NCBI RefSeq assembly: GCF_009389715.1
Contig: NC_052401.1
Location: 663,843-727,842 of the forward strand
Length of the DNA: 64,000 nucleotides
DNA from: Phoenix dactylifera
Lineage: Eukaryota; Streptophyta; Magnoliopsida; Arecales; Arecaceae
Direction: 5' to 3'
Both the position numbers and the translations under genes were made by a program. The notes under the pieces are model-generated. The model made no database searches. It was not told where the DNA came from and saw only the letters and a program-made list of their open reading frames with translations. Position 1 is the first letter of the stretch; every line of letters begins with the position of its first letter. Below are positions 1 through 64,000 of the stretch, in pieces.

Positions 1-266
1 TCCAAGTGCTAACTGCCGCACTGATTGAGAGCTTGAGACCAGGAGCTATATGTAACAGAAAACAGCAAGTTCCAGTGAATCCAATCCTGTCACATAATCC
101 TACACATGGTGGGACCATGGCTTATTCCCATACTTTTGGGTGCTGAGTTGGCTGTTCCCTATTACCTCCATGGAACCAAAGCTCCCGCTGAGCCAATTAG
201 TTTGTGTCACGAATTTTACTACACTCATTATTGCACTTCATTTGTCTTTGCCACCATCGTTTTCCT

Positions 267-277
267 CTATAAATATA
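267..277 (+). promoter_or_regulatory. TATA box of DIR-A pseudogene copy 1
   Basis: The motif CTATAAATATA lies 56 bp before the ATG at 333. The same box is present in unit 2 (13,261-13,271) and in front of the intact unit 3 gene (39,652-39,662). Confidence 0.7.
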
Positions 278-332
278 GCTTCCATGATTCCATCTTAGCT
301 TAATTCCATGCCCTCCACGCATTGGCAGAAAA

Positions 333-910
333 ATGGCTACCATCACCACAACCATTTCATCTCTTCTTTTTGGCATGCTCCTCCCATCCCTCTTCCTCCC
401 CACTTGCGGCCTAACTAATGCAAAAACCCAGGCCCATTTCTCCAAACCAGCCCACATGAAGCTAAGGCAGAAGGTAAGCCACCTCCACTTCTTCTTCCAT
501 GACGTAGTGAGCGGCCGCAAGGCGACGGCGGTGCCGGTCACCGATCCAGTCATGCCTTTGCCATCGAGCTTCGGCAAGATCGTCATGATGGATGATTTGC
601 TGACGGAGGGGCCGGAGCCGACTTCGAAACCCGTGGGCCGGGCTTAGGGGATGTATGCATTTGCGGCCCAGCAGGAGCTGGGCCTGCTCATGGTCATGAA
701 CTTGGTGTTCACAGAGGGGAAGTACAACGGCAGCGTGCTCACCGTGCTCGGACGGAACCGGTGCTTCACCGGGTACGGGAGATGCCGGTGGTCGGAGGGA
801 GCGGGCTGTTCCGATTCGCCCGGGGCTATGCTTAGGCCCAAACCCACTGGTTGGATCCCAACACGGGGGATGCCATTGTTGAGTACAATGCTTACGTGCT
901 GCACTACTGA
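333..910 (+). pseudogene. Dirigent protein pseudogene, DIR-A copy 1
   Basis: Single-exon dirigent reading frame starting at ATG 333 and ending at the original TGA 908-910, nearly identical to the intact copy at 39,710-40,288. It begins with a hydrophobic signal peptide and the dirigent-family HDVVSG segment. Three lesions are visible against the intact copy: CAG to TAG at 645-647, a one-base deletion in a CCC run near 757 (GGAACCGG instead of GGAACCCGG), and a second CAG to TAG at 833-835 in the post-deletion frame. The first two lesions are shared with copy 2; the third is private to this copy. A truncated product of 104 residues could still be translated but would lack most of the beta-barrel. 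TATA box and start context remain intact. The functional relative would be a secreted protein that guides phenoxy-radical coupling. Confidence 0.92.
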
Positions 911-1058
911 ACTGAACCTAATAGTTGAAGTGCCGCTTGAAGAAATAATTAGCTGTAGGTCTTCTTCTTTTCATTTTTGAGTGTTGATCTTTAAGCAGAC
1001 CGGTGTCTTTATTTGATACTTTTCTTCCTCGGTAGATGCTGAGGCTCCTTTTCACTGT

Positions 1059-1530
1059 GGGCTCGTTTGGTTCGCAGGAAAACGAGGGGGGAAAGTGTGG
1101 TCAACGGGAAAGTAATGAAATGCCTCTTGTTTGGTTGGAGTTTTCAAAGGAGAGAGATGGGAAAGTTGTATTCCCATGGGAATATGATTCCCACATTTCA
1201 TGGAAAAGTCTTTCCCATGAGAAACATGGGAAAGTTACTTTCCCATGAGGTGGAAATCACTCCTTTTTTATTTTTTCCCAAAAAAACCCTTTAGCATTAA
1301 AGAGGCATTAAAGACCTAATTTTTATTAAGGGCATAATAGGAATTATACATAACTTTCCTAGGAAAGTGGATGGTCAACCAAACATAAGCATTTTGGAAA
1401 TTTTAGTCACTTTCCCATGGTTAACCAAACATGTCAAAAGTACTTTCCTAGGTATCCTCTTCCTAGGAATCTGATTCCCAGGAATCATATTCCTAGGAGA
1501 GAAAATACTTCCCGCGAACCAAACGAGCCC
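1059..1530. mobile_element. MITE, 472 bp, Tourist/Harbinger-like, only in unit 1
   Basis: The ends are inverted repeats: GGGCTCGTTTGGTTCGC on the left and its exact complement on the right, extending to 21 of 22 matching positions. The flanking target duplication reads TGT (1,056-1,058 and 1,531-1,533); CTGTG around a 470-bp element is equally consistent. Units 2 (14,050-14,052) and 3 (40,434-40,436) hold the uninterrupted site. The interior is non-coding, AT-rich and full of short inverted GGGAAAGT/ACTTTCCC motifs. Harbinger-type MITEs usually target TWA, so the family assignment is tentative; the mobile nature is well supported. Confidence 0.9.
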
Positions 1531-3214
1531 TGTGTCTTTGTGGGAGTTACCTTCAGTTGGATTGGATTCATAACATAACAGTTTGTTTTATCCCTCGGAC
1601 GGTACCGCCTTTTTGTTTGCATGGACGGCTTGTCAGTTGTCGCTGAGCAGTGAAACAAAAGACGAAGTATTGGTGGCCGTGTGAGACCTACCTGGTTCAC
1701 AAGGGCGTCTCCACCGAGTCCGGATGCTACTGAATTACACCCCGTGGCCAAATGATCCAGATGGTGAGGAATTCATAGAAAGATTTGTCACGCCCCGGCC
1801 AGATTCCGCGCATGATATGGCCATACTATCGAAGAGTACGGCCCACGATAACACGAAGCCAAACGTTTCATTTAGTTTTCAAATCCATCTCAAATATAAT
1901 AGAATAAATATGAATCCAATTTCATTATTTATTAAATAAAAACCAATATTAATTCAAAGCTTCTAAATCCAAACATAAATACTAAGCCTATAATCCTTAA
2001 TATTCAGAAAATCATTAACTATAAATTTGTAGTCAATTTAAAATACTAAAATTTTTCTACAAAATTGTCAAGCGTGCTAGCACCAACTCCACGTCTAGAC
2101 CATCTTCTGTCCCTACTGATCCTATTCACCTAGCGAGAGAAAAATAAAATAAAGGTATACGAGCGACACAGCTCAATGAGTAAACCTTTCACTACCTTAC
2201 TAGATCAAGCATAAGTTTTTCATGCTAATGCATCATTGAAGAAAAATAACAGGTATTCCAAAATAATCATTTCATAACATAGTATATTAAAAACAGGTTA
2301 TATAGCAAATCATGCATGAACAAATCATCCATCTTTCATCAATAATTTCATAAATCGTTTTTCATGTTATGTAATCCTATCACGAAATTCAAAATATTGC
2401 TCACATATATTTGTGTTATGGTCACTATAACCTGTAACAGGGTTGTCTTCGTAATCGACAAGATTTAAAAGTTCATATTTGTCACCAACTTTAATCCATT
2501 AACAGAAGGCCGTTTTCGTTGGATGCTAGCTCTAAGACGTCGATTGAAATTCATGATCAGATTATATGATAAAACACTTATTTTTTTCTTAAAACATACA
2601 CATAAAAAAGTGAAAAATACTAAATGATATGATCTGATTCATAACAGAGCTATTTTCATTAGAATATTAATGAAAATTTATTTCATAATAAAGCCTGATT
2701 TTCATGATACAAATGCTAATCCAAAATTTTAAGAAAAGTGTGATATTTTCACAAGCAGATTTTATGCATGAAAGACATGATTATAAAAAGTACAAGATCT
2801 ACTTACAGTTCAAAAACTAGTAAGAAGTATAAGATTTACTTACCTGTTTCGCCTTAAGCCGTCAAACTTCACTAGGTGATTCAGTCAACCCTATTAACAA
2901 CATTAAAAGCGAGATTAATTTCCATTTGAAATAAATAAGAAAGGAGAGAGAGAGAGAGTTGGTCGAGTGACAGTGTTCGATGGTTCCGGATGGTTTAGGA
3001 CCGAGCGACTCGATCAACAAATCATAGGGCATAAACTCGATCAAGGCTTAGATTAGCCAACATGGTTCATCAATGAAGGTTTTAAGGACATTCAACAAGG
3101 CTAGGATGATCAGTCCAGTAGGTAGCCCGGGCACCAGAGTAGAACTGTGCCCTTTACAAGGTTAACTCGGGTTCGTAGATCAAGTCAACAGGACCCGATA
3201 CTGGGTTCCTTGGA

Positions 3215-3470
3215 CATTCTAGAGAGAGAAAGTGAAGAGAGAAAGTAGAGAGGAGAGAGAAGGTGGAGAGAGAAAGTGGAGAGAGAGGAAAGAGAAGGTA
3301 GAGAGAAAGTGGAGAGAGGAGAGGGAAGGTAGAGAGAGAAAGTGGAAAAAGAAAGTGGAGAGAGAGAGAAAATGAGAGAGGATAGCTCTCTTTCTCTCTC
3401 TCATCCTCTTCTCTTCTTTTTCTTCCCTTGTTCTTTTCTTCTTTCTTCTCCCATTGCAACAACAAAGAAA
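3215..3470. repeat. Purine-rich (GAGAGAAAGTG)-type minisatellite with mirror pyrimidine tract
   Basis: From about 3,220 to 3,385 the plus strand is almost pure purine, with repeats of GAGAGAAAGTGGA spacing. From 3,385 it switches to an almost pure pyrimidine run, so the junction around AGCT at 3,384-3,387 can fold into a hairpin. The unit 2 copy (15,750-15,985) is shorter by several repeats, as expected for replication slippage. Confidence 0.7.
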
Positions 3471-5148
3471 AGAGGGGTGGCTGATGATGGTGACTGCAAC
3501 AGTTCGGCGGTAGTGGCAATGGCGGTGGCGATGGCCAGCGGCGGCGGCTGATTGGTGAGGAAATCCAAAAAAAAGATCCAAAAATAGGGGAATCAGACTC
3601 TCCTTGACTTCCAGCCATTGGCTGCTCACCGACTGTAGGGTGTTGCCCACAATAACACAAAGCCCATAATAACAATATTCTTTCATATAACATGATAAAA
3701 TTTGTCCAACTTATATCTAAATCAAATATTTGAATATTGAAAACTACAACCCAAACTTTATAGTCATCGCTACTTCTATGACAGCTTGTAACTATGCTTT
3801 AAGCTTTATTTTTTCAACCTTCATTCATTTATTCTTTTCCACTCCTAGCAACTTTATTTATCTTAAAAAAATATAAAGAGACAAATGAGCTTTGGAGTTC
3901 AGTAAGTAACTATGCACCATCTTACCAGATCAAGTATGAGTTTTTCCATGTCAATATATCATTTAAAGAAAATAAGAGACAATCCAAAATAAGCATTCAT
4001 AACACATATATTAAAACAAGTCAAAAAGGAACTCATGCATGCATAAATCATTTATTTTCCACAAACATGCTTCAAGTTTATTTTGCAAATAAATGCATAA
4101 ATTATTCTTCTAACATTTAGCTTCAAAATCTTGCTCGCAGATATTCGCGCTACGGTCACTATAACCCATAATATGGCTATTTTCGTAATCGACAAGATTT
4201 TATAGTTTACATTCGTTACTAACTTTAACCCATTGGCTGAGGGCCGTTTTCTTTAGATGCTAGCTCTAAGGTGTCGATTGGCCTCCATTTTTAGAGGCAG
4301 TCATAGTTATCTAAGAGCTTATAAAATATTTCACAAATAATACTTTAATAAGTAGGTTGAAAATGTTAAATGACATCGCAAAACTTTAAATAATTATGCC
4401 ATATATGAAATTTTACATAACCATAAGTCATTTACTATTAAGTATTCTAATTATGCCACATATATCATTTTCATGCAATTTTTCATAAATCATATGTAGA
4501 TCATTTACAACAAAGTACTCAGTAAAGATGCTATTTGACCAAAAATATGGATTATTTTCAACCGTATGCTTGGGTTTAAACTTTTAAAAAAAATGCAAGA
4601 TCAATCATATCAAATATAATTCATAATTTTTCTTACTAAAAATTAATCAATTATTTAAAATTAATAAGATTTATGCCAAAATTATTTACCTCTGTTCGTT
4701 CAAAAATTTTTAGATTCAGTTGGATAGCTCTGCTGCACAAAATTGTTTAAAATAAATTACTTGCTATTTACCTTTTTAAAAAAAACAATTCGAAATGAAT
4801 TTGGGCCGGCTTCAAGTTCTGATTGGGTAAGTCGGATTTGGATATACAAATCTAGTAAAGAGAGAATGCTTGCACCAAGGATGGACATTTCTCTCTCCCC
4901 CTCCCCCTTTTTTTTTTCTCCTTTTCTCTTTTCTTCTTCCTCTTTCTTCTTTTCTTCTTTTCTTTTCTTCTTTTCTTCTCCTTCATCGCCCTCCCCTCTT
5001 TTCTTCCCCGTGAAACTGGAGGGGGAAGGGCGAGAGCCCACCCCACCTAAGACAGAGAAGGGGAAGGAGGCCTCTAGCCCGACGGTGGCGCGGCCGAGGG
5101 CCGGCGGGCGGTAGGGTGGAACCACCAGATATGCTCTCCCCCCTTCTC

Positions 5149-5188
5149 TTCTTCTTCTTCTTTTTCTTCTTCTTCTTCTTCTTTTTCC
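5149..5188. repeat. (TTC)n microsatellite
   Basis: Run of CTT/TTC triplets inside the LTR-like block, repeated unchanged in unit 2 near 17,687-17,726. On the minus strand it would encode only lysine/glutamate tracts; it is not considered coding. Confidence 0.7.
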
Positions 5189-5537
5189 TTATTCCGGCGG
5201 CCCTTTGCCGGATTCCAGCCATTGTCGATCGATCGGAAGGAGGGGGAGACAAGAGAAGGAAATGCGAAGGGTATGGAAGGCCTTACCTTGCTCCGATGAG
5301 GCGTTGCACCTCGACCCCGGCGGCACAAGCGAGGGCACAGTCAGCTCAAGCAGGAGAAGGGACGAAGATGGAGGAGGAATAAGAAGATGGATGGAGGTGG
5401 AGTGGAATCGAGGGTTTTTTAAGCCCCAGAGAGGGAGTGTAGCGATCGGCCGTTCGTCAGTTACAACCGTCTAACGGCCGCGGCGGTTGGGCCTGCCGAC
5501 TTTGGGCTAAGTCAGGCCCAGTTGGCTTGATTCTTAC

Positions 5538-5889
5538 AGACTGTGTAAGCCCAAACCTCCGCGAGAGGACTGCGAATACTGAAGCAAAAGACTGAATCTT
5601 CCATGAAATCTATCACATTGAATGCTGTGACGACGACACAACAACAACAGCTATGGTAACTCTTAAATAAAAAGCATGGATGCAAGGAAAATGTTTTGAA
5701 AACTAATCCGGCCATGGGTCGGCACCTCCAACTAGAGTACAGCAAATAATACAAGTCTAATTATCCCAATTGGTGTAATGTTAATTGGACCACTTTATGG
5801 GACGAGTCCCGTTCGACAGATGCTATATCACATCAGTTAATTTCAAAAAAATAATAATATTTAATTATCTTTTGTAGGTCCTTGCTAAT
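5538..5889. other. Unit spacer, conserved with unit 3
   Basis: No gene seen. This stretch aligns with 40,733-41,030 in unit 3 (shared words such as tgtaagccca, gcatggatgca and ttaattggaccactttatg) and marks the point where the three units become collinear again after the LTR-like block. Confidence 0.6.
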
Positions 5890-6587
5890 TATCAATTATG
5901 TTCTATTTAGATGCCCCCATGCAGCTCAGGTGTGGGGTAGGATCATGAACTCACCGCAGGTAGTGACTTAAGTAGAGGACTTCTTAAGCCAGCTGAAGGG
6001 AGCTCGGTGGCGACCAAGCACTCTGGAGTTGGATATTAGATGTGCCTATGTGGCCTATCATATAAGGCTAGACAGAAATACCCAAATTTTTCAGGGTAGA
6101 AGTATGCACTCGAAGACAGTGGCGGGTAGGGCTGTACTTCACCCCTACCCCCTTGCTTTTTCAAGGTTGATTTTGATGGCAGTATCGTTGACAATAGAGA
6201 AAGAGGTGGAGTGGGCTTTGTGATCAGGGATCATGAGTCTAAGCTCATTGCGGCCGACATGTCTTCGATGAATCAGTCAGTGGTGCAGAGTTGAGAGCTG
6301 CATGGGAGGACATTGTCTTTGCCAAATGGGTCTTAGGGGCGACTTGTATTCAGCTTGAGGGCGACGCGGCCATAGTGATTGATTGGATTTATAAGAGTGT
6401 TGATAGGGACAGACGTTCGAATTGGCATATGCTTTGTTGGATATATGTAAGATTGTGAGTGGGCTGATGGCATTCCGAGCTACCCAATGTCTATCGGAAG
6501 GCAAACAGTGTTGCCTCCTATGCGGCGCACTACTCAGAAGAATTTTGTTGGGAGGGCACGGACGCTGCTCCCCCACCCCTTCGTTAG
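5890..6587 (+). mobile_element. LINE 3'-end remnant (zf-RVT tail plus RNase H), unit 1
   Basis: Interrupted translations follow the C-terminal part of the full LINE at 21,255-25,364 in order: a zf-RVT tail (CPHAAQVW), the YVAYHIRLDRN segment (AYLAYHIWLDRN in the full LINE), then an RNase H domain with FDGSIVDNRERGGVGFVIRDH and LEGDAAIVIDWI. Several stops and frameshifts are present. This is an old 5'-truncated L1-family insertion. Its poly-A end is deleted here but kept in unit 2. Confidence 0.8.
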
Positions 6588-7702
6588 GAATAAAATTTGT
6601 TTCCTTTTGCTTCATTATTGGTAGTCTTATTCAAGTCTATATAAAACATTTTTTGTCTAGATTCTCTTTCTTAAAATGTGGTTAATACTTGGAGGTTTTG
6701 TTAAGGTACGGATTTTCGCACCGACGCATGAATAGATTTTTAAGAGATTCGTTTTAACTGCAAACATATGAACCAATTTGGAAAGGCCACGACGTTCCAG
6801 GAGACCACTCGGACCACCTACTCTGGGATTATGGAGTTGTAAGAGGTAATCAGCTTTTGTAGCTTTGTTGTGGGTGCTCTTGGAGACTGCCATGACCGAA
6901 ATCTGGAGGTATCACTGGTCCCTCTTGCTCTCACCTACACCTACCCTTAATGAGCCCGTCCCACAAGAGATGCATTGGCCTCTCTCCAATCACATATGTT
7001 GCTACCGAAAGCAACATTATTTGTAGGTTCTGATAGCCCGTTTGCAGCAACATAAGGTTTCATCTAATAAATTTAGCTAGGATATGTTATTTAAATTTCT
7101 TAACAATATATAAGTATCCAAAATCTATCTAGTTCGTAGAAAAAATGGTACTAATCATCTACCCAAAGGACAACCAATGATCTAAAATTATATTTCCCAA
7201 AATAGAGAGGACCGAACATATGTTCTAGCCTTTCAGGCACGCACCCCCTTGAATCGAAACATTGGCAAACTAGATTTCACCCTCACGAAAAAAAAAAAAA
7301 AAAGAAGCAGAACAGGAGCCTACCGCAAGTACTACTACTTTTATGCGAACCCTCCCGTGCAAGCTATAACAGCCCTAATAATGATATAGCGGTTGCCACC
7401 TAAAGTAGGTTTGGGGAAAAAAGTAGCAGGATTTGACCCCCAAAAAAAAGTAGTAGGTTTGAAAAAGCTGTCCACATGTAAAGAATTTTACGATTACTTT
7501 GCTCTCGTTCCAACTTTTTATTTTTCTGAGCAATGATTCCACTCTCCATGGCCTGTAGCATTGAGTAGAGCCAGGGGACACCGACAATGACATCCATTGA
7601 ATGAAAAAGAAAAGAGCCAAAACCAAAACCACATCATGAAGATCACCTTGCAACCAACGCCATGGAGAGGACACAAACTAAATCAGAAAACCAACCTCTA
7701 AA
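6588..7702. other. Spacer and 3' flank of DIR-B copy 1
   Basis: No gene recognised. AT-rich unit sequence collinear with 19,270-20,373 in unit 2; a poly-A run lies near 7,290-7,304. The part nearest 7,703 presumably contains the DIR-B 3' UTR and differs from unit 2 by about 2 substitutions in 320 bp. Confidence 0.5.
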
Positions 7703-8278
7703 TCAGTAGTGCATGACGAAAACATTGTACTCCACCACAGCATCACCAGTCTTAAGATTGAAGGTGTGCGTCCGGGCCTGGGCATAACCCTGGGCCAACC
7801 GAAAAAGCCCACTTCCCCCGATCACCGGCATCTCCCTCACCTTCGACAATGCCGTATACCGGCCCAATATGGTAACCGTGCTACCATTGTACTTGCCGTC
7901 GGTGAAGGCAAAGTTCATGGACATCAGCAGGCCCGCCTCCTCCTTGGACGCGAAACAATAGAAACCCTGGGCCCGGCCCACTAGCTTTGAAGTGGCCTCA
8001 GGGCCAACGGTCAGCGCGTCGTCGATCATGACCAACGTGCCGAACGAGGTCGCCGACTTGTTGGCCGAGGCCGCCTGGGCCACCCTGACGGTGCTCGGAT
8101 CCGGCCCGCTCACGACGTCGTGCAAGAATAGCCGCAGGTGGCTCAGCTTCTGGCGCACCGGCGGCGTCGCCGGCTTTTGACTCTGGAGGAAACTGTAGTG
8201 TTCTCCATCCTTGGCTGAGGAGGGAGTGATGGTGCTGAATAAGAGAAGAAGAATGGCGATCGAAAAGAGTTTGCCCAT
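7703..8278 (-). CDS. Dirigent protein, DIR-B copy 1 (191 aa)
   Basis: Intact intronless dirigent gene. ATG at 8,278 was chosen because the encoded [14 protein letters not shown] stretch is a classic signal peptide ending near PSSA, and because the in-frame extension upstream is only CA/GA microsatellite without an ATG. Dirigent-family landmarks appear in order: [57 protein letters not shown], and the C-terminal [14 protein letters not shown] and NGS are possible N-glycosylation sites. Length is typical for the family (about 180-200 aa). Members are secreted to the apoplast and direct stereo- or regio-selective coupling of monolignol radicals; substrate cannot be read from the sequence. It is convergent with DIR-A. 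The middle of the gene differs unusually strongly from copy 2 (see findings). Confidence 0.93.
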
Positions 8279-8285
8279 GAGAACC

Positions 8286-8287
<2 letters not shown>

Positions 8288-8375
<88 letters not shown>
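8288..8375. repeat. (CA)22(GA)21 compound microsatellite in DIR-B1 leader
   Basis: About 22 CA units (8,288-8,331) followed by about 21 GA units (8,333-8,375), starting 9 bp upstream of the DIR-B1 start codon. On the coding strand it is (CT)n(GT)n between TATA box and ATG, so it lies in the likely 5' UTR. The unit 2 copy has different repeat numbers (about 19 CA, 26 GA). Confidence 0.9.
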
Positions 8376-8378
<3 letters not shown>

Positions 8379-8440
8379 GTGAGAATGGGATGGGAGTTTG
8401 GGTTTTGGTGTGATGAGTGTATGTGTCTGAGCCCTTGGTG

Positions 8441-8452
8441 GTTATTTATGGG
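8441..8452 (-). promoter_or_regulatory. TATA-like box of DIR-B copy 1
   Basis: The minus strand reads CCATAAATAAC about 165 bp before the ATG. It is conserved in unit 2. Transcription start would fall just upstream of the CT/GT microsatellite. Confidence 0.5.
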
Positions 8453-8459
8453 GACCGTC

Positions 8460-11119
8460 AGGCGTCAGGTGGGGGTGGGGACTGGTGGAGGAAAATTTTA
8501 TTTAATGGGTCTGCTTCCCGTTATTTTGTCTATTTAAAAGCGCCTGGTTTGGTTGGGGTGAAACTTTCCCCATGATCTTTACCTGAGGAAGGGCATGGCT
8601 TGGGAGTTGGGAATGCAAGTAACACTTCGATTGTTTTTTTCTCTAAAATAAATATTTCGTACCCTTCAAATACGGCCATATCCAAAAATAAAATAAAATA
8701 AAATAAAAAATAGTAGAGTACTCTAGGCAGCTTTTTTTTTTTTTTACCCACAGGACATTTTTGGAGTGGTTGGCATAGAAGGCTCACTTCTATTAACTAC
8801 CGGCTAAAATAAGAATAAAAAAACACTGAATTTTTTTTAAAAAAAATGTCAAGAAGTATACTTTTGACTTGGTATTAGGTAAGATGGGTCTCAAATTGGT
8901 AATCTGGTCATAAATCAAGTCTGAACTTTTAAGTTAATCTTTCCTTGTATGAAACCAATTAATCTGATTGAGAGCCATAGTCTTTGGAGCTCTGGAGGAT
9001 CAAGTATAGGCCTATTTTGCACCAATAATACATGACTTCTTAGGAAGACAATGGAGACAGCATTTTGCCATTAACTTGGAAGATTTTCTGATGGTATGAA
9101 TTCTTATACTTAAATCAAGCCTAAATTAGATCCTTTAGGCATATCAGCATTTCGTACATGGCCCACTCAGCTACCTTTCGAAAGCTTAAATTCTAGACAA
9201 AGCTAGCTTTCCTGAGAAAGTCGATCGACATGACTTGGTTGCCCAACGAATATAAGTATGGAGCAAGAATCGGAGTCCTTCCATAGTAAAATGGTTTAAA
9301 GGTTTGTCTTTTTTCTGAAGGGTAATGGAGGAAGTGAATTGCTTTCCCCAGATTTATTGAGATGGTAATAAAAGAAGACAAAGCTTGTAGATATATACAG
9401 AGTTAAGGCATGAGAAGAATAGGAGGGCAGAGGGTAGCCTGCTCCTTTCAGTCTGCATCAAGGGTAACAAGTGGTTCAATAGCAATCTATAGCTGTCAAG
9501 TAACCTCGGTGCACAGATTTCCCCAGAGCTAAAAACACTGAAGAGTTTTTGTATAAGACCGAAGCCAATGAAGAAGATTTTCTGACAAAAATTCAAAAAA
9601 TATATTCACTCCGGACCTGACAATGTATATTCACATTGTAGTAGGGGAAGAAAATCCTGCAGCTGTTGATGAAATTGTAACAAGAGTTAGTAGTGAATTT
9701 ACCATCATTTGTGAGTTCCTTTAGAGGTCATCATCTGACATGTTCCTCATTTCAGTTTTTGGACCCAATAATAGGTCAATATTGAATACTAGGCTTGATG
9801 TCTCAGAATTGATGGCATCCAATAGGAATGTTTATCATTCATCTTATCAAAACAAAAATCATAATAACGATTTCCTTGTCGGAACAAAGTAGTTTGAAAC
9901 TTTAAAAATCCAACACATATGTCCAGCATACTATATTTTTTAAGTTTTCAAAATATCATGAAATTATGCTCTAAATAAAACTTAATAATTTTTTGCTTAC
10001 AAAATAGTCTTTATAATTTTTTTTAAGAAGGAAAGGAAGTGATTACAGCCCTATCAACCATACAAATCCAAAGTGCTCCAAGATACGACTCTCTCCTGAG
10101 TTATGGCTCTTGCTAGGTATGGCTAATGCAAAAATCTACTAGATCATTCAAATTGCTGAAGTTAATTACCCAAAAGTTATAGAATTCTGTATTTTTTTTT
10201 ATATTTGATTAGCCAAGCAATATGTTAAATTAAGGAGGAGGACTTTCTCATCTTTCCTTCTGTATCATAGAATTTCCATGTGGTTCGTCTCATAAGAGAA
10301 AACAGCTGAGCCATTGACACATGCTTTCATAACTAAAAAATGTAACTAGCAAAATCATTCAGCTGGTGTGCTGTTTTTGTATTTGCGCCGTGAATTGTGG
10401 CAAAATAATGGAAGCAAAGAAGAATGTGAATGGTGGGAGAGACAGTTGAGTGAATTTTTTGGGTGGTTTTTCTGAGTTACCATGGCATTATGTAACAGCT
10501 TAAGACCTCACCCAAAATAGCGTCAGGTTAAAAGTTTAAATCCATTCAAATCTAATTACAAGCATTACGATCGGCCGATGGTCAGCCTCAATGAGCCTTT
10601 GCTGCAATGTTCCCTAGTCCACATGAGTTATAGGCTGGATTTACTCTGATACTATTTGTAACAACCTTTGATTTCATCCAAAATAGTTAGCTCGAAGGTA
10701 TTTTTTAGATTTTATATACATGTATAAATACCCAAGATCTCTTGGGCAAATAATTGATATGGAACTAAACACATGCCCACGGATCTCCCACATTATTCTT
10801 TTGCATTTGTTAGTGGTCCCTGCTACTCTTCGTCCACAATAATTGGGACCCAAAACGAGTAGAAAATGGGTCACCTAGAAAAGATTAAAGTAGAACCTGA
10901 CTTGGCTTAAACGCGCGTGCACTGCGTGGGGCTCTGCGTACATCTTCCACATTACTGGGAGCGAGAGAGAGGAGAAGCCGCAGCTTTGGGAGTGCTACCA
11001 TCCTTGTTATTCCTTGGTTGAATAGTACCAGTTTTATTTTACCCTTTTTTTGTTTTCTATTATCTTTAAACTCAAGCAATTATACATCAATTCAGCAACA
11101 CCATCACCCTCCTATTTTC
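8460..11119. other. Unit 1 spacer
   Basis: No gene recognised. Holds an (AAAAT)n tract near 8,685-8,710, a poly-T run near 8,732-8,745 and the empty sites of the unit 2 LINE (8,510-8,527) and Copia element (9,515-9,519). Around 10,490 and 10,658 two related words (TGTAACAGCTTAAGACCTCA and TGTAACAACCTTTGATTTCA, each leading into CCAAAATAG) suggest the ends of an old repeat of unknown type. Confidence 0.5.
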
Positions 11120-11580
11120 TCGAGATCAATTTTAATAGGACCGTGATGAAAAAAAAAGGGTGCATTTGTGGAGCAGACTATATTATATGAAGTGCTAAGT
11201 GCACCGCCAGTTGCAGACGGTGTTAGAATTTTTGATACTACAATTCCAATGGTGGAGTTACATGCAGCTTGAAAAGATCTAAATTATGTTATATATACAT
11301 TAAGGGTTTCACAGGTTTATTTAGACGAAGACTCTATAACAATTATTAGATATCTTTCTAATTCACCTCCTACTGACAGAAGACTTTTTCCATTGGATTG
11401 TTGGCGATGATGCATTCACTACTATAAATTGAGATTTCACATATTTATAGAGAAGCTAATAGTGCAACTGATCGGATGACATTTTATGTGGCAAATTATA
11501 TGAGATCTACATTATAGGTTTTTTCAACAGATCTTCCTATTTAATTTTGTAATATTTTATTTTTCATTCCCATGGATGTA
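11120..11580 (+). mobile_element. LINE RNase H remnant, second fragment of unit 1
   Basis: Translation resembles the LINE RNase H domain: FNRTV followed by a degraded core, ELHAA with a stop where the unit 2 copy reads ELRAAWKDL, and then VSQVYLDEDSITIIRY. It carries more stops than the unit 2 counterpart at 37,498-37,960. It is a separate, older insertion from the one at 5,890-6,587. Confidence 0.65.
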
Positions 11581-12994
11581 TTTATGCTCAATTAACTTAA
11601 ATCATCCGATTTATTGAAAAAAAAAGGTTGATTATCACCCGTGAGACGTAACCTCATGATACTACAATCTTTCTCTTGCCCGACTAATTCTAGCAATCAA
11701 TGGTTACAGTTTGGTGTTTAGTTTAAATGTTGGCATCAAACATCATGGCACCTTCATGGGATGTGAGACATAACTAGTTGATGGTTTGTATTGGTTATTT
11801 CAATCTGGTAGATATATTTTAAGTGCATATAATGTGAGTGCCTCATCATAAAAGAAAAGAGATCTCCTCTATAACACTTAAGAGTTGTGTTTGATACTCC
11901 AATATGCCAAATTCCAGGCACAAAATCTTGCTTTGAATCAACTCTCGAATGCTTGGTTATACTTGCCTTCAAAGCAAGCCGCACCTTTGGGTGCCAAAAT
12001 TTGCCACTTAAGATATTTAACCTTCGGACATAATAAATAACACGAACTATTACATGTATGATGACTCCTTTGAATTCCCAAATGGCCTTATTCCACCATG
12101 TAATGATTTCACCCAAGAAAATAAAAAAAATGATTTTGTACCCACAGAACATTAATTTTGTACGATCCTAAAGTAATAAAAATGCCGGAAGGTAGGGTGG
12201 GGAGGTTTCTCCCAAACATTCTCAACCTTCAATTGTTTTATGCTTCCTTTAGACTCTCTCTGATTTCTTTTTCATCGTGCTGCTTTTCAAAGTTCTCTCC
12301 CGAACACTCTCTTCCTCATCTAAGCAGAAGTCCCCGCATGAGAGTCCTTTAAAGCGTGGTAGCTAAGCAAAGTCAAATATGGATTCTTTAAACACCGTAG
12401 TTGAGAAATTTGTATTAAAAATATGATTTAAATTACATATATTGTTCATAGCACTAGTGTGCTTTATATTCAAATTGAACTCATAGATATAGTAAAATAT
12501 ATAATAAAATTTTATGGTTATGAGAAAGATACTAGAGGCCAAATATAGTATAATACAATAACAAAATTTTATGATTTGATATAAATACTAAATTTGAATA
12601 TAACAATGAGACTCCATAATTTTTAGAGATTGATCTAAGTTGATATATCAAGATTATGCATGCAATATGCAATAACTATGATATCTAATACCGTACATAC
12701 TATAATAGACGAGATTGTACTTGATTCTGGCAACTGTAATATATCAGAAGGCACTGTAAGTCTGGTAATCAAGGAGGAGGTCATGGCGGTTGAGGACGAC
12801 CATACTATGATATTTAATATCGTGCATGCATGTTATATTATGATAGATGTGATTGTGCATAATTTTCACTTAATAGTAGCGTTGACGGGTCCACGACGTT
12901 GGTTTCTTTTTCCCCGGTGAATTAATTTTATCCCACTGTCCCCGTTTAACAGACTTGGAGACCTCTGAATGGAATAAATAAAGGCAACGGTGTT
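11581..12994. other. Unit 1 distal spacer, upstream of DIR-A copy 2
   Basis: No gene recognised; AT-rich. The last ~125 bp (from GTAGCGTTGACGGGTCCAC at about 12,869) are conserved in front of both visible downstream units and probably belong to the DIR-A upstream region. Confidence 0.5.
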
Positions 12995-13260
12995 TCCAAG
13001 TGCTAACTGCCGCACTGATTGAGAGCTTGAGACCAGGAGCTATATGTAACAGAAAACAGCAAGTTCCAGTGAATCCAATCCTGTCACATAATCCTACACA
13101 TGGTGGGACCATGGCTTATTCCCATACTTTTGGGTGCTGAGTTGGCTGTTCCCTATTACCTCCATGGAACCAAAGCTCCCGCTGAGCCAATTAGTTTGTG
13201 TCACGAATTTTACTACACTCATTATTGCACTTCATTTGTCTTTGCCACCATCGTTTTCCT

Positions 13261-13271
13261 CTATAAATATA
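13261..13271 (+). promoter_or_regulatory. TATA box of DIR-A pseudogene copy 2
   Basis: CTATAAATATA, identical in sequence and spacing to copy 1. Confidence 0.7.
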
Positions 13272-13326
13272 GCTTCCATGATTCCATCTTAGCTTAATTC
13301 CATGCCCTCCACGCATTGGCAGAAAA

Positions 13327-13904
13327 ATGGCTACCATCACCACAACCATTTCATCTCTTCTTTTTGGCATGCTCCTCCCATCCCTCTTCCTCCCCACTTG
13401 CGGCCTAACTAATGCAAAAACCCAGGCCCATTTCTCCAAACCAGCCCACATGAAGCTAAGGCAGAAGGTAAGCCACCTCCACTTCTTCTTCCATGACGTA
13501 GTGAGCGGCCGCAAGGCGACGGCGGTGCCGGTCACCGATCCAGTCATGCCTTTGCCATCGAGCTTCGGCAAGATCGTCATGATGGATGATTTGCTGACGG
13601 AGGGGCCGGAGCCGACTTCGAAACCCGTGGGCCGGGCTTAGGGGATGTATGCATTTGCGGCCCAGCAGGAGCTGGGCCTGCTCATGGTCATGAACTTGGT
13701 GTTCACAGAGGGGAAGTACAACGGCAGCGTGCTCACCGTGCTCGGACGGAACCGGTGCTTCACCGGGTACGGGAGATGCCGGTGGTCGGAGGGAGCGGGC
13801 TGTTCCGATTCGCCCGGGGCTATGCTCAGGCCCAAACCCACTGGTTGGATCCCAACACGGGGGATGCCATTGTTGAGTACAATGCTTACGTGCTGCACTA
13901 CTGA
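13327..13904 (+). pseudogene. Dirigent protein pseudogene, DIR-A copy 2
   Basis: Same reading frame as copy 1 with the same CAG to TAG stop (13,639-13,641) and the same one-base deletion near 13,751 that shifts the last ~50 codons out of frame. The later codon that is TAG in copy 1 is still CAG here (13,827-13,829). Because both shared lesions predate the unit 1/unit 2 split, the gene was already dead when it was duplicated, unless conversion copied the lesions later. Over the whole pseudogene plus upstream kilobase only one difference from copy 1 was found. Confidence 0.92.
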
Positions 13905-14304
13905 ACTGAACCTAATAGTTGAAGTGCCGCTTGAAGAAATAATTAGCTGTAGGTCTTCTTCTTTTCATTTTTGAGTGTTGATCTTTAAGCAGACCGGTGT
14001 CTTTATTTGATACTTTTCTTCCTCGGTAGATGCTGAGGCTCCTTTTCACTGTGTCTTTGTGGGAGTTACCTTCAGTTGGATTGGATTCATAACATAACAG
14101 TTTGTTTTATCCCTCGGTCGGTACCGCCTTTTTGTTTGCATGGACGGCTTGTCAGTTGTCGCTGAGCAGTGAAACAAAAGACGAAGTATTGGTGGCCGTG
14201 TGAGACCTACCTGGTTCACAAGGGCGTCTCCACCGAGTCCGGATGCTACTGAATTACACCCCGTGGCCAAATGATCCAGATGGTGAGGAATTCATAGAAA
14301 GATT
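13905..14304. other. DIR-A copy 2 3' flank with MITE empty site
   Basis: No further gene. Contains the uninterrupted TGT target (14,050-14,052) that is split by the 472-bp MITE in unit 1. Confidence 0.8.
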
Positions 14305-17300
14305 TGTCACGCCCCGGCTAGATTCCGCGCGTGATATGGCCATACTATCGAAGAGTACGGCCCACGATAACACGAAGCCAAACGTTTCATTTAGTTTTCA
14401 AATTCATCTCAAATATAATAGAATAAATATGAATCCAATTTCATTATTTATTAAATAAAAACCAATATTAATTCAAAGCTTCTAAATCCAAACATAAATA
14501 CTAAGCCTATAATCCTTAATATTCAGAAAATCATTAACTATAAATTTGTAGTCAATTTAAAATACTAAAATTTTTCTACAAAATTGTCAAGCGTGCTAGC
14601 ACCAACTCCACGTCTAGACCATCTTCTGTCCCTACTGATCCTATTCATCTAGCGAGAGAAAAATAAAAATAAAGGTATACGAGCGACACAGCTCAATGAG
14701 TAAACCTTTCACTATCTTACTAGATCAAGCATAAGTTTTTCATGCTAATGCATCATTGAAGAAAAATAACAGGTATTCCAAAATAATCATTTCATACATA
14801 GTATATTAAAAACAGGTTATATAGCAAATCATGCATGAACAAATCATCCATCTTTCATCAATAATTTCATAAATCGTTTTTCATGTTATGTAATCCTATC
14901 ACGAAATTCAAAATATTGCTCACATATATTTGTGTTATGGTCACTATAACCTGTAACAGGGTTGTCTTCGTAATCGACAAGATTTTATAGTTCATATTTG
15001 TCACCAACTTTAATCCATTAGCAGAAGGCCGTTTTCGTTGGATGCTAGCTCCAAGGCGTCGATTGAAATTCATGATCAGATTATATGATAAAACACTTAT
15101 TTTTTTCTTAAAACATACACATAAAAAATGAAAAATACTAAATGATATGATCAGATTCATAACAGAGCTATTTTCATTAGAATATTAATGAAACTTTATT
15201 TCATAATAAAGCCTGATTTTCATGATACAAATGCTAATCCAAAATTTTAAGAAAAGTGTGATATTTTCACAAGCAGATTTTATGCATGAAAGACATGATT
15301 ATAAAAAGTACAAGATCTACTAGATCTTACAGTTCAAAAACTAGTAAGAAGTATAAAATTTACTTACCTGTTTCGCCTTAAGCCGTCAAACTTCACTAGG
15401 TGATTCAGTCAACCCTATTAACAATATTAAAAGCGAGATTAATTTCCATTTGAAATAAATAAGAAAGGAGAGAGAGAGAGAGAGAGTTGGTCGAGTGACA
15501 GTGTTCGATGGTTCCGGATGGTTTAGGACCGAGCAACTCGATCAACAAATCATAGGGCATAAACTCGATCAAGGCTTAGATTAGCCAACATGGTTCATCA
15601 ATGAAGGTTTTAAGGACATTCAACAAGGCTAGGATGATCAGTCCAGTAGGTAGCCCGGGCACCAGAGCAGAACTGTGCCCTTTACAAGGTTAACTCGGGT
15701 TCGTAGATCAAGTCAACACGACCCGATACTGGGTTCCTTGGACATTCTAGAGAGAGAAAGTAGAGAGGAGAGAGAAGGTGGAGAGAGAAAGTGGAGAGAG
15801 GAAAGAGAAGGTAGAGAGAAAGTGGAGAGAGGAGAGGGAAGGTAGAGAGAGAAAGTGGAAAAAGAAAGTGGAGAGAGAGAGAAAATGAGAGAGGATAGCT
15901 CTCTTTCTCTCTCTCATCCTCTTCTCTTCTTTTTCTTCCCTTGTTCTTTTCTTCTTTCTTCTCCCATTGCAACAACAAAGAAAAGAGGGGTGGCTGATGA
16001 TGGTGACTGCAACAGTTCGGCGGTAGTGGCAATGGCGGTGGCTATGGCCAGCGGCGGCGGCTGATTGGTGAGGAAATCCAAAAAAAAGATCCAAAAATAA
16101 GGGAATCAGACTCTCCTTGACTTCCAGCCATTGGCTGCTCACCGACTGTAGGGTGTTGCCCACAATAACACAAAGCCCATAATAACAATATTCTTTCATA
16201 TAACATGATAAAATTTGTCCAACTTGTATCTAAATCAAATATTTGAATATTGAAAACTACAACCCAAAATTTATAGTCATCGCTACTTCTATGACAGCTT
16301 GTAACTATGCTTTAAGCTTTATTTTTTCAACCTTCATTCATTTATTCTTTTCCGCTCCTAGCAACTTTATTTATCTTAAAAAAATATAAAGAGACAAATG
16401 AGCTTTGGAGTTCAGTAAGTAACTATGCACCATCTTACCAGATCAAGTATGGGTTTTTCCATGTCAATATATCATTTAAAGAAAATAAGAGACAATCCAA
16501 AATAAGCATTCATAACACATATATTAAAACAAGTCAAAAAGGAACTCATGCATGCATAAATCATTTATTTTCCACAAACATGCTTCAAGTTCATTTTGCA
16601 AATAAATGCATAAATTATTCTTCTAACATTTAGCTTCAAAATCTTGCTCGCAGATATTCACGCTATGGTCACTATAACCCATAATATGGCTGTTTTCGTA
16701 ATCGACAAGATTTTATAGTTTACATTCGTTACTAACTTTAACCCATTGGCTGAGGGCCGTTTTCTTTAGATGCTAGCTCTAAGGTGTCGATTGGCCTCCA
16801 TTTCTAGAGGCAGTCATAGTTATCTGAGAGCTTATAAAATATTTCACAAATAATACTTTAATAAGTAGGTTGAAAATGTTAAATGGCATCGCAAAACTTT
16901 AAATAATTATGCCATATATGAAATTTTACATAACCATAAGTCATTTACTATTAAGTATTCTAATTATGCCACATATATCATTTTTATGCAATTTTTCATA
17001 AATCATATGTAGATCATTTACAACAAAGTATTCAGTAAAGATGCTATTTGACCAAAAATATGGATTATTTTCAACCGTATGCTTGGGTTTAAACTTTTAA
17101 AAAAATGCAAGATCAATCATATCAAATATAATTCATAATTTTTCTTACTAAAAATTAATCAATAATTTAAAATTAATAAGATTTATGCCAAAATTATTTA
17201 CCTCTGTTCGTCCAAAAATTTTTAGATTCAGTTGGATAGCTCCGCTGCACAAAACTGTTTAAAATAAATTACTTGCTATTTACCTTTTTAAAAAAAACAA

Positions 17301-18075
17301 TTCGAAATGAATTTGAGCCGGCTTCAAGTTCTGATTGGGTAAGCCGGATTTGGATATACAAATCTAGTAAAGAGAGAATGCTTGCACCAAGGATGGACAT
17401 TTCTCTCTCTCCCTCCCCCCCCCCCCCCCCCCCCCCCCCCCTTTTTTTTTTTTCTCCTTTTTCTCTTTTCTTCTTCCTCTTTTCTTCTTTTCTTCTTTCC
17501 TTTTCTTCTTTTCTTCTCCTTCATCGCCCTCCCCTCTTTTCTTCCCCGTGAAACTGGAGGGGGAAGGGCGAGAGCCCACCCCACCTAAGACAGAGAAGGG
17601 GAAGGAGGCCTCTAGCCCGACGGTGGCGCGGCCGAGGGCCGGCGGGCGGTAGGGTGGAACCACCAGATATGCTCTCCCCCCTTCTCTTCTTCTTCTTCTT
17701 TTTCTTCTTCTTCTTCTTCTTTTTCCTTATTCCGGCGGCCCTTTGCCGGATTCCAGCCATTGTCGATCGATCGGAAGGAGGGGGAGACAAGAGAAGGAAA
17801 TGCGAAGGGTATGGAAGGCCTTACCTTGCTCCGATGAGGCGTTGCACCTCGACCCCGGCGGCACAAGCGAGGGCACAGTCAGCTCAAGCAGGAGAAGGGA
17901 CGAAGATGGAGGAGGAATAAGAAGATGGATGGAGGTGGAGTGGAATCGAGGGTTTTTTAAGCCCCAGAGAGGGAGGGTAACGATCGGCCGTTCGTCAGTT
18001 ACAACCGTCTAACGGCCGCGGCGGTTGGGCCTGCCGACTTTGGGCTAAGTCAGGCCCAGTTGGCTTGATTCTTAC
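14305..18075 (-). mobile_element. LTR-like repeat block, unit 2 copy
   Basis: Counterpart of 1,786-5,537, with the same TGTCACGCCCCGG edge and the same two diverged sub-copies. It differs by point changes, a shorter GAGA minisatellite, and expansion of a short C run to about 27 C at 17,415-17,441. No coding capacity seen. The right edge is approximate. Confidence 0.5.
17415..17441. repeat. Poly-C tract (~27 nt) expanded in unit 2
   Basis: Unit 1 has CCCCCTCCCCC at the matching place (about 4,898-4,908); unit 2 has an uninterrupted C run of about 27 followed by about 11 T. Either true expansion or an assembly artefact at a homopolymer. Confidence 0.75.
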
Positions 18076-18427
18076 AGACTGTGTAAGCCCAAACCTCCGC
18101 GAGAGGACTGCGAATACTGAAGCAAAAGACTGAATCTTCCATGAAATCTATCACATTGAATGCTGTGACGACGACACAACAACAACAGCTATGGTAACTC
18201 TTAAATAAAAAGCATGGATGCAAGGAAAATGTTTTGAAAACTAATCCGGCCATGGGTCGGCACCTCCAACTAGAGTACAGCAAATAATACAAGTCTAATT
18301 ATCCCAATTGGTGTAATGTTAATTGGACCACTTTATGGGACGAGTCCCATTCGACAGATGCTATATCACATCAGTTAATTTCAAAAAAATAATAATATTT
18401 AATTATCTTTTGTAGGTCCTTGCTAAT

Positions 18428-19204
18428 TATCAATTATGTTCTATTTAGATGCCCCCATGCAGCTTAGGTGTGGGGTAGGATCATGAACTCACCGCAGGTA
18501 GTGACTTAAGTAGAGGACTTCTTAAGCCAGCTGAAGGGAGCTCGGTGGCGACCAAGCACTCTGGAGTGGAATATTAGATGTGCCTATGTGGCCTATCATA
18601 TAAGGCTAGACTAAAATACCCAAATTTTTGAGGGTAGAAGTATGCACTCGAGGATAGTGGCGGGCAGGGCTTTACTTCACCCCTATCTCCTTGCTTTCTC
18701 AAGGTTGACTTTGATGGCAGTATCGTTGACAATAGAGATAGAGGTGGAGTGGGCTTTGTGATCAGGGATCATGAGTCTAAGCTCATTACGGCCGGCATGT
18801 CTTCGATGAATCAGTCAATGGTGCAGAGCTGAGAGCTGTATGGGAGGACATTGTTTTTGCCAAATGGGTCCTAGGGGCGACTTGTATTCAGCTTGAGGGC
18901 GATGCGGCCATGGTGATTGATTGGATTCAGAAGAGTGTTGATAGGCACAGACATTCGGATAGGCATCTGCTTTGTTAGATATATGTAAGATTGTGAGTGG
19001 GCTGATGGCATTCCGAGCTACCCATATCTATCGGAAGGCAAACAGTGTTGCCTCCTATGCGGCGCACCACTCAGAAGAATTTTGTTGGGAGGGCACGGAC
19101 GCTGCTCCCTCACCCCTTCGTCGACTTTTGGTTTTTGACTCTTACAAGTGCACTCATATGCGTATGGTATGGTTTGCCGTTGTATCATAAAAATAAAAAA
19201 AAAA
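18428..19204 (+). mobile_element. LINE 3'-end remnant with poly-A tail, unit 2
   Basis: Counterpart of 5,890-6,587. It retains the 3' end missing from unit 1: coding remnant to about 19,130, a short 3' UTR, then an A-rich tail at 19,188-19,204. RNase H words FDGSIVDNRDRGGVGFVIRDH and LEGDAAMVIDWI are readable, interrupted by stops. Confidence 0.8.
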
Positions 19205-20373
19205 GGAAGTAGTTGCTATCTTGTTTTCTTGTTATTCTTGTCGTCGTCGTTGTTGTTTGCTGCTGTTATGAATAAAATTTGTTTCCTTTTGCTTCATTAT
19301 TGGTAGTCTTATTCAAGTCTATATAAAACATTTTTTGTCTAGATTCTCTCTCTTAAAATGTGGTTAATACTTGGAGATTTTGTTAAGGTACGGATTTTCG
19401 CACCGACACATGAATAGATTTTTAAGAAATTCGTTTTAACTGCAAACATATGAACCAATTTGGAAAGGCCACGACGTTCCAGGAGACCACTCGGACCACC
19501 TAGTCTGGGATTATGGAGTTGTAAGAGGTAATCAGCTTTTGTAGCTTTGTTGTGGGTGCTCTTGGAGACTGCCATGACCGAAATGTGGAGGTATCACTGG
19601 TCCCTCTTGCTCTCACCTACCCTTAATGAGCCCGTCCCACAAGAGATGCATTGGCCTCTCTCCAATCACATATGTTGCTACCGAAAGCAACATTATTTGT
19701 AGGTTCTGATAGCCCGTTTGCAGCAACATAAGGTTTCATCTAATAAATTTAGCTAGGATATGTTATTTGAATTTCTTAATAATATATAAGTATCCAAAAT
19801 CTATCTAGTTCGTAGAAAAAATAGTACTAATCATCTACCCAAAGGACAACCAATGATCTAAAATTATATTTCCCAAAATAGAGAGGACCGAACATATGTT
19901 CTAGCCTTTCAGGCACGCACCCCCTTGAATCGAAACATTGGCAAACTAGATTTCACCCTCACGAAAAAAAAAAAAAAGAAGCAGAACAGGAGCCTACCGC
20001 AAGTACTACTACTTTTATGCGAACCCTCCTGTGCAAGCTATAACAGCCTAATAATGATATAGCGGTTGCTACCTAAAGTAGGTTTGGGGAAAAAAGTAGC
20101 AGGATTTGACCCAAAAAAAAGTAGTAGGTTTGAAAAAGCTGTCCACATGTAAAGAATTTTACGATTACTTTGCTCTCGTTCCAACTTTTTATTTTTCTGA
20201 GCAATGATTCCACTCTCCATGGCCTGTAGCATTGAGTAGAGCCAGGGGACACCGACAATGACATCCATTGAATGAAAAAGAAAAGAGCCAAAACCAAAAC
20301 CACATCATGAAGATCACCTTGCAACCAACGCCATTGAGAGGACACAAACTAAATCAGAAAACCAACCTCTAAA
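19205..20373. other. Unit 2 spacer and 3' flank of DIR-B copy 2
   Basis: No gene recognised. The first ~115 bp (TTGTCGTCGTCG-rich) are shared with unit 3 at about 41,438-41,580 but partly deleted from unit 1. Confidence 0.5.
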
Positions 20374-20952
20374 TCAGTAGTGCATGACGAAAACATTGTA
20401 CTCCACCACAGCATCACCAGTCTTAAGATTGAAGGTGTGCGTCCGGGCCTGGGCATAACCCTGGGCCAACCGGAAAAGCCCACTTCCCCCGATCACCGGC
20501 ATCTCGATCACCTCCGAGGACACCGTATTCCGGCCCAATATGATCACCGTGCTTCCATTGTACTTGCCTTCGGTGAAGGCAAAGTTCATGGACATCAGCA
20601 GGCCTATCTCCTCCTTGGATGCCAGCGCGTAGAAACCCTGGGCCCGGCCCACTAGCTTTGAAGTGAGCTCAGGGCCAACGGTCAGCGCGTCGTCGATCAT
20701 GACCAACGTGCCGAATCTTGTCGCCGACTGGTTGGCCGAGGCCGCCTGGGCCACCCTAACGGCGCTCGGATCCGGCCCGCTCACGACGTCGTGCAAGAAT
20801 AGCCGCAGGTGGCTCAGCTTCTGGCGCACCGGCGGCGTCGCCGGCTTTTGACTCTGGAGGAAACTGTAGCGTTCTCCATCCTTGGCTGAGGAGGGAGTGA
20901 TGGTGCTGATGAATAAGAGAAGAAGAATGGAGATCGAAAAGAGTTTGCCCAT
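20374..20952 (-). CDS. Dirigent protein, DIR-B copy 2 (192 aa)
   Basis: Intact intronless gene, start ATG at 20,952 equivalent to copy 1. The signal peptide has one extra codon (LLLLFIST versus LLLLFST). The dirigent core is complete: [71 protein letters not shown] and NGS are potential glycosylation sites. The protein differs from copy 1 at about 17 positions, nearly all between the serine/alanine-rich loop and the IEMPV motif. The last third of the gene and the 3' flank are almost identical to copy 1. Function is as for the family: apoplastic radical-coupling guidance. The downstream product and partner oxidase are unknown. Confidence 0.93.
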
Positions 20953-20959
20953 GAGAACC

Positions 20960-20961
<2 letters not shown>

Positions 20962-21050
<89 letters not shown>
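20962..21050. repeat. (CA)19(GA)26 compound microsatellite in DIR-B2 leader
   Basis: Same position relative to the start codon as in copy 1 but with about three fewer CA and five more GA units. Direct evidence of slippage since the unit duplication. Confidence 0.9.
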
Positions 21051-21053
<3 letters not shown>

Positions 21054-21116
21054 TGAGAATGGGATGGGAGTTTGGGTTTTGGTGTGATGAGTGTATGTGT
21101 CTGAGCCCTTGGTGGT

Positions 21117-21126
21117 TATTTATGGG
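21117..21126 (-). promoter_or_regulatory. TATA-like box of DIR-B copy 2
   Basis: The minus strand reads CCATAAATAA, equivalent to the box at 8,441-8,452. The LINE insertion lies about 50 bp upstream of it and so separates this promoter from its original upstream sequence. Confidence 0.5.
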
Positions 21127-21176
21127 GACCGTCAAGTGGGGGTGGGGACTGGTGGAGGAAAATTTTATTTAATGGG

Positions 21177-21194
21177 TCTGCTTCCCGTTCTTTT
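21177..21194. repeat. LINE target-site duplication, 3' side
   Basis: TCTGCTTCCCGTTCTTTT, repeated at 27,500-27,517. Unit 1 has one copy with a single change at 8,510-8,527. Confidence 0.95.
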
Positions 21195-21254
21195 TTTTTT
21201 TTTTTTTTTGGTCAAAACGGCAATTCATATAGCTCTAACGTGAGTACATCCTGC

Positions 21255-24200
21255 CTAATCAGAAGAAAGTAAAAAATACAAATGTGGCGGTAACTCCACT
21301 GTGGACGTCCAGTGGAGCTCCCCAGAATGTCGTGCAACATGGGAGGCGACCCAGTCAGCAGCCCTGTTCGCCTCCCGGAAAATGTGCACGGCCTGAAACT
21401 CGTCATCTCCCTCGCCAGTCTGCGGGTCTCCCGAATGAGCGGATGTCCGTCTCCATACCTATCAGCACCCCGGATCCAATCTATGACAATGGAGGAATCC
21501 CCCTCAAGGTACAGCCGGCTAGCCCCAAGCACCCGCCGCGCATAGGACATGCCCGCCCAAGCAGCCCACAACTCTGCCGCAACGACCGTGAGCCCCGTCG
21601 TGCCCCAGCCTCCTGCTGCCACCATACTCCCAAAATGGTCCCGGATAACAAATCCAGCCCCTCCCGACCTCCTGTCCGTCGCCACACTACCATCAAAATT
21701 CACTTTAAGATAACCAGGGGGTGGGGGTACCCAAGACACAATGGCAAACCTGGGCGCTAAAACAGCACTGCGGGTATCCCAGATGTCCCTAGTCATCCCA
21801 AGTGAAGACTCGCCAAAGCAAGAGAAAACCTCCCCAGCCTGAAGCACAGCTCTCTCTGCCACCATCCTCGCCGAGAGCCTCCTGCCCTCGAACAAACAGG
21901 CATTCCGGTCCAACCAGATATGGTAGGCCAGGTATGCCCTAATAATGCCCTCCTCCACCAACCTAGGGCTCCGAACCGAAGCCCGCAGTAACTGTATGAA
22001 ATCCTGTGTCGTCCCTACGGAGTGAGGAACAGGCGCTGGCGAAGACCTCCATATCTCTCGAGCCCTGGGGCACTGCAAAAGCACATGCTGAATGGTCTCC
22101 TCCATGTCCGGACACACCACACACTCCTGAGGAACCCTCATGCCCCGCCTGACTAGCACACTCCTGGTGGGAAGGCAGCCCCAGGCCACCTTCCAGATGA
22201 ATAGCGCCACCCGTGGATGAATCCGCATCCTCCAAATCCAGCCTCCCTCCATCCGTCTAGGTGACTCTCTACTGAAGAGGGCGTATAGATCCCTCGCTCG
22301 CACCTGTGATCGGCCCGACGGCACCCATACCAACCTGTCTGACTCCCCCTGAGAAGGCACCGGAAGACCCAAAATCGTCGCAGCCAGCTGCGCCCCAAAC
22401 ACCTCACGTACCAGCCCCTCCCTCCAACCGCCCTCGTCTGGATCCAACAGGTCACTGACCCTCCGGCCCGCAAGACGCACCGAGTCCACCAAGGTCGGCA
22501 TACGACTGATCGGCACTGCAGTCACCCAACAATCCTCCAAGACATCAACGGAGCGACCATCACCTATAGCCCATCTGATCTCCGGTAGAACCCTCCCAGC
22601 TCTGGCGCACATCTCCCGCCATACCAGAGAGTGGCGGCGCCCAGCTCTCACACCAGCAACCAAAGCCCCATACTTGGCCCTCATCAGAGAGGACCACATA
22701 CTATCAGGCTCCAAGACATACCTCGCAGCATGACGAGCCACTAAAGCCTCCCTCCGTACCAACAGTGACTGCACCCCCAAACCTCCATATCTAGTAGGCT
22801 GGCACACCACCTCCCAAGCCAACAGATGAATACCGCCCCTGCCACCTTGCCTCCCCCAGATGAAATTCCTAACCAGCTGCTCAATGGACCTCAAAACTGA
22901 CACTGGAATAAAAGCATGGGAAAGCAAATAAATGGGAATCGAAGAGAGTACCGACCGAGCCAAAGTGACCCTCCCCATCATGGATAATGAGTGCATCTGC
23001 CAGCCCTCCATCCTCTGTCTGACAGTAGCCTCCAGGAAGGAGCAATCACTCCCACGCAGACGCCGGCCTGATAGCGGGATCCCCAAGTATCTCATCACAC
23101 CACCATGCTCCCCCACCCCCAAAATCTCACAGATGGAATGTCTCACCGCCTGCCTAGTAGACGGGCTAAAGCAAACTGCAGATTTCGAGAAATAACCCGT
23201 TGACCAGACATGGCACAGTAATCCAGTAGAATCCTACCCAACGCCATAGCATCTCGACGTGTCGCACGAGCTAACAGCAAACAATCATCCGCAAAGAGCA
23301 AGTGAGAGATCGATGGACCCTCCACCACAGGCCTATAAGCCCCCAACTCCTGAGTAATCACAGACTGACACAACACTCTGGATAGTGCATCCGCGCAGAT
23401 AATAAACAATAAGGGAGATAAGGGACAACCCTGTCGTAGCCCTCCCACAGACACAAAGTAGCGAGAAGGCATACCGTTCACCAGTATGGCAAAGGATGGA
23501 GACCTGACGCAACCCATGATCCACCGAATCCACTCCTCAGGAAAGCCAAACCCCTGCAGTGACTGATGAACAAACTCCCATCGCATCCTGTCATAGGCCC
23601 GCTCCATATCAAGCTTGACTCCCATCAAGCAACTCCTCATCGGGGCCCTCTCCAAGTCGAACATGAACTCCTGAGCAATCATGATATTGTCGGATATGCT
23701 CCGACCTCCTATAAAAGCTCCCTGCTCCGGACTAATCAGCCTCGGTAGAATGCCCCGCATCCTAGTGGCGAGGATCTTCGCCGTAGCCTTGTACACAGTG
23801 GTGCACAGGCTAATCGGTCGAAAGTGCCCCGGCTCTGAAGCATCCCGCCGCTTCGGTATAAGGGTAATGAAAGTACGCTGCCAGTCCGCTGACATCACCG
23901 CTGTGGTAAAAAACTGCTGTATGGCCGCCGTCACATCCTGTCCCACTATCAACCAGTACCTCCGAAAGAATAATGGTGGAAATCCATCCGGCCCTGGCGC
24001 CTTGTCCCCCTCAAGGGACCAGATCGCCTCCCGAATCTCCTCCACCGAAACCGGCCTGATCAAAGCTGCAGTCTCCTCCTCCGACACCCTCGTCGCCGGC
24101 ATCACCATCTCCCCCCGGCCCCCCTCGCCAGCCTGCTCTGTCCACCTCGCTCTAAAATAGCACTCCACAATCCTCCGGATCATAGCCGGGTCATCTGACA

Positions 24201-25364
24201 TCTGGCCATCCTCACTCCTGATTGATCTAATCCTGTTCTAGTTTCTCCTGATCAATGTAGCCTGATGAAAGAATTTTGTGTTACGATCCCCCTCTAAAAT
24301 CCACTGTACTCTGGACTTCTGTCTCCATAGTGTCTCCTGCTGTCTAAGAAGAGAATCATGTAAAGCCAAATGAGATCTCAGATCCCCCATCTCCACCTCA
24401 GATAGCCCCCCCCCTGTGCCTCCCGAGCCTGTAAAGTGGAAATGGCCTCCTCCTCCTCCTCAGTCCTCCTGAAGATGTTCCCCACTTCTTCCCGATTCCA
24501 CCTCTTCAACCTCCTCCTGGTCAACTCTAGCTTGCGAGACACCCGATACATGGCATCACCCCTAACCGGGGATCTCCAAGCCTCCCTCACCATCTCCCAA
24601 GACCTAGGATAACTGAGCCAAATCTTTTCAAACCTGAAAGGGGAGCAGACTGGAATGTGTACCTCGGTACTCACCAACAGTGGACAATGGTCCGAAGCAA
24701 TCCTCGGCAAATGTCTGACATGATAATCTGGAAAGCACTGAACCCACCCAGCTATGGCACAAGCTCTGTCCAATCTCTCCCAGACTCGGGCCCGCCCCTG
24801 CTGATTGTTGCACCATGTAAACCTGGGTCCCGAGAAGCCCAAATCAATCAAACCATTGATTGAGATAAAGTCCTGAAATTCTTTGATCTTCCTATTGAGG
24901 GAAAAAGGATTCCCCCCCATCTTCTCCTGAGAGTCCACAATGCAGTTGAAATCACCTGCCATCAGCATGGGATGGCCATGACTTATCATCTGAGAGGCCT
25001 CCTCCCATAGGGCCCTCCTAACTCTGTAGTCAGTGCTAGCATAAACAGCTGAAAGGACCCAGGGTCTCCTATCAGCCTCCGAAATCACCATGATCACCTC
25101 TTGATTACTGACATGGAAACAATCCAAAGTGCAACACCCCAAACTCCATATTACTATAATACCACCCGACAAACCTTGAGAGTCCACAGCATAGAACCCC
25201 CACGATCTCGGAATCACCCTTCTTGCCTTCTGTACACTGCCACCACACAACCGGGTCTCAAGAAGAATGCAAACATCCGGGTTGTGTTGTTGCACTAACC
25301 TGCGAAAAGCCAGGGCAAACGATGGTTTCCCCGCGCCACGACAATTCCACAGTAAGATCTTCAT
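21255..25364 (-). pseudogene. LINE ORF2: endonuclease, reverse transcriptase, zf-RVT, RNase H (disabled)
   Basis: Starts at ATG 25,364. APE-type endonuclease motifs are visible: LLWNCRGAG, LLETRL, AGDFNCI and ASDHCPLL. A one-base shift in a nine-C run (24,406-24,414) leads into a frame with TAG at 24,238-24,240. The reverse transcriptase follows, with the catalytic FADD box (LLFADDCLLL). Another one-base loss near 23,190 moves into the long C-terminal frame with the zf-RVT motif (CVVCPDMEETIQHVLLQC) and an RNase H domain (NFDGSV, AELWAAW, LEGDSSIVIDWI). A fourth lesion, loss of one T near 21,400, shifts the last ~45 codons; the original stop is probably TAG 21,255-21,257. With only four lesions over 4.1 kb the copy is young but cannot encode an active enzyme. 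Confidence 0.93.
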
Positions 25365-27460
25365 AAATCACCCTTTAATCCCACACAGCCCACACCTCCG
25401 GAGCTGTTACTCTCCCCTACATCCACCTCCATACAACCTACACCTCCAAGAGAATTAGGATTAACTCCCTTCGCCGAAGCCATTAATTGAAGTAAAACTT
25501 GAAGGTGCTGCCCACCACCATTCACTTGTGCCAATTGGCACGCACTCACTGATGTACCCGTGCCATGCTCAACCTGATCCCCACCACAACTTGAAGAATC
25601 CTCCCCCTGCCCATTAACACCGGCCCTTCTTATCACTAAGTCGTATGCACTGCTCCCCTGTGCCGGTTGGCACGCCTGTAGCACTTGCAGATCACTGTCA
25701 ATCGGCTTCACAGCCGACCCCTTCCCCAGTTCTGAAACACCACCGCAGCCATCCGCTCCACTCGCCTGCCCCGCCAGCGACTCCCCCGGATGCAGCTCAG
25801 TCGCCGGCACACCGCCGAGCTCCGACATGCCCACCTCCACCGATGACGACCGGAGCAGCTGGCTTCCCGTGCTCGCGGCTTGCTCACGCCGTTGATCCCC
25901 TTCGACCCCCGCGGGATGCTCGTTCACCATGGGAGGCCGACCACACACCGGTGCTAAAGGCGGAGGTGAACTCCTGCTCCTCCCGCGAAAGCCAGCCGCC
26001 GGCCGCCGCGCCTTCGCTCGGGCCGGCTCCTTCCCCCCAGCTAGAGTCGAAGAAACCCCCTCAGAACAGGCCACAACCGGATCGAACCTGGGCGGGCTTC
26101 TGAACCGCTTCAGCGGGCTCGATCCCGGTCCGCTCGGTCGCAGGCCCCCGCTTGACTTGGGCCGCATTTCTAACCGGCCCAGATTCGGCATCGCCCGGTC
26201 CACGCACTGAGTCACCTCGGCTGACCCAGTGCCCGTTCCGGGTCTACTCTGTTCACCCACCAGCAGACTCGCTCCCGCCTCCGATACGTCCTTCTCCGGC
26301 GTCCTCCGGCGAGCCACCTTGGTCGGTTTCTGCCACCCTTCCAGATCAACCGGAGAGAGTGACGATGTCGACCCAACCTCCATCCTGCTCGGACCAGGGC
26401 CGGGCGACGCCGGCGTCACCCCCTTCTTGACACCCGGACCGGACTTCTCCTTCTTCCTGGGAGCCGAGGAGGTCGTCCCTATCCGATTAGTCACCAGCCA
26501 TGGTCCGAATGCACCCCCCTCCCGGGGCCGGTCTCCCCCTCCCGCGGCTTGCCCGGAGTCCTCCATCACAGCTTTCCCCTTACTCGCCTTCTCATGCCCT
26601 GCTTCAGACCCCGCCAGCTGCGCACCCTCCACCGCCGGAGACCCAAAATCGCAGACCGCCGGCCAGTGACCAACCCGCCCACACAGAGAACACGGGGCTG
26701 GCAGGTTTTCGTATACGAAGCCCTGCCAGAACTTCGAGGCTCCATCGGCCGATCTCCCCAACACCCAAGTCCCCGGCACGAGTGGCGCAGACGCATCCAA
26801 TTCAACCTTCACCCTTGCATACCCATACCTCCGACGATCCTCCGTGAAGCCATCCAACCCCAGGGGGTTACCCGCTCTCGCCGCCACCTTGAAGATTGTG
26901 TTCTTCTTCCAGAAATCCAACGGTAGGCTAGGGAGACGTAGCCACACGACCACCCGCCCTACACCTCCGGCCCCCGTGGAGAAGTTCGGCCGCCACCTCT
27001 CCATTGCGAGGAGCTGACCCGCTACCATCCACGGGCCGGACCGCATTGCCGCCTCCCGGTCCTCTGCGTTGGCGAATCGGATTGCGACAACACCATCCAC
27101 CAGGGAGAAGGCTTCAACGTCGTAACTCAACTTCCCAACTCGCCGGATCTCCTTCGCCACCCACTCCGCCGGAACGGGCCTCCCCACACTCCTCACGAGA
27201 ACTGTGGAGCTTCTCCATTCCGACCGCACTTCTTCCAGTTCCTCCTCCGCAATGTCGACCACCTCCGTGAAACGCTTCTGCAACTCTTCCAGGTCACGGC
27301 CGGACGTCCGATGACTTATCCACGCCGGCTGCCTCGGCGCGCCTCTCGCCACCTCCGCCCACGAAGGCCTCCTAGCTGCCTTCCTTGGGAGAGTACTGTT
27401 TTGCTCCCCCGCCTCTGTCGACTCCACCGGCGCCGACGATCCACCCCCAGCCTCGACCAT
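25361..27460 (-). CDS. LINE ORF1, nucleic-acid-binding protein (699 aa)
   Basis: Open from ATG 27,460 to TGA 25,361; the open frame runs upstream to 27,496 but without another ATG. The N-terminal region has a DUF4283-like block (STVLVRSVGRPVPAEWVAKE, EDREAAMRSGPWMV, WLRLPSLPLDFW), followed by a CX2CX4HX4C zinc knuckle (CSLCGRVGHWPAVC). The remaining ~400 residues are low-complexity, rich in Gly/Ser/Pro, as usual for plant L1 ORF1. The expected role is binding the element RNA to form the transposition particle. The stop overlaps the ORF2 start as ATGA, so ORF2 may be translated by reinitiation. High GC contrasts with the AT-rich host spacer. Confidence 0.88.
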   Translation of the reverse strand: MVEAGGGSSAPVESTEAGEQNSTLPRKAARRPSWAEVARGAPRQPAWISHRTSGRDLEELQKRFTEVVDIAEEELEEVRSEWRSSTVLVRSVGRPVPAEWVAKEIRRVGKLSYDVEAFSLVDGVVAIRFANAEDREAAMRSGPWMVAGQLLAMERWRPNFSTGAGGVGRVVVWLRLPSLPLDFWKKNTIFKVAARAGNPLGLDGFTEDRRRYGYARVKVELDASAPLVPGTWVLGRSADGASKFWQGFVYENLPAPCSLCGRVGHWPAVCDFGSPAVEGAQLAGSEAGHEKASKGKAVMEDSGQAAGGGDRPREGGAFGPWLVTNRIGTTSSAPRKKEKSGPGVKKGVTPASPGPGPSRMEVGSTSSLSPVDLEGWQKPTKVARRRTPEKDVSEAGASLLVGEQSRPGTGTGSAEVTQCVDRAMPNLGRLEMRPKSSGGLRPSGPGSSPLKRFRSPPRFDPVVACSEGVSSTLAGGKEPARAKARRPAAGFRGRSRSSPPPLAPVCGRPPMVNEHPAGVEGDQRREQAASTGSQLLRSSSVEVGMSELGGVPATELHPGESLAGQASGADGCGGVSELGKGSAVKPIDSDLQVLQACQPAQGSSAYDLVIRRAGVNGQGEDSSSCGGDQVEHGTGTSVSACQLAQVNGGGQHLQVLLQLMASAKGVNPNSLGGVGCMEVDVGESNSSGGVGCVGLKGDL

Positions 27461-27499
27461 TTCTCCCCTCCCACACTGTTCGACTAAATGCCCCAAAGA

Positions 27500-27517
27500 T
27501 CTGCTTCCCGTTCTTTT
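27500..27517. repeat. LINE target-site duplication, 5' side
   Basis: Second copy of the 18-bp duplication; unit sequence resumes immediately after it. Confidence 0.95.
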
Positions 27518-28513
27518 GTCTATTTAAAAGCGCCCGGGTTGGTGGGGGTGAAACTTTCCTCATGATCTTTACCTGAGGAAGGGCATGGCTTGGGAGTTGG
27601 GAATGCAAGTAACACTTGGATTGTTTTTTTCTCTAAAATAAATATTTCGTACCCTTCAAATGCGGCCATATCCAAAAATAAAATAAAATAAAATAAAAAA
27701 TAGTAGAGTACTCTAGGCAGCTTTTTTTTTTTTTTTTTTTTTAACCCACAGGATATTTTTGGAGTGGTTGGCATAGAAGGCTCACCTCTATTAACTACCG
27801 GCTAAAATAAGAATAAAAAAACACTGAATTTTTTTTAAAAAAATGTCAAGAAATATACTTTTGACTTGGTATTAGGTAAGATGGGTCTCAAATTGGTAAT
27901 CTGGTCATAAATCAAGTCTGAACTTTTAAGTTCAGATCTTTCCTTGTATGAAACCAATTAATCTGATTGAGAGCCATAGTCTTTGGAGCTCTGGAGGATC
28001 AAGTATAGGCCTATTTTGCACCACTAATACATGACTTCTTAGGAAGACAATGGAGACAGCATTTTGCCATTAACTTGGAAGATTTTCTGATGGTATGAAT
28101 TCTTATACTTAAATCAAGCCTAAATTAGATCCTTTAGGCATATCAGCATTCTCGTACATGGCCCACTCAGCTACCTTTCGAAAGCTTAAATTCTAGACAA
28201 AGCTAGCTTTCCTGAGAAAGTCGATAGACATGACTTGGTTGCCCAACGAATATAAGTATGGAGCAAGAATCGGAGTCCTTCCATAGTAAAATTGTTTAAA
28301 GGTTGTCTTTTTTCTGAAGGGTAATGGAGGAAGTGAATCGCTTTCCCCAGATTTATTGAGATGGTAATAAAAGAAGACAAAGCTTGTAGATATATACAGA
28401 GTTAAGGCATGAGAAGAATATGAGTGCAGAGGGTAGCCTGCTCCTTTCAGTCTGCGTCAAGGGTAACAAGTGGTTCAATAGCAATCTATAGCTGTCAAGT
28501 AACCTCGGTGCAC
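27518..28513. other. Unit 2 spacer between LINE and Copia insertions
   Basis: Collinear with 8,528-9,514 in unit 1. Contains an (AAAAT)n tract and a poly-T run longer than in unit 1 (near 27,722-27,742). No gene seen. Confidence 0.7.
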
Positions 28514-28518
28514 AGATT

Positions 28519-28987
28519 TGTTAAACATAAATAATAACATGCTAAGATTTAGAATCACAATAATGCCGTATTCAAGTTTGAGAGATATACCTGCGGAAGA
28601 CATATTGAATACGTTCTTCAATCACCTGAAATAATAGCGGCTGGATCTTTCCTTCCTTGCTCCTCACAAAAGATAGCCGTCAATGGGGCAAGCTATCAAC
28701 CATATGGAGAGGAGAGGGGGACCTAGCCTATATATAGGAAACATAGAGGAGCCTTCCCATTAAAGGCTCCAAAACCCTAATTGGGTTTCCTGGCCTACAT
28801 ACCAAAAGTACCACAATAAATAGGACTCAATCCTATACATCCAAGGTGCACCAAAGCCCATAAAACAAAATGATCACACATCATATTGGGCTTAACCATA
28901 GTACCATTCTGAGCCATACGTCTAACCCGTTTTATAAAACAAAAATACGCAATCAGTGTAAGCCCATATTTTGAAATTATTCTAACA
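28519..28987 (-). repeat. Copia 3' LTR (left)
   Basis: 469 bp. Four substitutions and no gaps were found against the other LTR (about 99.1% identity). A TATA-like CTATATATAGG lies near 28,727-28,737 on the minus strand. Confidence 0.95.
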
Positions 28988-28998
28988 TTCTCCTACTT
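28988..28998 (-). promoter_or_regulatory. Copia polypurine tract
   Basis: The minus strand reads AAGTAGGAGAA directly before the 3' LTR; expected primer for plus-strand DNA synthesis. Confidence 0.6.
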
Positions 28999-29583
28999 GG
29001 GCGAACACGGATTGTCATATTAATTTAAAAACTTTGTTGTGAAAACGACTCTCGGGTTAGACTACAAAAGTGGCCACACATATAGCCCAAATAATAATCA
29101 TCTTGGATACATGATCCGGTCCAACAAGAACATCAACATTGAGCATGGAAGTCGTTACACCATTTAATCGATGTAAGACCACTCCATAGCTACAATTGCT
29201 AACATCCTTATCGACATGGATCCCCATCCTCCAACCAATGTGGTAGTATGTAGTATGAAATTAGCACCAAAATGTGATCAAAGGTGTGCTAATTCATATC
29301 GGTCCTCATAAATGCTTCAAAAGAAGCCATATGTCTCAAAAGAGACTCACATCATGTCTTTATGCATTATATCTCGAGATCAAAATGATATCATAATAAA
29401 AGACATACGTGCAAATCATGCTCAAACATAATTATAATTTCTGTGTACAAAATACAGAATTATAAATAGGGAGATAAATATTTTTATAATTGGAAAAGGC
29501 TGTACCCGAAGCATATGGGTTGCCTACGTACCTCGTAAAGAGGATCAAGCCAAAACGTAGTTCTTTTACATAAATAACTCCCA

Positions 29584-32500
29584 CTAACCCAAAATATCAA
29601 AAGTTTCCACAATGCCCATATTAACAATATGTGTCTTAAAGACTTTCGGTGCGAGTCCTTTAGTCAATGGGTCTGCAATCATTACCTCTGTATTTATATG
29701 CTCTATTTTTGTCTGCCCTTCTTTAACTTTATCTCTGACTACCAAGTACTTGATGTCTATATGCTTAGAGCCACCAGAACTCTTGTTATTCTTTGAAAAG
29801 AACACCGCTGCACTATTATCACAGTAGATGGTAATTGGTCTCGAGATGGAATCAACAACTTTTAGTCCAGAAATAAAATTCCTTAACCAAATGGCTTGGA
29901 CCGTAGCTCCATAACATGCCACAAATTCAGCCTGCATAGTAGAAGAAGCCACTAGAGTTTGCTTAACGCTTTTCCAAGAAATAGCACCACCAGCCATCAT
30001 AAAAATATAACCTGAAGTTGACTTCAGATCATCTTGACATCCTGCAAAATCAGAATCTGAGTAGCCTACCACCTCAAGATGATCTGTACGCTGAAAGGTA
30101 AGCATATAACCTTCAGTCTTTTTCAAATATCTCATAACTTTCTTAGCTGCTTTCCAATGCTCATGTCCTGGATTCGATTGAAATCTACTAAGGACGCTTA
30201 CTGCATAGGCTATGTCAGGTCTAGTGCAAACTTGAGCATACATCAAGCTCCCTACAGCACTTGCATAGGGTATGTTCTTCAAAGATTCTCTTTCAAGTTC
30301 ATTTCTTGGACACTGGGCTTTGCTAAACTTATCCCCTTTTACTATAGGTACATCACCGGGTGCACAGTTTTGCATATTGAATCTCTCTAGGATGCATCGT
30401 ATGTATGTCTTCTGTGAAAGTCCCAACAAGCCACGGTCTCTATCACGCTGTATCTCAATTCCAAGTACAAAGAAAACTTCTCCAAGATCTTTCATTTCAA
30501 AATTAGCAGATAACATTTTCTTTGTCTCATGAAGTAACCCTAGGTCACTGCTGGCAAGTAAAATATCATCCACATACAAAACAAGAAAAATGAATTTTCT
30601 CCCACTGATCTTGAGATAAATGCATTGGTCCACTGTATTTTCAACAAAACCAAGAGAAGTCACAACTTCATCAAATTTCAAATACCATTGTCGGGATGCT
30701 TGCTTGAGCCAATATATGGATTTGTTCAACTTACACACTAAATTTTTCTTTTCCTCTACGACAAAACCTTCAGGTTGCCTCATGTAAACTTCTTCATAGA
30801 GATCTCCATTTAAAAACGCTGTCTTAACATCCATTTGATGAAGCTCCAAATTATAGTGTGCTACAAGTGCCATGATAATTCTAAAGGAATCCTTGGATGA
30901 AACCGGTGAAAAAGTCTCATTATAGTCAATGCCCTCTCGCTGAGTGAACCCTTTGGCAACCAGTCTAGCCTTTTGTCGTTCAACATCCCCTTTTGAGTCT
31001 AACTTGGATTTGTAAACCCATTTGCAACCTATGGCCTTAACATGTGGTGGAAGTTCAAGAAGTTCCCAAACTTTATTTCTCTTCATAGAAAGCATTTCAT
31101 CTTCCATGGCATTCAGCCATTTATCTGAGTCAGGTCTTGCTAATGCTTCATTAAAAGAAACAGGATCAATATTATGCCCAATATTAAAATCACTCTCCAG
31201 TAAGTAGACAATATAGTCATTAGGCAAGGCAGACCTTCTTTCCCTTTGTGATCTCCTAACTTGTGGTTCAGAAAATGACTCTACTGGTGTTGGAGGAGGA
31301 ACGTGAAGTTATTCTTGATGCTCAGGTTCTTCATTAACTATTGTAATTGGCTGAGAAATAACTTTTTCTTGTACAACGGGAATCGAAACCACAACTTGAT
31401 CCGGTTCAGCAAAAAATTTATTTAACACGGAGCTCTCACTATTACCAACATCATTTTCTAAAAATTTTGCTGTAATGGACTCAACAATTCTGGTGCCACG
31501 ATTAGGACAATAGAACTTGTAGCCTTTTGATCTATCTGGATACCCAATGAAAAAACCAGGTATGGATTTGGGGTCTAATTTCTTTTCATGAGGATTATAA
31601 ATCCTAATCTCAGCTGGGCAGCCCCAAACTTTAAAATGGGCTAAACTGGGTTTACGACCTGTCCACAATTCAAAAGGAGTTTTCTCAACAGCTTTACTAG
31701 GAACCCTGTTCAGAATGTACATGGCAGATTTCAATGCTTCACCCCATAAGAATTCTGGCAAATTTGTTCTCCTCATCATGCTCCTGACCATATCTTTTAG
31801 AGTCCGATTACACCTTTCAGAAACACCATTTTGCTCAGGTGTTCCTGGCATTGTGTATTGAGGGACTATCCCACTTTGCTGTAAAAATCTTGCAAAATCA
31901 CCCATGTTCTGACCAGACTCGTCATACTTACCATAGTATTCACCACCACGGTCAGATCTTACAACTTTAATACTTTTCCCACATTGTTTTTCAACTTCCA
32001 TTTTAAATATCTTGAATTTTTCAAGAGCGAGGGATTTATCATTAATTAAGTAAACATAACCATAACGCAAGAAATCATCAATGAAGGTTATAAAATATTT
32101 GTTCCCACATATAGTAGAAAGTAACGGTCCACTAATATCAGTGTGAATTAGATCCAAAAGACCATCGCTTCTAGTGGATCCCTTTCTTGTAGTTTTAGTC
32201 AGCTTTCCTCTTATGCAATCTATGCAAGTGTCAAAGTCCGAAAAATTCAGAGAGGGTAGAATCTCAACTTTCATCAATCTCTCCATTCGCTCTCTTGAAA
32301 TGTGCCCTAAACGCTTATGCCATAATATAGAGGATGATTCACTAATTAAAGCCCTTTTCTTTCCAACTTTAGTAACACAAGAGACTTCATCAATTGGAGC
32401 CAAAATCAATTTGTATAAACCATCACACAAAATGCCATGTCCAACCATACGAGAGTCATAAAATAGTTCAATCATTCCATTACTAAATTTAAAAGAAAAT

Positions 32501-33660
32501 CCAGACTGATCAAGCTTTGACACAGAAATTAAATTCCGTCTCATCGTCGGTACAAAAAACATATTTTCCAAAATAAGAGAAAAACCAGACTCCAAGGATA
32601 ACTTCACTGCTCCGATAAACTCAACTTTAACTTGAACTCCATTTCCAACGCATAGGTTCACTTCATTCTCACTTGGCCTCCGTCTCCTTATTAATCCCTG
32701 TAAGGAATTAGTGATATGAATACTTGCACCAGAGTCTATCCACCAAGAATTTAAAGGCACATCTATCAAATAAGACTCAAAACAAACCAAAACCAAGGAG
32801 ATACCTGATGAAGTCTTCTTCTTCTCCAACCAAGCCTTAAACTTAAGGCAATCCTTCTGCCAATGACCCTTCTTTTTGCAGAATTTACATTTGTCATTCT
32901 TTTTCATAATTCCTTTAGGACCACCAGAAGTCTGCCCACCAGACCCTTTGTTCTGCTGATTGTAGTGAGATTTGTTGCCCTTATGGAACTTGCCCTTACG
33001 ATTATGAGAAGACCTCTTATTTTGAGAAGGCTGATGGGTCAGTTGCACAGTTTCAACAGTCTCACGACGTATTCTATACTCCTCTTGGGCACACACAGCA
33101 ATCAAATCATTCAAATCCCATTTGTCACGCTGGGCATTATAAGCAACTTTAAGCTGATTAAACTGGCTAGGAAGGCTATTAAGAATATGATAGATAAGAA
33201 AAGGCTCTGCAATGGGAACTTTGAGGGCTTCCAATTTAGAACTTATGTGCAGCATTTTCATGATGTACTCCCTAACTCCACAAACACCATCATATTTCAT
33301 ATTCATAAATTTATCCATCAGGTCCCCAGTCTCAGCCTTATCGGACTCAACAAATCGCTGTCCTATAGCATCCAAAAAATTCTTAGCATTGTCGTGGTCC
33401 GGTATAGCACCCATAATGGAATCAGATATGGAACGCTTGATAATCTTCAAACATAGCCTGTTAGCTCTTTCCCATTTGACATACTCAGCCTTGTATTCGA
33501 TAGTGCTCTTATCTGTTGGTTTTGAAGGCTGCTCCTCCAAAGCAAAATCTAAACCCAAGAGACCCAGTGCTATTTCTATGTCTCGTTTCCATCTCACATA
33601 ATTATTTCCAGGTAAGGTTTGAACGGCAGACAATTGGCTTGATAGGGAAGAGGCATTCAA
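29584..33660 (-). pseudogene. Copia gag-pol polyprotein, one internal stop
   Basis: A frame of about 1,358 codons, broken only by TAA at 31,309-31,311 (codons on both sides stay in register, 2,433 nt apart). Visible in order: gag core ([18 protein letters not shown]), CCHC knuckle ([14 protein letters not shown]), aspartic protease ([11 protein letters not shown]), pre-integrase LWHKRLGH, integrase core with HTDISGP, SDRGGEY and EQNGVSER, reverse transcriptase (GCKWVYKSKLD, QMDVKTAFLNGDLYEEVYM, YVDDILLAS), RNase H (YSDSDFAGC, STMQAEFVAC, HIDIKYLVVRDKV). The stop falls in the linker between integrase and reverse transcriptase. No ATG stands at the gag start: the codon is TTG, and an in-frame TAA lies nine codons upstream of it. 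Confidence 0.95.
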
Positions 33661-34599
33661 GACTGCGGAAACAACATATTTTATTTAATATCATCAAAAA
33701 GTGATGCATGCAATCAATGGATGATAACATATCTATCTAATCAACTTGGGCTATTAATTAGATAGTCCGTAATCAACTTGAAAAAAAAAAACATATAAGT
33801 CTAATTACGGTAAGAGCCTCGGTGCATCATTGTAGAGTCGCCTTTGGGCTAACAACACAACACGCTATAAAGTACTCTTAAAACATATCATGAAGCTAAT
33901 TAACAAAATCACATCAGCTTTCGAAACACCATCACCTTTGGGCAGAAGAATGATTCTAGGCTAATGCAATCTTATTAATCACTTCATGTCATTTTTCCAA
34001 ATCATCATACACAATAACACCTTCGGGCAAGATATTGCATTCAATAATTTGGGAAAATGCAATGCTACCCTTTTTTTTTGTTGAGAAAATCAGATAAATA
34101 TCAGTGAGTGTGCCACTTTGGTGACTACCATCCACTTCAATTTCAAAATATTCTCTTAATGGGAAAATAAGGATAGTCTTTATGCCCAACAATTTTCAAT
34201 CACAAAAATAATGGTTTATGTGACAAAAACATAATCATCAAACATGCTTCAAACATAATCAAAAATACATGTGATTGATTAAACAAAAATGTTAATTACA
34301 AAAGGCATATATGGCAGCAAGAGATGTCCAAAATTTAACAATTTATAAATTTAACACCTCAATAATTAAGATGCATGAGGGCCTTGATTCAGATTATTCA
34401 ATATTTAAATAACAATTAAATAGGTTACTAACTCTTAGCCCCAGCCCAAAAAACCCATTCTGGTCCATTAGGATGTAGTACAAATAAAATAAATATGAGC
34501 TGATTAAATAAAAGGGCCCAACTTGCAATTATAGACCTATTCAGATTGGGCTTAGTAGGACCAAGCCCAATCAGAAGGAAAAAACCCTAAATTCCTTTT
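33661..34599 (-). other. AT-rich part of the Copia leader
   Basis: No gene seen. Contains several repeats of the CTTTGGGC/CCTTCGGGC word and the pyrimidine-rich TTGTTTCCGCAG just before gag, which resembles a splice acceptor. Confidence 0.5.
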
Positions 34600-35155
34600 T
34601 TTTGACCTTTCTTCTTCCTCTGGCCGCCGCTGTTCCCTTTTTTTTTGTGTGTGTGTGGGAAGCAGCCCGTGGCTGCTACCCGTGGCTGTCCCATGGTGGC
34701 AGCCCGCGGCTGCCATCCATGGCCGCCACCCACGCCGGGCCGCCGCGATGCCCTGAGACGCGCGGCCGGCCGTGGGGTGGCCGGGAGAGGGCCCCCACGG
34801 CCGAGCCTGGCGGCGTCCCGGCAAGGCCCCACGGCCTGCGGCCGGCCGTGGGGAGGCTTGGGACGCGCCCCCAGCTTCCCAGCCGCGGGACCATGCCGTC
34901 CGCCTCCCGAGGACCTGACGGCGTCGCCGCGAGGCCCCACGGCCTACGGCCGGCCGTGGGGTGGCTTGGGACGCGCCCGCGGCCCGCAGCGGCGGCGGCG
35001 TCCGCCTGCTGTGGCGCCGTGGGGCGGCCGTCCGCCCGCGGTGGTGGCGGGCGAGCCGCCTCGGCCTCCTTCCGCCGGCCGTCGCACGGCACAGAGGCGC
35101 CGGCCAGCGGCGAGGAAGGCCCCTTGCCATCCTTCATCTTCTTCTTCTTTTAGCC
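34600..35155 (-). other. GC-rich island in the Copia leader
   Basis: About 550 bp of very high GC in an otherwise AT-rich element, between primer-binding site and gag. It contains a ~108-bp direct repeat (GGCCCCACGGCC at about 34,826 and 34,933, each followed by GGCCGGCCGTGG) and a third partial copy near 34,763. Several overlapping frames are open here (for example ATG 35,137 and ATG 35,130 on the minus strand), but their Ala/Pro/Arg composition is what GC-rich non-coding DNA would give. It may be a captured host fragment or a structured leader. Confidence 0.6.
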
Positions 35156-35414
35156 CATGAAGAGAGGAGTTGTAGAGCGGGAAGAAGATGAAGGATGTAT
35201 GCGGGAGAAGGAAAACAGAGTTTTTTTTTTTTTAAATTCGAAAATAATATACAATGGCAGATTTAAATTAAAATCAAATTTGATATTTGATTATCAATGA
35301 AAAATCTGTGTATGCATATTTATGCAGAAGATCCATTCACCAATGCATAAAATTAATCCGTAAGTCTAGATGAAATCATAATTGTGTATGAAGGACTCTA
35401 ATCTTAGCATGGAG

Positions 35415-35426
35415 GCTCTGATACCA
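35415..35426 (-). promoter_or_regulatory. Copia primer-binding site
   Basis: The minus strand reads TGGTATCAGAGC two bases after the 5' LTR; complementary to the 3' end of plant initiator methionine tRNA. Confidence 0.93.
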
Positions 35427-35428
35427 AT

Positions 35429-35897
35429 TGTTAAACATAAATAATAACATGCTAAGATTTAGAATCACAATAATGCCGTATTCAAGTTTGAGAGATATAC
35501 CTGCGGAAGACATATTGAATACGTTCTTCAATCACCTGGAATAATAGCGGCTGGATCTTTCCTTCCTTGCTCCTCACCAAAGATAGCCGTCAATGGGGCA
35601 AGCTATCAACCATATGGAGAGGAGAGGGGGACCTAGCCTATATATAAGAAACATAGAGGAGCCTTCCCATTAAAGGCTCCAAAACTCTAATTGGGTTTCC
35701 TGGCCTACATACCAAAAGTACCACAATAAATAGGACTCAATCCTATACATCCAAGGTGCACCAAAGCCCATAAAACAAAATGATCACACATCATATTGGG
35801 CTTAACCATAGTACCATTCTGAGCCATACGTCTAACCCGTTTTATAAAACAAAAATACGCAATCAGTGTAAGCCCATATTTTGAAATTATTCTAACA
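35429..35897 (-). repeat. Copia 5' LTR (right)
   Basis: 469 bp, same ends as the left LTR; TATA-like box with one change near 35,637-35,647. The four LTR differences are three transitions and one transversion. Confidence 0.95.
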
Positions 35898-35902
35898 AGA
35901 TT

Positions 35903-37497
35903 TCCCCAGAGCTAAAAACACTGAAGAGTTTTTGTATGAGACGCAGCCAATGAAGAAGATTTTCTGACAAAAATTCAAGAATTATATTCACTCCGGACCT
36001 GACAATGTATATTCACATTATAGTAGGGGAAGAAAATCCTGCAGCTGTTGATGAAATTGTAACAAGAGTTAGTAGTGAATTTACCATCATTTGTGAGTTC
36101 CTTTAGAGGTCATCATCTGACATGTTCCTCATTTCAGTTTTTGGACCCAATAATAGGTCAATATTGAATACTAGGCTTGATGTCTCAGAATTGATGACAT
36201 CCAATAGGAATGTTAATTATCATTCATCTTATCAAAACAAAAATCATAATAACGATTTCCTTGTCGGAACAAAGTAGTTTGAAGCTTTAAAAATCCAACA
36301 CATATGTCCAGCATACTATATTTTTTAAGTTTTCAAAATATCATGAAATTATGCTCTAAATAAAACTTGATAATTTTTTGCTTAAAAAATAGTCTTTATA
36401 ATTTTTTTTAAGAAGGAAAGGAAGTGATTACAGCCCTATCAACCATACAAATCCAAAGTGCTCCAAGATACGACTCTCTCCTGAGTTATGGCTCTTGCTA
36501 GGTATGGCCAATGCAAAAATCTACTAGATCATTCAAATTGCTGAAGTTAATTTCCCAAAAGTCATAGAATTCTGTATTTTTTTATATATTTGATTAGCCA
36601 AGCAATATGTTAAATTAAGGAGGAGGACTTTCTCATCTTTCCTTCTGTATCAAAGAATTTCCATGTGGTTCGTCTCATAAGAGAAAACAGCTGAGCCATT
36701 GACACATGCTTTCATAACTAAAAAATGTAACTAGCAAAATCATTCAGCTGGTGTGCTGTTTTTGTATTTGCGCCGTGAATTGTGGCAAAATAATGGAAGT
36801 AAAGAAGAATGTGAATGGTGGGAGACAGATGAGTGAATTTTTTGGGTGGTTTTTCTGAGTTACCATGACATTATGTAACAGCTTAAGACCTCACCCAAAA
36901 TAGCATCAGGTTAAGAGTTTAAATCCATTCAAATCTAATTACAAGGATTACGATCGGCCCGTGGTCAGCCTCAATGAGCCTTTGCTGCAATGTTCCCTAG
37001 TCCACTTGGGTCATAGGCTGGATTTACTCTGATACTATTTGTAACAACCAAAGATTTCATCCAAAATAGGTAGCTCGATGGTATTTTTTAGGTTCTTTAG
37101 ACCTGTATAAGTACCCAAGATCTCTTCGACGAATAACTGATGTAGAACTAAACACATGCCCACGGATCCCCCACATTATTCTTCTGCATTTGTTAGTGGT
37201 CCTGCTACTCTTCGTCCACAATAACTGGGACCCAAAACGAGTAGAAAATGGGTCACATAGAAAAGATTAAAGTCGAACCTGACTTGGCTTAAACACGCGT
37301 GCACTGCGTGGGGCTCTGCGTACATCTTCCACATTACTGGGAGCGAGAGAGAGGAGAAACCACAGCTTTGTGAGTGCTACCATCCTTGTTATTCCTTGGT
37401 TGAATAGTACCAGTTTTATTTTACCCTTTTTTTGTTTTCTATTATCTTTAAACTCGAGCAATTATATATCAATTCAGCAACACCATCACCCTTCTAT
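35903..37497. other. Unit 2 spacer after Copia
   Basis: Collinear with 9,520-11,119 of unit 1, no gene seen. Contains the same paired TGTAACA words (about 36,876 and 37,041). Confidence 0.6.
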
Positions 37498-37960
37498 TTC
37501 CTCAAGTTCAATTTTAATGGGACTGTCATGAAAAAAAAAGGTGCATTTGTGGAGCAGACTTTATTATATGAAGTGCTAAGTGCATCGCCAGTTGCAGACG
37601 GTGTTAGAATTTTGGATACTACAATTCCAATGGTGGAGTTACGTGCAGCTTGGAAAGATCTAAATTATGTTATATATACATTAAGAGTTTCACAGGTTTA
37701 TTTAGACGAAGACTCTATAACAATTATTAGATATATTTCTAATTCACTTCCTACTAACAGAAGACTTCTTCCACTGGATTGTTGGCGATGATGCATTCAC
37801 TACTCTAAATTGAGATTTCACATATTTATAGATAAGCTAATAGTGCAACTGATCGGATGACATTTTATGTGGCAAATTATATGAGATCTACATTATAGGT
37901 TTTTTCAACAGATCTTCCTATTCAATTTTGTAATATTTTATTTTTCATTCCCATGGATGT
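37498..37960 (+). mobile_element. LINE RNase H remnant, unit 2
   Basis: Better preserved than the unit 1 counterpart: an open stretch reads FNFNGTV, then TTIPMVELRAAWKDL and VSQVYLDEDSITIIRYIS, which match the RNase H core of the full LINE (NFDGSV, AELWAAW, LYLEGDSSIVIDWI). After a frameshift, FHIF and remnants of the C-terminal part follow to about 37,960. No poly-A tail or target duplication seen. Confidence 0.7.
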
Positions 37961-39371
37961 ATTTATGCCCAATTAACTTAAATCATCCGATTTATCAAAA
38001 AAAAAAGGTTGACTATCACCTGTGAGACGTAACCTCATGATACAATAGTCTTTCTCTTGCCCGACTAATTCTAGCAATCAATGGTTACAGTTTGGTGTTT
38101 AGTTTAAATGTTGGCATCAAACATCATGGCACTTTCATGGGATGTGAGACATAACTAGTTGATGGTTTGTATTGGTTATTTCAATCTAGTAGATATATTT
38201 TAAGTGCATATAATGTGAGTGCCTCATCATAAAAGAAAAGAGATCTCCTCTATAACACTTAAGAGTTGTGTTTGATACTCCAATATGCCAAATTCCAGGC
38301 ACAAAATCTTGCTTTGAATCAACTCTCGAATGCTTGGTTATACTTGCCTTCAAAGCAAGCCCCACCTTCGGATGCCAAAGTTTGCTACTTAAGATATTAA
38401 CCTTTGGACATAATAATTAACACGAACTATTACATGTATGATGACTCCTTTGAATTCCCAAATGGCCTTATTCCACCATGTAATGATTTCACCCAAGAAA
38501 ATAAAAAAAATGATTTTGTACCCACAGAACATTAATTTTGTACGATCCTAAATGCCGGAAGGTAGGGTGGGGAGGTTTCTCCCAAACATTCTCCACCTTC
38601 CAATTGTTTTATGCTTCCTTTAGACTCTCCCTGATTTCTTTTTCATCGTGCTGCTTTTCAAAGTTCTCTCCCGTACACTCTCTTCCTCCTCATGTAAGCA
38701 GAAGTCCCCGCATGAGAGTCCTTTAAAGCGTGGTAGCTAAGCAAAGTCAAATATGGATTCTTTAAACACCATAGTTGAGAAATTTGTATTAAAAATATGA
38801 TTTAAATTACATATATTGTTCATAGCACTAGTGTGCTTTATATTCAAATTGAGCTCATAGATATAGTAAGATACAACAATAAAGTTCTATGATTATGAGA
38901 AAAATACTAGAGGACATATATATAGTATAATATAATAACAAAATTTTATGATTTGATATGAATACTGAATTTGAATATGACAATTAGATTCTATGATTTT
39001 TAGAGATTGATCCGAGCTGATATACCAAGATTATGCATGCAATATGTAATAACTGTGATATCTAATATTATACGTACTATAATAGGCGAGATTGTACATG
39101 ATTCTGACAACTGTAATATATCAGAAGGCACCATAAGCCTGGTAATCAACAAGAAGGTCATGGCGGTCGAGGACGATCATACTGTGATATTCAATGTCGT
39201 GCATGCATGTTATATTATAACAGATGTGATTGTGCATAATTCTCACTTAATTGTAGCGTTGACGGGTCCACAACGTTGGTTTCTTTTTCCCCGGTGAATT
39301 AATTTTATCCCACCGTCCCCGTTTAACAGACTTGGAGACCTCTGAATGGAATAAATAAAGGCAACGGTGGT
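37961..39371. other. Unit 2 distal spacer, upstream of DIR-A copy 3
   Basis: Collinear with 11,581-12,994. No gene seen. AT-rich; the last ~125 bp are the conserved DIR-A upstream block. Confidence 0.5.
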
Positions 39372-39651
39372 TCCAAGTGCTGGCTCCCGCACTGATTGAG
39401 AGCTTGAGACCAGGAGCTATATGTAACAGAAAACAGCAAGTTCCAGTGAATCCAATCCTGTCACATAATCCTACACATGGTGGGACCATGGCTTATTCCC
39501 ATACTTTTGGGTGCTGACTTGGCTGTTCCCTATTACCTCCATGGAACCAAAGCTCCCGCTGAGCCAATTAGTTTGTGTCACGAATTTTACTACAACTTGG
39601 TCCCCACACTCATTATTGCACTTCATTTCTCTTTGCCACGATCGTTTTCCT

Positions 39652-39662
39652 CTATAAATATA
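39652..39662 (+). promoter_or_regulatory. TATA box of intact DIR-A
   Basis: CTATAAATATA, 48 bp upstream of the ATG at 39,710; this leaves a short 5' UTR of roughly 20 bp. Confidence 0.75.
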
Positions 39663-39709
39663 GCTTCCATCTTAGCTTAATTCCATGCCCTCCACGCATT
39701 GGCAGAAAA

Positions 39710-40288
39710 ATGGCTACCGTCACCACAACCATTTCATCTCTTCTTTTTGGCATGCTCCTCCCATCCCTCTTCCTCCCCACTTGCGGCCTAACTAATGCAA
39801 AAACCCAGGCCCATTTCTCCAAACCAGCCCACATGAAGCTAAGGCAGAAGGTAAGCCACCTCCACTTCTTCTTCCATGACGTAGTGAGCGGCCGCAACGC
39901 GACGGCGATGCCGGTCACCGATCCGGTCATGCCTTTGCCATCGAGCTTCGGCAAGACCGTCATGATGGATGATTTGCTGACGGAGGGGCCGGAGCCGACT
40001 TCGAAACCCGTGGGCCGGGCTCAGGGGATGTATGCATTTGCGGCCCAGCAGGAGCTGGGCCTGCTCATGGTCATGAACCTGGTGTTCACAGAGGGGAAGT
40101 ACAACGGCAGCGTGCTCACCGTGCTCGGACGGAACCCGGTGCTTCACCGGGTACGGGAGATGCCGGTGGTCGGAGGGAGCGGGCTGTTCCGATTCGCCCG
40201 GGGCTATGCTCAGGCCCAAACCCACTGGTTTAATCCCAACACGGGGGATGCCATTGTTGAGTACAATGCTTACGTGCTGCACTACTGA
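39710..40288 (+). CDS. Dirigent protein, DIR-A copy 3, intact (192 aa)
   Basis: Intronless gene, ATG 39,710 to TGA 40,288. An in-frame extension reaches further upstream but crosses the TATA box, so the internal ATG followed by a hydrophobic signal peptide (SSLLFGMLLPSLFLP) is the sensible start. Dirigent landmarks: [64 protein letters not shown] and the C-terminal [14 protein letters not shown] and NGS are possible N-glycosylation sites; NAT is lost in both pseudogene copies (Lys instead of Asn). It keeps CAG and CCC at the positions that disable copies 1 and 2. Expected role: secreted radical-coupling guide in lignan or lignin-like biosynthesis. It shares only partial identity with DIR-B, so the two are different members of the family. 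Confidence 0.94.
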   Translation: MATVTTTISSLLFGMLLPSLFLPTCGLTNAKTQAHFSKPAHMKLRQKVSHLHFFFHDVVSGRNATAMPVTDPVMPLPSSFGKTVMMDDLLTEGPEPTSKPVGRAQGMYAFAAQQELGLLMVMNLVFTEGKYNGSVLTVLGRNPVLHRVREMPVVGGSGLFRFARGYAQAQTHWFNPNTGDAIVEYNAYVLHY

Positions 40289-40663
40289 ACTGAACTTAAT
40301 AATTGAAGTGCCGCTTGAAGCAATAATTAGCTGTAGGTCGTCTTCTTTTCATTTTTGAGTGTTGATCTTTAAGCAGACTGGTGTCTTTATTTGATACTTT
40401 TCTTCCTCGGTAGATGCTGAGGCTCCTTTTCACTGTGTCTTTGTGGGAGTTACCCTTCAGTTAGATTAGATTCATAACATAACAGTTTTATCCCATGGAC
40501 GGTACCGCCCTTCTGTTTGCATGGACGGCTTGTCGCTGAGCAGTGAAACAAAGGACGAAGTATTGGTGGCCGTGTGAGACCTTTCACGAGGGCGTCTCCA
40601 CCGAGTCCGGATGCTACTGAATTCCACCCCGTGATCTACGGGTCCAGATGATGGGGACGTCTC

Positions 40664-40712
<49 letters not shown>

Positions 40713-41729
40713 CTGTGTGTGATATCATTGGATGTGTAAGCCCAGCACCATTGGAAGAGACTATGAATCTTCCAAAACAAACCACGAAATCCATCACATT
40801 GGATGCTGCGGCGACGACGACATCTATGGTAACTTAAATAAGAAGCATGGATGCATGGAAAAGTCTAATTATCCCAATTGGTGAAATGTTAATTGGACCA
40901 CTTTATGAGACAAGCCCTGTTGGACGGATGTTATATCGTAAATCTTTTTTTTATTAGCATCACATCAGTTAACTTCAAAAAGTAATAATATTTAATTATC
41001 TTTTGTACGTCGGTCCCTGCTAAGGTCATGCTGATGCCACAGTAGCCCTCCTATCAAACCTGTCCTATGGTATATTAGACCTCCCATCTGCTATCATGAT
41101 CTCCATCCTCCCTTTTAAGAATAGAGTGATAAAAGAGCATATAGAGTAGAGAGCAAGGACATGGCAAGCACTACCACCAAGAAGCTGACTCCCCCATGGT
41201 TCCTCCGTCCACGCTGGTGCAGGCTAAGGCGACAAAGCTGCCTCAAGCGTGCTGCTACTGCCACTTCAAGCTGATATATGCTATTAATTGCTTGGATGCT
41301 TTGCATGGTGGAAAGTTGCACGCTGGATTACTCGTGAATGTTGTTATGGAGATCCTCCATGCGCCCAGGGCATCAAACCAAAAATTTGTGTCATTGTGCT
41401 TGCCACCATCTTCCTCACAATCGATGAAGGAGAGTAGCTGTTATGTTGTTTTCTTCTTGTTCTTGTCATCGCCGTCTTCATTGTCGTCCTCGTTGTCGTT
41501 GTTTGCTACTATTACGAATAAATTTATTGCCTTCTGTTTCATTGTTGGTAGACTTATTCAAGTCTCAAATCGTTCCTATCGATTGAATTTGTTTTACCGA
41601 GTTATGTCTCTAGGTGCAAACTGCGTCACCCTACTAACAGCCACTTGACCAGCCCTAAATAGAGTAGAAATTTGAAGTCTAGGTCTAGGGCAGATACAAT
41701 CATTTCGAGCTAATAACGACACAAAACAA
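40289..41729. other. Unit 3 3' flank and rearranged spacer
   Basis: The MITE empty site is at 40,434-40,436. A (CT)n(GT)n microsatellite occupies 40,663-40,720 where units 1 and 2 have the LTR-like block. Patches at 40,733-41,030 and 41,438-41,580 match unit spacer. An ATG at 41,161 opens only a short frame without recognisable domains; not called as a gene. Confidence 0.6.
40663..40720. repeat. (CT)n(GT)n microsatellite
   Basis: About 20 CT units followed by short GT runs, directly at the junction where the 3.75-kb block of units 1 and 2 is missing. Confidence 0.85.
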
Positions 41730-42262
41730 GCTTCCTTAAGGTCGACTTTGACGGATCGGTGCTGGATGGCGGTACGCGAGGCGGGGCAGTCTTTGTTATA
41801 CGGGATCCTCACTCTAAGGTAGTGGCAGCGGGCGGTTGCCAGTTGTTCGACACATCAGTTCCAGGGGCGAACTTGCGAGCTGCTTGGGCAAGCCTTCGCC
41901 ATGCGCGGCAGGTGCTGCGGGCCAGCTTGATCATTCTGGAGGACGATTTGGCTATGGTCATTGGGTAGATTCGAAGGGGACTGAGTGGTGAAAGCACAGA
42001 CCACCCTCTGATCTGGGACATTGGGATGATGGTGAGGGGTAATGTGGTCTTCGAGGCCAAGCATGTCTTTAGAGAGGCCAACGAGACGGCTGACTGGGTG
42101 GCTTCCTACGCGGCCTACCACTCAGGATACGCCATGTGGTCAGGAGAGCGGGAGCTGCCACTGGCACTCCGCGAGCTTGTGTTTTCTGATTTTTTTTGCA
42201 TGTATTCATACGCATATTGTATGAAGAACTTGTTAAAGCAAAATATAAAAATAAAAAAAATA
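41730..42262 (+). mobile_element. LINE 3' fragment with RNase H and A-rich tail
   Basis: Reads DFDGSVLDGGTRGGAVFVIRD, then ANLRAAWASLRHARQVL and LEDDLAMVIG, one stop at 41,966-41,968, then VFEAKHVFREANETADWVA, which closely follows the C-terminus of the full LINE once its last frameshift is corrected. The A-rich tail (AAAATATAAAAATAAAAAAA) lies at about 42,240-42,260. A 5'-truncated insertion, rather well preserved. Confidence 0.85.
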
Positions 42263-44120
42263 ACGACACAAAAGAAACCCGACGATTATCTAACATATCA
42301 TAAAACATAAAGGTCTCGTTAAGTTTTCACCCACAACAACCACCACTTGGCCTAACATGTCACCTACCACCATGAGACTCAACTATCATTTCCTTCAGCC
42401 AGCATATGGACGTCATTTCTCTTTCCTCCGTGTCACTGTTTTTAGAAATGGGGACTTTAGCCCAATAAGTGCTGGAATTTTGTACCTACCCAGAACAAAA
42501 ACTGACCCAATTGATGGATTGTAGAATTAGGAAATCTACATATACCTGGACTTGAAGAGATTGGATACCACCCCTTGTATTAGGTGACAAAATCTTGTTC
42601 TCGATTTCTTATTAATAATGAAAAATCCCTTAAAAATGGCCATAGCTTATGTCCCATGTTGGTGTGCCTACTAAGACAAATAAACTCGTTGCACCGGCCA
42701 GGGACACACCATAGGTCATTTTGCAATAAAACGAATGGGCATGTCACAGTTGAGCAAGTTCCAAGACCAAGCCTCATTAAGGCCCAATACCAGGCTAGGC
42801 TCATTTCAGAGGGAGAACTATGGAAGCATAGCTATACACAAGAAAGATGAATGGATGGTTTTGATCACCAAGACACCAATGGAACATTGGAGCCCACAAG
42901 AGATTGAATGGCCCACAACGTTGTTGCATATTGGCACTGGTGTAACTTTGTCCTTGAAAAGGAGGAGGAAGGAGGAAGATGATGGATAATATGTATGCTA
43001 ATATGATGTGAGAAATGTTAGTTCGACATGCATGCACAAACATGAGATTTTTCAGTTCACATGCATATGCATGCACAAGTGCACCCAAGAGTCGAATTGT
43101 ACACAAGCACATGAACATTACAATATATCATAAAATCCATGATATTATTTCTCATATTTTTAAAAAATATCAAGAAAAAACACTTTGCTCTACATTCGTA
43201 ATATGTTAACCCGTACTATGATTTAATTACCAAATATTAGTTTATAGTTATTCTTTATTTTTCTTATCAATAAGTCAAAATTTTTTTGGAAGCATGATTT
43301 ACTAATGCAAAATAAAAATGCTAACTTAGAGTGCATATTGATGCTGAGTTTAACTCGATCAACAATAAGAATGCAGGAGATTGACTTGGCAAAGGGTCTC
43401 GATCATTAATTTGACTAGATTTTGTATCAAAAATATATTAAAAACTATAATTTTTTAAATAATGTATAATATTCTTATTATTTTTTAATTGCAACACAAG
43501 TAAAATTATCTATATTTTAAAGAACTTGTAAGAAAAAAATTATATACAAATATAAGAATGTGTTGAAGTTATTGATGCTCTTAAATACTTTAAACAAAAT
43601 TATTTTGAAAATATCACAAAGAAAGGAATGAAGTTATTGATTTTGCATTTATCAAAGTACAAAAGATTAAATCTTTTGTAAAAATAAATATTAAAATATG
43701 AAATATGACAACATATTTCAAATGAGTATATTTCTTGCGAATAATCTTTTAACTATAGTAGACATTAATTTAATAAAATAGATTACTGTCAGGTGGTTGG
43801 GCTGTTCTTATTTAGTTGATAGGTCACCGATTTAATTCCTACTACAGATAGTACATGAAATAGTTTTGTGGTTTTTCTTCGCACTAAATTCCTACATTTT
43901 CTAAGTACCGGACACCAACACTTGCCCTGCATTTTCGAAAAAAGTGGGAGATATAATGGATCATAAGTTTTTCAAAAAAAAATCCAATATTAATTTTTGG
44001 CGGTCAAAATTTTTTATGATTTCTTGCAGTGGGATGGACACTTAAGAGTGTGCAACTATAAACTATTTTTTGTGGTTTTTTTACGTCCTATTCACAACAC
44101 AACAGAAAATACTTGATGCC
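42263..44120. other. Intergenic, AT-rich
   Basis: No gene recognised. At about 43,790-43,850 a stretch with GTGGTTGGGCTG and GGTCACCGATTTAATTCC vaguely resembles RNA polymerase III A and B boxes of a tRNA-derived SINE; too weak to call. Confidence 0.4.
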
Positions 44121-44123
44121 TTT

Positions 44124-44568
44124 CACTAAAAGTAAAGTCAGTTTTATCGTCGGCAATAGACGACGCTTCATGGGCTAAGACGACGCTAAATACCGTCGTC
44201 GAAAAATAAAAAAAAACTGACGCTTTTCGAAGCGTCGTCGGAGGTCATTTTTGAAATGACGACGCTTTCAAAAGCGTCGTCAGAGGCCAAATTTTTCCAA
44301 AAAAAAATAATCCGCATCCTGCCTCCCCGAACGACGCTTTATAAAGCGTCGTCGGAGGCCCATTCTTCCTTACAAATTCCTAACCCCCTCTCCTTCTCTC
44401 TCCATCGCTCGCTTTCAAAAGCGATCCCTAACCCCTCCGGCCGCCGCACCCCCCTCCCCTCCTCTCTTCGTTGCTCTTTCTCGATCTCCAGATTCAAGAA
44501 ACCATCTCCTTAAAAAGCATCGGTATAGACCTTAAAAAGCGTCACCAAAGCTTCTCTTTCTTGTAGTG
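44124..44568. mobile_element. Non-autonomous CACTA (En/Spm-type) element, 445 bp
   Basis: The left end reads CACTAAAAGTAAAG and the right end, inverted, CACTACAAGAAAGA; the element is flanked by TTT on both sides (44,121-44,123 and 44,569-44,571), the 3-bp duplication expected for CACTA elements. Subterminal repeats GACGACGCTTT and AAAGCGTCGTC recur at least six times, often as perfect palindromes. The internal ~170 bp (44,365-44,515) are C/T-rich and look like a plant 5' UTR, possibly a captured gene fragment. No transposase. Confidence 0.88.
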
Positions 44569-44571
44569 TTT

Positions 44572-45108
44572 GGAGCTTAATTCCTTGCTTGTCAGTGATG
44601 CATAGGAGGACTATTTTTTGTGCTTCCACTGCACATCTGATGCATAGGCTCCAAAAATATATCAGAACGTCCACTCATCTTAAAAGTGCATCGCCCAAAC
44701 TCTCCAAGGATAAGTATCCGAAATCCATTGCTGAGTGCCGGGAAAAAGGGCATGACAATGCAATGCACCGGCCATCGAACACCTTAGGCCATTACTTGAG
44801 TGTCGCACCCGGCTAAAAGAAATGGAGACGTTTGGGAAACCCATGCTTGCCTGCGTCTCTGAGTAGATGCACGAGTTTGTGTTGTAGAGAGAATTGGTTG
44901 CAAGGACTGACACCCCCATGTTTAGGGCAAGAGTGTCCGCAGCACTCTGATGAGTCCCACAAACCAGATAAATTAATGGATATTGGCTGGTCATCAGCGA
45001 GGGATTTGTTTTGGCATGGGCTCAATTTGTGTCGAACAAACTCGAGGTTTATATCGCATTCTAACCTGGAATGAAAGATGGATGGATTTGTTTTGGCATG
45101 GATTCAAT
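44572..45108. other. Intergenic
   Basis: Several short open frames on both strands (for example 44,680-44,994 minus) without recognisable domains; nothing supported. Confidence 0.4.
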
Positions 45109-45307
45109 CAGGAGCGGCCCAATGTATTTGGAGACCTAAAGCCGTTTTGACTTTGAAGCCTTCCCTGCAGTGGACCGGTCTAAGACCAACTCATAGAAAG
45201 GTCTTTTTTCTTTCCATTTTGTGTTTGAGGCCTTTCCTGCGGTGAGCATTCTTTGGGCCAGAGCCTTAAGCGACCTCCTAAGTCGCCTAAGGGTTAGGCC
45301 AGCCCTA
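45109..45307. mobile_element. Probable hAT-like MITE, 199 bp
   Basis: The left end CAGGAGCGGCCCAA and inverted right end TAGGGCTGGCCTAA match at 9 of 14 positions. The flanks GATTCAAT (45,101-45,108) and GGTTCAAT (45,308-45,315) match at 7 of 8, fitting an 8-bp hAT target duplication with one later change. No coding capacity. Confidence 0.55.
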
Positions 45308-45315
45308 GGTTCAAT

Positions 45316-47778
45316 TTCTATCTTTCTGCGATGGTTAAACAATAATGAGCAATATTTATATTTGAAAAATATAAGTATTTTAAACTGGTGCACGTAGAGG
45401 CTCACTAGCGACCAAGTTATAGTGCTTTCCATGCCCACAAGAAACCATTCATCAAACTGTTGAAGCCACGCCAAAGATACTTCCCACCATTGCCCACCTA
45501 GAAAAGGAAGTGAATAGGATCTTGAAACTCCAATCCTAAAACTTGGCAATTACGCTGAAGCTGTCTTCCCTTGAAATGAAAGCACTAGAATTTTGAGTGG
45601 CGAAGCTGTCGAGGTGCTCATGACTTGATAGCAAAGTTGCCGGAAGGCCACCCACTCGGATCATGGGACATAATTTAGGCATGCCACCATCTTTATTCCC
45701 ACTAACATGAGCATGGGCAAGGTGGCATGGTCTGTAACGGCTCTTTTTAGCCCCATAGAAAGCATAGACTACAGGTGGGGATTTCAATTCAAACTTGTGT
45801 TCTTAACAAAGAAACAACCAATGCACTAATGTGCCATGTCTAATGCATTTGAGTTGGTCTACTATATGAGTTGGGTCCAGATCAACAAAGGTCACCAAGG
45901 AAAAAGCATGACACATGGCCTCATCGGAGAAGATATGTCGACGGTCGCCGCATGCTCCAGAGTGACATGTTGTTGATTGCTCTCTTTGTGGTTGATTAGG
46001 TTCGATCCAATGTAACATCCATTATCTCGAGCCTTTTGGCCACCTCCCGACATGCATAAGAGATCATCAAGCATGTTCGTATTTAGAAACCCTAATGCCC
46101 CATTCTACATCAAAAAGAAATCTAGACCCCTCCTAAATAAATGGATGGATTTAGCCTATAAGCCACAACTTGTCCCAATCTTCTTCCTCAGATTCCTTAG
46201 CTTTGTTTGAATGACCACTCTTTCTTTTGGTAGGCTTTTTAGTTAAGCACGTAATGCCCACAAGGAGGATTACATGTGGAGCCGTGTTCTTCTACAGATG
46301 GTGGTTGTTGGAGGGGGAGGTACTACTACTTTTTTTTTTACTTAATCCACTAGCAAAAGGTAATTTGAGTGTAGCCCCACTCATCAATTATAGTTGTTCT
46401 GGTGAAGGCAAGGTTGAAAGCATGCTCGCACTATGATGATACCAAAAACCACCACTTAGACGCCACAAAGGCAAAGGTATTTTTCATAATGTTCTTTCTC
46501 CTCGACAACTAACAAGCTCTTTTCTTCTCTGTCCTAACATCCAAGAAGGCTTCTGCATTAGATCTCTAGCGTCACCAAACTGGTCAATGGTAGGAGAGAT
46601 TATAATGTGGAATTCATGGTGGTACTTTCTTAAAGTAAATGACAGCACAATAGTCAAAAGCATTTTGATATGATCGATCAGATAAAGAAAGCAATTCTTT
46701 CAATACGCTCAACTCGAATTACTTACAAAAATTTAGAAAAAATAAAAATTTTGGTTAAAGTAGGGATAGATTCCCTTCTCTTTCATTAACGAATAATAAA
46801 TCGAGATATATAGCTTCTATTTATACTAATCAAATCCGTCTTTCTATAAGCCAAGTCACATTTCTCTTCTAGATTAAAGAGGATACAAGTTTTCTGAAAA
46901 AGATTGACTTTGCGTGCAGATGCTTCACCTAACTCTTTTTGAATTAAGAGATACGTCCGATCAAAATCTTTTCCAAAAAAAAAAAAAAATTGGATCAGCC
47001 CACTTCGGGATCCAAAGGATTAAATTTGATCTTGAACGCTCGATGCCCACATCTCTAAGGAATGACTACATCATAGAGCTCGAAAAATTATTTGTTTTCA
47101 AAAAAAAAAAGAAAGCAATGCAATTGGATATTGTACGAACAAGTTGGGGCTTCCTGAAATTTAGCAGGCGATTTGACTTCCCAAATAATGAATCTTGCTC
47201 GAGACCCTTTGTAATCGCCCCTAAAATGGCCATAGTTATCCACAACGAGGGTGGTGAACCTCTTGCATCAATTTTATACAAAAATAAAGAGGATTTTATC
47301 ACAGAATTGGAACTCACTCTAAGCTTGAGTATCTTTAGACAGTGAGGGAGAGAAATAACACAAAAAGTATATCCAAAATGGAAGTCTATTCATGAATTCC
47401 CACTATAAAACAAAGGAGAGGTTCTAGCTCTCTCGTACCCATACAATTACATGTCACGCAAGAGATCGAGTTGATTGGTAATATGAAATCAGATTCCTTA
47501 AGCTGATAGGGTCTTTTTTGTTTGAAGCAAAACGACCTTAAGTTGAAAGTTATATATGTGTGTGTTTGTATGTATGCGTGTATATATATCCTTTGTTATC
47601 CACTTTTTAATTCATCTTTAGCTTTACCACGAAATGCATCCTGAATATGCGGGCTTCACAAATGGCTAACGAGATAGTTCTTATTATCATCCCGTGGACA
47701 TGAGGGCATTTAGTGCATTCTCGTCCAAATAACCATGAACATGCTTTCGGAATTGGAAAATTTTAATTCACCCATCAC
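45316..47778. other. Intergenic
   Basis: Nothing gene-like beyond short open frames with A-run lysine tracts (46,914-47,345 plus). These show no domain, signal peptide or conserved start context. Confidence 0.4.
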
Positions 47779-47779
47779 T

Positions 47780-47828
<49 letters not shown>

Positions 47829-47852
47829 GCACACATACATACATATATATAA
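47779..47852. repeat. (TA)n(CA)n(TA)n microsatellite
   Basis: TATATATA, about 13 CA units, then TATATATATATATA and degenerate CACATACATA repeats. Confidence 0.85.
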
Positions 47853-48205
47853 TCCGGTCGAGTGAATCTCCACTCAGATCCAATGAGGTCATGATTGGAT
47901 GATGAGGTCCAGTAACAATGATCCATGCTATTGGATACGCCCTATTGCAGCATTGCTTCTAAATTATTTACATACTAAAAATCATATAATTTGGAGACTC
48001 CTAGTCTGCATCAAGTGGTCAAAAATATGTATTATTTTATATTATTTAAACTAACCAATTTTTAACCATTTGATGCATAGGCTCGAGATCTCCATATCAT
48101 TCGATTTTGGGTATGTAAACAGTTTAACAATAATAAATGATATTTGATGGATAAGATCATCTTTATTAGATCCTTATTATTTAATCTTAATCTGAATGGA
48201 TCTAA

Positions 48206-48460
48206 GTAGAGAGAGAGAGAACTAGAAAATGAAACTATGTAGTTGAGGCACTCCTAGCTATTGAACTTATGTGTGTATATACATACATGCATACATATAT
48301 CCGTGTGTGTGTGTGTGTGTATAGAGAGAGAGAGAACTAGAGAATAAATCTATGACATTGAGACAATCCTAGCCATTGAACCTATGCATATAGAAAGAGA
48401 GAGAGAGAACTAGAGAATGAACCTATAACGTTGAGACACTCCTAGCCATTGAACGTGCAT
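48206..48460. repeat. Three-copy minisatellite, ~60-70 bp unit
   Basis: Three copies starting near 48,206, 48,323 and 48,395, each running GAGAGAGAACTAGA, then a block ending in CTCCTAGCCATTGAAC (with variants). Spacing is uneven because the first interval contains a (TG)n run at 48,303-48,320. Confidence 0.75.
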
Positions 48461-51427
48461 GAACACCGTCAAGCCAATGAGTCCGTTTTGTTGTGCAGGA
48501 AATTCTGCAATGAAAGCGAGGGGATGATATAAACGTCGTCCTATGATGGAAATGGTACACATTGCCGTGTCAAGTCCAAAACCTCTCGTCCTGTGACCCA
48601 ACCCCTTCTTTTGAAACTGGCTTGACATGTGTCCTGCATTTGTTTGCCCAGCATCATTCTAAATTTTTTTTCCTCCCATGGCCGCACCCTGATCATGATG
48701 GAGAAGAAAAGAACGCCCCATCGGTTGGTTTTTTAGAGACTTCTCCGTGCCCCGACAAACATATCTTTCTTTAGCCAAGTGACAATTTTAAACAAGATTA
48801 CCAACTCCCCAAATAATTCTGAAAACAAGCTTATCATGACAAATTTGAAACCATCCCTCCAAGTTATAGACCAATTTCTTCCCCATCAACCTAACAACAA
48901 GCATGTTACCCTCCTTGCGATTGTTCTACAATTGTATCGTTCTTCATCTTAGTGGCAATTTTGAGCTACCAAGTCCTGAAGTCACGATTCGTCATCTCCA
49001 AACCAGATTCTATATCGATACCATTCTATTATAGTATTGGTACATAGTTCGGTATAGTACAACTTAACATATCGAGTGTCGGTACTGTATCGCACAATGT
49101 ATTGATTTGGTACAATGGAATATACTATGGATCGCGGGGTGGGGAAGAGGAATCCATGAAGAATCCAGGAAAGAGCAGCGAAGGAACGTATACGATACGG
49201 CACACTCAGTATAGCAAACCTTATCCTAAATCATTCCTTTTTATGAAAACAAGGTTACTTCGGCGAACTTTGAACCTTTCAAAGCAAGTCTATTGCCAAA
49301 CCTAGCAACAAGCATATGATTCCCCTTGGATGCAGGATTGGGTGTATCTGCTAGTTTTATGTATCATCAAATATTGCTCCTTTCCTGCTGCATCATACAC
49401 GTGTGGACTTCCTCTTTGTACCTTTACCCTCACATCACTGGCACATGCGATGGCCCTTGCTTCCAAAAATAGTCAACTTCCTTTCCCTGCTACAATGTCA
49501 CATAGTAAGATGCAGAAGAACTTAACAAAAATAGTACAGATATTTCTAGGAGGGGAAATTTGTAAGTTGGAACAAATTCTTGAGTCCACCAGAACTTTTA
49601 AAATGAGAAAATTCTCAGCATTATCTACAGATAACAAAAAGGAAGGTGGATGTTATCTAATTGATAACTAAAGAAGAGTATGAAGACCATTCTAATATTA
49701 AAATTTAGAACTGAAAAAAAAATATTGTAGATGCTTTTTTGTGATGGTTACTGCACAATTTCCTCTAATTTGCCCTCCAAGGAGCCTTCTGATTTTAAAA
49801 ATCTTAGGAGAAAAAGTTTCTCAGCATAACTCTAACCTCCACTGCTTGAGAAGGATACCTAGCTCCATTATAATTTGTCAAACTTGGCCTAATTAAATAG
49901 AATCAAAACCGCTATGTGCGCTCTATGCACCTTTCATCAGAGTAAAAACCTATGTGGCATCAGTTTTATTTTTTATTTTTTATTTTTTAAAATAAAAACA
50001 AAGATGAAGATAAAAATATGTTTGGTAATATTGTTTCTATTTTTATTAAATTTTTTTTAAAATAAACATTTATATTTTTGTACTACAATCGTTAACACCA
50101 TCATTGTCACCTTTGTCCCCATCACTATCATTACCTTTATTATTAGTGCCACCATCTGGACACAATGCTACTGCTACGATTATCATCTTCGCTACGCCAT
50201 TGCAAGCACCACAACCACCGCCATTGTAATGAACTTTGTTAGACCAGCATATTGTCATCTTCATCGTTGCCCTCATCATAGTTGCCTCCACTATATGGCT
50301 GCCATCTTCTACCCTAGCACCACCAATATCACCTCTGTGACACCACCATCCTATCACTACCTCCTTTATCACCACTAATTACCGTTATATTTTTATTTTT
50401 TTAAAAAAAATGAATTATACCACATATTTTATATTTTGAAAATTGAAAAGTATGCAAAAAAAATATTTTTATTTTTGAAAATATATAAAAAAAGATACCA
50501 AACAACACCTAGCATAACCGTATTATTGTTTAATGAATAAAAATAATTAAAATACAAGTTAAAAATCACTTTTGGCACTATATCTTTTGGTGCAACCATT
50601 CATCATTATACGACTATGTTAATTGTCTGGCTAAATGGGGCCTAGCATACTAATGATTCTCTTTCTTTTTTTATTATATCATTTTTTAAAAAAGGAATAA
50701 GTATATCGGTTAACAAAGAGTAACTAGGATAAAAATTAGTACTTAATAAGTAGCTATCTTTCTAGATTACAACAGAATGATTTTTTCATTAAAAAAAACT
50801 TATAAAATTATGAAATTCACTAAGTTGGATATACCGCAACAACACAACTAAATTAGGCAATTATAATGCCGAAACAATTTTAAATAGTCCTCTTACTCAA
50901 GTCATGGTTACATTTTGCCAGCAATTGTCGAGAACTTGTTATTTAGGAAAAAAAGAGGAATATTTTCTATAAAAGGATTGTCATTTTAAAGCTGGATTCC
51001 TTAAATTGGTTATGGCATCTTGACGTGAATAAGATTTCTGATAACATAAAGAATACTAAATAGAATTTTAAGTTTCATGAATTATTTTGAAAGAGTGTAA
51101 AAGTGAAACTCCGAGGATCCCAAGGGCTGAACCACATGCTTATCCACTCCTAGAACATGCTTAAAATCGAGTATTCAATCACAATGGAAAGAATATGAAA
51201 ATTACCGTTCAAATGCTTATGGTGCAGAAAAAGAATGAAAAAAAGTTATTCATTTTTGTTTCTCTCTCTAAAACACTAAATTTTTTTTAGGAGAGAAGTC
51301 TGGATGTCAATAATGTTAAGAAATATAGAAAAGAGAGGGGGAGAGAGAAACTACCGGTAGCTTTTTCTTTTCTTTCAACTATTCACTCTCTCTTTTAAAT
51401 GTTAGATAACTTTGGTCAGGCTAGTCC
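48461..51427. other. Intergenic
   Basis: No gene recognised. Around 49,010-49,220 a block of GGTATAGTAC/GGTACTGTATCG words resembles the patch at 56,010-56,150. 50,090-50,380 is a CACCAT/CATCAC-rich low-complexity tract flanked by poly-T/poly-A-rich arms, possibly a decayed MITE. Confidence 0.4.
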
Positions 51428-51435
51428 ATCATGGG

Positions 51436-52396
51436 TAAGGCTGCAAATGGGTCGGGTCGACACGGGTCGACCCGACCCGACCCGACCCGCGTAGACCCGA
51501 CCCGATCCGAATTTTAGGATCCGCGGGTCCGGATCGGATCCTAAAATTGGACCCGAATCATTTTCTGGGTCGGGTCTGGATTTACCAAATGGACCCGACC
51601 TGACCCGAATGGATCCGAAGAGAGAGAGAGAGAGGAAAAACAAAAGAAAGTCTTTTCTTTTTCTTTTTCTTTTTCTTTTTTTTGGCGTGGGTTGTGGTAC
51701 TGTTGGTCAGTGTGGGAGGATAGCAAGTTAGCAACAAGCATAGGTTCACAGAATCCAAAGGAACGTCGGCCCGTCAGGATTCTCTCTCGATCTATTACAC
51801 TGTTGAGACCTCTGGTGTCTCGGTAGCTGCCTTTTTTTTTTTTTTTCCTTCTGTTTTTTGGTTTTTGTTTCTTTTAACTTTTGAAGGGAGAAAGTGAGGG
51901 AACACTGCAACTGAATATGGGTCATGTGCCAGTTTTCTGTAATGGAATTGGATTTTGGAAGAAGGTCTGGGATTTTTTTTGTCCTCGTGAGAGGGGAGCT
52001 GGGAGACACGGAGTTCCGTTCAATCAGTCATATAGATAAAAAATAGTGTGATATGAAATTTGGCTTGTAGACCGACTTAGTTAGTAAGTCATGGGTCATC
52101 TGTTCTGACTGAAGCTCAATTGCAAAGTCTTTCAAGTCATGGGTCACCCAGCACCTCATAATTATGATATGACCAAATTAGATTTGCCTAAATTTTTTCC
52201 CAAAAGCACAAAAAAATTGGACCCGATCGGACCCGGACCCGACCCGAATCAGATCCGGACCCAACCCGAACCCGATCCGACCCAACCCGATCTTCAACCG
52301 GGTCGGGTCCGGATCCAAAATTAGGACCCGAACAAAAAATCGGGTCGGATCGGGGTCACCTAGGACCCGACCCGACCCGACCCATTTGCACCCCTA
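51436..52396. mobile_element. Non-autonomous hAT element, 961 bp
   Basis: Exact 8-bp target duplication ATCATGGG (51,428-51,435 and 52,397-52,404). The terminal inverted repeats begin TAAGGCTG (left) and TAGGGGTG (right, inverted) and continue identically with CAAATGGGTCGGGTC, 21 of 23 matching. Inside both ends lie clusters of GGGTCGGGTC/GACCCGACCC subterminal repeats and a GGATCC-centred palindrome near 51,510-51,545. The middle is AT-rich with a T/C-rich run; no transposase frame. Confidence 0.93.
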
Positions 52397-52404
52397 ATCA
52401 TGGG

Positions 52405-53029
52405 TGGCCCAACCAGGCTCCAAAATCAACACTTTTAAATACTTTCTCCAACTAAATTAACCTAAACAATGTAATTGTTACATAGAAATCTTATCCACAA
52501 AATGTTATACAATCAATATGTAGCCTCTCTATAGCTCCTACTTCGACATCTCGTATATGATTTTTCTTTTTTTTAATTATGATTCTAGTGGACAATGAAG
52601 CAATAAAAGAGCTGCACATCATCTATCGTCTATGTAACTTTTTTCTATAAAATTTCGATGTTGTTCAAATAATTCTTCCTTAGCACGCAGCCATGATTTT
52701 TTTTTTTTTTTGTTGTTCATTCTCTATTTTAAACATGGTGCTAAGCATACATATGCAATAATTAAACCACCTATCTCTCCTTGATTCATGTCATGGGAAG
52801 TCTACTTAATGAAAATGAGATCTTGTGCTAGGCACTATATATATTTTCTCTTTTTCACAATTTTTACTACAATCTTCAGTAAAGGCCGGGTGACTATCTC
52901 TGCTTTATTAATTAAAAAGAAATGCTGGAATGTTTCTTCCATGGCAGAGACAGAATAGGGCTCTGGGGATAATATTTGTTTTTTTTTCTCTCTTACTGTC
53001 GCAATGGGAAGTGGGTGGCACATTCCTGG
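52405..53029. other. Intergenic
   Basis: AT-rich, nothing recognised. Confidence 0.4.
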
Positions 53030-53430
53030 CTCACGCCATCGTCCCCATCACCATGGGATATGTGGTGGATGAGCTAGAGGTCTCGAGTTCGAAACCCAAG
53101 CATCGCATTGGGGGGGGGGGGGGGAGGGAATGTTGGACATATTCTGCCGGCCGCTGTGCGGGCCATACCTTACGAAGTCCCTCAGCAGCAAAGGGAGGGT
53201 CCCTGTCAGCATGTCCTGCCGCCTGCCAACGGCGATGGCTTGGTTAGTAGGTGGGTTATACCCGAGGGTCCCTGAACCCATGGCGAGGCCAGGTGGGAGT
53301 CCGGGATGGGCGAGGCCTGGTCGGAGTCGATTCGTAGCGCTGCCTTTGGTGGGGTTTAAGGAAATAGAGTTGCGCCTTCACTAACACCAGTCGGTTTTGG
53401 TGTAATGGTAGCGCTTGATCCTTCAAAAGA
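53030..53430 (+). other. Possible tRNA-derived SINE-like dispersed repeat
   Basis: Contains GAGTTCGAAACCC (53,089-53,101), a fair match to the RNA polymerase III B box, preceded by the GGATATGTGGTGGATGAGC segment, and a 15-G run at 53,110-53,124. The leading ~40 bp recur at 53,836-53,875. Near 53,393 the string GGTTTTGGTGTAATGGTAGC resembles a tRNA-Gln 5' half, but no matching acceptor or T arm follows. No target duplication established. Confidence 0.3.
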
Positions 53431-53605
53431 CACATGCCTCTTAAAATACCTATAACTTTCCAACCATAACTCGGATTTTAATGTTCTTAGGCTTGTTGGA
53501 AAGAAGAGAAAGAGACTTGAAACTTTATGTTAATACCTTTTCTAAATTCGGCCATTTAATGCTCTGAAAATGGCATGCAAATTGTATGACGTCCATGCAC
53601 CTGCA

Positions 53606-54095
53606 TCAGCGACAGTCCTTGTTGGGCCCCACATGACAAGGAATGTACAAGAGTGCCTTTGAGTGACGTGGCAGCTTGCCGGGCATTTGGACCCACCAGG
53701 CTGCCAACTACTACTATTACTATTACTATTTTTTCTTCTTCCTTCTTTCTTCTTTATTCTTCTTCCGTCGCCATCGTTTACGCACAACAAATATGAGTAC
53801 AGCTCAAAGAGCCAGACATTCGAAGTCGTTTCTTGCCGCCGTCCCTATCACCATGAGATATGTGGTGGATGATGGCAGCGGTCCTTATTGGGCCCACATG
53901 ATAAGGAACGTACAAGAGTGCCTCTGAGTGACGTGGCAGCTTGCACAGCCGCACAAGCATTTGGACCCACCAGGCAACCAACTACTACTACCACTACTTC
54001 TACTATTTCTTCTTCTTTCGCCGTCGTTGCTCACACACAACAAATATGAGTACAGCTCAAAGAACTAGACACCCAAAGTCGTTTCATGCAGCCCT
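53606..54095. repeat. Direct duplication, ~240 bp units 265 bp apart
   Basis: 53,606-53,843 and 53,871-54,095 share GAGTGACGTGGCAGCTTGC, CATTTGGACCCACCAGGC and AATATGAGTACAGCTCAAAG in the same order, with different lengths of a CTACTA/CTTCTT-rich tract in between. No coding signal. Confidence 0.8.
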
Positions 54096-54889
54096 TATGC
54101 ATAATGTAAGCTAAGCTACGTCCGACGTCCAAAGCTTCTAGAACTAGGCCTAGATTATAAGTGGAAACCTTTCTCAAACATAATATGTATGTAAAAAATT
54201 TTGAGTGCATTAAGAAGAGTCCACATAAATTATGCATGTTTTATAAACCAAAGTCATCAATTTGAAATGCCAAACCATTTGTTTCATGCTACTCTTGCTC
54301 TTGCACCTGCTTCCAAAGTATCAGCTTTTTTTAATGTGTTAAAAGTTTCGAGTTCACTAAAAAAAAGACACCTATTAATCAAGCATATGTTCTTTATTCG
54401 AGAAGCCCAAATGTCATGCTCTCCCCTACTTCATACGTTTTGCCATATTTCATAGATCTCAATAATCCTTAAAATTGACTGCACTAATTAAATATTTTAA
54501 ATTCATTTTAAGAAGAAATTTCAGTTGATCATTTGCGGTTTTGACATTAGCACTGAATCTTCTATTCGACATATCAAATCAGTTTTGGTGCATTATTCCA
54601 CCTACTTCATATCTGGTGAGTTTTATTTCTTGCCTACTTCTATCCATTGGGAGTTACCTTTTTATCCAGAAAAGTTTTTTTTTTCTTGAGAAAAAAGATG
54701 GGACTCCAACTGAGCCTATCTGAATTTTATTAATATCATAGAATTCAAATGTAAAAGTTTAACAAAAAATAGCTCAAGATAACAATGATTTTAAAAAATA
54801 ATTTTCTCTTTGATACTTATCATCCATAGACCATAGACAAAGCTCAAACCTTCCAAACACCACAAAAATATGAAAAAGAAGGATCTGCC
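54096..54889. other. Intergenic
   Basis: Nothing recognised apart from short poly-T and AT-rich stretches. Confidence 0.4.
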
Positions 54890-55136
54890 TCTCAAATCAA
54901 CCTTATTTCTTAAGTACTCTGAAACTTGCTCAGAGTAACAAGTGAACAGTTGTTTCTTTTTTTATCACAGCACAACACCCATGAGGAAGGATTAGGCCTA
55001 GATCTCTTTTCAATTTATGAAGCATCCCATCCCATTCTACGCTTCTTCTCAATCCTCTTCACCCTCCAAACACCCCAAAAGATGAGAGAGGAGCACTATT
55101 TCTCCACGTAATCTTACTTCCAAAGAACTCCAGAAG
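54890..55136 (-). mobile_element. LINE zf-RVT remnant (fragment)
   Basis: The minus-strand translation gives a degraded zf-RVT-like stretch (GCCAVIKKETTVHLL) similar to the fragment just right of 55,697. The two flank a younger LINE 3' fragment. Confidence 0.45.
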
Positions 55137-55697
55137 TTTTTTTTTTTGGTACAACGGCAGCTCTCATACACTGAGTGTAAGCACAGCCCAAAGAATCAGA
55201 TAATAAAAGTAAATACAAGGGAGATAAAACATAGGCATGGGTCTCTCAGATAAAATCTTCGAAGTGATGAGCTGCACATGATATCACCCAATCTGCAACG
55301 CTATTGACCTCTCTGAAGACATGGGTAGCTCGAAAGACAACGCATTTGCCTAAAAGTTGGCGAATGTGATGAAGCAGCCGCGTCCCCCTAACGGCACTCT
55401 CGGGACCCAAGATCCCCTTGGTCACTATATCGGAGTCCTCAAGCATGATACGGTCTGCCCCCAGCACCTGTCTGGCGTAGGAGACCCCCTCCCAGACAAC
55501 TCTAACCTCGGCACCAGCGATGAACTGATCGAAAATATGTCAACCCCCGACAGCCATTAGTCTGGTCTGCTGATCCCTGATGACGAACCCGATGCTGCAA
55601 CAACTATTCTCCTTGACACTATCGTCGAAATTCATCTTGGAGAAGCCAGGAGGTGGGGGCTCTCAAGATATAAGCATAATCCTAGGCGCTACTAGAT
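55137..55697 (-). mobile_element. 5'-truncated LINE, 3' end with RNase H and poly-A
   Basis: Poly-T at 55,137-55,147 is the poly-A tail of a minus-strand element. Upstream it reads PPGFSKMNFDDSV, SIGFVIRDQQTRL, GADRIMLEDSDIV and ATHVFREVNSVADWV, parallel to the full LINE. The 3' UTR end (GAGCTGCCGTTGTACC before the A-run) resembles the full LINE end, so it belongs to the same or a sister family. A few stops and frameshifts. Confidence 0.85.
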
Positions 55698-56740
55698 AAG
55701 AACAAGTTGTTTCTTCTTTGCCACAACACATGCAAGGAAGGATGAGGCTTTTCCAAATTACCTGCCGTAAGAACTTTGCCCTTGGAAGCCAGCCATCAAA
55801 ATAACCTCACTTTCTCAGAAATCTTCATTCTCCAAAAGATCAAATAAAATTCTTTCAGTTCACCCCCAAAAATGATGAACTTAAAACAAGAGCCTACCGT
55901 AAATAAACTGGAAGGTCACCAATGCCATCTCAAATTTATCATTAACAAAGAAGGTGAGATCAGATTGAGAATGTCCATGTGCTAGTAATACTTTAGAATA
56001 AGATATGTCATCCCGTACTGGACTGAACGATATGGGGCACACCATACCATATTGGTTCAATACCGCCAATACTCGATGTACTGAACTGGCCTCAATACTG
56101 GATGTACTTATATAATAACAGGATAGCACCGGTATGAGATTTTGATACCGAGATGACGTATCTTGCTTCAAAAAATTGTTCCAAAACTAACCTTCTGCAA
56201 ATGATGATCCAAAAGAAGCAACCTTTGACTGAAACCTTATTTGGAACTACAGAAACGGATTGATCCATAACCAAAAGGAATAAACCCAAAAAAAGGCTAG
56301 CCGATTCAAACTGATCCAACCATCTATCCGACCAAAGTATGATCCTTTGCCCATTTCCTAGCATGAGAGTGGTTTCACACATAAAGTTCATGCCCTTCGT
56401 TTTCAATATACCCCGCCAGTAAAAAGAAATACCATTTCTTAGTCCATTGTACCAGAATCTTCTGTTATTATAATAGAAACAATATATCAGAGACTTCCAC
56501 AAGCCTGGTTCACCATCAAGGAATTTCCCCTAATATTTGGCTAACAAGGATATATAGAAGTTCCTTGGATCCTTGACTCCTAAACCTACTTGAGTCTTTC
56601 CCATGCATACCAATTTTCAATTGACTAGACAATGACCCTTGCTCATAGATAGATAAAAAAGACCTTCTAATACAATCCAATTTCTTGACTACCCAATCCG
56701 ACACCCAAGAAAAATATATCACGCAGCATTGTTTTTCTCA
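55698..56740 (-). mobile_element. LINE ORF2 remnants (RT thumb, linker, zf-RVT start)
   Basis: On the minus strand, from high to low coordinates: SDWVVKKLDCIRRSFLSIYE (about 56,600-56,700, thumb region), WRGILKTKGMNFMCE with LGNGQRIILWSDRWLDQF (about 56,310-56,430, linker), a 56,010-56,150 patch of unrelated repeat, then MKISEKVRLF and WLASKGKVLTAGNL (about 55,750-55,840, zf-RVT start). This is the normal LINE order, broken by stops and by a small insertion. It is a different subfamily from the full LINE. Confidence 0.65.
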
Positions 56741-57336
56741 ACTATGTCAAGTGGTGAGAAAAATTCAGAGTTGTAGATCTTGTAACAAGATTGAGAGGAA
56801 TAAGCCTAACACAAATATAAAGTTAGGAAAGCTATAATCTGTTTCCAGCAACGACATGCAAATTTATGCCATGAGTCCCGTTAAAGCTGAATAAACACAA
56901 TTATATGACAGCATCTATTGCACACTCACCAGCAAATGATGAACATGAACAAAATTCCTTGTCGTGGTAGCTGTTGTAACAAAATTACAAGGAACCTGCA
57001 TGGTATAGACAGAAGGCTAAAAGCCAATATGTTTTCTAATTAAAGCTGAATAATCTCTCTTTCCACCAACTTTTCTCCTTTATTTTTTTGAATGAAAGGG
57101 AGGCAGGGATGGCAACCTGGCTTTTATTAAAGATTAGAAAAAAAAAAAATTACAGAAGAAAGGAAGGAAGATTTGAAAAAGTTATATTACAGCTGGTATA
57201 TGGAACAAGGTTAAAGAGAGAGAGGGAGAGAGACCAAACATCTTTTATATCAGCCTTCATGAAGATCTCTAGGAATATTATTAACCTTGCCAAATTCTTC
57301 TGATTCTGACAAAAGATCTTGGTCACATAAAGTACC
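56741..57336. other. Intergenic
   Basis: Nothing gene-like seen; a short GA run near 57,214-57,232. Confidence 0.4.
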
Positions 57337-57720
57337 CTAGTCATTGAAGATGCGAAGTTCTTCGGAGGCTACGGTGGCAACAGATGAATATTTGTTAAGA
57401 AAAACTATGAAATTTCGTTCTTTCCAACACACCCACACAATAGCCGCGAGAAGCATAAGAACAACCAGTTGAACCTTTTTTCCAAAATTCCTTTGAATCC
57501 AGTCGAGACAAAGGTAACTAAAAGAGGATTGGGGATGTGGCACTCTGAGAGCCAAGCATAACGCCTTCCAAATAGATGGGAAGAAGTAGCAAGAAAAAAC
57601 ATAGTCCACCATCTCTAAAGTCTGGTTGCACAATACACATTCGCCAAGGTTCTTGCCAAGTTTCTTTCCAATCACCTCTCTAGTATTTATATTTTTTCTC
57701 CAGCACAACCAAAAAATATA
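57337..57720 (-). mobile_element. LINE zf-RVT remnant
   Basis: An open stretch of 123 codons with NTREVIGKKLG, CVLCNQTLEMVDYVFSC and IWKALC, matching the zf-RVT pattern CX2C...H/F...C of LINE ORF2. It lies upstream (minus sense) of the thumb fragment at 56,600, the reverse of the normal order, so it is probably an independent insertion. Confidence 0.65.
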
Positions 57721-57742
57721 TATTTAATCTAAGAGGGATATA

Positions 57743-58157
57743 TAGAAAGACTCCAAAGAGAAGATGCAAACTTCCATTAGTATTAACGAATGGATATAGA
57801 GAAGCTGTGGAAAATTTGTCATTGATGTTTGATTTTCAAATGATTTGATCCTCCTTTTGGATCAAAGTGGCCATGGCAAGAAGTCTTGACAGTTGAGTCA
57901 AGTGCGATTGAACCAGCGAAGGGGCAGAAGAAGATAACTTGGTGTTAATCTTAAGACCGATAGAAAGACTCCAAAGAGAAGATGCAGACTTGCATTTAAT
58001 GCCGCTAGTATTAACGAATGGGTATAGAGAAGCTGTGGAAAATTTGTCATTGCTGCCTGATTTTCAAATGATTTGATCCTCCGGGCCATGGCAAGAAGAC
58101 TTAACAGTTGAGTGGTCAATTGTGATTGAACGACGAAGGGGCAGAAAAAGATAACTT
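57743..58157. repeat. Tandem duplication, ~200 bp units 218 bp apart
   Basis: 57,743-57,942 and 57,961-58,157 share AGAAAGACTCCAAAGAGAAG, AGAGAAGCTGTGGAAAATTT and GATTTTCAAATGATTTGATC in order, with small indels. Confidence 0.85.
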
Positions 58158-58565
58158 GATTTAATTGACCACCATGCCATTTTTTTTTTCCGACTCCTTA
58201 AGCATAAGTCAGGGAAGGTAGTCTGAAGGGGGCATCACAAATTCAGATATTTTTCCATTTCAATAAGGAACTTTGACCATTACCGATTCTGAACCCAACC
58301 TGTTTTCCAAAACAAGGAGAGCACAAACTACATCTCTCTGCTATCATCACCTCCCTTCACTCGCTCAAAATCTAAATATTACCCAACATGTTCGAACCAA
58401 AGAAAGCAAGGGCCCACCCTTTGACTGGTTGACCCTTCTGCTGCACCCTAAGGAAACATTTAATTTTATGCTAAAAAGACTAACAAAACCAATCCCAAAC
58501 TCATGCATGTGTACCGATAAAAAAAAAAATCATCATGCATGTACCTTGATTTTTATTTATTCATT
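58158..58565. other. Intergenic
   Basis: No gene recognised; the 109-codon open stretch at 58,273-58,602 has no domain or start context. Confidence 0.4.
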
Positions 58566-59065
58566 TATTTTTACATCGACGACTCCTACACAACAGGCAT
58601 AAGTGTACCCATAAGGTCACATAAAAGTAAAAAATGCAAAGTAGACGGGATAGGGTCATGATGATACCTTCGGAATGATGGGTCACATACCAAATTCGAA
58701 GCACAGTTGGCCTCTCTGTATACAAGAGTAGTCTGAAATACAATACATTCACTCGAAAGTTGGCGAGTATCATGGATACATCATCCTATCAGACTGCTCA
58801 AAGCTCAAGATTCCCTCGATGACAGCATTTTTCTCAAAAATGATGTAATCCGCATACATCATCCGTTTTGCATAGAAAATATTTTTTCAAGCAGCTCTGA
58901 TCTCGACTCTGATAGCAGTCTAATCAAAAATACGTCCATCCTAGCTGCTATTAGTCTGGCCAACTGATCTCTGAGGATAAATCTGTCGTTGCTATATCCA
59001 TCCGCCACCACACTGCCTTGAAGTTTATCTCGAGAAAGTCGAAGGGTGGGGGCTCCCCTTTGCAA
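58566..59065 (-). mobile_element. LINE RNase H remnant just upstream of the ABCG gene
   Basis: The minus-strand translation shows PPFDFLEINFKAVWWRMD, then RFILRDQLARLIAARMD and CAD/EGIL-type RNase H remnants, with several stops. Its 5' side ends about 200 bp before the ABCG TATA box, so it forms the distal promoter flank of that gene. Confidence 0.65.
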
Positions 59066-59100
59066 AAGAGAGGATTCGGCCACAAAGCGGCGCGACGGGA

Positions 59101-59127
59101 GGGAGAGAGAGAGAGAGAGAGAGGTAG
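59101..59127. repeat. (GA)n microsatellite upstream of ABCG gene
   Basis: GAGAGAGAGAGAGAGAGAG with flanking GGGA; about 140 bp upstream of the TATA box. Confidence 0.8.
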
Positions 59128-59265
59128 AATGGAACCTAGCCGTTCGAGTTGGACACGCTTGTTTATTTCTTTCGTACCTTCCTGGAATTTCCCATCAAAT
59201 GAGTGAAGGTGGCCAGCTGTTCTCCAAGATTCCCTCCGCAGCCTGCCACATACCCCAAGCACTCT

Positions 59266-59275
59266 TTTATATACC
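59266..59275 (+). promoter_or_regulatory. TATA box of the ABCG gene
   Basis: TTTATATACC, 137 bp upstream of the start codon; no upstream ATG lies between the likely transcription start and the ATG at 59,403. Confidence 0.65.
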
Positions 59276-59402
59276 ACTCCCTCTCCCTCGGCCCTTCCTC
59301 CCTATATTGGTCCTCTCTCTCGCTACAAAAGTCGCTGCTAGTTATTACAATCCTTCGTGGCTTTACGTTCTCCAAGCTCTCCAAAGCAACACTCAGTGCA
59401 AA

Positions 59403-62400
59403 ATGCCTCCCACTGGCAAAGAATGTGATCAGAATGGAGTCGCCAACCGATGTATGGATTCTTTCATCTCCACCTCCTGCTATCCCCTCACTCTCCAGGT
59501 ACTACTCACATTCATAGCAATTAGCTATCATACACTCATTCTTTATCTTCATGTTGATAAGGGTGCGTTATATTCGCTTGTGTAGTTCATGGATATTACG
59601 TATCGCATCAAACTGGACCCAAAGGTGGCCGCCACAGGGAGCGGAATCAAGCGTATATTCCATGCCGGCGGCGCGGCGAATTCCCCGGCGGCGGTCCCCG
59701 AAGAACGAACCATCCTGAATGGTGTCAGCGGGATTGTCTCGCCCGGCGAGTTCCTCGCGGTCCTCGGCCCGTCGGGGAGCGGCAAGTCGACTCTACTAAG
59801 TGTAATCGCCGGCCGGCTCCAGGGGGAGCACTCCGGCGCCGTGCTGGCCAACGGCTGTCGGCTTACCAAACCGGTTCTCCGCCGAACCGGGTACGTGGCC
59901 CAGGACGACGTGCTCTATCCTCACCTAACCGTAAGGGAGACCTTGGTTTTCTCCGCGATGCTCCGGCTGCCTCGGACCGTGGCGGCGGCGGAGAAGGTGG
60001 CGGCGGCGGACGCGGTGGTGGCGGAGCTGGGGCTGGAGAAATGCGCCGACACGGCGGTGGGGAACGCCTTCGTGAGGGGGATTTCCGGCGGCGAGCGGAA
60101 GCGGGTCAGCATCGGCCACGAGATGCTGGTGAACCCGAGTCTCCTGGTTCTCGACGAGCCGACGTCCGGTCTGGACTCCACGGCGGCCTACCGCCTTGTG
60201 GCCACCCTGACCGGGATCGCCCGGAAGGGCCGGTCCATCGTAACCTCGATCCACCAGCCCTCGAGCCGGGTCTACCAGATGTTCGACTCGGTTCTTTTGC
60301 TCTCCGAGGGGAATTGCTTGTATTTTGGGCGAGGGAGGGAGGCCATGGATTATTTCGGTTCGGTCGGGTTCGCTCCCCGGTTCCACGTGAACCCGGCCGA
60401 CTTCATGCTCGACCTTGCAAACGGTAAGCGCAAGTGGAGCTTCCAGAATTTCTAACAAAATATACTGTTGGTTTGAATAGATTAGAATAAACAGAAAGGA
60501 AATCTGATTCAAAGTTTACAAAAAATGTTTTTTCTTGCATGATTGGAGGACGTGATCCAAGAGAAGTCTTATCATTCTCTTTCTACTTATATTCCCTCCA
60601 TTCTTTGAAAGGATAATATTCATATCCTCTACTAAAATATCAGTCCATCACATAAGAGTTATACATATATATTTAACAAGAAAAGGGATAAAAGTATTTT
60701 ATCAAAGTATTGAACTAGCAAATTCATTAAATGAGTGCATCTGTTGCTTTCTATTTAAGCACAAATTTTCTACAGTGCATGCTACAGCACAATCTTATAT
60801 ATCATACATGGTACATCATTGTTGATAACTATCTATTTTTGTTGATGATCCTTGAGCAAGGTGTAATATTCTATGATACATAAATATATTGAAGAGTCAA
60901 AATGAACTTATAAAGAAGGTGCGGAAAGCAGAGGCCGTGGAATTCTTGTCTAGTGTGACGTATCCTTCCACTTAATACTCATACAGTCTTTATGCTTTTA
61001 TAAATATCGAACTGTTTATGTTATCATTCCCTCTTTCAATTTGAGATGCCGTCACTAGCGTAATAAATATCGGTTTCTGTGGTTCCTCCTCCTCCTGGTA
61101 CCCCGTTCCTCCTGCCACCTTTTTCGGTGGAGAAAGGTGGTGTCTGTATCTATCTAAAAGTGATTGGGCTCATAAATTTCCATGTTAGGTATGCTTAGGA
61201 TCTGGCTGTCCATGATTACCCACCAGACACGTGGCACCGTTAGTGGGAAGGAAAAATGTTCCTTCTCACAGAGTGGCACGTGTCTGGTGACCCTTCGGTG
61301 GATGGAGCTGGAAAGTTCCACTTTTCTCCTTTTGCAGGCCTTTTCTCACAGGGACCATGTTCCCCTGGAGATTATATATGTAATCTATTCCCCTGTTACT
61401 GTTAGCCCCCTGTGTTCCCCTTTTAATCCATGCAGCTATACATATTCCGCGATATCCTGCATAGCCACAAGGAGCAGTATTCGAACTATACCTCACCTAG
61501 TGGTCACAGGACCTAGGTTCTCCTCTCTGTTTTCGTTATAAATACTCATTCCCTGACTCTCCTTCCATCAAAACAAAAAGAAAAAGGAAAATCTATTCCT
61601 AAAGGTGGATCGACAACATTGCCCTGTTGGAATTCCACATATTTTTTTCCCACCATTGCTCATTTGATGTTCTTTGGTTTGTCTGAAAAGTCAAAAAAGA
61701 AATGCTTCTTAATCAACTTGAAGCACTGAGAATAGGGATAGAGCTTAACATGGTCAAACTAGTCTGTTACTTTACTGCTCCTGGTAGGCACTCTTAGTTT
61801 GGATAAAAGAGAAGATGGCGACGTAGGATCCATGAAGCTAAGATTTAAGTACTTGCTAATGTAAGAGTTTAGTGCTGAGTGGATGTATTAATTTAATTGC
61901 AGGGGTTGCTCAGATAGACTATCAAGTTGACGCGGATAAGTCCAACGTAAAGCAATCTCTTATCACCTCCTACAACAGAGTGTTAGCCCCAAAGGTGAAA
62001 GCCTGCATTAGTGCTGCCGAAGCTGGAGATGTTGCAGAAACTGGTAACCACCACTCTCCTTAAAGAAACGAGATACAACTTTTGTAGAATTCACCTGCTA
62101 GCTGATTGCAAAGCATGTTAAAAGAAAGCACAATTAATACACAGGAGTGCTAATAGCTTATTCTAGTTCATGTTATAGTCTCAAGTCCTATATATTATAC
62201 ATCATGTACGTTAGTCTGCAAGTAAAGCCAATGTGCTAACCTTCCATGACAAACAAGGGGACCTGTAATATTCCATATGAGAAAGGTGAAAAGAAGGAAG
62301 AGAATGAATGCCATCCAGCAAAAACAGAGGAAAACAGAATCAAATGCATCGATATGTATTAGAGAGTAGACACGGAACTAATAGCATCTAGAGAATGAAG

Positions 62401-63366
62401 ACCAGAAATTTAGCCTTGATAAGCCACATTACAGAGTACCATACGCAACAAACAAGTAGGTCAACGAGATTCTAAAACCAGTCTCTTTGAACTCTTGTTA
62501 TTTAATCAGGTAGCGAAAGATCCACCATGAGGGAGCAGAGGAATTGCAGGAACATCAGCTGGTTCAGCCAGTTCGGCATCCTCCTGCGCCGAAGCCTCAA
62601 GGAAAGGAGGCACGAGACCTTCAACTCCCTGAGAGTCTTCCAAGTCATGGCTGCAGCCGTCCTCGCAGGGTCCATGTGGTGGCACTCCAACATTCATGAT
62701 GTTCGGGACCGGCTGGGCCTCCTTTTCTTCATCTCGATTTTCTGGGGCGTCTTTGCATCCTTCAATGCGGTCTTCACGTTCCCGCAGGAGCGCGCGATCT
62801 TCATCAAGGAGAGGTCCGCAGGCATGTACGCCGTGTCCTCCTATTTCATGGCTCGAATGGCCGGCGACCTCCCTATGGAGCTTATTCTCCCCACCGTCTT
62901 TGTTCTGGTATTGTATTGGATGGCCGGGCTCAGGGAGGAGCCAGAAGCGTTCATGATGACACTGGCTGTGCTGCTTGGCTATGTTCTGGTGGCGCAAGGT
63001 CTTGGCCTTGCCCTCGGCGCGGCCATCGTGGATGCGAAGAAGGCTTCCACGGCGGTCACAGTAGTCATGCTGTCATTCCTCCTCACTGGGGGATTTTATG
63101 TTCAGAATGTGCCGAGCTGCATCGCCTGGATGAAATATACCTCCTTCACCTTCTACTGCTACAGGCTGCTCATCGACGTGCAATATCGAGGAAGCGAATT
63201 GGCTACTATTCTAAGTTTGTCTCACCAAGGGAACAGAAGGGAGACAGCAGTGGAAGAGAATTTGGGGGGGAAAGCCGGTTCGGCGGCGTGCATTGTGGCA
63301 TTGGTCGCCATGTTTGTAGGATACAGGCTTTTGGCGTATCTTGCTCTCAGACGCATCAAAACATGA
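59403..63366 (+). CDS. ABCG25: Half-size ABCG (WBC) transporter, ABCG25-like, four exons (643 aa)
   Basis: Exons 59,403-59,498, 59,586-60,423, 61,903-62,043 and 62,510-63,366. All three introns are GT-AG and the joined frame is 1,932 nt, ending in TGA. The nucleotide-binding domain lies in exon 2: Walker [10 protein letters not shown] (residues ~93-101), Q-loop VAQDD, signature ISGGERKR (~198), Walker [13 protein letters not shown] (~218-229), H-loop IHQPS. Exon 4 carries the ABC2 membrane domain ([66 protein letters not shown]) and the [20 protein letters not shown] end. N-terminal NBD before TMD is the reverse-half ABCG layout; it works as a dimer in the plasma membrane. The CYPLTL start and C-terminal end most resemble Arabidopsis ABCG25, an abscisic acid exporter; ABCG14/21-type is the alternative. 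GC-rich codon use is typical of monocots. Confidence 0.93.
61220..61290. promoter_or_regulatory. Inverted ABRE/G-box pair inside ABCG intron 2
   Basis: ACACGTGGC at 61,227-61,235 and GGCACGTGTC at 61,275-61,284 lie within an imperfect 18-bp inverted repeat (61,220-61,237 and 61,273-61,290) with a 35-bp spacer. ACGTGGC is the core bound by ABF/AREB-type bZIP factors. Function is inferred only. Confidence 0.5.
61536..61545 (+). promoter_or_regulatory. TATA-like box inside ABCG intron 2
   Basis: TTATAAATAC followed by a C/T-rich stretch and CATCAAAACAAAAAG, resembling a plant core promoter and leader; could start a shorter transcript containing exons 3 and 4. Confidence 0.35.
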
Positions 63367-64000
63367 ACACAGTTGCAGGGTTGACATGGTTTAATTCTGC
63401 CGTATGGCATGTGGGTATTGAACGTACCAAGATGACTACAGGAACAAGCAAGCGTGCATTAATTTGTTGTCAAAACATCATGTTTAGGATCCTAACACCG
63501 AGATTAATAACTACTGCTCTGTAAAAATAGGAATGCGGAGTGCAGTGGTAAGCTACCGTAAGGAAGCAAAAAGGGTTGCTTCCATTGTGTGTCATATATA
63601 ACAGTTATCTGCTAAATCTGTTCACCTGCTAAGGTTGCAAATCGAAATCAATATTTCTTCATCCGCCATTTTTGTTTCTTCAATAACAATAGTTGTATAA
63701 ATCTTCAGATTTTGTTCATCTTTGTTAAGGCCACTTGTGATGAGCCAGATTTTTTTCAAAATAATTTCAGAATCAGTTGACATAGTATGGGTTGTTTAAA
63801 CTTGTTTTTGTTTTTGAAAGCCGCATTAGCATGTGGTAAATTGAGCCATATTTATGGGTCTCAATACTTGAACAGTTTAACCTGTTTAACTTGTTTTAAC
63901 CTGATATAGTTTGGATTATATTACTTATTTAATAAAATGAACAGGTTCGAGTTTAGATTTTTGACTTATTTAGTTATAACTAATTCTAAATTTTTGACAC
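63367..64000 (+). other. ABCG 3' flank
   Basis: Presumed 3' UTR and downstream sequence. An AATAAA occurs only at 63,931-63,936; nearer variants were not convincing. No further gene begins before the window ends. Confidence 0.5.

Follow-up and report, generated by a model that had tools for sequence, protein, structure and literature searches.

A sharply bounded divergence block within two tandem dirigent genes of Phoenix dactylifera, probably part of a gene-conversion mosaic

The dirigent array and its neighboring elements

The window that we analyzed, a stretch of 64,000 nt from Phoenix dactylifera (contig NC_052401.1), contains a tandem dirigent array together with plant-type LINE and copia-type elements. 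Self-comparison and divergence profiles delimited unit 1 (positions 1–12994), which carries the pseudogene DIR-A1 and the gene DIR-B1. Unit 2 (12995–39371), delimited by self-comparison, carries the pseudogene DIR-A2 and the gene DIR-B2 and owes its greater length to two insertions, a LINE and a copia-type element. A third unit begins with DIR-A3; beyond this gene lies a decayed remnant, in pieces of 85% to 58% identity (identity to unit 1 is 85% and then about 75% and less).

DIR-B1 (7703–8278, minus strand) is an intact, intronless gene whose translation of 191 amino acids matched the Pfam Dirigent family (PF03018) with an E-value of 8.1e-57. DIR-B2 (20374–20952, minus strand) is also intact, encodes 192 amino acids (PF03018, E-value 1.6e-56) and has one additional Ile codon near the N terminus as compared to DIR-B1. 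On the plus strand, DIR-A1 (333–910) is a dirigent pseudogene with in-frame stops and a frameshift, DIR-A2 (13327–13904) is a pseudogene that has the first stop and the frameshift in common with DIR-A1, and DIR-A3 (39710–40288) is an intact dirigent gene of 192 amino acids, which served as our outgroup. A full PF03018 domain was found in DIR-B1, DIR-B2 and DIR-A3, with scores of 191.5, 190.6 and 195.6 bits, respectively (cutoff 29.1 bits) and matches covering profile positions 2–147 of 148. By tblastn, neither a third DIR-B copy nor a further dirigent gene was found in the 64,000-nt window.

When the DIR-A1 and DIR-A2 segments (1–1059 and 12995–14053) were compared, just one of the 1,059 columns differed, a level below that of the other background segments; this sole difference is the extra stop in DIR-A1. 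The DIR-A2 and DIR-A3 segments differed at 38 of 1,270 columns.

The LINE of unit 2 (21195–27499, minus strand) contains endonuclease, reverse transcriptase, zf-RVT and DUF4283 domains. It is flanked by an approximately 18-bp target-site duplication and is inserted upstream of DIR-B2, some 240 bp from the start codon. Because DIR-B1 keeps the uninterrupted target site, DIR-B2 may be expressed differently. The copia-type element of the same unit (28519–35897) is bordered by a 5-bp target duplication; its 470-bp LTRs are 99.1% identical and have diverged to about the same degree as the least diverged stretches of the units. Only unit 1 carries a MITE-like insertion (1059–1530), which ends in inverted repeats of 17 bp, with 3 bp of target apparently duplicated, and is missing beside DIR-A2 and DIR-A3. 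Directly upstream of both DIR-B start codons stands a long (CA)n(GA)n microsatellite (about 8288–8376 and 20962–21050), whose CA and GA lengths differ between the two copies. Downstream of the array, at 59589–63366, we noted parts of a gene for an ABC-2 type transporter, putatively ABCG-like (ATP-binding domain at 59589–60455, membrane domain at 62527–63366).

Extent and inner structure of the divergence block

In a global alignment, DIR-B1 and DIR-B2 were found to differ by 31 gap-free substitutions over 258 bp (12.0%), within a block that spans 7835–8092 of DIR-B1 (minus strand, codons of residues 63–148) and 20506–20763 of DIR-B2 (minus strand). The other 1,452 columns of the region 6600–8320 hold 15 differences. 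On the 5′ side of the block, 186 bp of coding sequence contain 2 substitutions and one 3-bp indel; on the 3′ side, 132 bp contain 1 substitution. Over the 320 bp that follow the gene at its 3′ end there are 2 substitutions and a few gaps in the alignment. A two-changepoint likelihood applied to 6600–8320 returned exactly 7835–8092, with a gain of 33 ln units and edge ranges (2 lnL) of 7794–7835 and 8059–8109.

These data bear out most of the original prediction, which had described about 30 substitutions in 258 bp (near 12%), many of them changing amino acids (we counted 14 replacements in the 86 block codons), between almost identical coding ends and with abrupt edges; the end in unit 2 is 20763, rather than 20766 as first proposed. 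The accompanying claim of flanks differing by about 1% does not hold uniformly over the 13-kb unit, in which there are further islands of about 10% divergence.

The density of the differences was assessed through 10,000 column shuffles, comparing the densest 258-column window with the observed maximum. This was 31 against a shuffled maximum of 18 in the left arm (to 8521) and 31 against 21 locally (6600–8521). For the whole unit the values were 32 and 22, and this observed maximum may not correspond to the coding block, since a noncoding island at 12478–12881 is similarly dense.

Silent sites participate in the divergence. The dS of the block is 0.186, with 10.8 changes in 65.8 silent sites vs 1 in 74 in the coding flanks (P = 0.0015 by Fisher's test with the counts rounded). 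A comparison of dS between block and flanks had been proposed from the start as a means to separate conversion from selection, and it came out in favor of conversion. An abrupt change of divergence, silent sites included, is what a conversion tract would show, and selection on amino acids alone is insufficient to account for the raised silent divergence.

The changes within the block are nevertheless peculiar as compared to those elsewhere. The block dN/dS is 0.61, vs 0.31–0.35 for DIR-A3 compared with the DIR-B genes, a comparison in which dS is near saturation. Eight block codons carry two or more changes vs 3.4 expected (P = 0.003), and three of them are changed at all three positions. Adjacent pairs of differences number 13 vs 3.6 expected, a value reached in none of 20,000 random placements; no such excess was found in the three noncoding stretches tested, which cover four of the seven noncoding islands. 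Transitions and transversions are in a 15:16 ratio in the block vs 90:28 in the noncoding islands (P = 0.004) and 100:47 in the background (P = 0.06). When triplets were counted in the three possible frames, however, those with multiple hits were 8, 7 and 8, so we rejected a codon-frame signature of selection. Since the clustering is not bound to the codon frame, multi-nucleotide mutation could produce it just as selection could, and either that or positive selection was probably also involved in the past of the two lineages. Thus selection, which had been rated the less likely explanation, fails as the sole cause, given the raised dS, but retains a place as a possible contributor, given the dN/dS and the excess of adjacent changes.

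The block is also patchy inside, its three parts showing 22 differences in 124 columns, 2 in 86 and 7 in 48. The first dense sub-block (7835–7960, minus strand, residues 107–148 of DIR-B1) has 7.8 changes in 29.7 silent sites and 14.2 in 96.3 replacement sites; the second (8045–8092, minus strand, residues 63–78), with its 7 differences in 48 bp, has 3.0 in 13.5 and 4.0 in 34.5, respectively. Between them, the 28 codons of residues 79–106 (7961–8044, minus strand) are nearly identical, with no change in 22.7 silent sites and a lone changed codon, the double-hit Ala95/Leu. These codons are not frozen, because DIR-A3 and DIR-B1 differ there at 12 of 21.3 silent sites. The silent-free middle was spotted post hoc, which makes the associated P values of 0.0014 and 0.006 optimistic; it speaks against a single even tract from one donor.

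Pocket residues within the block

We placed the pocket positions by sequence alignment to solved chains, the closest of which to DIR-B1 include the pterocarpan synthases GePTS1/PsPTS1 (6ooc and 6ood, E-values 1.7e-49 and 4.4e-48) and 8th2 (8.8e-47). GePTS1 is described as having six polar pocket residues, namely Asp50, Asp83, Tyr103, Asn137, Arg145 and Tyr181 (PMC7450108). The dense sub-block at 7835–7960 includes the codons equivalent to Tyr103, Asn137 and Arg145. Four of these six GePTS1 residues are retained in both DIR-B copies, and neither copy has the canonical six-residue pocket. Unlike GePTS1, DIR-B1 has a Tyr in place of Asn137, where DIR-B2 and DIR-A3 have Asn, while DIR-B2 has an Ile in place of Arg145, where DIR-B1 and DIR-A3 have Arg. 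An Arg at the latter position also occurs in the five solved dirigents whose alignments were compared, out of six matches. On the basis of these alignments, DIR-B1 and DIR-B2 would each have lost a different one of two conserved pocket residues.

Arg145 has been proposed to stabilize a quinone methide, a role that the authors themselves call unproven (PMC7450108). The probability of finding at least two of the four in-block pocket positions among 14 replacements in 86 codons is about 0.12 (hypergeometric), so we regard the pocket changes as a functional lead and not as a test of selection.

The block further contains the equivalent of Region B (AtDIR6 Lys90–Leu138), whose exchange was reported to control stereoselectivity in pinoresinol-forming dirigents (PMC4340379). 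By an offset worked out from the alignment, this region corresponds to residues 93–142 of DIR-B1, and 7 of the 14 block replacements fall within it. In this respect the block resembles the Region B swap between (+)- and (−)-pinoresinol dirigents. That swap, however, was engineered between distant dirigents, and of the six differentially conserved, stereo-linked positions named in PMC4340379, none differs between DIR-B1 and DIR-B2. As judged from the residues involved, the two proteins may differ in substrate or stereochemical preference and hence in their chemistry.

A mosaic of divergence and its possible origins

Over the whole alignment of units 1 and 2, we counted 300 differences in 12,469 columns, with an index of dispersion of 3.9 (100-column bins). 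An even spread of differences along the 13-kb unit, which the original prediction had named as evidence against itself, is therefore absent. A three-rate HMM, whose likelihood exceeded that of a one-rate model by 104 ln units, resolved stretches at about 0.6%, 1.9% and 10% divergence. Eight of its 11 high-divergence segments were counted as islands; two segments of 21–22 columns (4905–4925 and 11367–11388) were kept in the background, and the microsatellite segment 8324–8335 was removed from islands and background alike. The islands comprise 149 differences in 1,412 columns vs 147 in 11,045 (about 1.3%) for the remainder, and their level of about 10% is biased upward, as they were chosen by the HMM for divergence.

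Besides the coding block there are seven noncoding islands, with 118 differences in 1,144 columns. They include two adjoining ones within 6064–6443 (6064–6183, 9.2%; 6246–6443, 8.6%), one at 10565–10790 (10.2%) and one at 12478–12881 (11.4%). In the last, which lies upstream of DIR-A2, 40 of the 46 differences are transitions, and this excess may reflect the decay of methylated cytosines rather than conversion. Divergence is uneven outside the islands as well (chi-square 31.8, 11 df, P = 8e-4, with the islands excluded and 10565–12033 removed whole). Because the background is uneven and the DIR-A1 and DIR-A2 segments are nearly identical, exchange between the units appears to have been recurrent. 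From its divergence profile, the array looks old and homogenized again and again in patches.

A GENECONV-like permutation on the coding sequences, a kind of test that had been suggested along with the original prediction, gave weak support: P was 0.03 for the longest concordant run between DIR-B1 and DIR-B2, and the next two runs were not significant (P = 0.12 and 0.29). We found no donor gene for the block in the 64,000-nt window. DIR-A1 to DIR-A3 were ruled out as donors: at the 31 substituted sites DIR-A3 agrees with DIR-B1 at 9, with DIR-B2 at 10 and with neither at 12 (one of the latter owing to a gap in DIR-A3), and its identity to the block is 63.5% for DIR-B1 and 63.9% for DIR-B2. Among the 14 amino acid differences, five are DIR-B1-like in DIR-A3, five DIR-B2-like and four neither. 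A search of prokaryote and viral contigs yielded 58 and 5 pattern matches, respectively, but no relative, as expected for a plant gene. The polarity is symmetric and favors neither direction of transfer. Both versions of the block look like separate derived lineages, which fits an imported as well as a retained block.

The block probably belongs to a mosaic that interlocus gene conversion has produced in the tandem dirigent array. Two DIR-B lineages, which would have split long before the roughly 1% divergence of the surrounding DNA arose, would meet inside near-identical genes, and DIR-B1 and DIR-B2 differ as they would after an exchange of the half of the protein that holds the active site. 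We infer that the edges would derive from conversion, in the form of several short tracts or of heteroduplex repair in patches, and not from a single crossover. The original prediction of a tract from an unseen paralogue into one copy thus stands as far as conversion is concerned (raised dS, sharp edges), but is not established as to a single imported tract, in view of the failure to find a donor in the window, the symmetric polarity, the other islands and the patchy middle.

Because the block is one of several islands of about 10%, import and retention are nearly equal as explanations. Import, whereby a further DIR-B-type gene supplied the block to one of the two copies, has in our estimation a little less than an even chance. 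It agrees with the position of the block wholly within the coding sequence, the usual site of homology to a dispersed paralogue, and with a silent divergence that is nominally above that of the noncoding islands; one tract from one donor, however, does not predict the silent-unchanged middle.

Alternatively, DIR-B1 and DIR-B2 could be old duplicates whose flanks were homogenized by conversion or unequal crossing-over, while selection kept the active-site divergence around loop VI, a scenario known from the primate red/green opsins. We consider such retention under selection a realistic possibility, though one that falls short of even. It explains the other islands between units 1 and 2 as old divergence without an unseen donor, and it is consistent with the 3′ edge of the block, which coincides with the codon matching GePTS1 Arg145, with a middle in which one double-hit replacement codon accompanies zero silent change, and with a block dN/dS about twice the A–B value. 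Divergence peaks at selected sites are known, moreover, in duplicates under conversion (PMC3924837). On the other hand, several homogenizing tracts would be required around a 258-bp island, dN/dS over the whole block is below 1, and the silent change in residues 107–148 (7.8/29.7) is nominally higher than the divergence of the noncoding islands (118/1,144), so that the ages may differ.

It is improbable that the block is simply an island missed by homogenization by chance, and devoid of functional meaning. Noncoding islands are similarly divergent, but the block is wholly coding, its clustered, replacement-rich changes are unlike those of the noncoding stretches tested, and two conserved pocket positions are changed.

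An assembly or phasing artifact, with alleles or haplotypes mixed between the units or one copy mis-polished, is very unlikely. Polishing errors are expected to introduce indels and stops, whereas both reading frames are intact and the block is indel-free; unique insertions, furthermore, distinguish the units. The least probable reading invokes no conversion at all, only strong diversifying selection following a recent duplication; it would accommodate the replacements and the multiply hit codons, but we rejected it on account of the raised silent divergence and because DIR-B1 and DIR-B2 are about equally derived with respect to DIR-A3.

Similar mosaics have been described. The human red and green opsin genes show a divergence peak in exon 5 under gene conversion (PMC3924837) and, like the DIR-B genes, are tandem duplicates of low divergence save for a peak over functionally decisive residues; in the opsins, however, selection and function are demonstrated, whereas our case for both is drawn from homology and a single genome. 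GOT1p1 and GOT1p2 of Tigriopus californicus are likewise paralogues in which strongly and weakly diverged stretches form a mosaic, with ongoing conversion by which divergent segments are also transferred (PMC3728101). That case is backed by population data, whereas ours consists of two copies in one assembly, from a plant family of secondary metabolism.

The relatedness to PTS1 suggests that DIR-B1 and DIR-B2 may belong to DIR-b/d, and the array resembles the DIR-b/d clusters of cotton, a recent tandem expansion of dirigents in whose published main text the word "conversion" is absent (PMC7876823). Among the titles and abstract openings listed from the open-licence literature, we found no report of gene conversion in dirigent genes, which is weak evidence of absence. 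The process itself, a conversion mosaic with a divergence peak, is known, and the DIR-B pair is a fresh example of it with a functional angle.

It is conceivable, though on balance unlikely, that the block represents a natural swap of an active-site segment kept by selection, with conversion homogenizing the genes elsewhere and the products differing. More than 95% of dirigents are stated to have no known biochemical function (PMC7450108). DIR-B1 and DIR-B2, near-identical save for a pocket-forming segment, offer a natural experiment on the residues that set the reaction. The mosaic also warns against using whole-gene divergence to date or group tandem dirigent copies.
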